A stretch of 64,000 nucleotides of DNA from Thermoplasmata archaeon (GTDB taxonomy: Archaea > Thermoplasmatota > Thermoplasmata > Thermoplasmatales > GCA-001856825), in NCBI GenBank assembly GCA_021792355.1, contig JAJYUV010000002.1, forward strand, positions 213,917-277,916. The letters run 5' to 3'. Positions 1-64,000 of the stretch are shown here, piece by piece (position 1 is the first letter of the stretch; every line of letters starts with the position of its first letter). The position numbers and the translations under genes are program-made. The notes beneath the pieces are model-generated. The model was not told where the DNA came from and searched no databases. It saw only the letters and a list, made by a program, of their open reading frames with translations.

Positions 1-159
1 CAAGAACCAAGCCAGATAGCTACCGACTTTTCTCCCAGCGAGCGCCCAGTCCCCCAGGTCGCTCATATCCCCCTTTCTCCAACGCGAAGCCCAAAATCCC
101 AGGCCTACGAAAAGTATGAAAAGGCTGACAAACACCGCAAATACTTCTACGTCGTTCAT
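1..159 (-). CDS. Sodium:solute symporter family (SSS), N-terminal fragment
   Basis: Only the first 53 codons are inside the window; the gene runs off the left edge. The fragment opens with one hydrophobic segment (about residues 6-22). It is followed by a polar loop ending in LGDWALAGRKVGSYLAWFL, which resembles the conserved 'AGR..g' turn after TM1 in SSS transporters (PutP/MctP type). The start codon overlaps the stop of the upstream small membrane gene in an ATGA junction, so the two are translationally coupled. Members of this family import organic acids, amino acids or sugars with Na+ or H+; the substrate cannot be told from this fragment. Confidence 0.72.
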   Translation of the reverse strand, partial: MNDVEVFAVFVSLFILFVGLGFWASRWRKGDMSDLGDWALAGRKVGSYLAWFL

Positions 160-410
160 CTTCCCCTCTCCATTTTATTCAGCAACAGAGCTGCAGTCAC
201 ATAAAATGCCGCAGAAACAAATAACCAGAACGTTTGGAACCAGTAAAAAAAGGTGATTCCAAAAAGTTCTGGGCCCTTGAAGTTATAGATCGGCGTCAGT
301 GCAAATACGACCATTGGTATCAGCAACAAAAGCGCGACCGAAATCTTCTGGCCCGTTGTCCCCTTTGTTTCGAGCGACAGTTCGTCAAGACTAACTTCGG
401 CTGTCGTCAT
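156..410 (-). CDS. Small membrane protein, DUF3311-like, partner of SSS symporter
   Basis: An 84-residue protein with two predicted membrane helices (about residues 23-40 and 56-76), an acidic N-terminus, and a PIYNF..PELFGITFFYW loop between the helices. Short proteins of this shape (DUF3311) are commonly encoded directly before SSS symporters, and here the downstream gene on the same strand is such a symporter, overlapping by four bases. The role is probably as an accessory subunit or assembly factor of the transporter; this is inferred from context. An A/T-rich TATA-like stretch lies about 35 bases upstream (441-450). Confidence 0.7.
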   Translation of the reverse strand: MTTAEVSLDELSLETKGTTGQKISVALLLLIPMVVFALTPIYNFKGPELFGITFFYWFQTFWLFVSAAFYVTAALLLNKMERGR

Positions 411-440
411 TATTAACCGAAGTGTGCTATGTTAGTGGCC

Positions 441-450
441 ATATTTATAT
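441..450 (-). promoter_or_regulatory. TATA-like box for the DUF3311/symporter operon
   Basis: On the minus strand this reads ATATAAATAT, 31-40 bases before the ATG at 410. The 123-base divergent spacer (411-533) must also contain the promoter of the MFS gene at 534. A weaker A/T stretch at about 501-510 is the only candidate there. Confidence 0.4.
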
Positions 451-533
451 TTACTTATGGTTTAACGTTTTAATACTACCGAGACATCGGAGAAAATCAA
501 TAAACAATTAATCTCACGGGCGACTCCCGAATA

Positions 534-1985
534 GTGGAATATAAGTGGACTGTCCTCTCCAACACTACTCTTGGAACTTTGATGTCTTCACTCGACACAA
601 ACATAGTCCTGATATCGCTCCCAACCATTGCGAAGGAACTTCCACAGACAACTGTCCTCGATCTGCTCTGGATACTAATGGGTTACACGCTACTCACTGC
701 AGCAGTACTGGTCAATTTTGGCAGACTCTCAGACATGTTCGGCAGGGTTCGCCTTTACACTTTTGGATTTTCAGTTTTTACTGTCGGGTCTGCTCTTTGT
801 AGCCTGTCGCAGACTGGTCCCGAACTGATTGGTTTCAGGCTAGTCCAGGGAGTTGGAGCCGCCTTCCTATTCTCCAATAGTGGGGCAATCATAACGGATG
901 CTTTCCCTGAGACAGAAAGGGGAATGGCTTTAGGAATAAACCAGGTAGCAATAGTGGCGGGGTCTGTTTCAGGTCTTGTACTCGGTGGAGTCCTGACCTA
1001 TACGATTGGATGGAGGTCTATATTCTATGTCAACATACCCATAGGAATAGCAGCTACTATCTGGGCACATCACAACCTGAGGGAACTTGCTGTAATCAAG
1101 AAAGGTCAGAAAATGGATATCGTGGGAAACGTTTCATTTGCAGGTGGGATTAGCCTCGTTCTTGCGGCCATAACATTCTACGCCACGAACTCTACTTCCA
1201 TTGACAAGGTGTTTGCGATGCTGATAGGAGGGGTCCTAGTGTTCATTGGTTTCATTGCCTATGAGTTAAGGGCTGATAACCCGATGTTCGACCTCAAGCT
1301 GTTCAAAATCAGGTTATTCGCAGCTGGAAATCTGGCAATATTCATGAATGCTCTTGCAAGGGGAGCTGTGACTTTTGTCCTGGTGTTCTATCTCCAGGGA
1401 CCAACGATGAGACTTAATCCATACGTCGCGGGTCTTTTCCTTGTCCCGACTTCCATATCGCTCTCGTTCTTCGGACCTATAAGCGGCCGGTTATCTGACA
1501 GGTATGGAGCAAGATTGATTTCTACGATCGGTTTAGTGGTATCTGCGATAGGATTCGTGATGTTGTCACGCTTAGGACAGACTACAACATTCAATTCTTT
1601 GGTGGTGCCACTGGTATTCGTGGGCAGTGGAATGGGCATTTTTGCATCCCCAAACAGAGCATCCATCATGAACTCGGCACCCCCTCCTGAAAGGGGAATT
1701 GCGTCTGGAATGAGTTCCACTCTGGTAAATGTAGGCAGCATCTTCAGCATGGGAATGGCTTTTTACGTAATATCCTTGAACGTTCCAATGAAGTATCTCG
1801 CGGGCATTTTCCTTGGTACATCTTCCGGAGGACAGGTTGGGCCATGGGTGAACTCCTTCATCAATTCCATACATTACCTGTTCTTCATTTCAACTGCAAT
1901 ACTTTTGATTGCCATTATTCCTTCCGTTCTGAGAGGAAACAGATTGGTATTGCCACCTCCACTTCCCAAGGAAGTTGGAAAGTGA
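534..1985 (+). CDS. MFS transporter, DHA2 (14-TM) drug/solute exporter type
   Basis: A 483-residue polytopic membrane protein with a GTG start. It has the major facilitator motif A region near TM2-3 (NFGRLSDMFGRVRLYTFG) and the antiporter-type motif C region (GSVSGLVLGGVL). A second motif A copy sits in the second half (GPISGRLSDRYGARL). Length and helix count fit the DHA2/EmrB-QacA group, which usually exports drugs or small organic compounds with protons. It stands alone, divergent from the symporter operon and 82 bases before lipA. No regulator gene is adjacent. Substrate unknown. Confidence 0.85.
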   Translation: MEYKWTVLSNTTLGTLMSSLDTNIVLISLPTIAKELPQTTVLDLLWILMGYTLLTAAVLVNFGRLSDMFGRVRLYTFGFSVFTVGSALCSLSQTGPELIGFRLVQGVGAAFLFSNSGAIITDAFPETERGMALGINQVAIVAGSVSGLVLGGVLTYTIGWRSIFYVNIPIGIAATIWAHHNLRELAVIKKGQKMDIVGNVSFAGGISLVLAAITFYATNSTSIDKVFAMLIGGVLVFIGFIAYELRADNPMFDLKLFKIRLFAAGNLAIFMNALARGAVTFVLVFYLQGPTMRLNPYVAGLFLVPTSISLSFFGPISGRLSDRYGARLISTIGLVVSAIGFVMLSRLGQTTTFNSLVVPLVFVGSGMGIFASPNRASIMNSAPPPERGIASGMSSTLVNVGSIFSMGMAFYVISLNVPMKYLAGIFLGTSSGGQVGPWVNSFINSIHYLFFISTAILLIAIIPSVLRGNRLVLPPPLPKEVGK

Positions 1986-2039
1986 TTTCTCTCTCGTTAA
2001 CAAGACGGTGCGAAATAAAATTTAACCATACCGAAAACG

Positions 2040-2046
2040 TTTAAAA
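2040..2046 (+). promoter_or_regulatory. TATA box of the lipA-E1-E2-E3-lipB operon
   Basis: The sequence TTTAAAA is centred 25 bases before the lipA ATG. In archaea transcription starts about 25 bases downstream of the box, which would place the mRNA 5' end on the start codon. A leaderless transcript is therefore likely, and no Shine-Dalgarno-like sequence is visible before this ATG. Confidence 0.55.
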
Positions 2047-2067
2047 CTCTAATCAACTTTCAAGTTA

Positions 2068-2913
2068 ATGCATCCTGAATACGCCAAGGTCAAGCTTCCT
2101 ACGGAAGAGACTTTTTTCGATACGAAGAGAGAAGTCAGGGATCTGAACCTTCATACGGTTTGTGAAGAAGCGAGATGTCCAAATAGGGCTGAATGTTGGA
2201 CGGATGGAACTGCCACTTTCATGGTGCTAGGAAAGAACTGCTCAAGAGCGTGCAGGTTCTGCTCCGTCACACATGGCTTCGTGCAGCCGCTAGATCCTAT
2301 GGAACCAATAAATGTCGCAACTGCCGCAAAAGAAATGGGACTCAAGTATGTCGTGATAACATCCGTAGACAGGGACGACCTTCCGGATCAAGGATCGAAC
2401 CACTTCGCAAGCGTCGTCAGGGAGGTGAAGAAAACTGGTGCAATGGTAGAAGTCCTAATACCAGACTTCAGTGGGAATAGGGAGTGTGTGGACGCAATAC
2501 TGAAAGAGGGACCAGTGGTGCTGGCTCACAACGTGGAGACTGTTAGAAGACTCTCTCCCATCGTAAGAGATCGTCGAGCAGATTATGATCAATCGCTTGA
2601 AGTGCTGAGGTATGCCGCTTCGAGGGGGTTCGTTACGAAATCATCAATAATGCTTGGATTTGGAGAGAGTGACGAGGAAGTTGTCGAAACGATGAAGGAC
2701 CTAAGGAATGTCGACGTGAGCATCCTTACTATCGGACAGTACCTTAGACCGTCCAAGATGCAACTGCCCGTCGTGGAATACAGCAGACTCGAAAGGTTTG
2801 AGAAGCTGAAGGAGACCGGTTATGAAATGGGATTCCAGTTCGTAGCGTCAGGACCACTAGTGAGAACTTCCTACAAAGCTGCTGAGGCGTGGGCAATGCG
2901 GAGGTTTCATTAG
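2068..2913 (+). CDS. lipA: Lipoyl synthase (radical SAM)
   Basis: Inserts two sulfur atoms into protein-bound octanoyl groups to make lipoyl cofactors. The 281-residue sequence shows both iron-sulfur motifs. The auxiliary cluster is C32-x4-C37-x5-C43 and the radical-SAM cluster is C58-x3-C62-x2-C65. The C-terminal RTSY (near residue 265) matches the RSSY-type serine ligand of the auxiliary cluster. It is the first gene of a run that encodes a complete 2-oxoacid dehydrogenase complex, whose E2 carries the lipoyl domain. Its stop codon directly abuts the start of E1 alpha. Glycine cleavage H protein, not in this window, would be another client, since gcvPA/gcvPB are at 31946-34762. Confidence 0.95.
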   Translation: MHPEYAKVKLPTEETFFDTKREVRDLNLHTVCEEARCPNRAECWTDGTATFMVLGKNCSRACRFCSVTHGFVQPLDPMEPINVATAAKEMGLKYVVITSVDRDDLPDQGSNHFASVVREVKKTGAMVEVLIPDFSGNRECVDAILKEGPVVLAHNVETVRRLSPIVRDRRADYDQSLEVLRYAASRGFVTKSSIMLGFGESDEEVVETMKDLRNVDVSILTIGQYLRPSKMQLPVVEYSRLERFEKLKETGYEMGFQFVASGPLVRTSYKAAEAWAMRRFH

Positions 2914-3930
2914 ATGGCAATGGTCGGGAACCTGTCGAATGAACAGGCCATTATGGCCTACAAGAATGCAGTAAGGGCCCGTACGCTGGACATGAAGATA
3001 ATAAGTGCTCAAAGGCAGGGCATCATAGGATTTCATGTTCCATCCCAGGGCCAGGAAATGATTCAGATTGCGATATCGATGCTCGCCGACAAGGAAGATA
3101 TCATATTCAGTTACTACAGGGACCTTGCTATGCTTTTGCAGAGAGGGGTACCTCTTTCCCTCATATTCGATCAGCTTCTATCGAACAGCAACGATCTCCA
3201 AAAGGGGAGACAGATGCCTGACCACTTCTCCTTCAAGGAATTCAATTTTTCGACGGTGCAAAGTCCCGTCGGTGAACATTTGCCTCTAACGGTGGGAGCG
3301 GCATATTCTATGCGCTACAATAAGAAGAAGGGAATCGTGATCGCTACGTTCGGAGATGGGGCAACTTCTACGTCTGACTTCCACGCTGCCCTCAGCATGG
3401 CGTCGGTGTTCAATCTGGGTGTGTTGTTCATCTGTGAGAACAATGGCTGGGCAATCTCCGTTCCGACCAGCAAACAGACCAAAGCCGACATATACAAGAA
3501 AGGAGCTGCCTATGGAGTACCTGGCAAGAGAGTTGACGGGAACGATCTGATCGCATCACTTTCGGGACTCCAGGAGGCGTTCGATTATGTAAGGAGTGGT
3601 AAAGGAGCTTACCTTGTGGAGGCACTTACCTACAGAATGGGCCCCCATTCCACGTCAGATGATCCAAAGAAATACAGGGTAGATGAGATAACGGATGGAA
3701 GCGAGAACGACCCTATAAGAAGACTAGAGAATTTAATGATGAAGATGGGCGTCATCGATTCAGCATCCGTTCAGTCTATCAGGGCACAGGCAAAGGAAGA
3801 GATTGACAAGACATTTGAGGAAAGAATGGGCATACCTCCCACGGAGCCATCCAGCATCTTCGATGACGTGTACGAAAAGCCTTCCTGGATTCAGGAGGAA
3901 GAGAGGAGGGACATGAATGCCTCAGATTAA
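2914..3930 (+). CDS. 2-Oxoacid dehydrogenase E1 component, alpha subunit
   Basis: With the beta subunit this forms the thiamine-diphosphate-dependent decarboxylase of a pyruvate/branched-chain 2-oxoacid dehydrogenase complex. The 338-residue protein carries the TPP motif GDGATSTSDFH...ENNGW (about residues 148-175). It also has the phosphorylation-loop-like segment MGPHSTSDDPKKY, typical of branched-chain and pyruvate E1 alpha. The start abuts the lipA stop with no spacer, and the 3' end overlaps the beta gene by 14 bases. In Thermoplasma the homologous complex is known to prefer branched-chain 2-oxoacids; that preference is inferred here, not seen. Confidence 0.93.
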   Translation: MAMVGNLSNEQAIMAYKNAVRARTLDMKIISAQRQGIIGFHVPSQGQEMIQIAISMLADKEDIIFSYYRDLAMLLQRGVPLSLIFDQLLSNSNDLQKGRQMPDHFSFKEFNFSTVQSPVGEHLPLTVGAAYSMRYNKKKGIVIATFGDGATSTSDFHAALSMASVFNLGVLFICENNGWAISVPTSKQTKADIYKKGAAYGVPGKRVDGNDLIASLSGLQEAFDYVRSGKGAYLVEALTYRMGPHSTSDDPKKYRVDEITDGSENDPIRRLENLMMKMGVIDSASVQSIRAQAKEEIDKTFEERMGIPPTEPSSIFDDVYEKPSWIQEEERRDMNASD

Positions 3931-4882
3931 CATGGTCCAGTCGCTGAACCGGTCCATAGATATGCTGATGGCAGAAGACGAGAGAATCGTTGTCCTTGGG
4001 GAAGACGTGGGAAGGGACGGAGGGGTATTCAGAGTAACGGATAATCTCCTGAACAAGTACGGAGAAGAGAGGGTCTTGGACACCCCGCTTAACGAGCTCG
4101 CTATAATTGGTATGGCGACTGGAATGGCAATGTACGGGCTGAAACCTATTGCGGAGATACAATTTCAAGACTACATCTTCCCTGCGTTTGACCAGATAGT
4201 GAACAACGTAGCCAAGGTGAGGTACAGAACCGGAGGAAGATTCAACGTACCGTTGATCATAAGGACCCCATATGGAGGAGGTGTGAGAGGGGGGCTGTAC
4301 CACTCTCAGAGTGGGGAAGCATACTTCGCACACACCGCTGGACTCACAGTGGTTACACCATCGAATCCATACGATGCGAGAGGTCTCCTCGTTGCAGCTT
4401 ACAGGATGAATGACCCGGTGATATTCCTGGAACCCAAGAGACTCTACAGGGCAATCAAGGGAGAGGTTCCTGATGAGCTATTTGATGTCGAGATCGGGAA
4501 AGCTGCAAGACTGAAAGAGGGGGATGATCTTTCCATTATAACGTACGGCAGCATGGTGCCTACTATCATGAGCATCGTGGAGAAGAATGGGATAAATGCA
4601 GACGTACTAGATCTCAGGACTATTTTGCCGATGGATGTTTCTGCGATAATTGCGACTGCAACGAAGACAGGCAGGGTGGTAATAGTTCACGAAGCTCCCA
4701 GAACTCTAGGTGTTGGGGCAGAAATTTCTGCGCTGATTGCGGAGAGGGTGATAGACTCGCTCTTAGCGCCCATAGTCAGAGTCACTGGATACGATACACC
4801 ATTCCCGTATTCCCATGAAGAATTATACCTGCCTGATGAGAAAAGAATAATGATGGCTATCGATAAGGTGTTAAAGTATTGA
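3917..4882 (+). CDS. 2-Oxoacid dehydrogenase E1 component, beta subunit
   Basis: A 321-residue partner of E1 alpha. It has the transketolase-like pyrimidine-binding domain with GEDVGRDGGVFRVT near residues 28-41 and the segment DTPLNELAIIGMATGMA. These are followed by the transketolase C-terminal domain (ITYGSMVP, DLRTILPMD, VHEAPRTLGVGAEI). The invariant glutamate that activates TPP lies in the DTPLNE segment. The gene overlaps the alpha gene and is followed after nine bases by the E2 gene, which has its own GGGGATGA-type site. This fits a co-translated complex. Confidence 0.94.
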   Translation: MPQINMVQSLNRSIDMLMAEDERIVVLGEDVGRDGGVFRVTDNLLNKYGEERVLDTPLNELAIIGMATGMAMYGLKPIAEIQFQDYIFPAFDQIVNNVAKVRYRTGGRFNVPLIIRTPYGGGVRGGLYHSQSGEAYFAHTAGLTVVTPSNPYDARGLLVAAYRMNDPVIFLEPKRLYRAIKGEVPDELFDVEIGKAARLKEGDDLSIITYGSMVPTIMSIVEKNGINADVLDLRTILPMDVSAIIATATKTGRVVIVHEAPRTLGVGAEISALIAERVIDSLLAPIVRVTGYDTPFPYSHEELYLPDEKRIMMAIDKVLKY

Positions 4883-4891
4883 GGGGATGAA

Positions 4892-6040
4892 ATGCCTACA
4901 TTCAAGTTACCGGATATTGGCGAAGGGGTTCAGGAGGGAGAGGTTGTCAAGTGGACATTTAAGCAGGGGGACATTGTGCACAAGGACGACATAATAGTGG
5001 AAATAATGACGGATAAGGTCACAGTCCAGATACCGTCTCCGTACGAGGGAGAAATCACCAAGCTGTACTACAAGGAAGGGGAGATTGCCAAGGTGGGATC
5101 ACCCCTGCTTGATATTGGAGGTGCTTCTTCCTCGTCCACTCTCCCCACTTCTCAAAACCAACTACCAAAAGTGGGTCAGGAGAAGCAGGTATCACAGGAG
5201 ACTGGAGAAAAAACTTCCGTGCTGGCTCCGCCCGCAGTCAGAAAACTGGCAAGGGAGAAGGGAGTAGATCTCTCCGGGATTAAGGGCAGTGGGCCTGGGG
5301 GGAGAGTCACTGCGCAGGATGTAGAGGCATTTGCTGCTCAGCCCGGCGAAAAGATCGAGACGCCTGCAGCGAGGACGATGCCAACAGAGAGGAAGGCAAT
5401 GGAGCTGAAGGGACTGAGAAGGTTAATTTCAGAGAAAATGACGAAGTCAAAGCGCAACATTCCGCACTACGCGGTAGCAGAAGAAGTGAGGATGCAGGAG
5501 CTGATAGACTTCAAGGAAAAACTGAAGAGCCAGGGGGTCAACCTTAGCTACACCCCATTCTTCGTCAAGGCAGCGATTGCCGCGCTCAAGGAGTATCCAT
5601 ACCTGAATGCGAGGTCGCAAGAAGACGGGAATTTCGAGATACTTGATTATTACAATATAGGAATTGCCGTCGATACTGCAGAAGGACTTACCGTAGCAGT
5701 AGTGAAGCAGGCAGACCGAAAATCTCTGACAGAGCTCTCCACCGAGATCGAGGAACTTGCGAAGAGAGCTAGGGAAGGGAAACTGAGACTAGATGAGGTG
5801 AGAGATTCCACGTTTACGGTCACAAACGTTGGAAGCATCGGAGGAATATTTTCGACACCGATCATCAACTATCCTGAAGTCGCCATCATGGGGGTACATA
5901 GGATAATGGAAAACTCCGATGGGAAGTTCATGTACATCACTCTTTCGGCAGATCACAGGCTTATAGATGGGGCGATGGCTGCAAGATTTGTCAGTAGGGT
6001 CAAAAGATATTTAGAGGCTCCGGCTACACTGCTGGTGTGA
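4892..6040 (+). CDS. Dihydrolipoamide acyltransferase, E2 core of 2-oxoacid dehydrogenase
   Basis: A 382-residue protein with the full E2 layout. It has one lipoyl domain (residues 1-77, lipoylated K42 in MTDKV) and a charged, Pro/Ser/Gln-rich linker. The E1/E3-binding domain (about 108-142) reads PAVRKLAREKGVDLSGIKGS. The catalytic CAT-like domain carries DHRLIDGAMAARF near the C-terminus, with the HxxxDG active site. There is one lipoyl domain only, as in archaeal and Gram-positive branched-chain E2. It transfers the acyl group to CoA, feeding the acyl-CoA synthetase encoded two genes downstream. Confidence 0.95.
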   Translation: MPTFKLPDIGEGVQEGEVVKWTFKQGDIVHKDDIIVEIMTDKVTVQIPSPYEGEITKLYYKEGEIAKVGSPLLDIGGASSSSTLPTSQNQLPKVGQEKQVSQETGEKTSVLAPPAVRKLAREKGVDLSGIKGSGPGGRVTAQDVEAFAAQPGEKIETPAARTMPTERKAMELKGLRRLISEKMTKSKRNIPHYAVAEEVRMQELIDFKEKLKSQGVNLSYTPFFVKAAIAALKEYPYLNARSQEDGNFEILDYYNIGIAVDTAEGLTVAVVKQADRKSLTELSTEIEELAKRAREGKLRLDEVRDSTFTVTNVGSIGGIFSTPIINYPEVAIMGVHRIMENSDGKFMYITLSADHRLIDGAMAARFVSRVKRYLEAPATLLV

Positions 6041-6043
6041 AGC

Positions 6044-7363
6044 ATGGAATACGATGCCATAATTCTGGGAGGGGGCCCTGGAGGATATTCTACCGCCATC
6101 AGGCTGGGTCAGAACGGAAAAAAGGCTTTGATGATCGAGGGGGACAAGATCGGAGGAGAGTGCCTGAATTACGGGTGCATACCCAGCAAGGCTGTTATAG
6201 AGATGGCAGATGCGATTTCATATCTTAAGGAAATGCCGGGAGTCTCTTCATCGGTCACGATCGACATGAAGAAGTGGCAGGAATGGAAATGGGGAATGAT
6301 AAACAAACTCACTTCTGGAGTTGAAAGACTAGTCACATCGTACGGAGGAGAGGTTGTAAAAGGGAAAGGAATCATCGAGAGCAGTACTTCTGTCAAGGTG
6401 GGGAACGAGACGTTCAGTGCTAAGAATTTGGTTATTGCCACTGGTTCGGTGCCTTCCAAAATTAGGGGAATTGAAGACGTGTTCTACAACAGGGATATCT
6501 TGGATGTGGACCACATTCCGAAGTCTATAATAGTGATAGGCGGAGGGTACATTGGAATAGAACTGGGAACTGCATTCGCTAAACTAGGAAGCGATGTGAC
6601 TATTGTCGAAATGATGCCAAACATCCTTCCAGGTACCGATACGGACCTCAGCAGGTTCGTAGAGAGAAGGATGAATTCCCTTGGAATCAAGATATTCGTT
6701 GGTGCCAAGGTAGAGAGGGTGACCAGGTCTGAGCTATTTTCAGTCAATCTTGCAGATGGAAGTGTCCTGAGAGCCGAACTTGTGCTTATGACTGTTGGTA
6801 GGCAACCAAACACGCAGGGGTTTGGCCTGGAGAATATAAATCCAGAAATGGATGGGAAGTTCGTAAAGACAGACAAGAGGAAAAGGACAAGCGTTACTGG
6901 GGTCTATGCAGTAGGTGATGTCAGCGGCCAGCCGATGCTTGCGCACAAGGCCTTCTACGATGCGGAGATTGCTGCTGAAAACATATCCGGCAAGATCGCG
7001 GAAGTCGACTACAGGGCAATGCCGTTTGTGATCTACTCCGATCCTGAAATAGTTACAACCGGAAGTAAGACCGACAAGTTCAACAACATTCCTCTGGCTA
7101 CCAACGGAAGAGCCTTGGGGATGAACTCCAGTCAGGGAATATTTAGGATCTATGTGGACGGCGATTACGTCATAAAGGGAGGAGCGCTGGTTACCCCGAG
7201 GGCATCTGAACTGATAAGTGAAATATCGCTTGCGGTAGAGGCCGGTCTTACTTCCAAGGACCTTGGAATGACCGTGCATCCTCATCCCACGCTTTCGGAA
7301 GGGGTCAAGGAAGCCGCAGAGGCCACATATGGAAGATCGCTTCATTATAAGTCCAGTCGCTGA
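6044..7363 (+). CDS. lpdA: Dihydrolipoamide dehydrogenase (E3)
   Basis: A 439-residue flavoprotein disulfide reductase that reoxidises dihydrolipoamide with NAD+. It has the FAD motif GGGPGG at residues 9-14 and the redox-active disulfide C40-x4-C45 in GGECLNYGCIPSKA. The NAD-binding motif is GGGYIGIELG (about 167-176) and the second FAD motif is YAVGDV. The C-terminal dimerisation domain has the catalytic His-Glu pair in HPHPTLSE. It is slightly shorter than the usual 460-475 residues. The start is three bases after the E2 stop. The same E3 would also be needed by glycine cleavage. Confidence 0.95.
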   Translation: MEYDAIILGGGPGGYSTAIRLGQNGKKALMIEGDKIGGECLNYGCIPSKAVIEMADAISYLKEMPGVSSSVTIDMKKWQEWKWGMINKLTSGVERLVTSYGGEVVKGKGIIESSTSVKVGNETFSAKNLVIATGSVPSKIRGIEDVFYNRDILDVDHIPKSIIVIGGGYIGIELGTAFAKLGSDVTIVEMMPNILPGTDTDLSRFVERRMNSLGIKIFVGAKVERVTRSELFSVNLADGSVLRAELVLMTVGRQPNTQGFGLENINPEMDGKFVKTDKRKRTSVTGVYAVGDVSGQPMLAHKAFYDAEIAAENISGKIAEVDYRAMPFVIYSDPEIVTTGSKTDKFNNIPLATNGRALGMNSSQGIFRIYVDGDYVIKGGALVTPRASELISEISLAVEAGLTSKDLGMTVHPHPTLSEGVKEAAEATYGRSLHYKSSR

Positions 7364-7973
7364 TCTAGGCACCATTGACTACTCGGTTTCCCTCAATCTT
7401 CAGAGGAAATTGGTTGAACGGGTGAGAGCCCGGAAGATAGGTGATGTCCTACTGTTTTTAGATCATCTTCCCGTCTTCACTGTTGGAAGGGGAAAGAGAC
7501 CAGAGAACTACGCTGGTGTGGAGGTGAAGGAAACAGAGAGAGGAGGAGACGTGACATACCATGGCCCGGGGCAGCTTGTCGCATACCCAATAATTGATCT
7601 CGAAAGAAACGGGATAAACGACGTTAGGAAATTTGTCCATCTAATAGAAGACGTGATAATTTCATCTATTCGGAAATCTGGATATGTCGGAGAGGTAGGT
7701 GAGGAACCGGGAATTTGGGTGGGAGAAAGGAAAGTTGCATCAATAGGCCTGGCCATTCGAGACAAGGTATCATTTCACGGTCTCTCCGTGAACATATCCA
7801 AGGAAGTTTTGAGTGGATTCAACAGGATAAATCCGTGCGGATTGAACCCCGATACAATTGGTTTTGTGAACATAGATAGAGAGGATTTGAAGATGGAGCT
7901 GAGAAGAAGTTTTGAGAGGTCTATACATCCATTTACAGAAGTGAGCGCAGACTTCTTCAATGAAATGGTATAG
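7329..7973 (+). CDS. lipB: Octanoyl-[carrier protein]:protein N-octanoyltransferase
   Basis: Transfers an octanoyl group to the lipoyl domain before LipA adds sulfur. The 214-residue sequence has the LipB signature RGGDVTYHGPGQ (71-82), the catalytic lysine K135 in GERKVASIG, and the catalytic cysteine C170 in RINPCGL. The gene overlaps the end of lpdA by 35 bases. The two lipoate-synthesis genes therefore bracket the E1-E2-E3 genes. It is unusual in that archaea generally lack acyl carrier protein and type II fatty acid synthesis, so the octanoyl donor is unclear. Family assignment is firm because the key residues distinguish it from LplA. Confidence 0.93.
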   Translation: MEDRFIISPVADLGTIDYSVSLNLQRKLVERVRARKIGDVLLFLDHLPVFTVGRGKRPENYAGVEVKETERGGDVTYHGPGQLVAYPIIDLERNGINDVRKFVHLIEDVIISSIRKSGYVGEVGEEPGIWVGERKVASIGLAIRDKVSFHGLSVNISKEVLSGFNRINPCGLNPDTIGFVNIDREDLKMELRRSFERSIHPFTEVSADFFNEMV

Positions 7974-8038
7974 CCACCCGGTAGGTCTCCGCTCCCTATG
8001 CTCGCCGCCGACTTCCAGCGACAAAGTTCACAACGTTC

Positions 8039-8056
8039 AATTACTGCGAAGTAATT
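8039..8056 (+). promoter_or_regulatory. Small hairpin with GCGA tetraloop just before the acyl-CoA synthetase start
   Basis: AATTACT and AGTAATT form a seven-base-pair stem around a GCGA loop, a stable GNRA type. It ends four bases before the ATG at 8061 and would lie over the ribosome-binding region of a transcript read through from lipB. The 87-base spacer 7974-8060 shows no other feature. Confidence 0.3.
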
Positions 8057-8060
8057 TGGG

Positions 8061-10754
8061 ATGGTGATAGCCAATTCTGGGGTTGTCCTAAAGGATGGAA
8101 GCCTAGTTGTGCTCAGGGAGTACAGAGAATCGGACCTACCCAAACTGAGAGATTTTGTTAACTCTGTCTCGGATTCTTCCATCCAAGGCCGATTTATGCA
8201 GAACATCCCGAGAGATAGAGCAATTGAGCTCTTGCTGGCCAAGGGAATAATCTCTATCATAGCTGTCAGGGATGAAAAGATCATTGCACATGGTGCTCTC
8301 TACGAAAAGGTCAAGGGAAAGTCAGAGATGGGAATACTGGTAGATGATAGGTTTCAATCTCAGGGTCTTGGGACTGCAATGCTCGGTTTTATGGCAGAAC
8401 AGGCAGTGAGATCCGGGTTCGGGGAGATAACGGCCTATGTTGCTCCAGAAAATTACAAAATGATTTCTGCAGTAAAGAGCCTGGGGTTTGCAGTGGAAGC
8501 ATCGACAATACCCGGAGCCCTTGAAGTCAAATTTTCTCCATCACTGCTTCCTGAGGCAATAACGAATTTCGAGAACAGAGACGCCAAGTCTGCCGTGAAC
8601 GCAGTAAAGATATTCCTTGAGCCAAAGAGTATAGCAGTGATAGGAGCCTCTTCCGACAGAAAGGCACTGGGTGGTCAATTATTTTATAATCTCCTAGAAA
8701 GCAATTTTAAGGGGCAAATTTTTCCCGTAAATCCTTCTCACGATTTCGTACAGGGAATAAGAGCCTACAGGTCCGTGAAAGACATTGAATTCCCTGTAGA
8801 AATGGCCCTGATCATTGTCCCGGTGGAGTTTTCTCTCAAAGTGATTGAAGAGTGTGGACAGAAGGGAGTCAAGGGACTTGTCATCATAACGTCAGGTTTC
8901 TCGGAAGTTGGAGAGGAGGGAAAGGAGAGACAGGCGCAGTTGACAAGAATTTGCGACAAGTACGGGATGAGGGTGATAGGACCGAATTGCATGGGTGTGG
9001 TAAACACATCTGACAGCGTTAGCCTTAATGGCCAGTTTTCTCCTTTCAAACCTGTTCAGGGAAGGATAGCGTTCCTTTCACAGTCTGGTGCACTTGGAAT
9101 AGCCGTGTTTGATATAACTACAAAACTGGGCCTTGGACTGAGCTCTTTCGTTTCTGTGGGAAACAAGATGGACATATCAGGGAATGACCTAATACAGTAC
9201 TGGGAGAATGATGATAACACGGATGTGATCCTTCTTTACTTGGAATCATTCGGGAATCCTATCAAATTCTCAAGACTTGCAAGAAGAATTACCAAGAAGA
9301 AACCCATAATTGTGGTTAAGAGCGGCAGAGGTTCCGCAGGATTCAGAGCGACACAGTCACACACTGCAGCGCTTCTTTCCACTTCGGATGTTACTGTTGA
9401 TGCCCTTTTCAAACAGAGCGGTATTATTAGAACGGATACCCTGGACGAGATGTTCGAGGTCACTTCTGTCCTGGCACACCAACCTGTTCCTAGGGGGAAT
9501 AGGGTTGCTATTCTGACAAACGCTGGAGGTGCAGGAATTCTTGCCGCAGATGCCTGTGAATCTCACGGCCTAGTTGTACCTGATCTGCCGGAAGGAGCCA
9601 AGGAGAAATTGAGGAAGATTCTGCCGTCCATAGCCAGCGTAAGGAATCCTGTAGACATGACGGCAGGTACGGGACCTGAGGCATATGCAAATGCACTTGA
9701 GATACTGGGTTCAATCGACGAGATAGATTCAATCATAGTCATATTCATACTTCCGGCAGTTCTCGATCCTGCGAACGTCGCGAGGAACATAATTGATGGT
9801 ACAAAGAAAACGAACAATTCCAAGACAGTTGTATCTGTATTCATGGGAACAAAGGGTGTTTCTGAGATTCTGAAGGGGGAGGGACTGAGTATTCCTTCAT
9901 TCACTTTCCCTGAGGATGCGGCGATCTCCCTTTCAAAGGCTGTCGAATATGGAAAATGGAAGTATGCACCGCCGAGAGAGGTTGTCGAAGATGAAGGGAT
10001 AGACAAGGACAGCGTTAAGGCAATCATCTCGAAGGCGCTCAGGGGAGGCAAGGAATGGCTGAGCTACAATGAATGCAACTTCATTCTCAACACCTACAGG
10101 ATTCCCACAATAAAGACCATCACCGCAATTGATCCCGAAGAAGTGAAACTGAGGACTAAAGGATGGACAGGAAATGTGGCCATAAAGGCATATGGACCAA
10201 AACTCGTCCACAAGAGCGACGTTGGTGCAGTCAAACTGAATGTACCAGTCTCCGAAGCACCAGATGAGGCGGGAAAAATGATTACGATGCTCAGTTCCAA
10301 GGGATTTGAAGTTGATTACCTTGTGGTTCAGGAGATGGTGGCTGAAGGGATTGAAATGCTGGTCGGATCAACTCACGATCCTGCTTTCGGTCCCCTTGTC
10401 GTCGCTGGAATGGGAGGAAAACTGGTCGAGCTCCTGAAGGATATCTCTACAAGACTCGCACCTGTTGACCGGGTAGACGCTGAGCAGATGATCTCGGAAC
10501 TCAGAACCGCAAGTATACTGAGGGGATACAGGGGAGGAATAGTTGCAGATGAGGAAGCATATAAAGATGTCATAGTAAGGATCTCTCGGCTCGTTTACGA
10601 TAATCCGGAGATCGTAGAGCTTGACCTCAACCCCGTCATGGTCCTTGAGAAGGGAAAGGGAACTAAGACTGTAGACTTCAGGATAAGGGTGGCAAATCTT
10701 TCGCAGAGTTCCACTCCGTTCGTTGCCAAGAGCATTATCAAGACTCCCCTCTGA
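8061..10754 (+). CDS. GNAT acetyltransferase / ADP-forming acyl-CoA synthetase fusion
   Basis: An 897-residue multidomain protein. Residues about 1-170 form a GNAT domain (GILVDDRFQSQGLGTAMLGF is the acetyl-CoA loop). About 178-320 is a CoA-binding Rossmann domain (IAVIGASSDR...GPNCMGVVN). About 330-480 is the succinyl-CoA-ligase-like domain with the phosphohistidine segment ATQSHTAAL near 433. The C-terminal 230 residues form an ATP-grasp domain (VGSTHDPAFGPLVVAGMGG, ELDLNPVMVL). The histidine that is phosphorylated in ADP-forming acyl-CoA synthetases is kept, so ATP production from acyl-CoA is plausible. In bacterial Pat proteins the GNAT domain is C-terminal and this histidine is usually lost. 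The position after E1-E2-E3 suggests it uses the acyl-CoA they make. Confidence 0.9.
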   Translation: MVIANSGVVLKDGSLVVLREYRESDLPKLRDFVNSVSDSSIQGRFMQNIPRDRAIELLLAKGIISIIAVRDEKIIAHGALYEKVKGKSEMGILVDDRFQSQGLGTAMLGFMAEQAVRSGFGEITAYVAPENYKMISAVKSLGFAVEASTIPGALEVKFSPSLLPEAITNFENRDAKSAVNAVKIFLEPKSIAVIGASSDRKALGGQLFYNLLESNFKGQIFPVNPSHDFVQGIRAYRSVKDIEFPVEMALIIVPVEFSLKVIEECGQKGVKGLVIITSGFSEVGEEGKERQAQLTRICDKYGMRVIGPNCMGVVNTSDSVSLNGQFSPFKPVQGRIAFLSQSGALGIAVFDITTKLGLGLSSFVSVGNKMDISGNDLIQYWENDDNTDVILLYLESFGNPIKFSRLARRITKKKPIIVVKSGRGSAGFRATQSHTAALLSTSDVTVDALFKQSGIIRTDTLDEMFEVTSVLAHQPVPRGNRVAILTNAGGAGILAADACESHGLVVPDLPEGAKEKLRKILPSIASVRNPVDMTAGTGPEAYANALEILGSIDEIDSIIVIFILPAVLDPANVARNIIDGTKKTNNSKTVVSVFMGTKGVSEILKGEGLSIPSFTFPEDAAISLSKAVEYGKWKYAPPREVVEDEGIDKDSVKAIISKALRGGKEWLSYNECNFILNTYRIPTIKTITAIDPEEVKLRTKGWTGNVAIKAYGPKLVHKSDVGAVKLNVPVSEAPDEAGKMITMLSSKGFEVDYLVVQEMVAEGIEMLVGSTHDPAFGPLVVAGMGGKLVELLKDISTRLAPVDRVDAEQMISELRTASILRGYRGGIVADEEAYKDVIVRISRLVYDNPEIVELDLNPVMVLEKGKGTKTVDFRIRVANLSQSSTPFVAKSIIKTPL

Positions 10755-10836
10755 GGGGACATTTTCCGACAGGAGGAAAGGCACCGAGAACTTTTTATGA
10801 GTCGTCAAACTATCGGCTATAACGGTGATACAACTA

Positions 10837-11229
10837 ATGGTTACCATGAGGGCTGTGATCTCTACCCCCGACGGGAAGACAAGACAACTTGAGGTACCCG
10901 AAGACAGGCAGAGCGCCCTATACGGAAAGAAGATAGGAGAAGTGCTTGACGGTTCTTTGCTCGGTTTCAGCAATACAAAACTCAAGATTACTGGAGGGAG
11001 CGACAAGGACGGATTCCCCATGAGAAATGATTTCCCCGGAATGAGGAGGAAAAGGGTGCTCCTCACGGGTGGCGTTGGTTTTCATCCGACAAGAGAGGGT
11101 GTCAGAAAAAAGAAGAACATCAGAGGGAACACCATAGGGGAAGACATCTCTCAGGTCAATTTCTTTGTGGTAGAGGGACGGATAGAAGAGACCAAGGGAG
11201 AAACGAATGAAGCTGCCAAGACCACCTGA
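10837..11229 (+). CDS. rps6e: 30S ribosomal protein S6e
   Basis: A protein of about 130 residues. It matches archaeal S6e throughout, with GKKIGEVLDGSLLGF, ITGGSDKDGFPMRND, and GFHPTREGVRKKKN followed by RGNTIGEDISQVN. An in-frame GTG at 10825 exists. GGTGAT at 10824-10829 is a clear ribosome binding site seven bases before the ATG at 10837, so that ATG is preferred. The 3' end overlaps the aIF2 gamma start by 23 bases, an arrangement of translation genes seen in other archaea. Confidence 0.94.
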   Translation: MVTMRAVISTPDGKTRQLEVPEDRQSALYGKKIGEVLDGSLLGFSNTKLKITGGSDKDGFPMRNDFPGMRRKRVLLTGGVGFHPTREGVRKKKNIRGNTIGEDISQVNFFVVEGRIEETKGETNEAAKTT

Positions 11230-12430
11230 AGTCAATATCGGAATGGTGGGCCATGTAGATCATGGCAAGAGCACCCTGACAAAACTCTTAACGGGTGTCA
11301 AGACGGACTATTTCTCTGAAGAGATAAAGAGAGGTATTTCAATCAAACTCGGCTATGCTGATGCCCCTGTATACAGGTGCCCAGATGGGTTCCCGACAAG
11401 GTACTCTATCAACCCTTCGGACTGCGGCAAGGGGGCTGTCCTAGAGAGGGTCGTGAGTTTTGTGGACTCTCCCGGACACGAGAGTCTGATGGCAACGATG
11501 CTATCTGGAGCCGCTATAATGGACGGAGCAATAATGGTCATAGCATCAAATGAAAAATGCCCCAAACCCCAAACTCGAGAGCATCTGATGGCGCTCAATT
11601 TCCTGGGAATAAAAAACATAGTCATAGTACAAAACAAGATCGACCTAGTGAATGAAGAACGAGCAATAGAAAATTACAACGAAATCAAGGAATTCGTGAG
11701 AGGAACTGTGGCTGAAAATGCCCCCATAATACCCATGAGTGCCCTTGATAATGCAAACCTGGATTCTCTCCTTGAGGCAATTGAGCGTTCCATACCCACT
11801 CGCAAGTATGAAACGGATGGAAAGGCGATGATGTACATTGCGAGAAGTTTTGACGTCAACAAACCTGGAACAAAGCCAGAGGATCTCCACGGAGGGGTAC
11901 TAGGCGGTTCCATCATGTCAGGAAAATTCAAGGTAGGCGACGAGATAGAAATATCTCCGGGGATTGCAGTGACAAAGGGGGGGAAGAAGAGCTGGCCTCC
12001 CATCCTGACCAATATCTCTTCAATAATATCAGGAAGCATCATGCTCAATGAAAAAGGACCCGGGGGACTCGTGGGCATCGGCACTAATTTGGATCCATTC
12101 CTTACTAAGGGAGATAGTCTCGTGGGAATGGTTGTAGGCCTAAAGGGGACACTTCCGAAACCAGTCTTCAAGATATCTCTGCGGACGAACATTTTGACAA
12201 AGGTCGTTGGGAGCTCAGAAGAACTGAAGGTCGACAGGATCATAAAGGGGGAGACTCTTCTCCTTAATGTGGCGACCGCAGTTACCGTTGCTGTTGTCAC
12301 TCAGGCTAAGGGGGATACTATGGAGGCGGACCTGAGATATCCGATCATAGCACTTCCGGGACAAAATGTCGCTATCAGCAGAAAGATCCAGAACAGGTGG
12401 AGACTGATCGGTAGCGGTACCGTAAACTGA
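11207..12430 (+). CDS. eif2g: Translation initiation factor aIF2, gamma subunit
   Basis: The GTPase subunit that carries initiator Met-tRNA to the ribosome; 407 residues. It shows G1 GHVDHGKS (residues 14-21), G3 DSPGH, G4 NKID and the domain II/III segments typical of aIF2 gamma. The region that in most archaea holds a four-cysteine zinc knuckle reads RCPDGFPTRYSINPSDCGKG here. It contains only two cysteines, so zinc binding at this site is doubtful. Start chosen at 11207 because it gives the standard KLPRPPEVNIGMVGHVDHGK N-terminus. Confidence 0.96.
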   Translation: MKLPRPPEVNIGMVGHVDHGKSTLTKLLTGVKTDYFSEEIKRGISIKLGYADAPVYRCPDGFPTRYSINPSDCGKGAVLERVVSFVDSPGHESLMATMLSGAAIMDGAIMVIASNEKCPKPQTREHLMALNFLGIKNIVIVQNKIDLVNEERAIENYNEIKEFVRGTVAENAPIIPMSALDNANLDSLLEAIERSIPTRKYETDGKAMMYIARSFDVNKPGTKPEDLHGGVLGGSIMSGKFKVGDEIEISPGIAVTKGGKKSWPPILTNISSIISGSIMLNEKGPGGLVGIGTNLDPFLTKGDSLVGMVVGLKGTLPKPVFKISLRTNILTKVVGSSEELKVDRIIKGETLLLNVATAVTVAVVTQAKGDTMEADLRYPIIALPGQNVAISRKIQNRWRLIGSGTVN

Positions 12431-12450
12431 TTAAGAACGCTATTCACGGT

Positions 12451-13053
12451 TCAATGGTTACTCTTGCATCGACTGTTGATAGGGCAGGAGCCACATATTG
12501 GAACCTTTTTACAAACCATCTTGCAGTGCTCGTCCACTAGTGCATGGAATTCCATCAGTTGTTCCTGATTGAATAGTTTACAGAGGAGAAGCCTTATCGT
12601 TTCATAGTCCCTATTCGAATAGGCCGTTCCAAAGTACCTATTGAACAGCCTGAGGGTGTAGGAATCAACTGGGACCGTACGCTGGTGAAAACCATAGAGT
12701 GCGATGCTGTCCGCGGTCTCTCTTCCGACTCCATCCAGCTCTAAGAGTTCTGTCCTCAGGTCCATGGGCAGTGATAGACTTTCCAGCCACGATCGGTAAT
12801 AATCTAGGACTCCTCTGAGATACCTCCCCTTCCGTTCAAAGAATCCGGCTGACCTTATTAGGTGCTTCAGGTCTGAACGATTGAGTATGTTGTCAATCGA
12901 TTCCCCTTTTATCATCCGCATCGCCTTTTCAACGTTCTTCCAACTGGTGTTCTGAGCCAAAATGGCCCCTTCAATTACTTCAATTGGAGAGCCCGCTGGC
13001 CACCAGTACAGGAATCCATAATTCTTAGCGAGGCCCCTGAACAGAGCAATCAC
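12451..13053 (-). CDS. HhH-GPD base-excision DNA glycosylase, endonuclease III / MagIII type
   Basis: A 200-residue DNA repair enzyme. The helix-hairpin-helix reads ELDGVGRETADSIALYG and the catalytic aspartate follows in VPVDSYTLRL. The lysine that makes endonuclease III a bifunctional lyase (GVGRKTA) is glutamate here, as in monofunctional alkylbase glycosylases of the MagIII type. A C-terminal [4Fe-4S] set is present as C-x5-C-x2-C-x5-C (CKKVPICGSCPINSRC). It probably starts at a GTG. The gene is convergent with aIF2 gamma (20-base gap) and 102 bases from the etfA stop. Confidence 0.82.
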   Translation of the reverse strand: MIALFRGLAKNYGFLYWWPAGSPIEVIEGAILAQNTSWKNVEKAMRMIKGESIDNILNRSDLKHLIRSAGFFERKGRYLRGVLDYYRSWLESLSLPMDLRTELLELDGVGRETADSIALYGFHQRTVPVDSYTLRLFNRYFGTAYSNRDYETIRLLLCKLFNQEQLMEFHALVDEHCKMVCKKVPICGSCPINSRCKSNH

Positions 13054-13155
13054 TGATGATGCAGATAGATGTACCGTGCATGAGCATCACACCTGCAGAT
13101 ATATCGGTTACCGGTACACAGCCAGAATGCATGGCTCAATGGAGTTCAGGAGAGA

Positions 13156-14223
13156 TTATTTCTTTGAAGCTGCTATCTTACCCTCTTTGAGTTCCTTCTT
13201 TCCTCTCCTTATGCTGTCAATTAATTTCGGAACTATATCGTATGCGTCGCCGATTAAAGCCACGTCAGAATACTTGATTATAGGGGCAGCTGCGTCCTTG
13301 TTTATCGATATTATGTAATCCGAAGATTTCATGCCAGCAACGTGCTGGATTGCCCCTGACACGCCTACCGCAACGTATAGTTTCGGGTGAACTGTTTTTC
13401 CGGTCTGACCGACCTGTCTGTCCCTTGTAATCCAACCTGCATCGACCGTTGGCCTTGACGCTGCAACGATACCTCCCAGTTCGCTTGCCAACTCATCTAG
13501 CATCTTAAAGCCTTCTTTCTTTCCCAGTCCCATTCCGCCACACACGACCACTTCCGCGGTTGTTATGTCCACTTCTTCTCTGGTGACGATCTGGAGTAGT
13601 TTTGTCGTGACTTCCTCTTCCTTGATCTTGCTGTCGACGTGTTCTATCTCCCCCTTCCTCCCTATTACCTTGTCGACTGGTTTGAATATGCCTGGTCGTG
13701 CACTTGCCATCTGCGGTCTGTGCTTGCTGCAAAGTATGTTCGCAAGAATCGCACCACCGAACGCAGGTCTTCTTGCTTCTAGTAATTTCTTAGTTGGGTC
13801 AATATCTATTTCGGTACAGTCTGCAGTGATCCCCGTGTTTACTCTGACGGCAATCCTAGATGCAAGGTCCCTGCCATTGTGCGTTGCACCTATAACGAAA
13901 TAATTGGGCTTTTTGTCCGCAATGAGTGAGGCGATCATGTCTGCATACGGTCTTGTCCTGTAGTGCCTATAGACCGGATTCTTCGCAAATATGACCTTGT
14001 CCACGCCGTATTCTATAGCCTCCTGTGCCATCTTTTCCCCGGACTCGTCTGCTAGGAGAATGCCCACAAGTTTCTCGTTGTATTTGTCCGCTAGCCTCCG
14101 TCCAATTCCAGCCATCTCCAGTGATATTCTTGAAAGTTCGCCGTCATTCTGTTCCAGCCATATCCATAGATCCTTGTACGCTTCTACATTTGTTGGTGGA
14201 GTCGCACACTTGTTCTTTATCAT
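13156..14223 (-). CDS. fixB: Electron transfer flavoprotein alpha subunit (FixB type)
   Basis: A 355-residue ETF alpha, the last gene of a fixC-fixX-fixA-fixB operon. The C-terminal FAD domain is canonical: CGGMGLGKKEGF, SRPTVDAGW, RQVGQTGKTVHP, GVSGAIQHVAGM, SINKDAAAPI and IGDAYDIVPKL. Together with FixA it carries electrons from acyl-CoA or similar donors to the quinone oxidoreductase FixC. In FixABCX systems it can bifurcate NADH electrons between quinone and ferredoxin. The start overlaps the fixA stop in ATGA. Confidence 0.94.
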   Translation of the reverse strand: MIKNKCATPPTNVEAYKDLWIWLEQNDGELSRISLEMAGIGRRLADKYNEKLVGILLADESGEKMAQEAIEYGVDKVIFAKNPVYRHYRTRPYADMIASLIADKKPNYFVIGATHNGRDLASRIAVRVNTGITADCTEIDIDPTKKLLEARRPAFGGAILANILCSKHRPQMASARPGIFKPVDKVIGRKGEIEHVDSKIKEEEVTTKLLQIVTREEVDITTAEVVVCGGMGLGKKEGFKMLDELASELGGIVAASRPTVDAGWITRDRQVGQTGKTVHPKLYVAVGVSGAIQHVAGMKSSDYIISINKDAAAPIIKYSDVALIGDAYDIVPKLIDSIRRGKKELKEGKIAASKK

Positions 14224-15002
14224 TTTACCACTCCCTTCTCTACCAGGACCGAGACTAGCTTGTCCAGGTCCTCCACCCCAAGTTTCGAAGGGTTCTTCAC
14301 GGGGTCAGGGACCGTTTTCATATCCTTCACTATTGTTGGCGATCCCTTGAGTCCAATGCACATGGGATCGAGCTGCAGTTCCTTGTTAGTCACTACTCTT
14401 ATTCCCTTCTTATACGCTTCTATTTTCCTCTTGAGCGTAGGATTCCTTGGCTCGTTCGCGTTGAGCGTAATCGTTATGACTGCGGGTTTTCCTATTCTTA
14501 TCGTTTCCTCTGCTCCCTCGATATCCCTGGTGACAATGAAGTAGCCGTCATCGTACTCGACCTTGTGAACGTAAGTCGCCTGTTCACAGCCCAGGAATTC
14601 TGCTATTCCAGGCCCGACATGACCCGTCGACGAATCCGTTGTCTCTTCTCCGCAGAATATCACATCAAATCCTCCGAGATAATCTGCAACAGATGCTAGC
14701 GTGAATGCTGTAGGCCAAGTGTCCGCACCAGCAAATACTCTGTCAGTGACAAGAATTCCATTATCCACTCCCATACCCATCAGCTGAAGTAGTGCTGTGT
14801 CGGCCATGGGAGGGCCCATCGTAATCGCCGTTATCTCTCCACCATATTTGTTCTTGAGCTGTATGGCGGCTTCCGTTGCGTTGACATCTGGCGGATTGAC
14901 AACATTTCTTGCTATGCTCCTGTTCAGGGTCTTGGTGACAGGGTCAATGCTGATATCCTGACTGTCCGGAACCTGTTTTATCATTACAGCAATTTTCAAC
15001 AT
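14220..15002 (-). CDS. fixA: Electron transfer flavoprotein beta subunit (FixA type)
   Basis: A 260-residue ETF beta. It has the N-terminus KIAVMIKQVPDSQDISIDP and the nucleotide-site segment CGEETTDSSTGHVGPGIAEFLG. An in-frame upstream start at 15098 would overlap fixX deeply and add an unrelated tail. The ATG at 15002 is preferred because GGGTGAT, which includes the fixX stop, lies four bases before it. Glutamate/threonine/aspartate at the site where bifurcating ETFs hold their second flavin suggests FixABCX-type function, an inference. Confidence 0.93.
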   Translation of the reverse strand: MLKIAVMIKQVPDSQDISIDPVTKTLNRSIARNVVNPPDVNATEAAIQLKNKYGGEITAITMGPPMADTALLQLMGMGVDNGILVTDRVFAGADTWPTAFTLASVADYLGGFDVIFCGEETTDSSTGHVGPGIAEFLGCEQATYVHKVEYDDGYFIVTRDIEGAEETIRIGKPAVITITLNANEPRNPTLKRKIEAYKKGIRVVTNKELQLDPMCIGLKGSPTIVKDMKTVPDPVKNPSKLGVEDLDKLVSVLVEKGVVK

Positions 15003-15007
15003 TTTTA

Positions 15008-15286
15008 TCACCCGTACTTGTAAATTACTCCCTTGCCCGCCTTTGGATAATTCCATTTCACTGATCCCTGATCGCATGCTACGGAGCACGTTCCACATTC
15101 AACGCAGTCCTCGTACTGGAAGTTCAATTTTCCATCCTGTATTGTGTAGCACTGGGCAGGACAGGCCATTACGCAAAAATGGTGAGGGCATTTCTCGCAT
15201 ATCCTTTCATCCACCGTTATGTGCGCATATGACTTGTCTATGTCATATTTCGTCTTGCCGAGTCTCTCTTTGATGTCCAAGATCAC
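15008..15286 (-). CDS. fixX: Ferredoxin-like protein FixX
   Basis: A 92-residue iron-sulfur protein with CEKCPHHFC..ACP and CVECGTCSVAC motifs, matching the ferredoxin partner of FixC / ETF:quinone oxidoreductase. It starts with GTG; that GTG shares bases with the fixC stop (GTGA), and AGGAGG lies just upstream. Only one complete [4Fe-4S] set is apparent. It would hand electrons between the ETF and the flavin of FixC. Confidence 0.93.
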   Translation of the reverse strand: MILDIKERLGKTKYDIDKSYAHITVDERICEKCPHHFCVMACPAQCYTIQDGKLNFQYEDCVECGTCSVACDQGSVKWNYPKAGKGVIYKYG

Positions 15287-16572
15287 ATCCTCCTGTATAT
15301 GTAATAGAAATCGGTTGCTGTCTTCAACTTGCTCATCTTAAGATCCGCTGCGCAGGACCCCAGAATGTCCCTCACTTTCTTCTTGGGCTGTCCCCTTTCC
15401 CATAGCATCTCAAGAAGGATGCTTTCAAGCATCTTTGGATAGGTTGTATACATATTCTTGTTGTTCGTAACCTTCCTTATGTCCTTGAATGTTTTCAGGT
15501 CCTTCAGGACGTAGCTGCTTTCCAGCTTCTGTTTGTAAAGAGCAAGAAAATCATCAGAGAAATTATTTTTTGCCTTGGCCTCAACTGCAGTTTCACCTGC
15601 AAGGATTCCGGAGAGGAATGCGTAGTTCATTCCCTGGAGGACCAGACCGTTGCTGAACCCGAAACCTGCCGCATCCCCTACTATCATGTATCCGTTCCCA
15701 TAGAGCTTTGGAATCATATCCAAACCGCCTTCAGGAATCATGTGCGCACCATATTCCGCTACCGTTCCACCCTCTATGAGGGGAGCGATCGAGGGATGCT
15801 CTTTGAATTGCTCTATTATATCGTATGTGTGTGTGACTCCGTTCGCTCTTAGTTGTTCCATCGGTGCTACGATTCCGAGCGAGATGCTGTCCTTATTGGT
15901 GTAAAAGAATGCTCCGATGTTAAGTTCCTGCAGATTCCCAAGAATGTACTCTGACGCCATTCCAGAGGTAGAAGTGAGGTTGAACCTGTCCTCAATCTTC
16001 TGCGGACTTAACTTGATTATTTCCTTAACGCCAACTGAGACCTCCCAGTCCTGCAAAGGCTCTCTGAGCCCTGCTTCGATTGCAAGCCTTGGGTTAATTC
16101 CCTCTGCAAGTATCACGACGCTTGAAGTAACTGTGTCGCCTGACTCCACAACTCCCACAATCTTTCCATCTTTGGTTGCAAGCGATTCTACCGTTATTCC
16201 AGGAATGACCGTTGCCCCTGCTTCTTTTGCCTTCTTTGCGAGCCATGGGTCGAATTTCGAACGAAGAACGGTGTAACCGACTTTGTTGTCTTCAAAGATC
16301 TTTGTCTTGAAATCTATTATAATGGATGAATTATCGGTCAAAAATCCGATTTTTTTGTTTTGAATAAATCGTTCAAGCGGAGCCTCGCTCTGCCACTTAG
16401 GTAATATTTGCGCTAAATCATTTCCCCAGAGAACACCTCCGGAAAGATTCTTCGCACCGGGTGGGTCAGACCGATCAACTAGCAGGACGCTAAGCCCCTT
16501 GCTTGCCATCGTGATTGCAGCTGCTGAGCCAGCGTTTCCTGCACCGACAACTATAGCGTCATAATCTGGCAT
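15283..16572 (-). CDS. fixC: ETF:quinone oxidoreductase-like flavoprotein FixC
   Basis: A 429-residue FAD protein and the first gene of the operon. N-terminal dinucleotide motif GAGNAGSAAA (residues 10-19), NLSGGVLWG, and the second flavin motif MIVGDAAGFGFSNGLVLQG near residue 300 are typical of FixC/ETF-QO. It is shorter than eukaryotic ETF-QO because the ferredoxin domain is separate (FixX). A TATA-like AAATAGATTT about 25 bases upstream on the minus strand suggests a leaderless message. It delivers electrons to membrane quinone. Confidence 0.93.
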   Translation of the reverse strand: MPDYDAIVVGAGNAGSAAAITMASKGLSVLLVDRSDPPGAKNLSGGVLWGNDLAQILPKWQSEAPLERFIQNKKIGFLTDNSSIIIDFKTKIFEDNKVGYTVLRSKFDPWLAKKAKEAGATVIPGITVESLATKDGKIVGVVESGDTVTSSVVILAEGINPRLAIEAGLREPLQDWEVSVGVKEIIKLSPQKIEDRFNLTSTSGMASEYILGNLQELNIGAFFYTNKDSISLGIVAPMEQLRANGVTHTYDIIEQFKEHPSIAPLIEGGTVAEYGAHMIPEGGLDMIPKLYGNGYMIVGDAAGFGFSNGLVLQGMNYAFLSGILAGETAVEAKAKNNFSDDFLALYKQKLESSYVLKDLKTFKDIRKVTNNKNMYTTYPKMLESILLEMLWERGQPKKKVRDILGSCAADLKMSKLKTATDFYYIYRRM

Positions 16573-16667
16573 TATCCCGAAAGCCCTTCAAATCTATTTA
16601 CGTTTTCGATAATTTCAGTGCCGTAAACTTTGATATTTTCTGCCTAAATCTCATCTCTCTTCTGTTG

Positions 16668-16680
16668 AAAAATAATTATA
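16668..16680 (+). promoter_or_regulatory. TATA-like box upstream of tRNA-Thr
   Basis: AATAATTATAAGG ends 27 bases before the first base of the tRNA. This spacing would start transcription a few bases before the mature 5' end. Confidence 0.5.
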
Positions 16681-16706
16681 AGGTTGTAATCATGATGAGT
16701 GAAAAT

Positions 16707-16781
16707 GCCACCGTAGCACAGCCTGGTACGTGCGCGTGCTTGGTAAGCACGAGGTCACGGGTTCAAATCCCGTCGGTGGCT
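16707..16781 (+). tRNA. tRNA-Thr (anticodon GGT)
   Basis: A full cloverleaf can be drawn. The acceptor stem GCCACCG pairs with CGGTGGC. The anticodon stem is CGTGC/GCACG with loop TTGGTAA, and the T arm is ACGGG/CCCGT with loop TTCAAAT. The anticodon GGT reads threonine codons ACC and ACU. The discriminator base is T, as expected of archaeal tRNA-Thr. No intron and no encoded CCA. It lies alone between two minus-strand genes. Confidence 0.95.
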
Positions 16782-17116
16782 TGCCTTCGGATGTGCCACT
16801 GAAGTAGCTCCCAAAGAAGTCTGTGGCCTTTATGATTGATTCGTAAAATCTTTCATTTTTTCCCTGGATTATGGAACCCTGAAGATCCGCTTATTTCACT
16901 CGTCATCCTGTGTTGATCATTCATAATGTCGGTAAATCAGAAACTGCGCTTGTGATACAGGAGCATCCCTTGCCTTGTTTTCGGTCGCACTACAACCAGC
17001 ATTCATTTAATCTCGTTTAGGGGCATCTCTCTATTAATAGCAAGACTAAACACAATCCCTTACTCTCGATTGATCAATTGTGCCGTTATGATGATGACCT
17101 GTGTTGAGACCACAGA
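16782..17116 (+). other. Intergenic stretch without visible gene
   Basis: About 335 bases between tRNA-Thr and the convergent P-type ATPase gene. I see no convincing reading frame, hairpin terminator or repeat. A few short T-runs (for example near 16852-16862) could terminate the tRNA transcript. Confidence 0.5.
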
Positions 17117-19060
17117 CTATTTCCCTATGCCACGCTGTCCAGGCAAGGCAACATTGAGGTTTCCTGAGAATCTTCCCTCATGCCTTACCCGGAGGGCATT
17201 TAGTATAACCGCGATGTCAAGTATCTCTTGCAGAATTGCTCCCTCCGACGGTGCAATGTATCCAAAGCTAGCTATGATCATCATGACGATGCTGCCCCCC
17301 ATACCGAAGAAAATGCTTTGCTTTGCGATTTTAAGCATCCTCTGGCCAATAGCTATTGCAGCCCCGACTCTTGTTACATCGTCAACCAGAAGCACAACGT
17401 CCGCGGCTTCAGACGAAATTCCGGTACCGTGAGCTCCCATTGCTATTCCGATGGTTGCAGTCGCGAGTGCTGGAGCGTCATTTATCCCGTCTCCGACCAT
17501 TATAGATGATTTGTATTTCTCAGTAAGTTTCCTGACCGCCGCTACCTTTTGACTCGGCAAAAGATTTGCTTCGAACTCGCCAACTCCCGCTTCGTCTGCA
17601 ATGACTTCTGCGTTAGCATAACTATCCCCTGTCAGCATGACGGTCTCTTTGATACCTAGTTCCTTCAATTCTCTGATGAATTGCGGAACCCCCTCGCGCA
17701 ACTTGTCCGTGAAGAGTATAACCCCTGTGAGCACGTGGTCTATTGCAATAAATGAGACCAGACTTCCTTCCCTCTTCCTCCCTTGCAATATTGGATAGAG
17801 CTCTCTATTGAGCGTTTTGTGGATGGAAGTTTCTATGAAAGTCTGGGACCCTACCGCTATGTGCTTCCCATTTATTCTTCCTTCTACTCCTCTACCAGGG
17901 TTTTCCATAAAATCCGTCACCTGCAAGAGTTCTCCAAATCTCCTCCTTCCCTCCCTCGCTATTGCAACTGCAACAGGATGAGACGACAGTTGTTCAAGAC
18001 TTGCAGCAATCTTGAGCATTTCGTCTTCTTCCCCTTCAAACGTGATCACCTGCGTGAAATCTGGGGTTCCGTACGTTAGCGTTCCAGTCTTATCAAATAT
18101 GGCTACCCTCCCTCTTCCGATCTGCTCCATCGCTGAACCGCTCTTGACAATGACCCCAGCCTTTGCTGCCCTATTCACTCCACTTATGACCGCGATGGGA
18201 GTCGCGAGTATTAGCGGACAGGGGGTTGCCACTACGAGTACCGCGAGGAGGGTGTCCACATTCCTTGACAGAGCATATGACAACACAGCAACCAAGACAG
18301 TGAGAGGGGTGAACCATACGGCGTACCTGTTTGCGATTCGTTGAATAGCAGATTTCTCTGACTGGGCTCTTCTCACTAAGTCGACTATCTTTGAATATTC
18401 GCTTTCTGAACTTACTCTGGTTGCAAGCATCTCAAATGCCGATCCGACATTTACAGTCCCACTCAGGAGTTGGTCACCGACTTTCTTGGTAACCGGCATT
18501 GGTTCTCCCGTAACTGCAGATTCATCAAGTGCTGCCACCCCTTCATTTACTTGACCGTCAACTGGGACTAGATCACCTGGCCTCACCATTAAAATGTCTC
18601 CTACCTTCACGTCCTCAATTTTTACTTCTTCCACGATACTATTCAATTTTCTCCTGGCCATTCTGGGAGCTCTCGAGATCAACTCCTCAAGTGAAGAAGA
18701 AGCTCTCCTGAACCCATAGTCCTCTATTGCTTCCCCTCCGGTCTGCATGAGGACTATTATTATTCCCGCGAATGCCTCATCGGTCAGAATGGCAGTGATG
18801 ATAGCGAGAGAAGCTATAATGTCTGCAGAAAATTTGCGCTTCGATACACTTATTGCAGTCTTGGCTACGACAGGAAGACCTCCAATGATCACTGTAGCAT
18901 ACCATACCCATTTACCCAGGAGAGGATCTCCAAAGATAACCGTCAGAATACCCCCGATTAGGAGCCCCATGAAAGAAAGGACTGGTAGTGGGTACCTTCT
19001 GATAATGTAGTGGACTCTTCCCAGTCTGTCGAAACTCCAGGTTCCTTTACTCAAATCCAT
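17117..19060 (-). CDS. Heavy-metal P1B-type ATPase with TPC metal-site motif
   Basis: A 647-residue cation pump. It shows the phosphorylation site DKTGTLTYG, TGEPMPV, the HP nucleotide motif SSHPVAVAIA, and GDGINDAPALA, all typical of CPx (P1B) ATPases. The membrane metal-site motif reads TPCPLILATP, where copper and zinc pumps have CPC. There are about four N-terminal helices before the actuator domain and no N-terminal HMA or His-rich metal domain. TPC-type pumps form a small, less characterised group, so the ion is uncertain. A GGAGGGAGG ribosome site precedes the ATG. Confidence 0.88.
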   Translation of the reverse strand: MDLSKGTWSFDRLGRVHYIIRRYPLPVLSFMGLLIGGILTVIFGDPLLGKWVWYATVIIGGLPVVAKTAISVSKRKFSADIIASLAIITAILTDEAFAGIIIVLMQTGGEAIEDYGFRRASSSLEELISRAPRMARRKLNSIVEEVKIEDVKVGDILMVRPGDLVPVDGQVNEGVAALDESAVTGEPMPVTKKVGDQLLSGTVNVGSAFEMLATRVSSESEYSKIVDLVRRAQSEKSAIQRIANRYAVWFTPLTVLVAVLSYALSRNVDTLLAVLVVATPCPLILATPIAVISGVNRAAKAGVIVKSGSAMEQIGRGRVAIFDKTGTLTYGTPDFTQVITFEGEEDEMLKIAASLEQLSSHPVAVAIAREGRRRFGELLQVTDFMENPGRGVEGRINGKHIAVGSQTFIETSIHKTLNRELYPILQGRKREGSLVSFIAIDHVLTGVILFTDKLREGVPQFIRELKELGIKETVMLTGDSYANAEVIADEAGVGEFEANLLPSQKVAAVRKLTEKYKSSIMVGDGINDAPALATATIGIAMGAHGTGISSEAADVVLLVDDVTRVGAAIAIGQRMLKIAKQSIFFGMGGSIVMMIIASFGYIAPSEGAILQEILDIAVILNALRVRHEGRFSGNLNVALPGQRGIGK

Positions 19061-19212
19061 ATATCCTCCCTCCAGAATTCGAGTACAAACTCATTTCCCG
19101 CAGCGGTAGGTATAATGAATGACAGTCTGTTCTGGATTCTCGATCTGTCCTATAAACCATCAGAAACAAGTGCATCGATGGGCTCATGTTTGTTAGGGTT
19201 GGAAATCGTAAT

Positions 19213-19370
19213 CTATCCCTTTTCAGGTTTCATCAGCTCCTCCACGTGAGATATGATTTCCTTATCCCTAGTAGCGGTGAAACGAAAGTTGAATCTGAGC
19301 TCGACATCGAATCGGGGGGACTGGAGGCTGACGGGGGAGGAACTATGCGTACCAGCTTCCTAATCATCAT
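19213..19370 (-). pseudogene. Small gene with apparent -1 frameshift at a C6 tract
   Basis: On the minus strand AAAAGGTGAA precedes two ATGs (19370 and 19367), a typical ribosome site. The first frame reads MIRKLVRIVPPPSASSPP and then meets a run of six C (19314-19319 on the plus strand, as G). After one extra base the reading continues as RFDVELRFNFRFTATRD, then KEIISHVEELMKPEKG and a stop. The two halves together give about 52 residues that look coding; neither alone does. It may be a decayed gene, a sequencing error or slippage. No family recognised. Confidence 0.35.
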
Positions 19371-19476
19371 TTCACCTTTTATTATTATATCGATACTTAA
19401 AAGGGTGTCGTAGGTTTGCCTAAAATTGTAAGTGACCCTACAACAGAGCTAAATACTGAGCCTAATTTTTGGTCTT

Positions 19477-19932
19477 ATGTCCTTGAAAATTGGGGATAAG
19501 GCACCTGACTTCACCGGAACAACCGATAGCGGAGAGAGCATATCCCTCAGTGTTAAATTGAAAGAAGGCCCTGTTGTCCTCTACTTTTATCCAAAGGATG
19601 AAACACCCGGATGCATAGCAGAGGCCTGCTCCTTCAGGGACAGATGGGATGACATTAAGAAACTGGGTGCAACAGTCCTTGGAGTTAGCTCAGATTCTGT
19701 CGAATCGCATAAGAATTTCAAATCAAACAGGAACCTCCAATTCACACTCATTTCCGATGAGAGAAAAGAGATTAGAAGGGCCTACGGAGTGACCGGGACG
19801 CTTATTCCACCGCGCATCACTTTCGTAATTGACACAGATGGTACAATTGAAGAAGTCTACAACTCACAACTGAATGCCTCGAACCATGCGGATGTTGCCC
19901 TGAAATCTCTTAATTCGCTCAGGGCCAAGTGA
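19477..19932 (+). CDS. bcp: Peroxiredoxin, BCP/PrxQ type
   Basis: A 151-residue thiol peroxidase that reduces hydrogen peroxide and organic peroxides with thioredoxin-like donors. It has the peroxidatic site DETPGCIAEACSFRD, where the first Cys is catalytic and the Cys five residues later is the usual resolving residue of PrxQ. Both are kept. Further matches are GDKAPDFTG at the N-terminus and ITFVIDTDGTI near the end. It is monocistronic, with a convergent neighbour beyond its stop. Confidence 0.93.
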   Translation: MSLKIGDKAPDFTGTTDSGESISLSVKLKEGPVVLYFYPKDETPGCIAEACSFRDRWDDIKKLGATVLGVSSDSVESHKNFKSNRNLQFTLISDERKEIRRAYGVTGTLIPPRITFVIDTDGTIEEVYNSQLNASNHADVALKSLNSLRAK

Positions 19933-19967
19933 TCAAGCTCCATAGATAAATTCAGGAAACCCTATTC

Positions 19968-20741
19968 TCAAAAGAATGGAATATGAGCCTTCTCTCTTAA
20001 AATCCCTTTTCCCTTGGTTTCATTTTCAAGCTTGTTCAGGGATAATATTGCCTGTTCTTTCTTTGCTGATCTATCCGATAGTGGATCACTCAGGAATGCT
20101 TTTGCCCTTTCCAAGTGGGATTCCATTTCCTTGAAATTCTTTGTAGAATAAAACATGCTAGCAAGTGCTAGTTCTGCCCTTGCATCATCCACAACATCAT
20201 CGGGGGTTCTTTCTTCTCCTCCCGGTCTTATTTCCGCACTTCCAGGTAAATATGAGGGGCTATATGCATACTCCCTTCTGATCCTTCTGGCATAAGAAGA
20301 ACTCGCTATTCCAGTCGCGAACATGCTCGCAAGGAAAACTCCAAAAATGGCTATGAAAAAACTGGTGTAGGAAAGTCTACCTACGAAGTACGCAAGATAT
20401 GCAATAACATAGCCTGCTAGCATAATCAGGGGACCGAAGTATTTGAGCAATGGAGGGAGCTGGACCAGTGGAGGAGCCGTTGGATTGTTGATGTAAAAAG
20501 ATATCACGCTCAGTAGTTTTTCCGTCCTTTTACCCTTCTTGCAGTAGGGATCTTGCAGGATGGAGAATGCATCGTTCAGCATCTGTTTTGACTTATCGAC
20601 GACACCGGAGAGTCTGTAGAGTTGTGAAAGTTCAAACTCCGTCTGCCCAATCTTAAAATCATTATGCCCGTCTCTGTTTGTCTCTTTTTCCCTCTTTAGT
20701 AATTTTTCAAGCTGAGAAATCCTCCGCTCAGCCGTATTCAT
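19968..20741 (-). CDS. Hypothetical membrane protein with helical repeat flanks
   Basis: A 257-residue protein with a charged helical N-terminus (1-105, coiled-coil-like start RRISQLEKLLKREKE). Two adjacent membrane helices follow (about 113-157). The C-terminal helical part has a pattern reminiscent of one or two TPR-like hairpins (ARAELALASMFYSTKNFKEM, then ESHLERAKAFLSDP). The N-terminal part shows a similar pattern (ELSQLYRLSGVVDKSKQML). No enzyme motif. It may be a membrane-anchored scaffold; function unknown. Confidence 0.7.
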   Translation of the reverse strand: MNTAERRISQLEKLLKREKETNRDGHNDFKIGQTEFELSQLYRLSGVVDKSKQMLNDAFSILQDPYCKKGKRTEKLLSVISFYINNPTAPPLVQLPPLLKYFGPLIMLAGYVIAYLAYFVGRLSYTSFFIAIFGVFLASMFATGIASSSYARRIRREYAYSPSYLPGSAEIRPGGEERTPDDVVDDARAELALASMFYSTKNFKEMESHLERAKAFLSDPLSDRSAKKEQAILSLNKLENETKGKGILREKAHIPFF

Positions 20742-21146
20742 AGGTAGTTATCACCTTCGCAAGTACCCGTTTAGGAACTGCTATTTCCGTATCGCTTTTG
20801 AACTTAAAAATTTAATGAAAATAGTTCCCTAGCAACTCGAGTTACCTTATAGTCACAAATGGCCTTTATAGCAAACTATCAGCTATTCTGATTTTTATCG
20901 ACCGATTTATTGGTCCGGTTTCTTAAAAAAAAGTAAGGTATTCTGGACGGATGCATTGCGTAAGAATTTGCTTAAGAAAATGCTGAATAGAATTCATGGG
21001 TGTCAGAAGGCGTTCCAGTAGGACAAAGGTATCAAAAATGCAAGGAAATGTAGTCCTCCAAGTGAGTTGAAGTTACAGGACATCTAAAATCATTTCACAG
21101 GAGTCAGATTTAGAATCTTCCTTTATGACTCGTCTTAAAGACGATT
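20742..21146 (-). other. Intergenic stretch, 405 bases, with a short hairpin
   Basis: No convincing gene. The part next to 20742 should contain the promoter of the minus-strand gene at 20741. At 21130-21144 the sequence TCGTCTTAAAGACGA is an inverted repeat just past the stop codon of the M20 peptidase. It could act as a weak terminator or mRNA 3' end structure. An A8 run lies at 20926-20933. Confidence 0.45.
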
Positions 21147-22331
21147 CTACCTCTTGATGAAATCTATGAAGACCTCTGCGTCACCGAAGACGTTCGATAG
21201 TTTCGCGTACTCGTTTGGCATATGCTCAGTTTCATCAAGTGTCCCCCAGACTATGGTATCGAATCCTTGGTTTCTGAAGAATGCCCCGCAGGTACCTCCT
21301 CCTATTCCTACGCTTTTCACTTCAATTCCCCTAATTTTCTTGATACTTTCCTTGAACTTCTTGACGAAATCTTCGCCTTCCGGGGTGTTTGCAGACGGCT
21401 TCGCCGTGTTTATGGATTCGAGTAAGACATCTGCGCCGGATTCTCTTGTAAATTCGTCGCACGTCCTCTTGACCTCATTGAAAACTTCTTCCAGAGTGTA
21501 TTTCGGGAGAATTCTCATATCAAAATAGAAACTTTCCTTTCCTGGAATGATGTTGACGGACGTTGTACCGGGCTCTACCTTTGTCGGTTCAAATGTGCTT
21601 TTTGGCCCATTGAATAAGGGATCGGTCGCGTTGAACTTCGAATGAAGGTTTTCGTCAATCTTTGACTCCAATTCTCTGGCCAGCCGGTGCGCATTCTTTC
21701 CTGCCTCAGGAGTGGAAGCATGACACTGCTTGCCGATTACTGTGATCTTAAGCCATATAAGCCCCTTTTCTGCGATCTCTACAGAACTACCGTCGGGGGT
21801 TCCGAAATCGGGTACGATAAACTTGTCGTTCTTCGTAAATTTTCTTTCTTTAAGGACGTAATCGATGCCATAGGTGCTACCAGCTTCCTCATCTGAAACC
21901 ATGATGACACCAATGTTGCTTTTCATTTCTTGAGGATGATCCAGGAAGTAGCGCAAGGCTATGAGGGAAGAAATGCCTCCTTGTCCGTTGTCACAAGTAC
22001 CTCTCCCGTATATCTTATCCCCTTCTATCGTCGCCTTGAAAGGTGGATACTTCCATAGGCTCAGGTCACCTTCGCTAACTGTGTCCATGTGGGCGACAAA
22101 CCAGATGGTCTTCTCCTTTCCAGTTTCAAATAAAAACAGAAGGTTGGGTCTCTTAATTCCATCAGAATTGGCCACATATTCCTCAAATTTTAGCTGTTTG
22201 CTCCATTTCAATATCTCATTCTTAAGAAATTCAGCTCGTTCTGCCTCCCCTTTACCTCCACCTGACGGATTAACAGAATTTATGGTGATCATTTTCGAGT
22301 ACAAGTCAATAAAATAGTTCCTATCAATCAT
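21147..22331 (-). CDS. M20 family metallopeptidase (ArgE/DapE/CPG2-like)
   Basis: A 394-residue zinc hydrolase. It has the metal-site segments VAHMDTVSEGD, GRGTCDNGQGG, the catalytic/metal-binding SDEEAGSTYG and a late GTLDETEHMPNE histidine. The dimerisation domain carries KQCHASTPEAGKNAHRLA. Substrates in this family are N-acyl amino acids, dipeptides or succinyl-diaminopimelate; which applies is unclear. An in-frame GTG at 22340 lies inside the ribosome site GGGTGAT, so the ATG at 22331 is the likely start. Confidence 0.88.
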   Translation of the reverse strand: MIDRNYFIDLYSKMITINSVNPSGGGKGEAERAEFLKNEILKWSKQLKFEEYVANSDGIKRPNLLFLFETGKEKTIWFVAHMDTVSEGDLSLWKYPPFKATIEGDKIYGRGTCDNGQGGISSLIALRYFLDHPQEMKSNIGVIMVSDEEAGSTYGIDYVLKERKFTKNDKFIVPDFGTPDGSSVEIAEKGLIWLKITVIGKQCHASTPEAGKNAHRLARELESKIDENLHSKFNATDPLFNGPKSTFEPTKVEPGTTSVNIIPGKESFYFDMRILPKYTLEEVFNEVKRTCDEFTRESGADVLLESINTAKPSANTPEGEDFVKKFKESIKKIRGIEVKSVGIGGGTCGAFFRNQGFDTIVWGTLDETEHMPNEYAKLSNVFGDAEVFIDFIKR

Positions 22332-22522
22332 TTGAATCACCCGTTAATTGATTGCCCCAAGATAAGCTTTGATGATTGTAAATAGTATCATTACTAGACA
22401 AATTATCAGTCCGACTATTATATAACTGATGATGCTAGATATCCCGACCCGATTTATCGTTACGTAATGAAAGACAAATTCAATTATATATCTGGGGCCT
22501 CATTTTATTGAGGGGCCAAGAA

Positions 22523-24229
22523 ATGCCAAATGAGAACGTCAAGAAGACTATATTTTCTCTCCTGATATTAGTCATTGTTTTTGGAAGTATTGGGTTGTAC
22601 CTTTCTTACGAAGGACCTGAAAATAAGTCTGCTGTTCAGAGTCTGCAGGTAGCATCATTGAGTCCAGTTCAGGACGGACCCTTGAATGTCTTTCCAGGGC
22701 AGTTGATAAACGAGTCATATTTTCTTGGTGCTACCAGTCCATCGGCAGATTATTATGAAGTTACTGTCACCCTTAACGGCTCTTCGTACGAGACCGTTGA
22801 TGTGTTTCCCACGTACTCAACTTCCCTGAGTCCTGCTGGCTACTATCTGCTGTTTTCATTTGTGATGCCAAATGATCAGCCAGGAATGTGGTGGGATGTA
22901 GCATACCAATTAATAGCGTTTAGCTATTCAAATATCACAACCACCACTAATAGTATTTTGTATAGTAATGGGCCAATCTGGATGAGCATCTGGACAGCTT
23001 CTCCGGGGAACGAATATATGATTGCTGGAAGTGCTTCCTTCTTATCTAGTTATAATGCAAGTGAGATTTCCCTCTATCCGGTAAATCCTAAATCCGCTTC
23101 CATTGCTTCCACACAAGTCAATTCTTGGGTATTAAGTAACGGAGTCCTAAAGGTAAATTTTACATTATTTGAAAGTGTCGAATCTACGAATACGAATACA
23201 ACTCCACCGTATATCAGTGCTTCCATTACTTATATTACTTCTTCTTCTCACATTAGCTCTAGTCCTCCAATATTGATTTCGACTAATTTTAGAATCACCC
23301 TAGTTCAAGGAAATGGAGCATACATAATGGGAATAACTTCTAATCAAATTGCTGAGATTACTAACTCTCTTAATCAAACTCTTTCCATACCAATCTCTCA
23401 ACTCAATGCAGCGGTTATTTCCATTAACGGTGACGTAGCGACCCTTCAGACATCCTTTGGAACAATGTTGACAAAACTCAGTGAAATAAACGCTACTGTC
23501 ACAAGTATTTCAAATGGTCAGGCCACGATAACAACTAACATTGGAGTTCTGCAGACCTCTTTGACATCTCTCAGCACCACTATCACCTCGATAAGCGCAG
23601 GACAGGTCCAGATAACGACAGACATCGGTAAAATAACTACCTCCCTGAATTCCCTTAACGCGTCATTCGAAGGAATGAACGGGTCAAATGCAGTGATCAA
23701 GACGGATCTAGGTTCGATTACCACCTCGTTGAACTCCATCAACGCTTCGATTTACGCGATCCACCAAGGTATGGTGGATATGAATACCTCGATTGGAGTG
23801 CTTCAAGTTTCACTGAAGACACTCAACTCTACGATCGTAAAGGTGTCCGGATACACAGCAGAAATAATGACATACGCGGGAGAGTTGAATGCATCCCTGA
23901 GCGATCTTAATACGAGCATATTCTCTTCAAACAGCGGCATACCATGGCTAAACGGTACCTATGCCGAGATAGAGACTTCTTTGGGGAACATAAACGGAAC
24001 GATAACAAACGTTTCTAATAATACCGCGTCGATCAGCACAGATCTTGGAGTCGTCAAGGCTTCGATGAGCAGCATAAAGTCTCTTAATAGTCAGGGAATA
24101 AGCGGGGATCCGCCTTCACTCTTTGAGTTGGTCGTCATTGCACTTCTTGCCGGTCTTCTTGTAATATCTTCTCTCGCAATGTTGAGCTCCAGAAGTACGC
24201 TTAAGATCATGGGAGACAAGGTCAAATGA
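22523..24229 (+). CDS. Large surface protein, sequon-rich, membrane-anchored at both ends
   Basis: A protein of 568 residues with a Lys-containing N-terminus and a signal-like helix (about 8-26). It ends in a membrane helix (about 533-556) with a short basic tail, so the bulk is probably outside the cell. I count about 20 N-x-S/T sequons, consistent with heavy N-glycosylation. The first half (30-260) is Ser/Thr/Tyr-rich and beta-like. The second half (about 270-520) has repeats of roughly 35 residues with the pattern I-T-x-L-G-x-L-x-T-S-L-x-x-I-N-x-S, predicted helical or coiled-coil. GAGGGG precedes the ATG. It may be an S-layer or stalk-like glycoprotein; no family recognised. Confidence 0.75.
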   Translation: MPNENVKKTIFSLLILVIVFGSIGLYLSYEGPENKSAVQSLQVASLSPVQDGPLNVFPGQLINESYFLGATSPSADYYEVTVTLNGSSYETVDVFPTYSTSLSPAGYYLLFSFVMPNDQPGMWWDVAYQLIAFSYSNITTTTNSILYSNGPIWMSIWTASPGNEYMIAGSASFLSSYNASEISLYPVNPKSASIASTQVNSWVLSNGVLKVNFTLFESVESTNTNTTPPYISASITYITSSSHISSSPPILISTNFRITLVQGNGAYIMGITSNQIAEITNSLNQTLSIPISQLNAAVISINGDVATLQTSFGTMLTKLSEINATVTSISNGQATITTNIGVLQTSLTSLSTTITSISAGQVQITTDIGKITTSLNSLNASFEGMNGSNAVIKTDLGSITTSLNSINASIYAIHQGMVDMNTSIGVLQVSLKTLNSTIVKVSGYTAEIMTYAGELNASLSDLNTSIFSSNSGIPWLNGTYAEIETSLGNINGTITNVSNNTASISTDLGVVKASMSSIKSLNSQGISGDPPSLFELVVIALLAGLLVISSLAMLSSRSTLKIMGDKVK

Positions 24230-24342
24230 GGTAGTTTGTTTGTATGCCCTTGGACACATATCTCGCTGAATTTCCTTGTTTTGAAAATTCCATTCGAATT
24301 TTCTCGAGGATGAAACTTAGTATTCTCTCCCGGAATTAAGAA

Positions 24343-24351
24343 TATTTAATA
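24343..24351 (+). promoter_or_regulatory. TATA box of the methionine synthase operon
   Basis: TATTTAATA is centred about 32 bases before an ATG at 24379. Transcription would start near that ATG, leaving a leader of about 50 bases before the first annotated gene at 24429. Confidence 0.5.
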
Positions 24352-24378
24352 TCATATAGACCATTAACAAATTTACCA

Positions 24379-24438
24379 ATGAGTTCTGATGTTGGGACAT
24401 CAGAGAAAGAACAGAGGAGTGAAGCTAAATGGAATTGA
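24379..24438 (+). promoter_or_regulatory. Leader of the MetE operon: short upstream frame with internal hairpin
   Basis: An ATG at or near the predicted transcript start opens a 19-codon frame (MSSDVGTSEKEQRSEAKWN) whose stop at 24436-24438 overlaps the start of the first MetE gene. Inside it, TCTGATGT (24385-24392) and ACATCAGA (24397-24404) form a perfect eight-base-pair stem with loop TGGG. GGAGTGAAG follows as ribosome site. The layout suggests translational coupling or a structural switch. This is inference. Confidence 0.35.
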
Positions 24439-25301
24439 TTTCGTTACTATACGGTATCTATCCTAGATCTGAAAACTTGAGGAAAGCTTACGGGAAATGG
24501 GAGAAAGGTCAGATGAATGCAGATGAGATTTCTAAAAAGATAGAGGAAGAGTCGTTCGTCTATTATGATCTGGTTAAAGAGGCATCCTTGAATTATTTCA
24601 CGGACCCACTGTTTAACTGGTACGATATCCTGCGCCCAATCGCTCTATCGATAGAGGGAATAACGCTTGGTCCCCTAACCAGGTACAAGACAACAAATAC
24701 ATTCTACAGAGAACCAGAGATAGAACGGATTGGAAAACTTGGTGAAATGAACTCCTTTAGGGAGGTTGAAGAGAACCCCCCGTTTCCAGTGTATCACGAA
24801 CTGGAAAGCGAGTCATATCTTCACTTTTTACCAGGAATAAATTCCTTCCTTACCATGAGCAGGGTTATGGGAGAAGTGTCAGGAGTCAAGAATCAGTTGA
24901 AGGAGAGGTATCTAGAGATAATCAAGAATCTTAGAATCAAGAAGCTACTAATATATGAGCCGTTCGAGTCTAAGGATTTCTCCGTGTATAGTGACATCAA
25001 TGATGCAACCACTACGTTCCTGGTAATCAGCGGAGACGCTGGAAATTTCGATACGATTGGGGGAAAGAAATTCTTCTCTATCATTGGAAATAACCCGTAT
25101 GCCTATGCAAGATATTGCGAGGTACCTGGTGTGAAGATAATAGATGCTTTATCCACTAAGATTAGTGGCGAAGTTGTTCAAAAAATGAGGCCATTTTCCA
25201 ATGAATTCGATAGACTGATAGTTGCAAACACGGAAAGCTTTGACTTCCTTCCCAGAGTTATTGCGGATAAGAAGATATTCAGTTTCAAGGGTGGTGAATG
25301 A
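24429..25301 (+). CDS. MetE N-terminal-domain-like protein
   Basis: A 290-residue protein resembling the N-terminal half of cobalamin-independent methionine synthase as found in split archaeal versions. It contains DPLFNWYDILRPIA, GITLGPLTRYKTTNTFYREP, and the segment FLPGINSFLTMSR. It overlaps the catalytic MetE gene by four bases (ATGA), so the two products are probably made in equal amount. It lacks the catalytic zinc site. It might position the methyl donor, which in archaea may be methylcobalamin-loaded protein or a folate/pterin. That is inference. Confidence 0.75.
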   Translation: MELISLLYGIYPRSENLRKAYGKWEKGQMNADEISKKIEEESFVYYDLVKEASLNYFTDPLFNWYDILRPIALSIEGITLGPLTRYKTTNTFYREPEIERIGKLGEMNSFREVEENPPFPVYHELESESYLHFLPGINSFLTMSRVMGEVSGVKNQLKERYLEIIKNLRIKKLLIYEPFESKDFSVYSDINDATTTFLVISGDAGNFDTIGGKKFFSIIGNNPYAYARYCEVPGVKIIDALSTKISGEVVQKMRPFSNEFDRLIVANTESFDFLPRVIADKKIFSFKGGE

Positions 25302-26308
25302 TGCAGGAGCTTATAACGCAAGAGATTGGAAGCTTCAGGAAACCAACTTACCTGTCGTCAAAATTTAGGTCCTTCAAAGGTGACGAATTTCAGAAAGTAG
25401 CTAAGAGGGCTACGCTGGAGACTCTGGACCTTTTCGAGAAAAGCGGTCTTATGAACGTAGGAGTCGGCGGGGAGATGTACAGATGGGAAATGTACGAGCA
25501 TCCTATAACCAGGATGGACGGCATAAAAATCTTCGGGCCTGTTAGATCGTTCGACAACAGGTACTACAATAAGGGAAGCGTGTATGACGCAATTAAGAGA
25601 AGGGAACCGTTTCACACCGAGGAGATACACCTCTTCAATGAACTGGGAAAGAAGAACATCAAGATCCCTATTACTGGACCTTACACGCTTATGGACTGGT
25701 CATTCAACGACCATTACAGGAACAGGAGAGATCTTGCGATGGCATTCGGTGAGATAATGAATCAAGAGATAAGAGAGCTGAAGGCTGCGTGGGGTGATGA
25801 AACTCTCCAGATCCAGATTGATGAGCCTGCCGCAACAACGCGTCCAGAAGAAATGGATATCGTGCTGGATTCCGTGAACGAGAGCGTCAAAGGAATAAAT
25901 GGAATTGAGACGCACCTTCATGTCTGCTACAGCACAGATTACGGTCTCCTGTTCAACATCATTCCCTCTCTCAACATTTCTGTTTATAACCTTGAATTTG
26001 CAAACAGAGATCCTGTTTCTCTCGGCGACTATAGGAAGGGATATGAGGACGTCAAGAGGTTTAAAGATGTTTCAGAAACCATGACAAGAAAGATATCACT
26101 TGGTCTAGGGGTTACTGACATTCACAGAGACTTTATCGAACCACCCCAGCTCATCAAAGAGAGGATAGAATATGCTTTGAAGCTTTTGGAACCAGACAGG
26201 CTGAGACTAAATCCAGACTGCGGCCTTAGAACCAGAAGCAGGGAAGTTGGCTATCAAAAACTAAAGAACATGGTAGATGCTAGAAACGAGGTCGCAAGCA
26301 CGCTATAA
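25298..26308 (+). CDS. metE: Cobalamin-independent methionine synthase, catalytic domain protein
   Basis: A 336-residue MetE of the short archaeal type, making methionine from homocysteine. It has EIGSFRKP at the N-terminus, QIDEPAATTRPEE, the zinc-binding pair in ETHLHVCYSTDYG, the Glu in NLEFANRDP, and the final zinc Cys in RLNPDCGLRTRS. All four expected ligands are present. It is coupled to the upstream N-domain gene. The dehydrogenase gene 29 bases downstream has its own A/T-rich promoter-like sequence. Confidence 0.92.
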   Translation: MMQELITQEIGSFRKPTYLSSKFRSFKGDEFQKVAKRATLETLDLFEKSGLMNVGVGGEMYRWEMYEHPITRMDGIKIFGPVRSFDNRYYNKGSVYDAIKRREPFHTEEIHLFNELGKKNIKIPITGPYTLMDWSFNDHYRNRRDLAMAFGEIMNQEIRELKAAWGDETLQIQIDEPAATTRPEEMDIVLDSVNESVKGINGIETHLHVCYSTDYGLLFNIIPSLNISVYNLEFANRDPVSLGDYRKGYEDVKRFKDVSETMTRKISLGLGVTDIHRDFIEPPQLIKERIEYALKLLEPDRLRLNPDCGLRTRSREVGYQKLKNMVDARNEVASTL

Positions 26309-26337
26309 AGATTTATTACAATAATCAATTCTGGAAT

Positions 26338-27351
26338 ATGCAGAAGGCTGCAGTTCTCTCCGAACTTAAGAAGTACCCCGAAGTAAGGGAGCTGGAAGAG
26401 GAGCCCCCCAGAGATAATGAAGTTATGATCGAACAGAGCGAGACTGGAATTTGCTACAGGGACATACTGACGATGGAAGGGTTCCTGCCCAGAGTCGTTC
26501 TACCAATAGTTCCGGGTCACGAAATCTCTGGGACCGTGAAGAAGGTCGGCAATGCGGTCACCAAATTCAAGGAGGGAGATCGTGTAGCCAGTCTCATATA
26601 CGTGCCGTGCGGGATCTGCGAATACTGTACGTCTGGAAGAGAGAACCTGTGCAGAAACAAGAAAACGTTTGGGGAGAGCATCAACGGAGCGTACAGGAAA
26701 TACCTCAACGTTCCGGAGATATCTCTAGTCAAGGTACCTTCCGGAGTAAGCCCAGAGGCAGCCGCGATATCAGCCTGCGTAACCGGTATGATAATCCAGG
26801 CGCTGGAAGTGGTCGGAGGTCTCAAGGCCGGCCAGACTGCCCTGATCACGGGTGCAGGTGGAGGGGTAGGGTCTCACGCGGTTCAAATCGCCAAGGCGCT
26901 TGGTGCTAAGGTGATAGGAGAGACCAGTAGTGAATGGAAAAAGGAAGGAATACAAAAAGTCGGAGCAGATTATGTGGTAAGTGGATCTGATTTCTCTAGG
27001 AAAGTGAAGGAGATCAGTGGGGATGGAGTGGATGTTGCACTGGAGACAGTGGGTTCCCCCACGTTCAACGACGCTTTCAGATCGCTGAAGTATGGAGGTA
27101 GACTGGTTGTTATTGGAAATGTGGATGTCAATCCCGTCAGCCTGCCACTGGGTAATCTTATCCTAAAGGGAAATTCGATCGCTGGTAGCGTAAGTTCTAC
27201 CAAGGCCACCATGAAGAAAGCCTTGAAACTTTCGAAAGAGGGAAAAATATCTCCAGTAGTCGGCAGGATATTCTCCATCTATGAGGTTGCTGATGCCTAC
27301 AAGGCAATGAAGAATAGGGAACTGTTTGGGAGAGCCTTTATAAAATTCTAG
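26338..27351 (+). CDS. Zinc-dependent alcohol dehydrogenase, MDR family
   Basis: A 337-residue NAD(P)-dependent dehydrogenase. The catalytic zinc site is C39 in ETGICYRD and the histidine of VPGHEISGTV. The structural zinc loop is CGICEYCTSGRENLC. The cofactor site GAGGGVGSHAVQIAKALGA lies near 170-190. Full length for the family. It may oxidise aliphatic alcohols or reduce aldehydes formed in amino acid breakdown; the substrate is not evident. A TATA-like GATTTATTA about 24 bases before the ATG suggests a leaderless transcript. Its stop overlaps the convergent neighbour by four bases. Confidence 0.9.
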   Translation: MQKAAVLSELKKYPEVRELEEEPPRDNEVMIEQSETGICYRDILTMEGFLPRVVLPIVPGHEISGTVKKVGNAVTKFKEGDRVASLIYVPCGICEYCTSGRENLCRNKKTFGESINGAYRKYLNVPEISLVKVPSGVSPEAAAISACVTGMIIQALEVVGGLKAGQTALITGAGGGVGSHAVQIAKALGAKVIGETSSEWKKEGIQKVGADYVVSGSDFSRKVKEISGDGVDVALETVGSPTFNDAFRSLKYGGRLVVIGNVDVNPVSLPLGNLILKGNSIAGSVSSTKATMKKALKLSKEGKISPVVGRIFSIYEVADAYKAMKNRELFGRAFIKF

Positions 27352-27857
27352 TTCTTCGTTTTCAGGGACTGATTTTTCTCGTCGACAAAGCTTCCGATCT
27401 TCTCAATATTTCCCCTTATCTTATCCAGGACATCAGCATCGAAATCACCTGATATAGATGCAGAACGGAAGCTGTTGATGTTATCTAGCAAATCTATAGA
27501 ATTCCTGAAACCAACCTCGTCCAGAATGTAGATTTTTTGGATGTCCTCTTCTTTGACTAGCACTGGCTCTGATGGCAGCACCACCTTCTTGCTTTTGAGC
27601 TCTTCAATCTTCTTGAAAACTTCCTCCGCCTTGCTCTTTTCATCGTGCTTATCGTACATTTCCAGGTTGTCTATGGCTGCCTTGAAATTGGTTAGTGATA
27701 CGTCGATCCGCTTTTCTATATCCTCACCCAGAGCCTGAGATGATATTCTTGCATCTGCTCCGGCTTTGTACCCCTTGTACGCGCTCAGTCTGTTCTGAAT
27801 TCTCTTGAGTATGATTGCAGCCTTATCCGGTGGCAAGTCTATTCTTATACTGCTCAT
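27348..27857 (-). CDS. Hypothetical helical protein
   Basis: A 169-residue, highly charged, almost entirely helical protein without Cys or Trp and without membrane helices. A central segment rich in Lys/Glu (KSKAEEVFKKIEELKSKK) is probably coiled coil. No domain recognised. It is convergent with the alcohol dehydrogenase and divergent from L15e, whose 160-base upstream region it shares. Position near a ribosomal protein gene is only weak evidence of a cytoplasmic housekeeping role. Confidence 0.7.
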   Translation of the reverse strand: MSSIRIDLPPDKAAIILKRIQNRLSAYKGYKAGADARISSQALGEDIEKRIDVSLTNFKAAIDNLEMYDKHDEKSKAEEVFKKIEELKSKKVVLPSEPVLVKEEDIQKIYILDEVGFRNSIDLLDNINSFRSASISGDFDADVLDKIRGNIEKIGSFVDEKNQSLKTKN

Positions 27858-28017
27858 CTTCCTTGCGATTGGGGAGTTATATATTATTGTTGCGAGTGGT
27901 TTCTCCTGACAAACTGCGCCCTAGAATCCAGAACCAGCGACTGATTTGTGGCGGTTCACCTATAAAGAAATCAATAAATAATAAGTCACAATCCTGTTTG
28001 CTCAAAGGTGAAATGTA

Positions 28018-28611
28018 TTGCCCTCAAAAAGTAGCTATTCGTTCCAGACCGACAACTTTCTAACTGCAAAGGAAGAGATGAAAGGTATGGTTAGAGAAAG
28101 GATGACCGAGTGGAGAGCATCTGGTACAGTGGAGAGGATATCTACCCCTACCAAATTATCGAGGGCTAGAGCACTTGGATATAAAGCTAAACCAGGATTC
28201 GTAGTAGTGAGAGTGAAGGTAAGCCGGGGAGGTTTACACAAACCAAAGATAATGGGAGGAAGGAGACCAAGAAGGTATGGCTACAACAAGCTCACACACG
28301 GAAAGAGTGATAAGTGGGTAGCGGAGGAAAGGGCCCAGAGAAGGTATCCCAACATGGTCCTTTTAAATTCCTACTACCTTGCAGAGGACGGTAAGCACAA
28401 GTTCTACGAGGTCATGTTAGTTGATCCGGCAAATCCTTATATCTCAAATGACAAGAATCTTGGATGGACGACTGAAAGCGCTCAGAAGGGAAGGGTATTC
28501 AGGGGGCTATCAACCGCTGGGAAGAAATCCAGAGGGCTTGCAACAAAGGGCAAGGGCACAGTAAAGTCAAGGCCATCAATAAGGGCAAAGGGAAGACTCA
28601 GGAGACACTGA
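28018..28611 (+). CDS. rpl15e: 50S ribosomal protein L15e
   Basis: A 197-residue protein matching archaeal L15e over its whole length (TKLSRARALGYKAKPGFVVV, GGRRPRRYG, VAEERAQRRYPNMVLLNSYY, VFRGLSTAGKKSRGLATKGK). It starts with TTG: AAAGGTGA lies six bases before it, and the N-terminus then aligns with the usual M-x-x-S-x-Y-S start. An ATG five bases earlier is in another frame and closes after 16 codons. An A/T-rich TATA-like stretch (AATAAATAATAA) lies about 45 bases upstream. Confidence 0.95.
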   Translation: MPSKSSYSFQTDNFLTAKEEMKGMVRERMTEWRASGTVERISTPTKLSRARALGYKAKPGFVVVRVKVSRGGLHKPKIMGGRRPRRYGYNKLTHGKSDKWVAEERAQRRYPNMVLLNSYYLAEDGKHKFYEVMLVDPANPYISNDKNLGWTTESAQKGRVFRGLSTAGKKSRGLATKGKGTVKSRPSIRAKGRLRRH

Positions 28612-28954
28612 TCAGGTACTTTTTCCCCCATTTCTTTATTTCTATCAAGTTGTCAGGCTCATCCATCTTGACATTCAACCCTCTCTTTTCAAACTTTGGT
28701 GCGAAGAGATCGATCACTTCTTTCGATCCATCAATCTTGAATGTACCTTTTTTTATTTCAACTTCGTCTATTTCATCACCCACCAAGTATGACCACTTTC
28801 CGTTCAAACCTATCTCATCCCTCATCACTGGAAAAATGAACAAGAAGTGGAATCCGTCTCTCTCCTCGTAAAACTCAATTTTCCGAGAGATGAGTTCTTC
28901 CCTGACTACCTTTGCTTTCTCTCTTCTGACCAGCAGTGACTTCACCAATTTCAA
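28598..28954 (-). CDS. Hypothetical protein
   Basis: A 118-residue basic-acidic mixed protein with predicted alternating strands and helices and no recognised domain. It begins at TTG, and its 3' end overlaps the L15e 3' end by 14 bases on the opposite strand. It is divergent from the adenosine-specific kinase gene across only 45 bases. Codon use and charge pattern look coding (LISRKIEFYEERDGFHFLF). Function unknown. Confidence 0.65.
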   Translation of the reverse strand: MKLVKSLLVRREKAKVVREELISRKIEFYEERDGFHFLFIFPVMRDEIGLNGKWSYLVGDEIDEVEIKKGTFKIDGSKEVIDLFAPKFEKRGLNVKMDEPDNLIEIKKWGKKYLISVS

Positions 28955-28999
28955 TCCGACCGAGGAAAATAAATTTATGTATGAATTTACTGGTAATTA

Positions 29000-29479
29000 G
29001 TGGATTTTTCTATTGTGAAGATAGAAAAGGATGATGAGAACGTGGTACTGGGACAGTCCCATTTCATCAAGACTGTCGAGGATCTGTACGAGGCAGTCAA
29101 GAACTCCTCCCCTACCGCCAAGTTCGGAATTGCGTTCTGTGAGGCATCAGGCAAGAGACTGATTAGATACGACGGCAACGATGAAGCACTTATCAGACGT
29201 GCAGTTAGGAATGCAGAGAAACTGGCTGCCGGTCACGTTTTTATTATCCATCTAAGAGATTCATTTCCCATCAACCTGTTGCCGCACATAAAGAACGTTC
29301 CAGAGGTCCTGAATATTTATGCAGCCACATCCAACCCCCTGTCTGTGGTTATCGGGGAGGAGGGAGAGAGCAGGGGGGTGATGGGAGTGTTTGACGGGGA
29401 GAGGCCACTGGGGATCGAAAATGAGGGCGACATCAAGGAGAGGAAGGAATTTCTGAGAAATATAGGATACAAAAGATGA
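29000..29479 (+). CDS. Adenosine-specific kinase family protein (PF04008 type)
   Basis: A 159-residue protein matching the archaeal adenosine-specific kinase family: VLGQSHFIKTVEDLYEAV, FGIAFCEASGKRLIRYDGND, GHVFIIHLRDSFPINLLPHI and ATSNPLSVVIGE, ending ESRGVMGVFDG. The family name rests on structures with bound nucleoside; its true reaction is poorly known. It starts at GTG and overlaps the methyltransferase gene by four bases (ATGA). Confidence 0.88.
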   Translation: MDFSIVKIEKDDENVVLGQSHFIKTVEDLYEAVKNSSPTAKFGIAFCEASGKRLIRYDGNDEALIRRAVRNAEKLAAGHVFIIHLRDSFPINLLPHIKNVPEVLNIYAATSNPLSVVIGEEGESRGVMGVFDGERPLGIENEGDIKERKEFLRNIGYKR

Positions 29480-30168
29480 ACGAAGTTGAGGATTTCTATG
29501 ATTTTGAATCAACGTATTACGACAGGATATACGGTATATTCGGGCAGGACATCACCTTTTACAAAGCACTAAACGCAACCGCTCCATTCCTGGAAATATT
29601 TGCAGGAACGGGGAGAATAATTTCAAAGTTCAAGGGAGGGATTGGCCTGGAGATAAACCCAAACATGCTCAGGAGGTCAAGCAACAGTTTCATCAAAGTC
29701 ATGGGAGATTCGAGAGTTCTGCCTTTCAAGAAACACTTCAACACCGTCATAATAGGTCTGAACAGCCTTCTACTAGTACCGAACGATGAGAAGAAGACCA
29801 TTCTTAGGGAGACGAGGAGAGTGTTGCACCAGAGTGGTTTTCTTTTCGTTGACGTAATCAACGGTTTCTCTCTCAGGAGGGGAACCTACGATATCTCGGA
29901 ATTCAATGACGGAGAAACATCAATAACGCTCACGATGAAAGCAAAAAGAACGGGAGATAGTTACCAGCTGAAGTATTCTTACCACATATTCAACCAGACG
30001 AACAGGGTTGTGCAAAAGACTATTACCATTTATCCGATAACTTTAACTGAGATGCGGGAGATGCTCGAGGCAGAAAATTTCGAGTTGGATGGAGCTTTTG
30101 GCGATTACGATCTCTCCCCCTATATGGCAGAGTCTGAAAAACTGATAGTTAGGGCGAAAGCCATCTGA
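29476..30168 (+). CDS. SAM-dependent methyltransferase, class I
   Basis: A 230-residue protein with a Rossmann-fold SAM site: motif I LEIFAGTGRIISKF (about 37-50), the acidic end of strand 2 in GIGLEINPNMLRR, and motif post-II VMGDSRVLPF. Substrate not predictable. It is the middle gene of a short operon with the adenosine-specific kinase family gene upstream and a Toprim gene seven bases or so downstream, which hints at RNA modification or maturation. Confidence 0.85.
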   Translation: MNEVEDFYDFESTYYDRIYGIFGQDITFYKALNATAPFLEIFAGTGRIISKFKGGIGLEINPNMLRRSSNSFIKVMGDSRVLPFKKHFNTVIIGLNSLLLVPNDEKKTILRETRRVLHQSGFLFVDVINGFSLRRGTYDISEFNDGETSITLTMKAKRTGDSYQLKYSYHIFNQTNRVVQKTITIYPITLTEMREMLEAENFELDGAFGDYDLSPYMAESEKLIVRAKAI

Positions 30169-30184
30169 CTAAAAGGTGATTCCA

Positions 30185-30592
30185 TTGAGTGCGAAGGACA
30201 ATGTCGAAAGGATCTTCAAATCACTGGAGGACTTGAAAGAGAAGAATCGATCGATCCCAATCGTGGTTGAAGGAAAGAACGATATACGAGCTCTCAGGAG
30301 ATTAAATTTCGAGGGGGAGATTTTGCAGCTTCATTCCCGAATGACCATCGAAGGATTTTGCAGGAATCTTGCGAGCCATCACAAGGAAGTTATTCTTCTC
30401 CTAGACTGGGATCCTAAAGGGAAGAGGCTGACTGCATCGCTTATAAAACATTTGAATTCCTACGAAGTCAAGACTGATTTCGATTTTTGGAAACTGTGTT
30501 TTTCAATGGCATCGCAGATGTCGAACGTGGAATCTCTACCTTCAGTCTTTTATAGATTAGCCTCTGAGAATGGAGCTTCCCTGCACACCTGA
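30185..30592 (+). CDS. Toprim-domain protein (RNase M5 / small primase-like)
   Basis: A 135-residue protein that is mostly one Toprim domain. It has the catalytic glutamate in PIVVEGKNDIRALR (about 24-37) and the metal-binding DxD in LLLDWDPKGKRL. Small stand-alone Toprim proteins in archaea resemble ribonuclease M5, which matures 5S rRNA; the actual role is unknown. An in-frame GTG at 30176 falls inside the ribosome site AAAAGGTGAT, so the TTG at 30185 is preferred. Its last 125 bases overlap the convergent zinc-finger gene. Confidence 0.8.
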   Translation: MSAKDNVERIFKSLEDLKEKNRSIPIVVEGKNDIRALRRLNFEGEILQLHSRMTIEGFCRNLASHHKEVILLLDWDPKGKRLTASLIKHLNSYEVKTDFDFWKLCFSMASQMSNVESLPSVFYRLASENGASLHT

Positions 30593-30704
30593 CGCACAGT
30601 TCTAGCTTTGCTACGTAGTGTTCAGAACACACTGGCTTGCCACACATCTTGCACGTTACCCCTGAAGGCAGTCCGCATATGTAGCAAAGCGAAAGAACGG
30701 TCAT
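30468..30704 (-). CDS. Small zinc-finger protein
   Basis: A 78-residue protein with a treble set of cysteine pairs near the N-terminus: CYIC, CKMC, C..H in VCSEHY, and CVRC. This matches cross-brace zinc fingers of the B-box/HIT type (two metal sites). The remainder is basic and may bind nucleic acid or protein. Its ATG overlaps the stop of the upstream MFS gene by one base (TAATG), so they are co-transcribed. The C-terminal half lies antisense to the Toprim gene. Confidence 0.68.
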   Translation of the reverse strand: MTVLSLCYICGLPSGVTCKMCGKPVCSEHYVAKLELCVRCAGKLHSQRLIYKRLKVEIPRSTSAMPLKNTVSKNRNQS

Positions 30705-31864
30705 TACTGCTCCTTTCCATAATGCTCTTTTAAATTCTTAAATCTTTGGTAGAATGCGATGTCATAAGCTATTTTAATCGCTCCACCGGCCACAAAAGAA
30801 AGGGCTCCTGCTGCAACCGATATCAGGTATGTGGAAATATAAGGAGTTGCACCGTTGGATGCATTTCTGACGGCGTTTGAGACCCCAACTACGTAACTCC
30901 TGTCTCCCTCGTCGACTACGCTATTCAGGTACGACTGTCTTGTAGGAACGTCCATCTGGCTTATGCTCTGTCTCAAGAACAGAAACAAAAGTGCTAAGGG
31001 AAGGGTTGGAACGAGGGGAATCATTATGAGGAAGATGTTCGACGGTATGTGCGTAAAGACCATTGTCCTTACCAAACCAAGTCTTCTGGCTATGAATGGA
31101 GTTGCAAGGACGGACAGAGCCGTTATGACATCCACAACAGCGAATACGTAACCGAGCTGGGAAAGACTAAAGTGGTATCTCTCGGCAAACCAATACGCCA
31201 TCAGACCCTGCAGGACAAATCCGCCTCCAATTGCATCTACAGAAAATAGAGCACTTACGTCTCTAGCTATAACCTTGCTCCTTTTTGATACGGGAGAACC
31301 CAGAATGCTCTTCTTCCCACTGGTGGTAGGTATAAGCAGATAAGACACCAATACTGCCGATGCAAACAAGATTGATAGCTCAAAGGAGATTTTTAGGCCC
31401 AAGCTCAAAGCCGTTGCACCCAGAGATGCCGCTATGTAACCCCCAAATGTGTAAAGCGCAAACAGGCTGTTCTTGGTCCTCTGATCGTCCTTTATTCCAG
31501 CTATTATCGGCTGTTCATATGCAGAGAACAGGGTGTTGTCAGAGGGATTGACGCCGAGTGATCCAATTACTGCGAACATAGCTTTCATGACAGGATTTGG
31601 AATCGAAAACAGTCCAATTATTCCTGTCAAAAGCAAAAGAGAGAAGAGTAAGAGGAAGGCACGTGAGTACCCTGAACCGTATTTTGATGTGACATAAAAG
31701 GTTATGAATGAACCTAAAAGTATTGAAGACGTGACTGCGATACCTGACTCCAGCGGCGTTAGACCAGAACGAATGAGGTAAATGACGGTGATAACTGAGA
31801 ATACTCCGTATATGAACCCCCTGAGGGTTCTTGTCAGGAAGAGGAGATATCTTGAGTCCACCAT
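30704..31864 (-). CDS. MFS transporter (12-TM)
   Basis: A 386-residue polytopic protein with about 12 membrane helices. MFS loop signatures are modest: GLTPLESGIAVTSSILLGSF, and TPFIARRLGLVRT in the second half. The segment QSISQMDVPTRQSYLNSVV is a conserved feature of a prokaryotic MFS subgroup of unknown substrate. A TATA-like CATAAAAAGG about 25 bases upstream suggests leaderless transcription. It is divergent from gcvPA. Confidence 0.82.
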   Translation of the reverse strand: MVDSRYLLFLTRTLRGFIYGVFSVITVIYLIRSGLTPLESGIAVTSSILLGSFITFYVTSKYGSGYSRAFLLLFSLLLLTGIIGLFSIPNPVMKAMFAVIGSLGVNPSDNTLFSAYEQPIIAGIKDDQRTKNSLFALYTFGGYIAASLGATALSLGLKISFELSILFASAVLVSYLLIPTTSGKKSILGSPVSKRSKVIARDVSALFSVDAIGGGFVLQGLMAYWFAERYHFSLSQLGYVFAVVDVITALSVLATPFIARRLGLVRTMVFTHIPSNIFLIMIPLVPTLPLALLFLFLRQSISQMDVPTRQSYLNSVVDEGDRSYVVGVSNAVRNASNGATPYISTYLISVAAGALSFVAGGAIKIAYDIAFYQRFKNLKEHYGKEQ

Positions 31865-31945
31865 GTCGAAATGTTGCGAATTGCATATACCTTTTTATGG
31901 GGATTAAATGAATAAAACAATTTTATCCACATAAATGATACTGGT

Positions 31946-33286
31946 ATGGTCATTATGAGCAGCGACCTATCAGAGTTATTGAACGAGTTAAACATCCGAA
32001 GCGTCGATGAACTTTTTAAAGACATACCAGAGTCGATAAGAACAAAAGCACTTGGTCTCCCGAATGGGATGGACGAAGATGAGATCAGAAGGGTTGCGGC
32101 AGAGTATTCAGGGATGAACAAGACTGTAAATCAACTTCATTCTTTCCTGGGATTTGGGCTCTACAATCACTACGTTCCAGCTGCTATTTCAAACGTTGTT
32201 AATCGGAATGAGTTTCTCACGGCATATACGCCCTATCAAGCTGAAATATCGCAGGGCATTATGCAAGCACTTTTCGAGTATCAGAGTCTCGTTGCAGAAC
32301 TGTTACAGATGGATGCAGTAAATTCGTCTATGTACGATGTCTCAACCTCTCTTGGAGAGGCAGCTAGAATGTCAAAAACGATAACGGGTAAGGACGAGTT
32401 CATTGTGCCAAAATACATAAGCAAAAACAAGCGTGCAGTACTGGACAATTATGCGCGGGGTGCTGATATAAAGATCAAAGAAGTTGACTTTGACGAGAAA
32501 GGAATGATCGATCTGAATTCTCTAGAACAGAACCTGAATGAAAACACTTCTGGAGTATATGCGGAGTACCCAAACATGTTCGGTATCATAGATACCAACA
32601 TTCCGAGAATCAAGGAAACTATAGGGGATGAGAGAATCTTCGTAGCCGGAGTGAACCCGATCTCACTCGGCGTGCTTGCTCCGCCTGGAAAATTCGGAGC
32701 CGATATTGCTATCGGAGAGGGCCAGGTTCTGGGATTGGGACTCAACTTCGGAGGACCTGTAGTCGGTCTGTTCGGAACAAAGGAACAGTACATAAGAAAG
32801 ATGCCAGGCAAGATAATGGGAATCACCAAGGACCACAATGGCAAAGTGGCTTTTTCGATGATTCTTCAAACGAGAGAGCAGCACATAAGGAGAGAGAAGG
32901 CTGTCACTAACATGACAAGCAATCAAGCTCTGATGGCAGTAGCATCCGCCGTTTACCTTTCCCTGCTCGGCGATTCAGGCCTCAGGAAGATAGGAGAGGT
33001 CAACATGGGTAGAACAAGGGAACTTATTGACATTGTCAAGGAATTTGGAGTGAAACTACCTTATGATGGATCACCCGTGTTCAACGAGTTTCTCTTCAAG
33101 CTTAAGGAGTCAAAAACTTTCGTTAACAGGATTGCGAGAAAGTACAACCTGATCCCTGGACACATACTTGGGAAGGAATACGGGTTCAATGACAGAAATC
33201 AGGTCAATATTGTTACCAATGTAACCGAGAGGAATACAAACAACGACTTCGATGCATTCAGGGAATTCATGAGGGAGGTGGCCTAA
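31946..33286 (+). CDS. gcvPA: Glycine dehydrogenase (decarboxylating), subunit 1
   Basis: A 446-residue N-terminal half of the glycine cleavage P protein in its two-subunit form: SFLGFGLYNHYVPAAI, FLTAYTPYQAEISQG, YDVSTSLGEAARMS and VLGLGLNFGGPVVGLFG. It decarboxylates glycine together with subunit 2 and passes the aminomethyl group to lipoylated H protein. Neither gcvT nor gcvH is in this window. A second in-frame ATG lies nine bases downstream and cannot be excluded as start. It has the gcvPB gene directly after its stop. Confidence 0.95.
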   Translation: MVIMSSDLSELLNELNIRSVDELFKDIPESIRTKALGLPNGMDEDEIRRVAAEYSGMNKTVNQLHSFLGFGLYNHYVPAAISNVVNRNEFLTAYTPYQAEISQGIMQALFEYQSLVAELLQMDAVNSSMYDVSTSLGEAARMSKTITGKDEFIVPKYISKNKRAVLDNYARGADIKIKEVDFDEKGMIDLNSLEQNLNENTSGVYAEYPNMFGIIDTNIPRIKETIGDERIFVAGVNPISLGVLAPPGKFGADIAIGEGQVLGLGLNFGGPVVGLFGTKEQYIRKMPGKIMGITKDHNGKVAFSMILQTREQHIRREKAVTNMTSNQALMAVASAVYLSLLGDSGLRKIGEVNMGRTRELIDIVKEFGVKLPYDGSPVFNEFLFKLKESKTFVNRIARKYNLIPGHILGKEYGFNDRNQVNIVTNVTERNTNNDFDAFREFMREVA

Positions 33287-34762
33287 ATGTATCACCAGGC
33301 AGTTTTCGACGAACCAATAATCCTGGACGTAAAGGGAAGGAGAACTATCAAGATCCCTCTCGAGAATGAAAAATTCAGGATAGACGTTCCTGATGCGATG
33401 AAGCGTGAAAACATCGGTATTGGGGACAGGGAGGAGTTCTCAGTGATCAGGCATTATGTCAAACTCTCCGAGATGAATTTCGGAGCAGACACTGGCTTTT
33501 ATCCTCTCGGTTCCTGCACTATGAAATACAACCCAAAGATAAACGATGAGATTGCATCAATGGACGGATTCAGGATGATCCATCCACTCCAGGATTCTTC
33601 CGAAGTTCAGGGAGCGCTGAAGCTCCTCTACGAACTTTCCGAGTCACTAAAGAAAATAACCGGAATGGACGAGATTACCCTGCAACCTCTGGCAGGAGCA
33701 GGTGGAGAATTTACCGGACTTTCCATAGTGAGGGCATACTTCTACTGCAAGAAAGAGCTGGACACGAGGAGAGAGGTCGTCGTCCCGGATTCCGCACACG
33801 GCTCAAATCCTGCTTCTTCACACATGGCGGGATTCGATGTCGTTCAGATTCCATCGACTGAGGATGGAACTGTCGACATAGAAAAATTCAAAGAAGCGGT
33901 CACGGAAAGAACCGCCGCATTCATGATAACCAACCCTAACACTCTGGGAATTTTTGAAGACAGGATCGTAGAGATGGCAAATTATGCACATTCCAAGGGA
34001 GCTCTTCTCTACTACGACGGAGCGAACTTGAATGGAATAATGACGAAGACCACACCCGCAAAGATGGGATTCGATATCGTTCACCTGAACCTCCACAAAA
34101 CATTCTCCACCCCTCACGGTGGTGGCGGACCAGGTGCCGGTCCGGTCGGCGTAGTCGAGAAGCTCAAGGACTTCCTGCCGTACCCTCTCGTCACTTTTGA
34201 TGGAGAGAGATACAACAACGATTACGTTCCGCCAAAAACTATAGGAAAGGTCGCCAGCTTCTATGGTAATTTCGGCGTGCTCGTCAGAGCTTGGACTTAC
34301 ATCAAAATGATGGGTGAGGAGGGACTCAGGGATGCCTGCGAAACTGCAGTTTTGAACTCAAACTATATGAGAAAGAGAATGGAGCAGTTCATGCCTGTTC
34401 CGGGAAAAACTATCAAGAAACACGAGTTCGTTGCTTCGTCTGTTGGAAACAACATGCCAAAGGCCGGGGATATTGCAAAGCATCTTATCGACAATGGAGT
34501 TCATGCCCCAACCATCTATTTTCCACTGATAGTTCCTGAAGCACTGATGATCGAACCCACCGAAAGCGCAACTAAAACTGAAATGGATCTGTTTATAGAG
34601 ACTGTGAGGCAGGCACTGAAACTATCCCACGAAGCATTCGAAAAAGAACCATCAAACCTCAAGGTCACTAGAATTGACGACGTCGACGCTTCTAAGAATC
34701 CGAAACCTACGCTGAGAATGGTGAGGAAGGAACAGAGAGGGCCTCTACAACAAATGATTTAA
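33287..34762 (+). CDS. gcvPB: Glycine dehydrogenase (decarboxylating), subunit 2
   Basis: The 491-residue PLP-carrying half of the P protein. It has YPLGSCTMKYNPKIN, QPLAGAGGEFTGL, DSAHGSNPASSHMAGF, NPNTLGIFE, and the Schiff-base lysine in HLNLHKTFSTPHGGGGPG. The start follows the gcvPA stop with no gap and is preceded by GGGAGGTGG. The C-terminal domain (PTESATKTEMDLFI) is complete. The lipoate and E3 this system needs could come from lipA/lipB and lpdA at 2068-7973. Confidence 0.96.
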   Translation: MYHQAVFDEPIILDVKGRRTIKIPLENEKFRIDVPDAMKRENIGIGDREEFSVIRHYVKLSEMNFGADTGFYPLGSCTMKYNPKINDEIASMDGFRMIHPLQDSSEVQGALKLLYELSESLKKITGMDEITLQPLAGAGGEFTGLSIVRAYFYCKKELDTRREVVVPDSAHGSNPASSHMAGFDVVQIPSTEDGTVDIEKFKEAVTERTAAFMITNPNTLGIFEDRIVEMANYAHSKGALLYYDGANLNGIMTKTTPAKMGFDIVHLNLHKTFSTPHGGGGPGAGPVGVVEKLKDFLPYPLVTFDGERYNNDYVPPKTIGKVASFYGNFGVLVRAWTYIKMMGEEGLRDACETAVLNSNYMRKRMEQFMPVPGKTIKKHEFVASSVGNNMPKAGDIAKHLIDNGVHAPTIYFPLIVPEALMIEPTESATKTEMDLFIETVRQALKLSHEAFEKEPSNLKVTRIDDVDASKNPKPTLRMVRKEQRGPLQQMI

Positions 34763-34784
34763 GGTCCCATCAATTCTCCCTGCA

Positions 34785-34869
34785 GCGGAGGTTGCCGAGC
34801 TTGGCCAAAGGCGACAGACTCAAGATCTGTTTCCATAGGGATTCGCCGGTTCAAATCCGGCCCTCCGCA
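34785..34869 (+). tRNA. tRNA-Leu (anticodon CAA)
   Basis: The acceptor stem GCGGAGG pairs with CCTCCGC and is followed by discriminator A. The anticodon stem ACAGA/TCTGT encloses CTCAAGA with anticodon CAA (codon UUG). A long variable arm (TTCCATAGGGATT) marks it as class II. The T arm is GCCGG/CCGGC with TTCAAAT. No intron, no encoded CCA. It starts 22 bases after the gcvPB stop, so it may be partly read from that operon. Confidence 0.95.
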
Positions 34870-34975
34870 CTTCCCTTCCAGTATTTCTATTAGTGGATAT
34901 GAGGATTCGCGTGATAGAGGAATTGGTGACATTAGGAACCATTCATACAGGCATAAATTGCGTCCTCCAAAAAGC

Positions 34976-35006
34976 TTAGCAAACCTGAATTATTAAGGCT
35001 TGCTAA
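34976..35006 (+). promoter_or_regulatory. Inverted repeat upstream of the Kor-Hdr-Etf operon
   Basis: TTAGCAA (34976-34982) and TTGCTAA (35000-35006) are exact inverse copies. A further CT/AG pair sits inward, and 17 bases separate the arms. The repeat lies just before the presumed TATA box (ATTTATAG, 35016-35023) of the operon, a typical place for a regulator site next to BRE/TATA. It could also fold as RNA if transcribed from upstream. Confidence 0.4.
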
Positions 35007-35052
35007 ACGCAATTGATTTATAGAGATTTCAGAATGATGTTATTGTTTAATA

Positions 35053-35361
35053 GTGCATGTTATGTTGAAAGAGCCTAAGATTTCTGATGACCAAAAGGAG
35101 ATTTGGAGAGAGCCGGTTAATTCCGACAGACTCACCAAACCTAAGGGGGAGGTGCACATAATTCCGGAGAGGTGCAAGGAGTGTAACTACTGCACCAACT
35201 ATTGTCCAAACGATGTTCTTGAAAGGTCTCCTACTGTGAACAGTCACGGTTATCACCCAGTAAGGGTTAGAGCCGGGAAGGAAGATTCATGCGTTGCCTG
35301 CGGAATGTGTCAAACGATCTGTCCTGACTTTGCAATTTATGTGAGGGAGGTACCGACTTGA
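35053..35361 (+). CDS. korD: 2-Oxoacid:ferredoxin oxidoreductase, delta (ferredoxin) subunit
   Basis: A 102-residue protein with two [4Fe-4S] motifs, CKECNYCTNYCP and CVACGMCQTICP, the dicluster layout of KorD/PorD. It is the first gene of an eight-gene operon that runs to 44116. Start either GTG at 35053 or ATG at 35062, nine bases later; the TATA-like box at 35016-35023 gives a very short leader in both cases. Its stop overlaps the korA start (TTGA). Confidence 0.88.
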   Translation: MHVMLKEPKISDDQKEIWREPVNSDRLTKPKGEVHIIPERCKECNYCTNYCPNDVLERSPTVNSHGYHPVRVRAGKEDSCVACGMCQTICPDFAIYVREVPT

Positions 35362-36494
35362 CAGCATTGTTAGAGCCGGGAAGGTACTTTGCGGACGGAA
35401 ACTTGGCAGTTACCGAGGGAGCTCTAATGGCTGGCTGCAGATTCTTTGCTGGTTATCCGATAACTCCTTCCAGTGAGGTTCTTGAAAGGATGAGTGAACG
35501 TCTACCAAAACTAGGCGGACACTTTATCGAGATGGAAGACGAGATAGGAAGCATGGCCGCTATAATCGGAGCTTCCAATGCAGGAGCAAAGAGCATGACC
35601 GCCACTTCCGGACCAGGGTTTTCACTTATGCAGGAGAACATCGGTTTAGGAATCATCACTGAAACACCAACCGTCATCCTGGATGAGATGAGAGCGGGCC
35701 CTTCTACTGGTATTCCTACCAGGGTTGGTCAGGGAGACGTAATGCAGACGCGATATGGATCCCATGGGGATCTGGCACCGATAACGTATGCGCCAAACAG
35801 CGTACAGGAATCCTTCGACCTTGCAATAGAGGCATTCAATTCAGCTGAAAGATACAGGCAACCAGTCATAATAGCCTCTGATCAAGTCGTGGGACATCTC
35901 TCTGAAGTACTGGATGTGAAGGCACCCGAGGAATATGAAGTCGTTCAGAGGTTAACGAGGAGAAGCGATGATGAGAGCAGAGTTTTCAGTTATACTGATG
36001 ATTACATACCAATGTTTGTCGCAGGTCAAGGATTCAGAGGAAATGTTGATAGCCTGACTCACGACGAGAGAGGGTATCCTTCCAATGAGTCTTCCGTTGA
36101 GAGAGAGATGCTAGAGCATCTAATGGGGAAAGTGAAAAAGAACGAAGAAAAAATAGTGAGATATGAGGAATTTTTCCTGCAGGATGCAGAAGTAGTCGTG
36201 GTCGCTTATGGAATAACTTCCAGAGCAGCAAAGCAGGCCGTCAGAATCGCCAGGAAGAGAGGACTCAAAGTGGGTCTTTTCAGACCGATAACTCTGTGGC
36301 CCTTCCCGCAGAAAAGGATCGAACAAATCAGCACAGAGGCCAAGCAGTTTATCGTTCCGGAGATCAACTACGGTCAGTATTCACATCCAATAAGAGAGTA
36401 CAGCAAATCAGAAACCAAGGAGATCCATTTTCCACCGGGAGCGATTCCAGACTACAGCGTCATCCTTAATGCAATCAAGGAGGCATTCAGATGA
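35358..36494 (+). CDS. korA: 2-Oxoacid:ferredoxin oxidoreductase, alpha subunit
   Basis: A 378-residue subunit with FFAGYPITPSSEVLE, TATSGPGFSLMQENIG and the GPSTGIPTRVGQGD loop. It matches the KorA group that uses 2-oxoglutarate or related longer 2-oxoacids. Domain II/III follow (VVVVAYGITSRAAK, GLFRPITLWPFP). With beta, gamma and delta it oxidises a 2-oxoacid to acyl-CoA and reduces ferredoxin. It begins with TTG overlapping the korD stop. The exact substrate cannot be read from sequence. Confidence 0.93.
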   Translation: MTALLEPGRYFADGNLAVTEGALMAGCRFFAGYPITPSSEVLERMSERLPKLGGHFIEMEDEIGSMAAIIGASNAGAKSMTATSGPGFSLMQENIGLGIITETPTVILDEMRAGPSTGIPTRVGQGDVMQTRYGSHGDLAPITYAPNSVQESFDLAIEAFNSAERYRQPVIIASDQVVGHLSEVLDVKAPEEYEVVQRLTRRSDDESRVFSYTDDYIPMFVAGQGFRGNVDSLTHDERGYPSNESSVEREMLEHLMGKVKKNEEKIVRYEEFFLQDAEVVVVAYGITSRAAKQAVRIARKRGLKVGLFRPITLWPFPQKRIEQISTEAKQFIVPEINYGQYSHPIREYSKSETKEIHFPPGAIPDYSVILNAIKEAFR

Positions 36495-37333
36495 CCACTG
36501 AAGAATTCCACCCAAAACATTCTCTAATCAGGGAAGAGAGATTTCCGAATGTTTGGTGTCCGGGTTGCGGACTAGGTATACTTTTGCAGAGTTACCTGAA
36601 TGCGGTTGAAAAATCTGGGATACCAACCGAACAACACGTCCTCGTCTCAGGTATCGGGTGTACAGCCCGACTTCCGGGTTATGCAAAATTTGATTCATAT
36701 CACACCACCCACGGGAGGGCTATACCCTTTGCAACTGGGATGAAGATTGCTAACCCGGAGCTGAAGGTGACGGTAATAAGCGGTGATGGTGACCTCTTCA
36801 ACATAGGAGGTAATCATTTTATTCACGCCGCAAGGAGAAACATGGACCTAGTGGTGATCTGTTCAAACAACTTCAATTACGGAATGACCGGTGGACAGCA
36901 CGGTTCAACAACACCACTCACTTCAAAGTCAGCTTCCACGCCATATGGCAATGTGGAACCAACGTTCAACCTCCCCTATCTAGCGTCTGCCCTTGGTGCT
37001 TCTTACGTCTCCAGATGGACGGTAATGCATCCCAGACAGCTGGCAAAATCCATCAAAAAGGCGATGGAGACGAAGGGGTTTGCCTTTATCGAAGTACTCT
37101 CCCCGTGCCCTCCGAATTTTGGCAAATTCAACGGATTTGCGGATGGCTTGGAAGAGATGGAATTCTACCGTACCAAATCAACCGTACAGAACGATGCCAG
37201 GCTTGAGGATGTATCGATCGATCCATTTCACGGGAAACCGGTCGTTCTAGGAGATTTTGTTGATAGGAAGAGACCATCCTACATAATGCTAGAAAATGAA
37301 CTCATAAAGAAAGCAATGGGGGCAGTGAAATGA
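36491..37333 (+). CDS. korB: 2-Oxoacid:ferredoxin oxidoreductase, beta subunit (TPP-binding)
   Basis: A 280-residue thiamine diphosphate subunit. It has PNVWCPGCGLGIL near the N-terminus, TTHGRAIPFATGMK, and the TPP/Mg motif SGDGDLFNIGGNHF...CSNNFNYGMTGGQ. SPCPPNFGKF near 205 holds a conserved cysteine. It overlaps both neighbours by four bases (ATGA), strongly suggesting equimolar synthesis with KorA and KorC. Confidence 0.94.
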   Translation: MTTEEFHPKHSLIREERFPNVWCPGCGLGILLQSYLNAVEKSGIPTEQHVLVSGIGCTARLPGYAKFDSYHTTHGRAIPFATGMKIANPELKVTVISGDGDLFNIGGNHFIHAARRNMDLVVICSNNFNYGMTGGQHGSTTPLTSKSASTPYGNVEPTFNLPYLASALGASYVSRWTVMHPRQLAKSIKKAMETKGFAFIEVLSPCPPNFGKFNGFADGLEEMEFYRTKSTVQNDARLEDVSIDPFHGKPVVLGDFVDRKRPSYIMLENELIKKAMGAVK

Positions 37334-37863
37334 AGCTCGGGATCAGGATGTACGGAATGGGAGGCCAAGGGATAATAACCCTTGCAAAACTGGTTGGAGA
37401 GGCTGCTCTGGAGGATGGAAAATTCGTCATCATGACCGAAGAATACAGCCCTTACGTCACTGGAGGATGGTCCAAGGCTGATCTGGTCATAAGTGATGAG
37501 GTGATAGATTATCCGCTTCCTGAAGAACTCAATTATCTTGTAACTCTTTCACAAGAGGGATTGGACACCACCTTGAAGGACTTGAACTCCAAGTCAATGG
37601 TACTAACAGAAAAGAGTCTGGTGACGGTCCCTGAAAACATGAGAACAAGAAGCATAGAGATCAGTGGAATAGAGATTTCAAAGTCCTTGAAGAACCCCAA
37701 GGGAGCAAACATTGTACTGATGGGGGCTTTTTCTGGATTTACAAAGACTTTTTCTGCGGAGTCTGGGAGAAGGGCAATAACGAAAAGATTCCCCAAGTAT
37801 GTGGATGCGAACATAGCTTGTTTTGAACGCGGGTACGACGAGGGGGTCAAGTATGGCAGATAA
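37330..37863 (+). CDS. korC: 2-Oxoacid:ferredoxin oxidoreductase, gamma subunit
   Basis: A 177-residue gamma subunit: GMGGQGIITLAKLVGEAAL near the N-terminus and EEYSPYVTGGWSKADLVIS in the middle are diagnostic. The start overlaps korB (ATGA), and the end overlaps the HdrA-type gene by 11 bases. This ties the oxidoreductase directly to the heterodisulfide-reductase-like proteins that follow. It completes the korDABC set. Confidence 0.93.
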   Translation: MKLGIRMYGMGGQGIITLAKLVGEAALEDGKFVIMTEEYSPYVTGGWSKADLVISDEVIDYPLPEELNYLVTLSQEGLDTTLKDLNSKSMVLTEKSLVTVPENMRTRSIEISGIEISKSLKNPKGANIVLMGAFSGFTKTFSAESGRRAITKRFPKYVDANIACFERGYDEGVKYGR

Positions 37864-40800
37864 GGTACTGATCATAGGAGGAGGAATAGCGGGTATTCAG
37901 GCATCTCTTGACCTAGCCGAGGCAGGGGCAGAAGTATTGCTGGTGGAGAAGACTGCGTCCATCGGCGGTAAGATGGCTGCATTAGACAAGAATTTTCCGA
38001 CATTTGATTGTTCTATATGCATTGAAGCCCCCAAGATGAGTGACGTGACCCACAATCCAAACATCAAGGTGCTCACTCTGGCAGAGGTCACTGAGGTGAA
38101 GGGGGAGGAGGGCAATTTCCAGGTGACAATAAATCAGAAGCCGAGGTTTGTTACAGATGCATGCACCAGGTGTGATCTGTGCACTCAGGCATGTCCCCAG
38201 ATTCGAAAGAACGAGTTTGATGCCGGAGTTGGAGCAAGAAAGGCAATATATACTCCATTTCCCCAGGCGGAGCCTGGACCTTACGTCATAGATATAGAGA
38301 GTTGCCTGAACGATCCTCCGAACTATCTTCCTTGCGGACGATGCACAGACGCTTGCGGACCAGATGCTATAGACTTTAACATGAAACCCAACGTGATAAC
38401 TGAAAACGTCGCCTCCATAATAGTGGCAACAGGCTTTGACCTGTTCAATGCATCACTTCTTGACGAATTCGGATATTCTTCCGATCCGGACATTCTCACG
38501 TCATATGAACTGGAAAGACTCATAAATGCAGCTGGACCAACCGACGGAGAGGTTATAAAACCATCAAACGGAAAGCATCCGGATAGCGTATTGTTCGTTC
38601 TCTGCGCTGGATCTCGTGACACCAGGTTTGTCCCCTATTGTTCGAGGACGTGCTGCATGTACTCAATAAAGGAGGCAACCCAGCTGGTCGACCACGGAAT
38701 AAAGAACGTGACTGTGCTTTACATGGACATACGTGCCTACGGAAAGGGATTCGACGAACTTTACTCTAGGTCTCAGAAGGACGTTCGATACATAAGATCA
38801 AGACCCGCATCGGTGAAGAGGAGCGGCGACAACATATCCGTAAGGTATGCAACTAATGACGGTTCGATCATGGAGGAAGAGTACGGAATGGTTGTTCTTG
38901 CAACCGCTTCCATTCCCTCAAAGGGTACTCCAAAGCTCGCGAAGACACTTGGAATTGAACTTTCTGAGGACGGATTCTTCAAGAACAGACTCGAGGACCC
39001 GGTTTCTACGACGAGAAATGGAATCTTCGTTGCTGGATGCGCCTCCGGGCCCAAGGACATCCCGGATAGCGTGACCGAAGCGTCTGCTGCAACGGCCCAG
39101 GCCCTGAGATACGTGAAAAAGAGAGAATGGATAGAGGAGCCCCTGCCCCCTCCCCTGGACGTCTCTGGGGACCCGAGAATTGGTGTTTTCCTGTGCGACT
39201 GCGGGTCCAACATTGCTGGAGTCGTTGACGTCAAGAGGGTTGCGGACGAGATTAGGGCAATGCCCAACGTGGTTTATGTGGAGGAGAATAAATACACCTG
39301 TGCTGGGAGCACACAGGATTCTATAAAGGAGAAGATAATAGAGAAGAAACTGAACAGGCTTGTCGTTGGGGCCTGTTCTCCCAAGACGCACGGTGTGACA
39401 TTCCAGAGAGTGTGTTCCAGAGCTGGGTTGAACCCATATCTATTTGAGATGGCCAATGTTAGAAACATGGACTCGTGGGTCCACAAAAAGGAGAAAGTTC
39501 CAGCAACTGAAAAGGCGGTGGACATAGTGAACATGGCAGTTTCAAAGGCAAGGCTGCTCACTCCACTTGAGGACATCGAGTTTCCCGTAATCAGAACTGG
39601 CATCGTCATAGGCGGAGGACCTGCAGGAATTGCGGCTGCCTCTTCCCTCTCTAGAATGGGAATTGAGGTCCACTTGGTTGAAAAAGAAGAGAAGTTGGGA
39701 GGCCTCCTGAATTCGATAGACATCATTTCTCCTGAACTAGAGAGTGCCGGTAATACCCTTCAGAAATTGAAGGAAGGATTGCAGAAATCTGGTGCAATCG
39801 TTCACACCTCCACAAGGGTAGATGAAATAACAGGTTTTGTAGGGAACTTCTCGTGCAAACTTTCAGATGGGGAGAAAATTGATGCAGGTGCGATCATCCT
39901 TGCTACAGGAGCGGATCCATACCAGCCAACTGAATTCAAGTATGGAGAGGTCCCGGAGGTGATAACTTCTCTCGACCTAGAGAAGAACTACTCGAAGATA
40001 GAGGGTGACAAATATGCCATGATTTCATGCGTAGGCTCTAGAAACGGAGAGAGAGGTTGTTCGAGATTCTGCTGTTCTACCATGCTCCAACAGGCGATTA
40101 GTTTGAAGGAAAAGGGAAAGATCGTCCGGGTGTTTTACAAAGACATTAGGGCATACGAGAGAAATGCGGAGGAACTATACAGAAAGGCTGGAGAGAAGGG
40201 TGTTCAATTCTTCAGATACGATCCCTCCAAATTACCAAATGAAGCTCTGGAATTTGACGGTTCTTCGCTGACCTTCTTGGATCATCTGTCTTCCGCAAAG
40301 ATGAAGGCGCCGGTCGATCATCTTGTGCTGAACATTGGACTGAAACCAAAGGATGAGGAGATATTCACTCAACTAAAACTCTCGAGAGATAGCGAAGGGT
40401 TTTTACTGGAAGTCCACCCCAAACTCGGGCCCGTAGAGGCTGCCGTCCAAGGGGTATTCCTTGCCGGGACTGTTCAGGGACCGAAAGGTGTGAAGGAGTC
40501 CATAGCGCAGGGATATGCGACCGCCGCCAAGGCAGCGAAACTTCTGTTTAGTGGTAAAATAAACAAGGAACCCATAATACCACAGATAGACGAGAAAAAG
40601 TGCGTGAAGTGCCTTAGATGCGCCGAAGTCTGCCCATATGGAGCGATTAAGGGAGAGAGGGGGAAGTGGATAAATCTAGTTCCCGCAGCATGCATGGGAT
40701 GTGGAAATTGTGTAGCGGAGTGCAATATAGAAGGGGCCATCACTATGCCTAATTTCACAGACACTGAAATTATGACACAGATAGATGCCGCAACCGCTGA

Positions 40801-41239
40801 AAAACCCGAGGAGAAGTTGGTTGTCTTTGCTTGCAACTGGTGTTCCTACGCTGGGGCAGATCAAGCAGGAATTTCAAAAATCCAATATCCTCCGAGCGCA
40901 CGTGTTATCAGGACCATGTGCTCAAGCAGAATATCTCAAAAGTTGGTCATGTATGCTTTCAGCAGGAACCCGGGGGCCGTACTCGTCACCGGCTGTCACA
41001 TAAACGACTGCCACTACATTGACGCAAACGAGTACACGGAAAAGAGAGTTGAAAGGTGGAGGCACTTCCTAGAAGCGAAGAAAGTCAACCCGGATAGATT
41101 GCAGTTATGGTGGGTCAGCGCAGCAGAAGGCAACAGGTTTGCTTCAAAGATCAGAGAGATGGATGCATTGATCAAATCCCTATCGAGGGATGAAATTTTT
41201 AGCACTGAATCGAAGCTGAAGGGGGTGGTAAAACGCTAG
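37853..41239 (+). CDS. hdrA: Giant HdrA-type protein: two flavin modules, ferredoxin domains and MvhD domain
   Basis: A 1128-residue soluble flavo-iron-sulfur protein. Module 1 (about 1-425) has the FAD motif GGGIAG at 9-14, FPTFDCSICIEAPKM, and [4Fe-4S] motifs CTRCDLCTQACP (about 103) and CGRCTDACGP. Module 2 (about 440-890) has FLCDCGSNIAG, a second FAD motif GGGPAGIAAA (about 586), and CVGSRNGERGC. Next come two [4Fe-4S] motifs, CVKCLRCAEVCP and CMGCGNCVAEC (about 916-960). Last is an MvhD domain (about 985-1115; CNWCSYAG, CSSRIS, GCHINDCHY). The layout resembles QmoA and QmoB joined, or a doubled HdrA2. The ATG at 37853 with an upstream GAGGGGGT is preferred over an in-frame TTG at 37823. 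It is probably the electron-splitting centre of the operon's complex. Confidence 0.9.
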   Translation: MADKVLIIGGGIAGIQASLDLAEAGAEVLLVEKTASIGGKMAALDKNFPTFDCSICIEAPKMSDVTHNPNIKVLTLAEVTEVKGEEGNFQVTINQKPRFVTDACTRCDLCTQACPQIRKNEFDAGVGARKAIYTPFPQAEPGPYVIDIESCLNDPPNYLPCGRCTDACGPDAIDFNMKPNVITENVASIIVATGFDLFNASLLDEFGYSSDPDILTSYELERLINAAGPTDGEVIKPSNGKHPDSVLFVLCAGSRDTRFVPYCSRTCCMYSIKEATQLVDHGIKNVTVLYMDIRAYGKGFDELYSRSQKDVRYIRSRPASVKRSGDNISVRYATNDGSIMEEEYGMVVLATASIPSKGTPKLAKTLGIELSEDGFFKNRLEDPVSTTRNGIFVAGCASGPKDIPDSVTEASAATAQALRYVKKREWIEEPLPPPLDVSGDPRIGVFLCDCGSNIAGVVDVKRVADEIRAMPNVVYVEENKYTCAGSTQDSIKEKIIEKKLNRLVVGACSPKTHGVTFQRVCSRAGLNPYLFEMANVRNMDSWVHKKEKVPATEKAVDIVNMAVSKARLLTPLEDIEFPVIRTGIVIGGGPAGIAAASSLSRMGIEVHLVEKEEKLGGLLNSIDIISPELESAGNTLQKLKEGLQKSGAIVHTSTRVDEITGFVGNFSCKLSDGEKIDAGAIILATGADPYQPTEFKYGEVPEVITSLDLEKNYSKIEGDKYAMISCVGSRNGERGCSRFCCSTMLQQAISLKEKGKIVRVFYKDIRAYERNAEELYRKAGEKGVQFFRYDPSKLPNEALEFDGSSLTFLDHLSSAKMKAPVDHLVLNIGLKPKDEEIFTQLKLSRDSEGFLLEVHPKLGPVEAAVQGVFLAGTVQGPKGVKESIAQGYATAAKAAKLLFSGKINKEPIIPQIDEKKCVKCLRCAEVCPYGAIKGERGKWINLVPAACMGCGNCVAECNIEGAITMPNFTDTEIMTQIDAATAEKPEEKLVVFACNWCSYAGADQAGISKIQYPPSARVIRTMCSSRISQKLVMYAFSRNPGAVLVTGCHINDCHYIDANEYTEKRVERWRHFLEAKKVNPDRLQLWWVSAAEGNRFASKIREMDALIKSLSRDEIFSTESKLKGVVKR

Positions 41240-41274
41240 AGGTCGATGATCTCCGGTGGGAGAAGGTTACCAAC

Positions 41275-42363
41275 TTGACAGGATTCGACGGAAACGAGTG
41301 CTTTCAGTGTGGTGTTTGTACTGCGACCTGTCCGCTCGGTTACATGGGAGAAGAGGACTTAGATGTAAGGAACCTGATCCGAAGAGCCCAAATAGGTCTA
41401 GATATCTCCGAGACCGTATGGAACTGTTCTACTTGCAAACTCTGCGAAAAGTCCTGTCCGCGACAGGTAGAGATAGTGAACGTGATTACGGGCCTCAGAC
41501 AACTCGAACTCGAAGAGAGAAGAGCCCCAGACAAGATAGTCAAGCTTCTGTGGGATATATACGAAAATGGAAACCCATGGGGCGGAAAAAAGATAGACAG
41601 ATCGAAATGGGCTGAAGGACTCAACATCAAGGATGCCAAGGAGGGAACCGATGTACTTCTATACGTTGGATGCGACGCAGCCTATAACAAGAATCTTCAC
41701 AAATCGCTAAGGGGCCTGGCTGATGTCATGAAAAAAGCCGGAATCAATTTTGGAATCTTGGGTAATGAAGAGAGATGTTGTGGAGAGCCAGTGAGGAATG
41801 CTGGTGAAAGATACTTTCTCGAAGATCTGGTGAGCGACAATATAGCACAGTTCGAAAAGACCGGGGCAAAGACTATAGTCGCGTTCTCCCCGCACTGTGG
41901 GAATATGTTCAATACCATCTATAAGAAGAGTGGGTTGAAGCTGAATGTAATACACTACTCGGAATTCCTAAATTCACTTCTGCAAGACGGTAAAGTGAAT
42001 CTCCAGAAGGAAGCTCGCGGGAAAATCACAATTCACGATCCGTGCTACCTAAGCAGGTATGGCGACGGGCCCGACAACTTGAGGGAGATGTTTAGCCTTT
42101 TCCCAGAAATAGAGGTAAGGGAAATGGCATCTTCTGGAAAAGATAGTCTCTGTTGTGGAGGGGGCGGAGACAGAATGTTCGTAGACTTTGAGGGAAAAAG
42201 ACTCTCCGATTTCAGAATTGAACAGGCCAGGGATACAGGCGCAGAGACAGTGATAACCGCATGTCCGATATGCAACATGAACCTCTTAGACAGTGCGAAG
42301 ACCAATGGAGTTAACGTTCGTGTGAAAGAGTTAGGCGAGTTCTTGGAGGAGAATCTGAAATGA
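41275..42363 (+). CDS. HdrC-HdrB (HdrD-like) iron-sulfur protein
   Basis: A 362-residue protein joining an HdrC-type N-terminus (ECFQCGVCTATCP and NCSTCKLCEKSCP, two [4Fe-4S] clusters) to two HdrB-type CCG domains. The first CCG domain (VGCDAAYNK, ERCCGEPV, FSPHCGNM) lacks the last cysteine of the usual pair. The second (HDPCYLSRY, LCCGGGGDR, ACPICNMN) is complete. No membrane helices and no HdrE partner, so it is soluble. It starts at TTG with GGAGAAGG upstream. The frame is open for 66 bases before it and reads like protein (LEVDDLRWEKVTN), so a non-standard earlier start is possible. It is expected to take electrons from the HdrA protein to a disulfide-type or other acceptor. Confidence 0.88.
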   Translation: MTGFDGNECFQCGVCTATCPLGYMGEEDLDVRNLIRRAQIGLDISETVWNCSTCKLCEKSCPRQVEIVNVITGLRQLELEERRAPDKIVKLLWDIYENGNPWGGKKIDRSKWAEGLNIKDAKEGTDVLLYVGCDAAYNKNLHKSLRGLADVMKKAGINFGILGNEERCCGEPVRNAGERYFLEDLVSDNIAQFEKTGAKTIVAFSPHCGNMFNTIYKKSGLKLNVIHYSEFLNSLLQDGKVNLQKEARGKITIHDPCYLSRYGDGPDNLREMFSLFPEIEVREMASSGKDSLCCGGGGDRMFVDFEGKRLSDFRIEQARDTGAETVITACPICNMNLLDSAKTNGVNVRVKELGEFLEENLK

Positions 42364-43334
42364 CAAGGAAAGAAATATGGGTAGTGGTCGAAAGAAGCGA
42401 AGGCGAGATAGAGGATGTGTCTCTGGAAATTATAGGTAAATTGAATGTGATAACAAAGTCCTCTCCATATAAAATCGTAGCTATTGTGCTCGGTACCTCT
42501 GAAGAGAGAGAGTTGCAGGATATTATCAGATATGGAGCTGACAAAGTGATTCTGCTAAAACACGAAAGGCTCAATGAGTATTCGAATGACCTGTACTCAA
42601 AGGCCCTTTTTGATCTAGCCTCATCTGAATTTCCAACTGCTCTTCTGATAGGTGCGACCTACTACGGCAGAGACCTTGCTGGTAGGCTTGCAGCAAGACT
42701 CCGAACTGGTCTAACCGCAAACGCCATCAATCTAGAGATGGACGAGGAGGGGCTTCTCGTTTTTGGCGTTCCGGCATATGGGGGTAAAATAATGGCTGAA
42801 ATCATCTGCGAGAAGGCTCGTCCACAGATGTCCACAGTTAGGCCAGGTACATTTACAAAGGTCTATGATCAGAACAGGAAGGGGGAAATCGTTGAAGTGG
42901 TACCTGATCTTTCATCCGTGAAAGACAGGGTAAGAGTAATCGAAAGAAAGGTCACGAAATCAAAGGACCTCACGAAGTCTGAGAGAACTATCGTCGGAGG
43001 GAACGGAATCGGAGGAAACATTTCACTAGTACGGAAGCTTGCTGAACTCACTAACTCGGATGTGGGTGTTACGAGACCACTAGCCGACAAAGGAATAGCC
43101 CCTAGGGAACTGCAGGTTGGAACCACTGGATACTCTTTGAAATCCAAGCTTACTCTAATTTTGGGCGTGAGTGGTTCTGAACACTTCACGTCAGGCATAA
43201 GGGACTGTAGGACTGTTATCTCAGTTGACATAGACAGGGAATCAGAAATATTCAACCACTCTGACTATTGTGTGGTGGGGGATGTTTCTGAGATAATTCC
43301 CGCCGTCATCAAGAGACTGGAGGAAAAAAGATGA
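42360..43334 (+). CDS. etfA: Electron transfer flavoprotein alpha subunit, divergent second copy
   Basis: A 324-residue ETF alpha clearly different from the FixB copy at 13156. The FAD domain is recognisable (VGGNGIGGNISLVRKLAEL, GVTRPLADKG, LQVGTTGYSLKSK, VVGDVSEIIPAV). However, the GAIQHxAGM loop is GSEHFTSGI and the INKD segment is SVDID. It overlaps the HdrC-HdrB gene and etfB by four bases each. This places the ETF in the same assembly as the Hdr-like proteins. Likely role: flavin branch of the electron transfer complex; the partner dehydrogenase is unknown. Confidence 0.88.
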   Translation: MTRKEIWVVVERSEGEIEDVSLEIIGKLNVITKSSPYKIVAIVLGTSEERELQDIIRYGADKVILLKHERLNEYSNDLYSKALFDLASSEFPTALLIGATYYGRDLAGRLAARLRTGLTANAINLEMDEEGLLVFGVPAYGGKIMAEIICEKARPQMSTVRPGTFTKVYDQNRKGEIVEVVPDLSSVKDRVRVIERKVTKSKDLTKSERTIVGGNGIGGNISLVRKLAELTNSDVGVTRPLADKGIAPRELQVGTTGYSLKSKLTLILGVSGSEHFTSGIRDCRTVISVDIDRESEIFNHSDYCVVGDVSEIIPAVIKRLEEKR

Positions 43335-44116
43335 GAAACATTATCGTCTGTTTGAAGGTAGTCCCGAAGTCAGAAAACATCATCTTTGATCCCGTGACGA
43401 AGAGACTGGACAGGAGTAAGGCTGAGAACCAGATAAACGAAGCTGACAAAACAGCAATCGAGATTGCCTTGAGGATTAGGGAGAAACACGGAGGGAGAGT
43501 GATTCTTATCTCCATGGGTCCTCCTTTGTTCGAGAACTTCCTTAAACTTGGAATAGCTATGGGAGCAGACGACGCTGTTCTCCTCTCGGACAGAAATTTT
43601 GGGGGGGCGGATACCTATCCAACAGCACTCGTCCTGTCAACTGCCATAGCTCAAATAGGAGACTATGACCTGATTCTGGCAGGTGAGGAGTCATCAGATG
43701 CTGCTCTTGGGCAGTTACCAGGACAAATTGCCGAGTTTCTAGACATACCGCAAGTCATGTTTGCCACCTCTGTTGAGGTAGATGCAGACAAACTAAAGGT
43801 ACAGAGAAGAATAAAGGGAGGACACGAGACAGTTGAGACCTCCCTCCCTGCAATGATAAGCATTGAGATGGGAGCGGTACAGCCGCGATTTCCGGATTTC
43901 AAAAGGATGAAATGGGCGATCTCCCAGTTCCATCTAACGGTGTGGTCTTCAAACAATCTCGGTCTGAGGGAAGAGGTAACAGGCATTAAGGGTTCTTTCA
44001 CATTTGTGCGAGGACTTAATGAAATAACACCTTCGAAAAGAAAGAAGGTGTTTATAGAGGGGGACGTGGCAGAGAAATCGAGAAGGCTAGCAGAACTGCT
44101 TAGGGAACAATCATGA
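43331..44116 (+). CDS. etfB: Electron transfer flavoprotein beta subunit, second copy
   Basis: A 261-residue ETF beta: IIVCLKVVPKSENIIFDP at the N-terminus, AGEESSDAALGQLPGQIAEF at the nucleotide/second-flavin loop. It is the last gene of the Kor-Hdr-Etf operon. Gene order is alpha then beta, opposite to the fixA-fixB order at 13156-15002, supporting separate origin. The basic C-terminal stretch (TPSKRKKVFIEGDVAEKSRR) is the usual arm that embraces the alpha subunit. Confidence 0.9.
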   Translation: MRNIIVCLKVVPKSENIIFDPVTKRLDRSKAENQINEADKTAIEIALRIREKHGGRVILISMGPPLFENFLKLGIAMGADDAVLLSDRNFGGADTYPTALVLSTAIAQIGDYDLILAGEESSDAALGQLPGQIAEFLDIPQVMFATSVEVDADKLKVQRRIKGGHETVETSLPAMISIEMGAVQPRFPDFKRMKWAISQFHLTVWSSNNLGLREEVTGIKGSFTFVRGLNEITPSKRKKVFIEGDVAEKSRRLAELLREQS

Positions 44117-44248
44117 GTTTGATTTGCTCTCCGCTCCAACTACCATCAGAGAGCAGGTGCACCTTTAATTTCTCGCTTTAAATGTGCTGCAGGGCATAAG
44201 CAAGTCTAATGGACACGGAATGTCCCTAGGATACTCGAGGACTAGTTC

Positions 44249-44569
44249 TCAGTCGCTGCCAAAATCATTACCCAAGAAATCCTCTACACCATATTTCTCG
44301 GCAATCTTTCTGAAACATTCGAGAGCATCCGTGTATTTTTCGTAGTATTCAGCCCCGTAGCTGGCCGGTTTGTCTGCAGTCGCTTCCATGCTAGCAGATA
44401 CCAACCATCCCTCAGAGGTTGTGTCACGAGCAAGTTCAAGCACTATGTAATCTCCGTCCAGCTTGAAAATCTTCAGTAAGCGCTTGTTTTTCGGTTCCTC
44501 CTTGCAAAGTCCTCTAGCTCTGGCAACAACATCACACCTGTCTTCCAGATGTTCTTGTTCGCCAAACAT
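44249..44569 (-). CDS. Hypothetical protein
   Basis: A 106-residue acidic protein without membrane helices. It contains LKIFKLDGDYIVLELARDT and a Tyr-rich helix SYGAEYYEKYTDALECFRKI, and has three cysteines that are not spaced as a metal site. An upstream in-frame start at 44617 exists. The ATG at 44569 lies about 24 bases after a TATA-like TTATTATA, which suggests a leaderless start there. No family recognised. Convergent with the end of the Kor-Hdr-Etf operon. Confidence 0.55.
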   Translation of the reverse strand: MFGEQEHLEDRCDVVARARGLCKEEPKNKRLLKIFKLDGDYIVLELARDTTSEGWLVSASMEATADKPASYGAEYYEKYTDALECFRKIAEKYGVEDFLGNDFGSD

Positions 44570-44617
44570 AATGATGTATGACAATTGAAGTATAATAAGA
44601 TTATTCAATGAATACAA

Positions 44618-45160
44618 TATTTAGTGGACAAAATTCTATACTTTAACTGTTCTTAGTAAATTTCATCACATCTAAATAGATTTTCTGAAAATGGTTTCAA
44701 TTCGTATGGGCGCATTACTCTCTCTTGATCAATCAGGGATCTAATTCGGTTGTATTGGAGAAATAGTAGTAAAATGTGGTTATTGGCCTTAACTCTCAGA
44801 ACGCTTATTACCTCTTCGATAAACTTTAGGGGACTGATGGAAATCTTGCCCGCTACTGAAAAGAAAGAAAATCAGGTTTAAGATAGGTCTGAGTGTTGCG
44901 ATCTCGTTTAAATGAAGCACTTAATCCTTGTTTTGCTGATAGTATCTGGGTCAAACAATGACTATAGAGTATTTCCAATAACCCTATAAATTCTCTATAA
45001 ATGCACTCTAAAATTAAGATTGTTTACATAAGTTCTGTTGAGAAGGACTTAAAATTTGTAAAATCGTCTGAAGTCGGTGAAAATATGAAGAAAATAAAAA
45101 TGCTATTTAATATAAATATTAGTAAGGACTAATAAAATCAATATGAATTGCTGTAGAGGA
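44618..45160. other. AT-rich intergenic stretch, 543 bases, with one end of an inverted repeat
   Basis: Markedly richer in A and T than its surroundings. It contains the left inverted repeat at 44960-45005. A 43-codon frame at 45001-45132 starts in the repeat (MHSKIKIVYISSVEKDLK, ending NINISKD) and looks partly coding, but it has no ribosome site or known relative. Nothing else supported. Confidence 0.45.
44960..45005 (+). repeat. Left inverted repeat, IS-end-like
   Basis: Begins GACTATAGAG and continues with CCAATAACCCTATAAATT. It is about 90 percent identical over some 46 bases to the reverse complement of 48131-48176, with two single mismatches in the middle and a one-base gap near the inner end. 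A shorter related sequence occurs at 46268-46287. The pair encloses the transposase, a small membrane protein and a broken amidohydrolase. Confidence 0.7.
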
Positions 45161-46208
45161 TCAAAAGTGCATTAAATTACATGCGTTCAAATACGAGATT
45201 TTTTCTTTGTCGCTTGGGCTTATTGGTAGCTTTTTCAAGAAATCTACAGACAAACCCATAGGTAGATTAGGGTAATCGGTAGAAAACATGATTCTGTCTA
45301 CTCCAACTTGTAACATTAGGTTTAGGAATGATGGTAACGAGTTAAGGCTGCTACTCGTATAATACATATTATTCCTCAAATAATGACTTATTGGGTATTT
45401 CAGTCCTGTGAAATTGGGAGGGAAGGATTGATCTAACCTGTCAAGCATGAAGGGTAATGCTTCCCCAAGATGTCCTATCATCACCTGCAGTTCAGGATGT
45501 TTATCAAAAGTGCCTGCTAGAATGAGACGGAGCAGATGTACAGCAGTTTCAATGTGCCATCCCCAGCCAAACACTGAAAAGATTAAGCTGACTTCTGGTC
45601 TCAGATTGCCATTATAGTATACATCTGAAACTTGCTTTGGAGGCATAGTCGGATGTAAATAGATAGGGACTTTAAGAGCTTCTGCACGCTCGAATATCGG
45701 GTCAAATATTGGATCATCAAGGTACTTTCCACGGACATGCCCATTAATAAGAGCACCTTTGAATCCCAACTTTTTAACTGTCCTTTCCAGCTCATCCGCT
45801 GCCCTCACAGGATTAGATGTGGGTAACGCTGCGAAAGCAGATAGGCGGGAAGGAAACTTCCTAATAGAATCTGCAACCATGTTATTAACTTCGACAGCCA
45901 CTTCTTCTGCTTTATCAGGCTCCATCTGTTCTGTCCCAGGCGAGGATAGAGATAGAACCTGGACATTAACTCCCACTCTGTCCATCTCCAATATTCTCTT
46001 CTCACCAATATCTACTGCCTTTTCAAAAAGTTCTTCAAGACGTCCTAACACCGGGAGAAGACCCTGCCTGAATAAGGTTCGTAATATCTTTTCCCGTGGC
46101 TTTTATAAGGGACGGAAAACTGTAGTCGGCTGTTAAAAGAGACGGAATACTGTAGTGTTCTTCGAGCCCAATAATCCTCATCTGAGCCCTGTCATGATTT
46201 TCTGGCAT
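45161..46208 (-). pseudogene. Amidohydrolase-2 family (resorcylate / dihydroxybenzoate decarboxylase-like), frameshifted
   Basis: The N-terminal part in one frame reads MRIIGLEEHYSIPSLLTADY, a typical start with the metal-binding EEH. It ends at a stop near 46035. The rest continues in the next frame from about 46080 (LLPVLGRLEELFEKAVDIGE, ILEMDRVGVNVQVLSLSSPG) through YLHPTMPP, MIGHLGEALPF and STDYPNLP, which hold the other metal/catalytic residues. A single-base frameshift joins them. The N-terminus also has a 30-base tandem duplication (HYSIPSLLTA / DYSFPSLIKA). A TATA-like AAATTTTAAATA lies upstream at about 46238-46250. Family substrates are aromatic acids or ACMS-like compounds. The 45161-46051 frame alone gives 296 residues lacking the first metal ligands. 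Confidence 0.75.
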
Positions 46209-46267
46209 TTTAACCACTGAGGACGCCACTGAAAATAAATATTTAAAATTTTATAACTAAAATTCTA

Positions 46268-46287
46268 TATAGAGGATTTCCAAACCC
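46268..46287 (+). repeat. Third IS-end-like sequence
   Basis: TATAGAGGATTTCCAAACCC resembles the outer 20 bases of the repeats at 44960 (plus orientation) and 48176 (minus), differing by a missing TA and one or two substitutions. It lies just upstream of the amidohydrolase promoter and before the small membrane protein gene. It may mark the real left end of the insertion. Confidence 0.45.
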
Positions 46288-46486
46288 CCCCACTAAAGAC
46301 TAATAGATTTAAGATGGCTAAACAAAGAGAAGCTTTCAAATATCTGACTATTATGAAATACGGTTCGGTATGCTCACAAAAAAACCAATATGGAAATTGC
46401 TTTGAGAACTATAAGCGTAGTTTTATTTCCTTTCCAAGGTGTAAATATTACCCTAAGATGTATAGAAAGAGGAAGTCTAACAAGCT

Positions 46487-46897
46487 ATGGATAACATTAA
46501 AAAGAAACGTGAGGAATATATCGGACTGCTGGTCATTATGTTGATTGTTATTGCTATCACATTCTATCAAGCTGTTCTAATTTCCGGCATCATGAGGTAC
46601 TGGTTCCTTGTAGCAGGGGTGATTCTTGGTCTTTTGAGTGTTGATCTGTACGTTCAGAGAGACAGAGTGCTGAAAGCAAGCTATTCGACACCTACAGAAA
46701 CAATCAAAAAGAGGTTTTCGATTCTCAGTGTCGTTGTAACTATTCTCTCAGCAGTAGAACTGTTTCTGGTTTTTGTAGGAATCTTAGATGTCCTTCTTGG
46801 GACCGATCTTTTGTTGATTGGAATTGTTACATTCTTTCTTTACATCCTGATGGTTTCATACCCCAAGAGTTCAGCAAATGTGACGGAGCATCGATGA
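46487..46897 (+). CDS. Small polytopic membrane protein
   Basis: A 136-residue protein with four predicted membrane helices (about 12-32, 36-53, 77-97, 101-121), a basic N-terminus (KKKREEY) and a short polar tail. No motif or family recognised. It lies between an IS-end-like sequence and the transposase, so it may be passenger DNA of the element or the resident gene interrupted nearby. No clear ribosome site. Confidence 0.5.
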   Translation: MDNIKKKREEYIGLLVIMLIVIAITFYQAVLISGIMRYWFLVAGVILGLLSVDLYVQRDRVLKASYSTPTETIKKRFSILSVVVTILSAVELFLVFVGILDVLLGTDLLLIGIVTFFLYILMVSYPKSSANVTEHR

Positions 46898-47003
46898 AGC
46901 GCGGTAACTGTTGAACATTTCAAAAAATCCAATATCTACCAAACCTGGTTTCAATAATGCTTATTCATGGAGCCACTATTATTCTCTATGGACCTGGTGA
47001 ATT

Positions 47004-48049
47004 ATGGCCTCAGATAGAGGTACGAGCAGCTCAAGAAGCGTGGAGATAAGCTTGCGGAAATCAAGAACGTCATAGACTGGGAGAGCCTGAGACCTATGCT
47101 CAAGGATCTTTTTACAAACGACACTGAGCAGGGAGGGAGACCGAACTACGATGAGATATTGATGGTGAAGATACTCTTCCTGCAATCAATTTACAACATC
47201 GTTGATGAGTCGATGGAGACGGAGATATATGACAGCGTAAGGCTCGTCAACTTCCTTGACTACCCTGAAAGTGTGCCGGACCAGAACACGATATGGCTCT
47301 TCAGGGAGAGGCTGTCCAAGACTGGCAAGGAAAAAGCACTGTGGAAGGAGATATGGAGACAATTCAGGGAGAAGGGCATAACGGTGAGGAACGGCACAAT
47401 TCAAGACGCAACATTCATCACTTCCGATCCTGGTCACAAGAGAAAGGAGAAGCCCTATATGGTCGATCCGCAGATGCCTCCTATCAGCAGTGGGAAGGAT
47501 TATCCCGGCCCTGAAAAGAAGACAAAGAATGAAGTGAAGTCTGCCTTGATAGACAAAAGGAAGCATTCATTGTCAAGAAGGTCCAAGGATGGGAGCTGGA
47601 CTGAGAAGAATTCAAGGTCATACTTCGGTTACAAGCTTCACACAATTCAGGGGGTGGAGAACGATATGATAGCAAACTACGCAGTTACCACTGCATCTGT
47701 CCACGACTCCCAGAGGGACCTCTCTATCCCAGAAATAGTGAACTACAAGGACAAAGCGTATTTCGGAGTCGAGAGTAGGGGTATTGATGCTACGATGGAC
47801 AGAGCTGTAAGAGGGCACAAGCTTCCTATAGAATCCATAAGGAGGAATCTAAGGATAACGAGGAAGAGGTCGAGGGGTGAGAGACCGTATTCCGTGATGA
47901 AAAGGACCTTCCGTGGAGGACACACTTTCGTCACAACGGTCCCGAGGGTGAGGGTTAAGTCTATGTTCATGTGCCTAGGCCACAATCTTTTCAACTTATT
48001 GTCCCTGAAAAGGAGGGGTAAGATAGCTTCAGCTATCCCAGTCAGCTGA
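47004..48049 (+). CDS. IS5-family transposase, 5' end frameshifted
   Basis: A DDE transposase of IS5 type. The N-terminal DUF772-like domain (GRPNYDEILMVKILFLQSIY) is followed by the catalytic domain with first Asp in GTIQDATFITSD, second Asp in KDKAYFG and Glu in RGERPYSVMKR. The in-frame ATG is only at 47096. However, coding continues upstream (RYEQLKKRGDKLAEIKNVID) to a frameshift at about 47013-47020, where a two-base AG duplication separates it from the natural start at 47004. That start has GGTGA three bases before it. A product from 47096 would lack about 30 residues. Confidence 0.85.
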
Positions 48050-48384
48050 AAAATAGAAGGAAATGTGCAGGAAATTGAGGTAAGTACAGGGCAATAACGG
48101 TATTTCTTATGACCTCAATCAGACAAAGATGCATATCATAGAAAATTTATAGGGTTATTGGTAATCCTCTATAGTCTTTCTATTTTCTCCTAATTTAATT
48201 ATAGCTTTAATACCTGGAATCCAGTCGTCGGTGTTAGGGCACAATGTTTGTCCCTTATTACTCTCCATCCATCTGATGTGAGTGTGGACTTTTATTTTCA
48301 GTACAGTCGTTGGTCTTGAACATCGCATTTGAGGACCTTCTGCTTGACACGGTCCATTCTTCTTTTGTTGGATCATCTGGTATC
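48050..48384. other. Intergenic stretch with the right inverted repeat
   Basis: About 335 bases after the transposase stop and before the convergent EamA transporter end. It contains the right repeat (48131-48176); otherwise AT-rich sequence without a supported gene. Confidence 0.5.
48131..48176 (-). repeat. Right inverted repeat, IS-end-like
   Basis: Read on the minus strand it begins GACTATAGAGGATTACCAAT and matches the left repeat at 44960-45005 nearly base for base. Its inner edge is about 80 bases from the transposase stop, a normal distance for an IS end. Confidence 0.7.
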
Positions 48385-49242
48385 TCAAAGAATCAACGCA
48401 ATTCCGAGACCCAATCCAGTAACAATCAATCCAAGAATCTCGCTCTTTGAATACCGTTCGTGGAGAACCGCTATTACCAACAATACCGATACAGGAACAG
48501 AGATTATGGTTACTATACCCGTTAGCGCAGTGCCAAAGTTGGTGATGAAAATTCCGTAAGATGCATTAGCAACTCCGGCAAGAGCACCTCCAACGAATGC
48601 ATACTTTGCATTCCTCTTGGAAACAGTGAACAGCGTCTTTCGGCCTAAGCTAATGGCAAGGGTAACTAAGCAGGCAGTCAGGTACAATAGAAACGTAAAG
48701 AATATTGGATCTTTGCCAGAGACTGTTGAAAAAAATACCCATTCCAGTGCCCATAGTATTGGGGCCAGGACTACGAAAATGAAAGGAAATCCAAGTGCAA
48801 TGTTCTTCAGATTGACCTTAGAGGACCCTATCAGTATGATTCCGACAAGAGAAATTATCAGTCCAAGAGTGATCATATTCCCAGGGTAAATAGAAGTAAA
48901 TAAAGCTCCAAACAACAATATTAGTGGGCCCTGTAGATTGAATACTGTACTGGATATTCCTGCATGTACTTTCTTCATGCCGGCATATCCTGAGAGATAT
49001 CCAAATGCACCTACCGCACCTGCAATGACTATTACAAAGACCGGAGAACCGAAAGAAACGAACGAATATTTCAGTGGTATGAAGATCATCTGCTCCAAAA
49101 ACATTGTGAATACTATTCCGGTGATGTAAATGGCGGTGAACCCCTGCACGTCTGAACTGCTGATCCCTACCTTCGCGATGGGTATCGCCCCTGAAAATCC
49201 AAGGGTAATCAGGAAAATCAAAAGGAGTTCAAGGGGCGACAT
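48385..49242 (-). CDS. EamA/DMT superfamily transporter
   Basis: A 285-residue protein with ten predicted membrane helices arranged as two five-helix EamA repeats. The first begins TLGFSGAIPIAKVGI, the second IALGFPFIFVVLAPILWALE. The C-terminal YSKSEILGLIVTGLGLGIAL is typical of the family. Members export amino acids or nucleotide-related metabolites, and some import; substrate unknown. It is convergent with the IS region. The 278 bases upstream (49243-49520) hold no supported gene. Confidence 0.85.
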   Translation of the reverse strand: MSPLELLLIFLITLGFSGAIPIAKVGISSSDVQGFTAIYITGIVFTMFLEQMIFIPLKYSFVSFGSPVFVIVIAGAVGAFGYLSGYAGMKKVHAGISSTVFNLQGPLILLFGALFTSIYPGNMITLGLIISLVGIILIGSSKVNLKNIALGFPFIFVVLAPILWALEWVFFSTVSGKDPIFFTFLLYLTACLVTLAISLGRKTLFTVSKRNAKYAFVGGALAGVANASYGIFITNFGTALTGIVTIISVPVSVLLVIAVLHERYSKSEILGLIVTGLGLGIALIL

Positions 49243-49520
49243 TTAAACACCGATACCTTCCTTTTATAATAATTTCTATAAATCACATTCTTCTCTTGGA
49301 CGACTTTGGTTTACGGTTTCCAGATAATCGCAATGGCACGCAATAGCTTTGCGTCTCTCTGGTGGCACTAGAAGAGAAATGAAAGTACTACCTTCGGATC
49401 AAAGAACGGTGAGTGGTGATTTGATTGCTAAAGGAAATCTCAGAAGAAGTCACGAAGAGTGAAGAGGTGATGGGACCGGTAATTCCATATAAAATTTGAG
49501 GGCGGCAAATGAGTTTATTT

Positions 49521-50513
49521 TCAAGTTCGTTCGAGTTTGAGTTTCTTTAAAGCAATTTCTTCATTGATCTGCTTCATCTGCTTTTCAGCCCTTTTGTGTG
49601 CTTCCATAAGCTCCTTTAATGATTTCAAGTATGCTAGCTTGTCCCTGACGTACATCGCTCTCTCGTTGAGGTACTCATCTATAGTCACCCCATCCTCCTT
49701 GACCGTTTCGAGTATCTTCTCCATAGTTGGAACTGTGAGCCCGAGATTCATAAGCTCCTCGAAGTACCTTGATATCTTTAAGAACTGGTCGACGGTGAAC
49801 TCTCTCTTTGCAATGAGTGCGATCTGAGATGTTATTTCCTTAATTCTACCTACATCATAATTAGAATGCTTTAGCCCTTCTATTGCACTCTTGATTGCGT
49901 TCTCATCATCCTTCCCCCCTGTGAGTTCGTGTTTGAGATAGCTCGAAAATGCGATCTCTTTCTCCAGACCCTTCTTCTCCTCCTCAATGTTCTCCAGTTC
50001 TTTCCTTATCTTGGACAGCCTCTCAGTCAGTTCCAGACTCAGAATCTCCTTGCTCTTTATGTCTCTGTTAAGTTCTTTCCCTCTCTCAACCATTTCATCA
50101 AGTGCCTTGGGAATGTCTACGTATTCTATGTTAGCATACTTTGCAAAATTCATCATCTTTTCTGCCGTCTTGACAAACTGATTCATCCTCTCTTCATCCA
50201 AGGAATATATCTGGTTGACGATTCCAATTATTTTCTCTCTATCCTTATCCTTGAATATGCTATAGTAGTGATATCCTTCAACCAAGTCGTGCGGAGTTAT
50301 CTCCTTGTCTCTAATTAAAAATGCGAGCTCCTTAAGCTCTTGAGCTATTTCGTTCCCGAGGTCCATATTGATGTATCCCTGCTTCCATTCCTCTATTATC
50401 TCTTCGACTGAACTGAGGGAAATTCTCTCTTCCAGTGAAATGTCTTCCAGCTTCCTGCCATTTACGAATTTGACTATGACCCTATTTTTAGTTTTTATGG
50501 GAACCGAACTCAT
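49521..50513 (-). CDS. HTH and long coiled-coil protein, unknown
   Basis: A 330-residue cytoplasmic protein. Residues about 8-45 look like a homeodomain-like/sigma-4-like helix-turn-helix (FVNGRKLEDISLEERISLSS, then VEEIIEEWKQG). This is followed by helices, and two long charged coiled-coil stretches lie at about 155-195 and 295-330 (KIRKELENIEEEKKGLEKEI; LMEAHKRAEKQMKQINEEIA). No enzyme motif. It could be a DNA-binding or chromosome-organising protein; no close family recognised. Confidence 0.65.
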   Translation of the reverse strand: MSSVPIKTKNRVIVKFVNGRKLEDISLEERISLSSVEEIIEEWKQGYINMDLGNEIAQELKELAFLIRDKEITPHDLVEGYHYYSIFKDKDREKIIGIVNQIYSLDEERMNQFVKTAEKMMNFAKYANIEYVDIPKALDEMVERGKELNRDIKSKEILSLELTERLSKIRKELENIEEEKKGLEKEIAFSSYLKHELTGGKDDENAIKSAIEGLKHSNYDVGRIKEITSQIALIAKREFTVDQFLKISRYFEELMNLGLTVPTMEKILETVKEDGVTIDEYLNERAMYVRDKLAYLKSLKELMEAHKRAEKQMKQINEEIALKKLKLERT

Positions 50514-50651
50514 TCAAGTTTCAAGGAAAATCCGATATATAACTGTTCTTTATTGTCGACGGTTCAACCTCAAAATACAACATGTTTTATAGAAAACTCT
50601 GAACGTTACAAAGACATTATATTTCGTGAATAATGTGGGGAAATAAACGCA

Positions 50652-51272
50652 ATGGAAATCCAGAGACTAGTTGTTGGACCTCTTAGAACGAACTGCTATG
50701 TACTATCCGAGGGATCGAGTTGCATTATAATCGATCCGGGAGGGGATCAAGATATCATAATCAAACGCCTGGAGGAGAGTAAACTCGTTCCCTCGATGAT
50801 TCTTGCTACTCACGGTCACTTTGATCACATACTTTCAGTTAATCCTCTGAAGGATAAGTTCGACGTGCCCTTTCTCGTGTCAGAGAAAGACAATGAGATA
50901 ATCGATAGATTCACAGAATTCGTTAAGAAGTATTTCAACATGGATCCAGGTCCACCACCTATACCAGATAGGTACCTTAGCAGCAAAACGAAGTTAAAAC
51001 TTGGAGATAAAACGATCACTATCTCTGAGACGCCAGGACATACCCCAGGAAGTTGCTCATTCTTTATTGAAAATATTATGTTTACTGGAGATTTCATCTT
51101 CAAGGGTAGCATTGGCAGGACTGACTTTGGGGGTTCCTACACTGAAATGACATCCAGCATTAGATGGACGAAGAAGTTAAGATCCGATATCAAAATTTTC
51201 CCGGGACACGGGGATTCTACCACATTAGAAAACGAAAGATTGAACAACCCCTTTTTCATCGAAATTCTTTAA
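50652..51272 (+). CDS. Metallo-beta-lactamase fold hydrolase (glyoxalase II-like)
   Basis: A 206-residue hydrolase. It has the metal-site motif THGHFDHI (about 55-62), the third-site histidine in SETPGHTPGSCSFF, the bridging Asp in FTGDFIFKGSIGRTDF, and the final His in FPGHGDSTT. Length and motifs fit the YcbL/glyoxalase II-like group that cleaves thioesters such as acyl-glutathione or acyl-CoA analogues. Archaea of this type lack glutathione, so the natural substrate is unknown. Monocistronic. Confidence 0.9.
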   Translation: MEIQRLVVGPLRTNCYVLSEGSSCIIIDPGGDQDIIIKRLEESKLVPSMILATHGHFDHILSVNPLKDKFDVPFLVSEKDNEIIDRFTEFVKKYFNMDPGPPPIPDRYLSSKTKLKLGDKTITISETPGHTPGSCSFFIENIMFTGDFIFKGSIGRTDFGGSYTEMTSSIRWTKKLRSDIKIFPGHGDSTTLENERLNNPFFIEIL

Positions 51273-51318
51273 TCTAGGCTTTTCGTCGATCCGTCTCACA
51301 ATGAGTGAAAATCTTGCT

Positions 51319-51582
51319 TCAAAGAAGATCTGATAATTTAGTTGATATCCCTTCCTTTAGAATTCTAATGTCAGCTTCAAATTCTGCATCTACCGTCAAG
51401 TTTCTTCCTTTACCTGTGCTTATCAGGAAGAAGGATTTCTTTTCCTTCCCGCTAAGCATGATTCTAGACTTGTTGGATAGCTTCCCCCCTCTTTCGTAGC
51501 CATAGATAACGAACCTACCTGAGTCTATGTATACTCGTTTCTCAATAATCCCTTTCTTATCTACAGTTTCGTATTCTTCCAT
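51319..51582 (-). CDS. Hypothetical protein
   Basis: An 87-residue basic protein of beta-rich character (VYIDSGRFVIYGYERGGKLS, SRIMLSGKEKKSFFLIS) with no recognised domain. The convergent MBL gene ends 46 bases away. The reading frame and amino acid composition look genuine, but there is little independent support. Confidence 0.5.
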   Translation of the reverse strand: MEEYETVDKKGIIEKRVYIDSGRFVIYGYERGGKLSNKSRIMLSGKEKKSFFLISTGKGRNLTVDAEFEADIRILKEGISTKLSDLL

Positions 51583-51907
51583 TATAATTCAATGAGCTTC
51601 GAATATAACATCCTTATTCTGCCTCTTGAAGCTATCCGGTGATTTCGATCTAAGAAATCAAATACCCCTGATCCTAACTGTTGGGAACTGGTAATTTATG
51701 GTTTTCGCGATCCCTACTGTGAGATTACGGGGCTTACGAAGGAGTCTTGTGATGGTAAACAAGAAACTGCCGAGAATTATGAGAACTCTCTCTTGCTTCT
51801 TTGGTAAGAAACGGTAGAGAGAAACCCCCTCCAATTCCTGAAGATTAAAGAGCTTCTTGCATTAGTGTGAACTTCCATATCCGTGAAATTACTTCTCATG
51901 ATTTACT
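51583..51907. other. Intergenic stretch without visible gene
   Basis: About 325 bases between the divergent small gene and the pirin promoter. No supported reading frame, hairpin or repeat seen. Confidence 0.5.
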
Positions 51908-51926
51908 AAGTATTTTTTAAATACTT
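51908..51926 (+). promoter_or_regulatory. Palindromic operator-like sequence over the pirin TATA box
   Basis: AAGTATTT and AAATACTT are exact inverse copies around a TTT centre, and the middle (TTTTTTAAAT) is also the best TATA box. Its centre is 27 bases before the pirin ATG, implying a leaderless message and a repressor-type site that would block TBP. Confidence 0.5.
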
Positions 51927-51943
51927 ATATTCAATCCAATTCA

Positions 51944-52837
51944 ATGACCAGAGATTTGAAAGACAGAGGGAACACCCTAACTCCCACTATGATATTTCGA
52001 GGAAAGGACGTTAGAGACGGAGCCGGGGTGAAAATATCTAGATTGTTTGGTTCTCCTGATACGTTTGAGTATACTGATCCATTTCTACTGTTGGACTATT
52101 TTGGTTCGGATCGACCAGAGGATTACGAAATGGGATTTCCTTGGCATCCTCATCGAGGGATAGAGACTCTAACCTACCTGCTGAAGGGGAAAGTTGAACA
52201 CGAAGACAGTTTAGGTAACAAGGGTGTAATTCACCCCGGGGAGATACAATGGATGACTGCAGGTAGTGGAATATTTCATCAGGAGATGCCAACCTCTTAC
52301 GGTCAGGATAAGGAAATGCTCGGATTTCAGCTCTGGCTGAATCTGAGGAAAGCGGATAAATTCTCTAAACCCACTTACAGGGGAATTGACGTAAATCATC
52401 TTAACAAACTACAGTCTGAAAGAAACGAGATAAAAGTGATCTCTGGTAGCATACTGGGAAGAGACAACCCATCGATGGAAAAACACAGTCTTGATGTCAG
52501 TTATTTCGACGTTACGTCTGATGGTGGATATTTGGAGATACCTAAGCCTGATGGATTCACTTCGTTGGTTATTCCGATGGAAGGAAATCTCTTGGCAAAC
52601 GGTATGCCTCTGAACAAACTGGAGGTGGCGGTTTTTGGACCAAAGAATGGCGTCATAAATATAGAAGGAAGCAAGAAACACAGATACATCTACATAGCGG
52701 GAAGAAGGACCGACGACAAGATCAGCTGGTACGGCCCTATCGTGATGAATGACTGGAAGGAAATCGAAGATTCCTTTAAAGACCTACAGAAAGGCACGTT
52801 TGTAAGAGATAAGAGTCCGAGTTTCAGCACTTTCTGA
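51944..52837 (+). CDS. Pirin family protein
   Basis: A 297-residue bicupin protein. The N-terminal cupin holds the iron ligands in FPWHPHRGIETLTYLLKG and VEHEDSLG, with WMTAGSGIFHQEMP. The C-terminal pirin domain follows (SLDVSYFDVTSDGG, LEVAVFGPKNGVI). Some pirins have quercetin dioxygenase activity and others regulate partners; the role here is unknown. Expression is probably controlled through the palindrome over its TATA box. The next gene, a hydroxyacid dehydrogenase, is on the same strand. Confidence 0.9.
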   Translation: MTRDLKDRGNTLTPTMIFRGKDVRDGAGVKISRLFGSPDTFEYTDPFLLLDYFGSDRPEDYEMGFPWHPHRGIETLTYLLKGKVEHEDSLGNKGVIHPGEIQWMTAGSGIFHQEMPTSYGQDKEMLGFQLWLNLRKADKFSKPTYRGIDVNHLNKLQSERNEIKVISGSILGRDNPSMEKHSLDVSYFDVTSDGGYLEIPKPDGFTSLVIPMEGNLLANGMPLNKLEVAVFGPKNGVINIEGSKKHRYIYIAGRRTDDKISWYGPIVMNDWKEIEDSFKDLQKGTFVRDKSPSFSTF

Positions 52838-52901
52838 GTTAAGATTTCAAATAATGAACGACTGGAGAAAACCCCTATTAAGTTTATCTAATTCTCCAGT
52901 C

Positions 52902-53825
52902 ATGAAACTCTTTGTCCCATTCGAACTGGAAGAAAAATATAAGAAAATAGGTCGCGAGATAGTTGGGAGTGAGAACATCATATGGTTCCCAGATGAGGGG
53001 AAGGCTGAAATTATTCTCATAAGGGGAAATGATTTTCCTAGAGATAGGAAATTCAAGTTCATCCAGACAGTTAGTGCAGGGACAGATCACATAGACTTTA
53101 GCAACATTCCCAAAGAAACCGTCATAGCTAGCAATGCGGGAGCATACTCTATTTCTGTTGCCGAACATGCATTCGCATTGATACTGGAGCGATCCAAGCG
53201 AATTTCGATATTCGAGGCCGAAACTAGGAATGGGATCTATAACCCTAGTCCGACCAAGTTGTTATATGGAAAAACGCTCGGAATTATAGGATACGGCGGG
53301 ATAGGGAGTAGGGCGGCTTTGTTAGCTAAGTCCTTTGGAATGAAGGTTATAGCGGTTGGTAGGGGGTACAGGGACGAAAACGCTGACGAAATAACAGGGA
53401 TGGATGGACTCAATCTACTTCTGACAGAATCGGACTTTATACTCATTTCGATACCACTGACCAGTAGCACCATGGGTTTAATCGGAGAAGAACAACTAAA
53501 GAAGGTCAAGAGAAACTGCACTATTGTCAACGTTGCTCGACCTGAGATTGTTAGGAAGGAGCCGCTCCTAAAATTTGTACAGAAGAATAGCGATGCTTCG
53601 TACTTGACTGATGTCTGGTGGGGGGAACCTAGCTTGGATGACTCAGAAAATGAAAACATTGTGATTACCCCACACATTGCTGGTGGACTGTCGGGAGAAG
53701 TCATGGAATTTGCCTTTAGACATGCGTTCGAAAACGTAAGGCGATTTATGGATGGTACTAAACCAAACAACATAGTGAAAAGGGAAGAGGCTCTGTACCT
53801 TGATCGGGCTAAGATCGGCATTTGA
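52902..53825 (+). CDS. D-isomer-specific 2-hydroxyacid dehydrogenase
   Basis: A 307-residue NAD(P)-dependent dehydrogenase interconverting 2-oxoacids and D-2-hydroxyacids. It has the cofactor motif GIIGYGGIGSRAALLAKSFG and the catalytic Arg in VNVARPEIVRK. The catalytic Glu is in DVWWGEPSLDD and the catalytic His in TPHIAGGLSG. Start: an in-frame ATG at 52854 would add 16 atypical residues. The ATG at 52902 gives the usual N-terminus (KLFVPFELEEKY) and sits about 23 bases after TATTAAG, so it is preferred. It could act on oxoacids from amino acid breakdown. Confidence 0.87.
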   Translation: MKLFVPFELEEKYKKIGREIVGSENIIWFPDEGKAEIILIRGNDFPRDRKFKFIQTVSAGTDHIDFSNIPKETVIASNAGAYSISVAEHAFALILERSKRISIFEAETRNGIYNPSPTKLLYGKTLGIIGYGGIGSRAALLAKSFGMKVIAVGRGYRDENADEITGMDGLNLLLTESDFILISIPLTSSTMGLIGEEQLKKVKRNCTIVNVARPEIVRKEPLLKFVQKNSDASYLTDVWWGEPSLDDSENENIVITPHIAGGLSGEVMEFAFRHAFENVRRFMDGTKPNNIVKREEALYLDRAKIGI

Positions 53826-53906
53826 TCTCGTTTAGGGTGTCCTAGTCATGGAAAAATAGTGATATCCGTCTCGCAAAACACTTTTAGTTTCATTTACTGG
53901 AGTCTT

Positions 53907-54545
53907 ATGGTTTCCTCGAACTTTGCAAAGGTCAAGAGACATCCGGAAAGGGGGAATTACGACAGGGAGTTATTGCTTGATATTCTGGGAAATGGGTTGG
54001 TCTGTCAGGTTGCATTCCAGGTAGAAGGCCAACCGTTCATCATACCTATGTCCTATTACAACAACAAGGAATTCATCTTCATACACTGCAGTCCTGTGGC
54101 AAGGATAAGCAAAACTCTTAAAAATGGAGGCCCAGTGGCAATTTCTGTACTCGAGCTAAATGGCCTGGTCATTGCGAAAGGTTTGGCTGACAATTCAATG
54201 AACTACAGGTCTGCAATTATATTTGGAAAACCAGTAGAACTCGTTTCAGACGAAGAAAAGATGGCATACTTCAAGGAGTGGATAGACCACCTTATGCCTG
54301 GAAGGAAAGAGAATTCTGAGCTACCCAGCAAGGACGAACTGTCAGGTGTCGCGGTTTTTAAGGTGAGAATTGATCAATTCTCAATAAAGGTGAGGGAAGG
54401 AGGCCCTTCAGAGCTTCGGAAAAATCCAGAAATATGGTCTGGGGTGATCCCCATCTCAACGAGATTTTCAGCTCCATCGTTTGCCTCTTCGCCGGAATAC
54501 CCTGAACATATCAAGGCATTCATTGATGAAAGGAATCGTATTTAG
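53907..54545 (+). CDS. Pyridoxamine 5'-phosphate oxidase-like FMN-binding protein
   Basis: A 212-residue split-barrel flavoprotein of the NimA/flavin-nucleotide-binding group: VKRHPERGNYDRELLLDIL at the N-terminus, GQPFIIPMSYYNNKEFIFIH, and the GRKENSELPSKDELSGVAVF region. Members reduce small molecules or sequester haem/flavin; function here unknown. An upstream GTG at 53859 is in frame. The ATG at 53907 matches the family start and lies about 24 bases after a weak TATA-like TTTTAG, so it is preferred. Confidence 0.84.
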   Translation: MVSSNFAKVKRHPERGNYDRELLLDILGNGLVCQVAFQVEGQPFIIPMSYYNNKEFIFIHCSPVARISKTLKNGGPVAISVLELNGLVIAKGLADNSMNYRSAIIFGKPVELVSDEEKMAYFKEWIDHLMPGRKENSELPSKDELSGVAVFKVRIDQFSIKVREGGPSELRKNPEIWSGVIPISTRFSAPSFASSPEYPEHIKAFIDERNRI

Positions 54546-54609
54546 TGGCTGACGCTTCGGTGAGCTTACTCAAATCAAGTCGTTGCCGAAGGGGGCGTAT
54601 TATCTTAAT

Positions 54610-56454
54610 TTACCTGTGCTCCTCGAGCCACTCAAACATCTCCCTGTAAAACTGTTCTATGTGCTTTCTTTCCTTGAACCCGTGACCCTCTCTTGGAAAT
54701 AGAAGGAGCCTTACATCCTTTCTCTTGTCCTTCAGTGCCCTGAAGAATTGGTAATATTGACTCACCGGTACGTATGGGTCTTCGATGCCGTGGGCAAGAA
54801 GGACTGGAGTTTTGACCTTTTCCGCATGCCAGAGCGGTGAGAATTTTATGAACCTGTCAAATTTGTATGGATCCTGATTGTAGTGTATTCTGTCCCATGC
54901 CGGAAGGTTGCTTACTCCGTGGAAACTGACCCAGTCAGAAATGCCAAAGAGTGAAATGGACCCCTTGAATCTGTCTGTTTGAGTTATCGCCCAGGCTGAC
55001 ATGAACCCCCCGTACGATCCTCCGGTTATATAGACATCTTTCTTATTCACTCCCTTCTTCTCTACAAGGTAGTCTATGCCAGAGAGGATGTCCTGTAAAT
55101 CCATTCCTCCCATGTCTCCTAGGTTCAATTCCGCGTACTTTCTTCCCCTGCCGATGCTTCCTCTGTAGTTAGGCAAAAATACTGAATAACCTTGAGAAAG
55201 GAAAAGTGTTTGATTTCCTATGAACGAATCTAAAGAAGATCCCGTTGGACCCCCATGCACCACCACCATCAGCGGCGCATTCTTCCCTGCGGATCTGAAT
55301 ATTCCCCATATCTCAAGTCCATCTTTGGACTTCCATGTCACCTTCTCTGAATCGTAACTCCTGCATCCTTCCAGTTGCTTGTTGATTCCTGTGATCGCTT
55401 TATCCTTCTTTGTAGCTAGATCAATAAGGAAGACCTCGTTTGGTTGTTTCGCACTCTCGTACGATAAAACAGCATATCCATTTGAAACAGAGAACGAAGG
55501 TGACCACGACCTGTAAACGGTGCCATACCTTGACCAAAGAACATCTCTCTTTTCACCCCTGAATATGGATATTGAAAATGTACCTTCCCTGTTGGATAGG
55601 GCATAGAATTCTTTTTCGTTTTTCCATCTCATCTCTGAATAACTCTCCTCGTCTCCTTCTGTCAGGTTCATTGCCTTTAGATTCCTCAAATCCATCCTGA
55701 TGATATCTCCTGAATTTACTCCTCTGTCACTCCAGAGAGACTCTAGGAAAACCAGGTGCGTGTTGTCGGGAGATAGTCTAGGTTTTGCAACCTGCCTCTC
55801 TTTTTTTGAATAAATCTTTTTGACCTTTCTGTCCTTCAAACTGACCAGAGAGACAACGGATTCGTACCAGGACCACTCGTAGGGAAGTGAGGATGTTATA
55901 GCTGCGACTAAATCTCCGCTGACATTGAACTCCCACACTTGAATCCCATTTGTTATCCTTTGAAATCCTGATCTCAGATCATATTTCCATAGCGAGTCGA
56001 ACTTCGGTTCTTCTTCAAAGAAGAAGCCATCATTCCCCTCCTTCTTTTCCTCTTTTAGTGGGTCCTTATCCTTTATCAGAACGAGAAGAGACTCCTCATC
56101 GATCCACTGAAGATCTTCTGCTGCTCCTTCTATGACTATTTCCTGACCCGAGTTGTTCGTAAAATTGTGTATCATTAAACGATAATCCTCGTCCTTCTTG
56201 GACAGATAGGCAAGGACTTTTCCAGATGGACTAAATTTTGGGCTGAAGTTGCTCCAGCCTTGTTGTGAGAACTTAATCAGATTTTGTCCCTTAGTTGAAA
56301 CTACTGATACTTCGGTTATGGTTTCTTCCTTGAAATTCTTGAACACTCCAGAAATGGTAAATGCAACTCTTTTTCCGTCATTGCTTAAATCTAAGTCAAC
56401 TGCGTATCTGGATTTCAGGTAGTCAGCAACAGTGTGGTCGTGTTCTTTTGCCAT
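54610..56454 (-). CDS. S9 family prolyl oligopeptidase / acylaminoacyl peptidase
   Basis: A 614-residue serine peptidase. An N-terminal beta-propeller (about 1-350; repeats such as WSNFSPKFSPSGKVLAYLSK) is followed by an alpha/beta hydrolase domain. The nucleophile Ser is in GGSYGGFMSA, the Asp in HGIEDPYVP and the His in PREGHGFKE. It has the oxyanion HGGPTGSSLD loop. No signal peptide, so it is cytoplasmic and acts on short imported peptides. With the M20 genes it points to peptide use. Confidence 0.93.
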   Translation of the reverse strand: MAKEHDHTVADYLKSRYAVDLDLSNDGKRVAFTISGVFKNFKEETITEVSVVSTKGQNLIKFSQQGWSNFSPKFSPSGKVLAYLSKKDEDYRLMIHNFTNNSGQEIVIEGAAEDLQWIDEESLLVLIKDKDPLKEEKKEGNDGFFFEEEPKFDSLWKYDLRSGFQRITNGIQVWEFNVSGDLVAAITSSLPYEWSWYESVVSLVSLKDRKVKKIYSKKERQVAKPRLSPDNTHLVFLESLWSDRGVNSGDIIRMDLRNLKAMNLTEGDEESYSEMRWKNEKEFYALSNREGTFSISIFRGEKRDVLWSRYGTVYRSWSPSFSVSNGYAVLSYESAKQPNEVFLIDLATKKDKAITGINKQLEGCRSYDSEKVTWKSKDGLEIWGIFRSAGKNAPLMVVVHGGPTGSSLDSFIGNQTLFLSQGYSVFLPNYRGSIGRGRKYAELNLGDMGGMDLQDILSGIDYLVEKKGVNKKDVYITGGSYGGFMSAWAITQTDRFKGSISLFGISDWVSFHGVSNLPAWDRIHYNQDPYKFDRFIKFSPLWHAEKVKTPVLLAHGIEDPYVPVSQYYQFFRALKDKRKDVRLLLFPREGHGFKERKHIEQFYREMFEWLEEHR

Positions 56455-56576
56455 TTTACTAACCCCGGGATGAAGGAATGGGTGCGAGGTATTAAGATTT
56501 CTGAGCCAGACCTGGTCCTTTAGCTCCTCATTCCAGAGGAAACTGGTGGCAAAATTTGGTCTAGACTAGGACCGAG

Positions 56577-57758
56577 TCATCTCCTGTTGCTACTTCTTCT
56601 GAATTCATCCGTTATTCTAGCTCTGAGTTCACTGTCCTCTGTGAAATCCTTTGCCGTATCGCTTAGAACCTCAATCATAATGAGCAGAGCTTCTTTTGCC
56701 ATCGTGCTCTTTGCCGCTTCCAGAGACTCCCTGGAATGCCACGGGGTTCCCTCTCTGGCAATCTTAAATCCCACTTCTAGGGCTGGCACGACCTGTGTGA
56801 CATTCGCAAAATCAGTAGACCCCTTTGGTAGCTCGTTGTAAGTATCTTCCAAGGTAGGACAATCTATTCCCTTTCCAACGAGTTTGTCTCTGATTGTACT
56901 CGACAGCACTTTATTTATTCTTGTGGTAGAGAATAATGGTCCGAGCTTCTTGACTGAATAGGTGGTTTCAGTAGCTATTGCACAACCCTCTACTATCTTC
57001 ATAAATCTCCCGACCAGTTCTTCGTGATATCTCAGATCAGTCGACCTTATTCCATAAGTCAGTACCGCCCTTTCCGGGGTCACGTTGGATGCTGTCCCTC
57101 CTTCCTTAATTATGCCGTGCATTACGAAATTCGCATCCCTTCTGACGTGCTGGCGCATCATGTTGACAGCACTATAAGTTAGAACTGCTGCATCTAGAGC
57201 ACTTCTTCCCCTGTCTGGACTAGCGGCTTCGTGTGCTGCCTTTCCCCTGAAAGTTACCTCGAAATCTTGTACTGCTAGGGATTGAGTTCCAACATTCCAT
57301 TGGTCGCCGGGATGCGACCCTAGGACCAGGTCTATGTTTTTGAAAGCCCCGCGTTCCGTCATTATTATCTTGGATCCTGACCATTCTCCAGAACCTTCCT
57401 CATCAGGAGTTCCAAAAACGGTAATTGTTCCATTTCTAATCTTCTCTGATGCTCTAATGGCTGAGAAAATAGCTGATGAAGCTATGAGATTATGTCCGCA
57501 AGCATGACCGATGCCTGGAAGCGCATCGTACTCTGCCAAAAATGCAATCGAAGGGTTGCCGTTACCAACCACTTTCTCTGCCCTAAAGGCCGTAGGTATA
57601 TCCATGAACTTCTCGATAACCTTAAATCCGTGGGACTGTAATACATCCATCAGAAGTCTGGAAGATGCAAATTCCTTGCTGCCGATCTCACTAAATTCAT
57701 AGACCTTTAGAGCCAATTTCCAATAATCATAATCTTTGACCCCTTCATACCGTTCCAT
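56577..57758 (-). CDS. M20 family amidohydrolase (AbgB / PM20D2-like)
   Basis: A 393-residue zinc amidohydrolase. It has the metal-site cluster PGIGHACGHNLIASSA, GTPDEEGSGEWSGSKI with the catalytic Glu pair, and VLGSHPGDQWNV. The lid domain contains KAAHEAASPDRGRSALDA, and STDFANVTQVVPALEV near the end. The group includes p-aminobenzoyl-glutamate hydrolase subunit B and beta-alanyl-lysine dipeptidases. Likely a dipeptide or N-acyl amino acid hydrolase. Distinct from the M20 enzyme at 21147. Confidence 0.88.
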   Translation of the reverse strand: MERYEGVKDYDYWKLALKVYEFSEIGSKEFASSRLLMDVLQSHGFKVIEKFMDIPTAFRAEKVVGNGNPSIAFLAEYDALPGIGHACGHNLIASSAIFSAIRASEKIRNGTITVFGTPDEEGSGEWSGSKIIMTERGAFKNIDLVLGSHPGDQWNVGTQSLAVQDFEVTFRGKAAHEAASPDRGRSALDAAVLTYSAVNMMRQHVRRDANFVMHGIIKEGGTASNVTPERAVLTYGIRSTDLRYHEELVGRFMKIVEGCAIATETTYSVKKLGPLFSTTRINKVLSSTIRDKLVGKGIDCPTLEDTYNELPKGSTDFANVTQVVPALEVGFKIAREGTPWHSRESLEAAKSTMAKEALLIMIEVLSDTAKDFTEDSELRARITDEFRRSSNRR

Positions 57759-58028
57759 GATTTTGAATAGTAAACATTTCTAAAAACATTTACAGGCCTT
57801 GTGCTACAATTTCGCTCAAATTTCTTGATCTAATTTCCATCTTTATACGGTTAGGCGACATTACTTGCTTCTTCAGACTCAAAATTTGAAAATTACTTTG
57901 GAATTCACAAATGTCTGATATCATTTCTATGCCTTAACTACTTAACTCGAACACCATTGAAATATTGAAGTTCAATCGACAGATATCGACTTTTGCTCAA
58001 CCTTTCAAATTTCACGGTGTCTTGCGAA

Positions 58029-59453
58029 TCAGATAAATCCGGCAGTTACAAGTCTGTCTATAACCTTTTTGCCAATTGATTTGCTGTAGATAAGTGCGAG
58101 TGCCGTTCCGCATATTGATACGACGGTGATGATTGTCACGATCAGTGCAAGGAGCTTCATCCCGCCCTCAAGAGCACCGAACGATAATGCAACTAAGAAC
58201 CAGGCTGGCAATGCAGGCAGAAGCGTACCCATCTGTCTGAGGTTGAACTGCCCTGGCATGGAAATATCTTCCTTAATTTGGAAAGGATAGAGGAATGCTG
58301 ACAAGTAGACCACTATGATCAACAGAGATGGGATGACTATCAGCAAAAACAGACCAAAATTTAATGCCTGTTCGTCACCTCTAATCGCCAAGAGAAAATT
58401 CGCGACTGCAATGGGAGAGAGGAGAGCCGAAAGTGAAAGTGATTTAACAGCTAATAGGTCCCTCAGGTAGCGTGTTGGATTTCGGGTCATAAACCCTAGC
58501 CAGAGTCTCTCGTTTCCAAGTACACCCATCGTGAAGAACATGATGAAGATTACCGAATAGATGGAAAAGATCAGAATAGCGATTTCTTCATTGTGCAAAG
58601 AGAGGTCAAGTCTATAGGCAAAGAGATAATAGTACAGCGCTGCAATTACTGCAGTCGCCAGAATTCCCTTAGAAAGTTTGAACCTTCCAGACCGATAAGA
58701 CCCGCCTCCTCCCATTGAGTTCATTCTTCCAGAAACTTCTACAATGAAGAAATTCTCTGCAAGCATGGCCTTCATTGGAGACATTCCACTAAACTTCCTC
58801 ACGTGTTTGACCTCACTCGAAGTATATCTCGTAAATGTCTTCATAAGGTCGAGATCGACTCTCGACAGAGACCTGAAGGCTAAAGGAACAGTGACGACTG
58901 CCAGAACTATCGAAGTTATGACAGCGTATAACGGATGGCCCGAGTACAGAGCCGTGGGAGAGTATGGGAAACCCAGAAGGGGAGAAAGTGCCCATACTGC
59001 AAGAGTGGATGCGAGTAGTACCCTCCAACCAAGTCTTAAGGAATAGGTGATCGGTCCCAGTGAAGTCACCGCCAGTATCAGCGCCAAGAAATCAACTAAG
59101 GCATAACCGAAGACCGGCCTGAGGCTTGAAAGTGAGTATGCTACGACGTATATTACGATAAGACCGAAACTTAGCAGTTGAACGACAAACAGAGAGAAAG
59201 CCAGTTCGGATCTCTTCAGTGGAAGAGTAAACAGGAAGTCCCTGTCAGACTTTAGGACGGCAATACCCCCGCTCATTATCGGGAGTACTAGAAAGAATGC
59301 TAGAAACGCAGGACCATAATAGTAGTAAACATTAGAAGAGGAGCCAGTTTCAAAACTAATGAATAGGGCCCAGGCGAGCAGAACTATCATAAGGGCGAGT
59401 AACTGCTTCGAAAATCTCGAAAGAATTACAAACTTAAGTAGTTTAGAGAACAT
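58029..59453 (-). CDS. ABC transporter permease (ABC-2-like exporter)
   Basis: A 474-residue protein with about 12 membrane helices and a central cytosolic loop (about 215-255, containing [20 protein letters not shown] and a Gly/Ser stretch). It overlaps the ATPase gene by 11 bases, so the pair forms one exporter. The segment [20 protein letters not shown], just after the second helix, is characteristic of archaeal exporters of this type, which move peptides, lipids or drugs. Substrate unknown. Confidence 0.82.
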
Positions 59454-60168
59454 CAGTCAACATCCTTGCAACCACTTTTTCTATGGGCTCATCATCTTTT
59501 CCCATTTTCTTGAGATCGTTAAGAGTACCTGACCATACTACCGAGCCGTGAGATATCATGATAACCCTATCGGTAAGCCTCTTGGCCACCTCCATTATGT
59601 GAGTCGAAACTAGCTGGGTTGAATTCATACTCTTGAGATGATCTATTACAGTCTCCTGCGTTGGAATGTCAAGATAGTTCAACGGCTCGTCCAGCAGGAG
59701 GACAGAGGGTCTGTGAATAATGGTGAGAGCCATTGCAAGTTTTTGAACGTTACCTCTGGAGAGCCTGCCTACCTTGGCCCTTTCATATTCTCTCAACTGG
59801 AGTGAGTCGAGTAAACTATCGACCTTATCTGAAACGTCATCCACTCCCCGCAGAGCTCCTATGTATTCCATGTTTTCACGAACGCTGAAGGATCTGTACG
59901 GGGATGCGTCGTCTGGCAGATAACCCATCATTCTTCTAGCTCCCTCAGAGGAGGGAGCAAAGTTTCCGATTTTAGCGTCTCCAGACGTGGGAGTCAGTAA
60001 CCCTACTAGTATTTTGAGCGTGGTGGTTTTTCCTGCCCCATTAGGTCCAAGCAGCGCACATCTCTCTCCAGGGTCCAGCTTAAAACTGAGGTTTCTTAGG
60101 GCATGAACATTCCCGTAATCCTTAGAAACGCCGTTCATTTCAATCGAGGGTGGAGCAAATGTTTCCAT
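59443..60168 (-). CDS. ABC transporter ATP-binding protein
   Basis: A 241-residue ATPase with Walker [16 protein letters not shown]-loop [10 protein letters not shown], signature LSRGNVQKL, Walker [11 protein letters not shown] and H-loop VSTHIME. It is typical of the two-gene exporter family (CcmA/NatA-like). An in-frame GTG at 60180 is part of the ribosome site AAAAGGTG, so the ATG at 60168 is likely the start. A TATA-like GATATAAAA is immediately upstream. Confidence 0.92.
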
Positions 60169-60180
60169 TATCCTATGCAC

Positions 60181-60573
60181 CTTTTATATCTAATTCGAGA
60201 GCATGTACTCAAATAAATAGAATTTCTGAGTTCTTTGGAATTCCATTTCTTATTAGCAAACGAACTGAACTTTACGAGACTATCGTACCTAATCTTTATC
60301 GAGTGTCATATGAATCTGCCTTTCTGTCAGTAGTTAAATTTCCCAAGTCGATAGTGTCCATGCTGATTTCTTTAACCAAGCGCATTTTAAGCATGGATAT
60401 GGCAATATTATTATATGGTTACAATTATCCAATCGATATGGTCTCAGATGGTAAACAACTAAAGGAGAATGCTATTGACTTATTAAAGCTCATTTTAGTT
60501 ACTTCTTATCCAGCGCTATACGCTATGGAGTAAAGAAAGGAATCAAGGTCGTTCTTGAAGAAGGAGAGGAAGT
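60181..60573 (+). other. Intergenic stretch with a doubtful 127-codon frame
   Basis: A plus-strand frame (60150-60533) runs through this AT-rich region. It starts antisense inside the ABC ATPase gene, has no ribosome site at any start, and its product (for example FFGIPFLISKRTELYETIV) fits no family. It could be a gene remnant. The segment at 60558-60573 contains GGAGAGGAAG, the ribosome site of the next gene. Confidence 0.35.
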
Positions 60574-61497
60574 TTGAAAGTAATTGACGGTTGGAATGAC
60601 TCGAATCTTCAGTCAAGGTGGAGTGGAGATGTCCAGCCAATAGAAAATGTGACTATTCAGGAAACCTTCAGAGTGGAAATCCCGGATTCATCCACGAAAC
60701 AGATTAAGGAGAATTTCAGCGATGGAGATTTAAAGACCCTCGATAGCTCTAAATTTGACATGGCTGTTGGGCCGATATATGTAGAAGAAGCAATGCCAGG
60801 AGATCTGCTCGAGGTAAAAATATCAAAGATTGAAACTGCTAACTGGGGATGGAGCGCGATCCTGAAGGATTTTGGATTGTTGAAGGGAAAGTTCGACGAG
60901 AAATTGATACTATGGAAAGTTGCTAATCGATACGTGACCTCTGCTAGGAAGGGATTTCTCGAAGGCGTCAGAATTCCATCGAAACCTTTTTTAGGTGTTG
61001 TAGGAACTGCACCTAAAAAGGGAGAATTCCCTATGATACCCCCTCAGCCCTTTGGAGGAAATATGGACAACAGGCTGGTATGTGAGGGATCAAAATTGTA
61101 TCTCCCCGTGAACAGAGAAGGGGGACTGCTTTCCTTCGCAGATCCTCACGCAGCGCAGGGAGATGGAGAAGTATGTGGTACGGCAGTTGAAACTTCAGCT
61201 TCTGTCTCGGTCTCAGTTAACGTCATCAAAAACAGGAAAGTTAAATATCCTAGGATCGAGAGCAGAGACTATGGACTTGGGGAAGTGCTTGTGACACAGA
61301 GCTTCTCACCTGACTTACTGAGAGGAGCCAAAGAAGCTGTAGAAGAAATGATCGCATCGATGGCAGAAAGAGGTTTTAGCGAGGAAGAGGCATACGTTCT
61401 CTGCAGCGTAGCAGGAAATCTAAGGATAAGTGAAATTGTGGATGAACCGAACTATGGAGTTTCCATGGTGATGCCTACCCAGCTGCTTACAAGATAG
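60574..61497 (+). CDS. Acetamidase/formamidase family protein
   Basis: A 307-residue amidase of the FmdA/AmdA family, which hydrolyses formamide or acetamide to ammonia and the acid. Family landmarks are GPIYVEEAMPGDLLEVKISK and TANWGWSAILKDFGLL, the MIPPQPFGGNMDN loop, SFADPHAAQGDGEVCGTAVE and the late EEAYVLCSVAGNLRISEIVD. It starts with TTG behind GAGAGGAAG. Monocistronic. Confidence 0.92.
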   Translation: MKVIDGWNDSNLQSRWSGDVQPIENVTIQETFRVEIPDSSTKQIKENFSDGDLKTLDSSKFDMAVGPIYVEEAMPGDLLEVKISKIETANWGWSAILKDFGLLKGKFDEKLILWKVANRYVTSARKGFLEGVRIPSKPFLGVVGTAPKKGEFPMIPPQPFGGNMDNRLVCEGSKLYLPVNREGGLLSFADPHAAQGDGEVCGTAVETSASVSVSVNVIKNRKVKYPRIESRDYGLGEVLVTQSFSPDLLRGAKEAVEEMIASMAERGFSEEEAYVLCSVAGNLRISEIVDEPNYGVSMVMPTQLLTR

Positions 61498-61635
61498 TTA
61501 CCATGGATGAATTGAGTTACACACCAATATTACATTTGAGGCAATATGGATTCAATGAGTCTTGTTCGGTGTTGCGGCTCGAACCTTGTCTTGCTCAAAA
61601 ATACTGTAATCATAAGATGAAATTTCACGAGATTC

Positions 61636-62382
61636 CTACAATCCTATTCCACCATCTACAACCAGAGTCTCACCCGTTATGAAACTGTTGGCAGGGTCTA
61701 TTAGGAACTTAACTGCGTTTGCAATATCCTCCGGCTCTCCCCATCTGGACATTGGTGTTATCCTCTTTATCTTGTTGTAGATTGCTTCGTTCTTCCAACC
61801 ATCCCTGTTCATGTCTGTCCTGATGTAACCTGGTGCTACACAATTAACCCTGATTCTGGGGGCAAGTTCCTTTGCGAGTCCCCTGGTCAGGTGAATGATT
61901 GCGGCCTTTGATGCCTGATAACCATGGGCCCACGGATCTGCCCTAAAACCATACACAGAAGAGATGTTTACAATGGAACCGTTATCCTCTATTATATCCT
62001 GAAGATTCCTTGTAAGGTAGAAAGGAGCAGATAGATTCAAGTCAATCGTTCTTTCCCAGTCTTCATCCGTAATTTCTCTAAGCCTTTTCCCTTCATAGAT
62101 CCCCGCGTTGTTCACAAGTGCAAAGATGCGTTGATTACTCTCCCTGACTTGTTTTGATAGTTCCTCAATCCCTTCCGTTGAAGTTAGATCCACCTGGTGG
62201 CCCGTTACCCTAACTCCGAATTTGCGTATCTCTTCTTCTGTAGATATTGCTTCCTTGGTCCCTTTGTGGTACGTAAAAAATATATTGTAACCGGATTCGG
62301 ATAGTTTCATTGCTATTGATCTGCCTATACCCCTATTCCCTCCCGTAACAATGACGGTCATCTCTTTCAAACCTTTAGTCAT
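61636..62382 (-). CDS. Short-chain dehydrogenase/reductase (SDR)
   Basis: A 248-residue classical SDR with cofactor motif VTGGNRGIGRSIA, NNAG in LVNNAGIYEG, and the catalytic Ser in NISSVYGF. The Tyr-x-x-x-Lys pair is in GYQASKAAI, and PGYIRTDM and FITGETLVVDGG follow. The pattern is FabG-like, but archaea lack that pathway, so it probably reduces another ketone or oxidises an alcohol. Lysine/His/Asp residues after strand 2 do not decide NAD versus NADP. Monocistronic. Confidence 0.9.
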   Translation of the reverse strand: MTKGLKEMTVIVTGGNRGIGRSIAMKLSESGYNIFFTYHKGTKEAISTEEEIRKFGVRVTGHQVDLTSTEGIEELSKQVRESNQRIFALVNNAGIYEGKRLREITDEDWERTIDLNLSAPFYLTRNLQDIIEDNGSIVNISSVYGFRADPWAHGYQASKAAIIHLTRGLAKELAPRIRVNCVAPGYIRTDMNRDGWKNEAIYNKIKRITPMSRWGEPEDIANAVKFLIDPANSFITGETLVVDGGIGL

Positions 62383-62538
62383 TGATTCTATAGAATGGAC
62401 CAGTTTATAATGACTTCAGTTTCTTTATTCATGACATTCTATAACGTCGATACTAAAGTAAACACAAGAATTACTGAATGCACTTATTGATGGCAAGCTT
62501 CGAACTAATTTCGCAGTCAGCTAACGTATTTATTATTG

Positions 62539-63660
62539 ATGATTTTCTGTTCTCTTGTGCATAACGGCGCTAAACGCGTTATTCCTTTGCTCTTGATAGC
62601 GATCGGAGTACTTGCAGTTTCACTGCTATTTTATTACGAGATTATTGGTTATGCATCCATTAGGGTCATAAGGCTGAGTAGTTACTTTTTCTATGAGGAG
62701 ATATTTCTCCTTGCTCTAGTTCCGATAGCGATTCCTGCAATACATCGCCTTAGAAAACGTGATCACAACGGTTATATAGAAACAGTTCCAAGAAAATTCC
62801 TGAGAACATCCTTCGGAGTTTTGTGGATATTTGACGGTTTCCTCCAAATGCAACTTCCATTCATTACTCTCTTTGCCCAATATAATCTGATTCCGCTTTT
62901 AGGTTCCGAGCCATTGGTGACCTTTCTTGTCAGCCATGCCCTAGATGTTTGGAATATGAACCCTCCTATATTCGACGTCTTGGCATCACTATTTCAAGTG
63001 TATATAGGTGCTTTCTTTCTGATATACAGTAGGGGGTTCAAGTTTAAGCTTGTTCAAGTCTCTGCCATCTTATGGAGCTTGATCATCTGGGTCTTTGGAG
63101 AAGGCTTCGGCGGAATATTGTCTACGAATGCAACATTGCTTACAGGATCACCTGGCTCTGCACTATTTTACGCGATTGCCTCTGTGCTTCTATTGGAGTA
63201 TGATAGAGAATCCTCAGCCACTCGGGTAGTTATGGTCACTAGAATAGCCATGATCTTTACCTTTTTTGGCTTCGCAATTTCTCAATCATTGCCATCTAAC
63301 GGATTTTGGACCGCTCTTCCAATTTCTTTTTTTCCTTCGCCTTTTGCCATATTAAACAATCTGACATTCATAACGCTGTTTTTTAACCAACATGCTTCCT
63401 TGTGGAATGGGGTATACGTTTTTTTAATGCTAGTAATCGGAGTTTTGTGGCTTCTCTTACCTAGGAGTGCTCCTTACCTTACTCTTTTTTGGGGCCTTTT
63501 TACTTGGTATATCTACCAAGGTCTGGGCATCTTTGGGATGACCAGTAGCACCGATCCTAATACTGGACTTCCGCTTATTCTGATTTCTTGGACCATTCTT
63601 CTGATAATGAGATCAGATCGAAGAAACCAAAAAGATGTACCTCTCTTGAGTCCTAGCTGA
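62539..63660 (+). CDS. Polytopic membrane protein, unknown family
   Basis: A protein of about 373 residues with nine or ten predicted membrane helices. The segment GVLWIFDGFLQMQLPF, followed by a long hydrophobic array with an internal second half (GVLWLLLPRSAPYLTLFWGL), recalls a family of hypothetical integral membrane proteins also seen in actinobacteria; no function known. Start uncertain: ATG at 62539, or GTG at 62557, which would fit a leaderless mRNA from the TATA-like TATTTATTATT at 62527-62537. Confidence 0.7.
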   Translation: MIFCSLVHNGAKRVIPLLLIAIGVLAVSLLFYYEIIGYASIRVIRLSSYFFYEEIFLLALVPIAIPAIHRLRKRDHNGYIETVPRKFLRTSFGVLWIFDGFLQMQLPFITLFAQYNLIPLLGSEPLVTFLVSHALDVWNMNPPIFDVLASLFQVYIGAFFLIYSRGFKFKLVQVSAILWSLIIWVFGEGFGGILSTNATLLTGSPGSALFYAIASVLLLEYDRESSATRVVMVTRIAMIFTFFGFAISQSLPSNGFWTALPISFFPSPFAILNNLTFITLFFNQHASLWNGVYVFLMLVIGVLWLLLPRSAPYLTLFWGLFTWYIYQGLGIFGMTSSTDPNTGLPLILISWTILLIMRSDRRNQKDVPLLSPS

Positions 63661-63957
63661 GAAAAGTTACTCTAGAAAGAATATGTGAAAAATTAAGCGT
63701 ACTTTATCCCAAGCATTAGATCAGTCCAGCATCGGCGGTTAAACTTTCAACAAACAACCAAGTTCGGCGCAGTAGTGTACATTTCTCTATTGAATCACCA
63801 GTCAGTCTCTAGCCAACATACTATTTGCAGATCAAATTGCTGAGATTACTGTGCAGGGAGATCATTTAATTGGACGCCCCGAACGGGAGGTTTATGTCCC
63901 ACCCCCGATGGATTTGATCGATGATTTGAATTTGCTGGGGTTCGGGGAGGCGATGGA
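63661..63957 (+). other. Intergenic stretch ending in a G/C-richer leader
   Basis: The first 190 bases are AT-rich without a gene. From about 63870 base composition becomes G/C-richer. A 36-codon frame from GTG at 63851 (ending MDLIDDLNLLGFGEAME) runs into the next gene's start with a GTGA overlap. It may be a small gene or leader; support is weak. Confidence 0.35.
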
Positions 63958-64000
63958 GTGACATCGCTCTCATTCAGGGACATGATCTCCGGTTACGATA
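63958..64000 (+). CDS. Start of a gene, possibly an ABC-transporter ATPase
   Basis: GTG at 63958 is preceded seven bases upstream by GGGGAGG (63944-63950), one of the strongest ribosome sites in the window. The 14 visible codons read TSLSFRDMISGYD after the start. The I-x-G-Y-D ending is what the first strand of ABC ATPases looks like just before Walker A. Too short to be certain; the gene leaves the window. Confidence 0.45.
   Translation, partial: MTSLSFRDMISGYD

Follow-up and report, generated by a model that had tools for sequence, protein, structure and literature searches.

Gene content and layout of the cluster

Do eight adjacent genes for Kor, Hdr and Etf proteins in uncultured archaea encode one enzyme complex, and which way would electrons run through it? 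In the window (the whole stretch of 64,000 nucleotides analyzed) korD, korA, korB, korC, hdrA, hdrCB, etfA and etfB were all found on the plus strand at 35053-44116 (Table 1). Five of the seven gene junctions are 4-base overlaps, and KorC and HdrA overlap by 11 bases. HdrA and HdrCB overlap by 1 base provided that the N-terminal extension of HdrCB, which is conserved, is translated; with translation from TTG 41275, the first listed start codon, a 35-base gap separates them. Coordinates and Pfam matches bear out the first-pass annotation, which had described eight one-strand genes with junctions overlapping mostly by four or a few bases. A tRNA-Leu lies at 34785-34870, between gcvPB and korD.

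Table 1. Genes of the kor-hdr-etf cluster in the window.
Product	Position	Strand	Basis and remarks
KorD, 2[4Fe-4S] ferredoxin subunit	35053..35361	+	Pfam Fer4; 8 Cys
KorA, 2-oxoacid:ferredoxin oxidoreductase alpha	35358..36494	+	POR_N + PFOR_II; NF006412
KorB, TPP subunit beta	36491..37333	+	TPP_enzyme_C; 8ys5
KorC, gamma subunit	37330..37863	+	Pfam POR
HdrA, 1128 aa, double HdrA + MvhD/FlpD	37853..41239	+	Pfam; NF040770; 5odc alignment; 28 proteins
HdrCB, 362-374 aa, fused HdrC-HdrB, soluble EtfD-like	41239..42363	+	Fer4 + two CCG stretches
EtfA	42360..43334	+	Pfam ETF + ETF_alpha; Val137, Phe276, no bifurcation arginine
EtfB	43331..44116	+	Pfam ETF; RXFXG present, exact DGDTAQVGP not

Using Pfam, NCBIfam and solved relatives, KorDABC was identified as a full four-subunit set including the TPP and ferredoxin subunits. 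KorA, with 1yd7 as closest solved relative, was the sole Kor subunit above a curated NCBIfam cutoff (486 bits against NF006412, cutoff 411). The best NCBIfam match of KorD, OorD/OGOR_delta, stayed under its cutoff; the KorD cysteines are residues 41, 44, 47, 51, 80, 83, 86 and 90. The closest solved relative of KorB is the beta subunit of a 2-oxoglutarate ferredoxin oxidoreductase. POR_N matches numbered 3-10 per genome.

Recurrence of the cluster

The complete set, colinear and on the same strand, was found at 18 of the 21 loci examined, while at the remaining three a contig ends within HdrA. All 18 loci uncut by a contig end keep all eight genes, which rules out chance adjacency, and the synteny on which the first-pass annotation had staked its predicted complex extends well beyond this genome. 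Kor was never a criterion in the choice of loci. L001-L011 were picked by a scan with HdrCB alone; Kor, HdrA and Etf, whose presence at these loci is independent of the choice, occur in 11 of 11. L060-L067 were added once HdrA-HdrCB-Etf had shown up in 4-kb stretches, and L078-L079 were reached through EtfA; at these loci only Kor is therefore independent (7 of 7 untruncated). The lowest identity among the loci ranged, per gene, from 28% (KorC) up to 53% (HdrA). Recurrence in such distant relatives suggests one enzyme machine, and one soluble complex would be the simplest reading of the conserved synteny.

Where HdrCB is 38% identical (five loci, L068-L071 and L077), no EtfAB match above 60 bits was found in 18-19 kb, and the link to Etf is therefore a property of one HdrCB clade. 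In the variant clusters L069-L071 Kor-Hdr is joined by another HdrA and HdrCB, but not by Etf. Beyond Thermoplasmatota, linkage rests solely on coincidences of HdrA, HdrCB and EtfA matches on equal-sized contigs; pairing by eye among the matches listed yielded at least 15 for HdrA-HdrCB, at least 7 for HdrA-EtfA and at least 10 for HdrCB-EtfA, several of them labelled Thermoplasmata and one Nitrososphaerota for both proteins. Searching a plasmid collection with HdrA returned 1 of 72,556 records, from Ilyobacter, at 40% identity.

HdrA is a double flavin protein with an MvhD domain

Pfam assigned two FAD/Rossmann modules, Fer4 and FlpD to HdrA, which scored 1169 bits against NF040770 HdrA2 (cutoff 1100). 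In the alignment with 5odc the first half, HdrA' (residues 3-430), contains an inserted ferredoxin domain, and its Lys273 and Cys56 are equivalent to K409, the lysine at the flavin N5 in HdrA, and to C197. HdrA'' consists of an N-domain (440-582), the second flavin module (584-900) and a ferredoxin domain (911-957), and the MvhD/FlpD domain spans 986-1110. The N-domain and Cys197 that come from a partner HdrA in known HdrA complexes were found split over the two modules of one chain, with Cys56 in module 1 and the N-domain in module 2. Lys273 of module 1 was conserved in all 28 HdrA proteins compared; the corresponding position of module 2 (column 746) is Lys in 3 and Arg in 1 of the 28, and Gln in the window. 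Both low-potential clusters are kept in the same alignment. All analyzed bifurcating enzymes have Arg or Lys at the flavin N5, according to an excerpt of PMC9232219. The role first assigned to HdrA, as the site where electrons merge or split, gained partial support from the invariant module-1 lysine, which would suit either direction of flow.

The protein shares with HdrABC-MvhADG (5odc) and methanogen HdrA2B2C2 the K409-equivalent flavin module, the inserted and C-terminal ferredoxin domains and MvhD, and the HdrC-type clusters are also common to them. Unlike in these systems, HdrA is doubled in one chain, Kor and Etf are part of the operon, the eight genes include no hydrogenase, formate or F420 module, and the HdrB-like part is one CCG cysteine short. 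Two modules with complementary Cys197 and N-domain also occur in ANME HdrA3/4, Moorella MetFV-HdrA and Asgard/TACK HdrA-HdrA-MvhD, and excerpts of PMC9012536 and PMC11237513 already report HdrA-MvhD fusion. However, the two HdrA halves stand in reverse order compared to ANME HdrA3/4, and in contrast to earlier fused double HdrA the protein is tied to Kor and Etf.

HdrCB resembles the soluble core of EtfD

HdrCB joins an HdrC-like 2[4Fe-4S] part to two CCG domains. Its best solved relative, by sequence and by model, was EtfD, to which it aligns over EtfD residues 285-746 only; the best NCBIfam match, TfrB, was far under the cutoff. The soluble core of the EtfD type, with two cubane and two CCG sites and an equivalent of His583, is present, and this histidine was found in 40 of 40 HdrCB proteins. 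It renders the noncubane cluster non-catalytic according to the EtfD authors (excerpt of PMC13083937). Compared to EtfD, Cys181 replaces Thr539 and Ser217 replaces Cys581. HdrB proteins are recognized by two complete CCG motifs of the form CX31-39CCX35-36CXXC. In HdrCB motif 1 is incomplete, the third cysteine position being Ser217 in all 40 proteins, and motif 2 is complete with five cysteines, again in 40 of 40.

The Pro-His-Cys motif and an Etf partner are further features in common with EtfD of M. smegmatis (9ojn, ETF:menaquinone oxidoreductase). Unlike EtfD, HdrCB is much shorter, and its 362-374 residues lack the membrane domain with haem b. As the membrane part is missing, a quinone-reducing EtfD was ruled out as its identity. 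Judged from its sequence, HdrCB looks like a wire joining HdrA to the Etf encoded next in the operon. The initial proposal, that electrons pass by way of the CCG protein to an acceptor and that disulfides are candidate substrates, is less well supported in view of the EtfD likeness, the His583 equivalent and the serine in CCG motif 1.

EtfAB has lost the bifurcation arginine

The best-scoring solved relatives of EtfA and EtfB were bifurcating Etfs (CarDE, Bcd-EtfAB, LctBC, EtfABCX). Unlike in these, the arginine at the N5 of the beta-FAD is lost. EtfA position 137, equated with LctC R205 by alignment offset, is Val in 15 of 15 proteins, and the best 120 EtfAs listed carry Val (115) or Thr (5) and no Arg or Lys. 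With the arginine lost, a bifurcating Etf was rejected as the identity of EtfAB. A further difference from bifurcating Etfs is Phe in place of His at EtfA 276. The exact beta-FAD motif DGDTAQVGP of EtfB was present in 0 of 15 proteins, and a looser D-A/G-A/G/S-L/T-G/S/A-Q-L/V-P in all 15; nearest to the exact motif came L061 and L066, and the outer lineages approach it (DASTAQVPP in L066, for example). The NAD-contact motif RXFXG is present in 15 of 15, and together with the near motifs of the outer lineages this means that EtfB may bind FAD and NAD. The Fix EtfB in the window reads DSSTGHVGP, and the beta-FAD motif is therefore variable in Fix types too.

In Sulfobacillus and Thermomicrobium hdrABC likewise adjoins etfAB (excerpts of PMC4378227 and PMC6776052). 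Their clusters differ in encoding TusA, DsrE and lipoate-binding or GcvH-like proteins, were proposed for sulfur oxidation, and Kor is unmentioned in these excerpts. A sulfur-oxidizing sHdr cluster was rejected for the present locus, as tusA, dsrE and a lipoate-binding protein are absent from the eight genes.

Proposed electron flow and alternatives

Sequence comparison makes it an even call that the operon encodes one soluble, confurcating complex with the 2-oxoacid oxidoreductase and Etf hard-wired to an HdrA hub, Etf through the EtfD-like Fe-S protein. KorABC would oxidize a 2-oxoacid with CoA, and KorD would relay the low-potential electrons to HdrA. The latter, being double, would form its own pseudo-dimer, with the module-1 FAD (Lys273) as likely branch point. 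HdrCB would act as an Fe-S wire and not as a disulfide reductase, and EtfAB, docking on HdrCB, as a non-bifurcating carrier of higher-potential electrons. Confurcation is the preferred direction: low-potential electrons of Kor and higher-potential electrons of Etf would meet at HdrA, and the merged mid-potential pair would exit at MvhD towards a carrier whose gene lies outside the operon; no mid-potential acceptor is encoded among the eight genes. Besides this missing acceptor, points that weigh against the confurcating reading are the variant clusters without Etf, the Lys or Arg at the module-2 position in 4 of 28 HdrA proteins, the TfrB match of HdrCB, the RXFXG motif of EtfB and the several POR_N matches per genome. 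COX1 had no match in 5 of 16 draft genomes, and in a sixth the match was weak; the role of the cluster may therefore vary between lineages. Branched-chain amino acid oxidation yields a low-potential pair (2-oxoacid to acyl-CoA) and a high-potential pair (acyl-CoA to enoyl-CoA). The least certain element is that this pathway might supply the 1:1 ratio of pairs needed by a confurcating device. We propose only tentatively that HdrA, with no need for free ferredoxin, pools the electrons of a built-in 2-oxoacid oxidoreductase and a built-in, bifurcation-disabled Etf in a single mid-potential carrier. If true, two successive steps of amino acid oxidation at very different potential would be pooled in a previously undescribed supercomplex.

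Alternatively, and with rather low probability, the cluster might form a linear wire without confurcation, an Etf-linked 2-oxoacid dehydrogenase passing electrons from Kor through HdrA and HdrCB to Etf and on to an acyl-CoA dehydrogenase or the quinone pool (FixCX/EtfD-like). All of its steps would be downhill in potential, the EtfD likeness of HdrCB fits, and acceptors are at hand: the window encodes FixABCX, and a relative has an EtfD-like protein. Moreover, NuoF had no match in 15 of 16 draft genomes though NuoD was matched in 16 of 16, so that other routes into respiration are needed, and the cluster bears on electron disposal in these Thermoplasmata. However, such a wire would be wasteful, since ferredoxin could feed complex I without NuoF, and it leaves the HdrA lysine, both low-potential clusters and the MvhD domain unexplained.

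We regard the reverse of the confurcating direction as improbable. HdrA would then bifurcate electrons of a mid-potential donor, received at MvhD, with one electron going to HdrCB/Etf and the other to Kor, the latter acting as a 2-oxoacid synthase by reductive carboxylation of acyl-CoA. This matches the Mvh-Hdr electron path (excerpt of PMC9012536) and would supply Kor with very low-potential electrons without free ferredoxin, but no hydrogenase, formate or F420 subunit that could act as donor module is encoded by the eight genes, and other genes of the window belong to oxidative pathways (glycine decarboxylase, 2-oxoacid dehydrogenase complex). Reduction of a real disulfide by HdrCB (lipoamide, a low-molecular-weight thiol or a protein disulfide), with Etf as a mere side entry, is very improbable: the intact second CCG motif and the lipoyl-type enzymes encoded in the window would suit it, while the serine and the EtfD-type histidine in 40 of 40 proteins, the fold nearest to EtfD and the EtfAB genes following in all 11 loci chosen by HdrCB alone speak against it.

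Comparison with described systems and neighboring genes

No description of the Kor-Hdr-Etf set was found in searches of an open-licence library, in line with the first-pass annotation, which was aware of no characterized complex with exactly this set. Excerpts of PMC6289977, PMC9723716, PMC10354927, PMC12533140, PMC2702500 and PMC9239135 mention Hdr or Etf genes, not the eight-gene set. Four groups of bifurcating flavin hub (Etf-, HdrA-, NuoF- and NfnB-type) are distinguished in PMC5861303 and twelve bifurcating enzymes are surveyed in PMC6085437; the excerpts of both describe no bifurcating complex that combines Etf with HdrA or that receives its electrons from a 2-oxoacid oxidoreductase. Recurrence of Etf and HdrA in one cluster would enlarge the set of partners known for HdrA, and it would offer a testable case of an Etf lacking the bifurcation arginine and tied to HdrA.

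Among ten neighbor proteins from six loci no common acceptor gene was found beside the cluster. They differ from each other and include a molybdopterin enzyme, Fer4 and NAD-binding proteins, an amino-acid permease, an M13 peptidase, a cytochrome b and a group II intron, besides others. A fused Etf adjoins the cluster at L011 only. For a small gene on the minus strand (44249-44617), tblastn found relatives in L001-L004 only, among 29 loci searched.

Organization and conservation of the operon

All eight genes that the first-pass annotation had claimed for the Kor-Hdr-Etf operon were confirmed in the window sequence. The four Kor subunits (KorD, KorA, KorB, KorC), EtfA and EtfB were assigned by Pfam, which also placed a C-terminal FlpD/MvhD domain in the giant HdrA and a Fer4 plus a double CCG domain in HdrCB. 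KorA scored above the cutoff of the NCBIfam 2-oxoacid:acceptor oxidoreductase alpha model and HdrA above that of HdrA2; the remaining six proteins stayed below their NCBIfam cutoffs. The short junction overlaps described earlier were found as 4-base overlaps at five of seven junctions. At the HdrA/HdrCB junction, the ATG may have been lost, or translation may start at a non-standard codon or further downstream. HdrCB has an N-terminal extension (window 41239-41277) with conserved protein sequence. The first codon of this extension encodes Met in three loci of other genomes (L001, L002, L006) and Val in a fourth (L007); the window reads Glu there, as do L003, L004 and L008.

Coordinates of electron-transfer and neighboring genes in the window
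Feature	Position	Strand	Remark
Radical SAM gene, then E1 alpha, E1 beta, E2, E3 (2-oxoacid dehydrogenase complex)	2068-7363	+	
FixABCX (EtfA, EtfB, FixX-like ferredoxin, FixC-like flavoprotein)	13156-16572	-	Second Etf system
Glycine decarboxylase gcvPA/gcvPB	31946-34762	+	Shortly upstream of operon
Kor-Hdr-Etf operon	35053-44116	+	Eight genes
DUF772/DDE transposase gene	47096-48049	+	3 kb downstream of operon

A scan of species genomes using HdrCB alone as query yielded 29 loci. Eleven Thermoplasmata loci (52-91% identity) all contained the eight genes in order, and this order was absent from the other 18 loci (22-32% identity, mostly Lokiarchaea). HdrCB-profile matches at E <= 1e-40 were obtained in 234 of 400 Thermoplasmata genomes; the weaker matches listed were mostly found in open frames that are longer, at 660-690 residues. 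At the 30 best profile places, the 11 already known included, the order HdrA-HdrCB-Etf occurred in 19 genomes, and therefore in at least 19 of the 400. Wider stretches around the eight new loci (L060-L067) revealed five full clusters and three interrupted by a contig end, and an EtfA (A8) search of 389 Thermoplasmatota genomes added two further full clusters (L078-L079). The synteny search suggested by the first-pass annotation thereby gave 18 of 21 loci complete, colinear and on a single strand. Lowest best-stretch identities were 28% (KorC), 35% (HdrCB), 39% (EtfA), 43% (KorD), 44% (EtfB), 46% (KorA), 51% (KorB) and 53% (HdrA). Kor was never a criterion of locus choice; L060-L067 were chosen with HdrA and Etf already visible, L078-L079 through EtfA. 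HdrA relatives at 54-58% identity came, by source name, from Nitrososphaerota, Chloroflexi, Rokubacteria, Armatimonadota and one haloarchaeon; in at least one of these lineages, contigs of equal length give a hint of linkage to other cluster genes.

In five loci (L068-L071, L077), where HdrCB identity is 38%, EtfAB was not seen within the stretch read. KorBC preceded an HdrA in three of them (L069-L071), and no Kor match was obtained in the stretches read of L068 and L077. The order in L069-L071 was Kor-HdrA-HdrCB-HdrA-HdrCB, without an Etf match, as if the second HdrA/HdrCB pair substituted for EtfAB; L070 encodes FlpD as a separate piece. A second KorAB pair adjoins the Kor-Hdr-Etf cluster in L060 (15612-17517), L067 (8297-10187) and L062 (10-1736).

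Residue signatures of HdrA, HdrCB and Etf

Counted along the alignment with solved HdrA 5odc, window Lys273 and Cys56 correspond to K409 and C197. Both were invariant in all 28 giant HdrAs compared (the window plus 27 of 120 listed matches, bacterial ones among them), as were the cysteines of MvhD and of both ferredoxin domains, the inserted and the C-terminal one. The ungapped module 2 counterpart of K409, position 746, five residues past the CC pair, was Gly in 9, Gln in 5, Asn in 4, Lys in 3 and others in 7 (one Arg). Complementary loss of the N-domain and Cys197 has been reported for HdrA fusions in ANME archaea and in Moorella, where it was read as an internal heterodimer (PMC9012536); window HdrA shares this loss, whereas ANME HdrA3/4 have the reversed order. 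Fusions of the HdrA-HdrA-MvhD type have been described before (PMC11237513). At the first CCG site of HdrCB, Ser replaces Cys220 in 2 of 40 relatives (P0214, P0216), which may leave this site with a different cluster or with no cluster.

EtfA and EtfB had their highest scores with bifurcating Etfs (EtfA, 257 bits to 5ol2 versus 112 to human 1efv; EtfB, 197 bits to 6fah versus 85). Coupling in Ldh-EtfAB requires EtfA residue R205 (PMC9232219). By its residue offset (4 to 72), the 7qh2 match placed R205 at window EtfA Val137, which faces the Arg of RPAFGG in the 5ol2 and 6fah alignments. All 15 Kor-Hdr Etfs have Val at position 137. Six other Etfs, taken from the window and from four relatives, comprise three of the Fix type, two fused ones and one of the beta-oxidation type; four of them have Arg at this position and two have Lys. 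Of 7623 EtfA matches, the 120 nearest that were listed (the window's own among them) had Val there in 115 cases and Thr in 5, and position 276 was Phe in all 120 versus His in the six other Etfs. EtfB RXFXG was retained in all 15 Kor-Hdr Etfs; exact DGDTAQVGP occurred in none of these EtfBs, with near versions in some. In two unrooted trees, the Kor-Hdr Etfs split off from those six, with support of 0.976 in one tree and 0.925 in the other. Given the residue patterns and this separation in both trees, the Kor-Hdr Etfs form a distinct clade that has probably lost bifurcation.

Proposed electron flow

In Mvh-Hdr, MvhD takes up the electrons, the HdrA flavin splits them, and the inserted ferredoxin domain and HdrBC serve as the exits (PMC9012536). 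Mapped on this plan, Kor would occupy the low-potential port; Etf would sit at the high-potential one, connected through an EtfD-like wire, and the mid-potential MvhD port would lack an operon-encoded partner. We prefer confurcation toward a putative mid-potential carrier, with presumed potentials and a tentative amino-acid stoichiometry argument; a plain wire without confurcation and reductive carboxylation are the rival readings. All operon parts belong to known kinds. The first-pass annotation knew of no characterized complex with exactly this set, and none was found in the literature searched; the accessible portions of reviews of bifurcating enzymes and of open-licence literature yielded no description of a Kor-Hdr-Etf complex. 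As far as that literature shows, the combination is new, and so are the changed signatures of Etf and HdrCB.

Other electron-transfer genes

FixABCX sits about 18 kb upstream of the operon, its FixC and FixX scoring below their NCBIfam cutoffs. Judged by gene place, the radical SAM protein might be a putative lipoyl synthase. One relative has an Etf pair next to a 670-residue EtfD-like protein (membrane part presumed) and beta-oxidation genes, and 11 genomes had 4-10 ETF-domain matches each. In 16 draft genomes with the full cluster from the class sample (excluding genomes G401 and G403), NuoD was present in all 16, NuoF in 1, COX1 in 11 (one match weak) and E2 in 13, absences from draft assemblies being weak evidence. 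POR_N matches in these genomes numbered 3-10 each.
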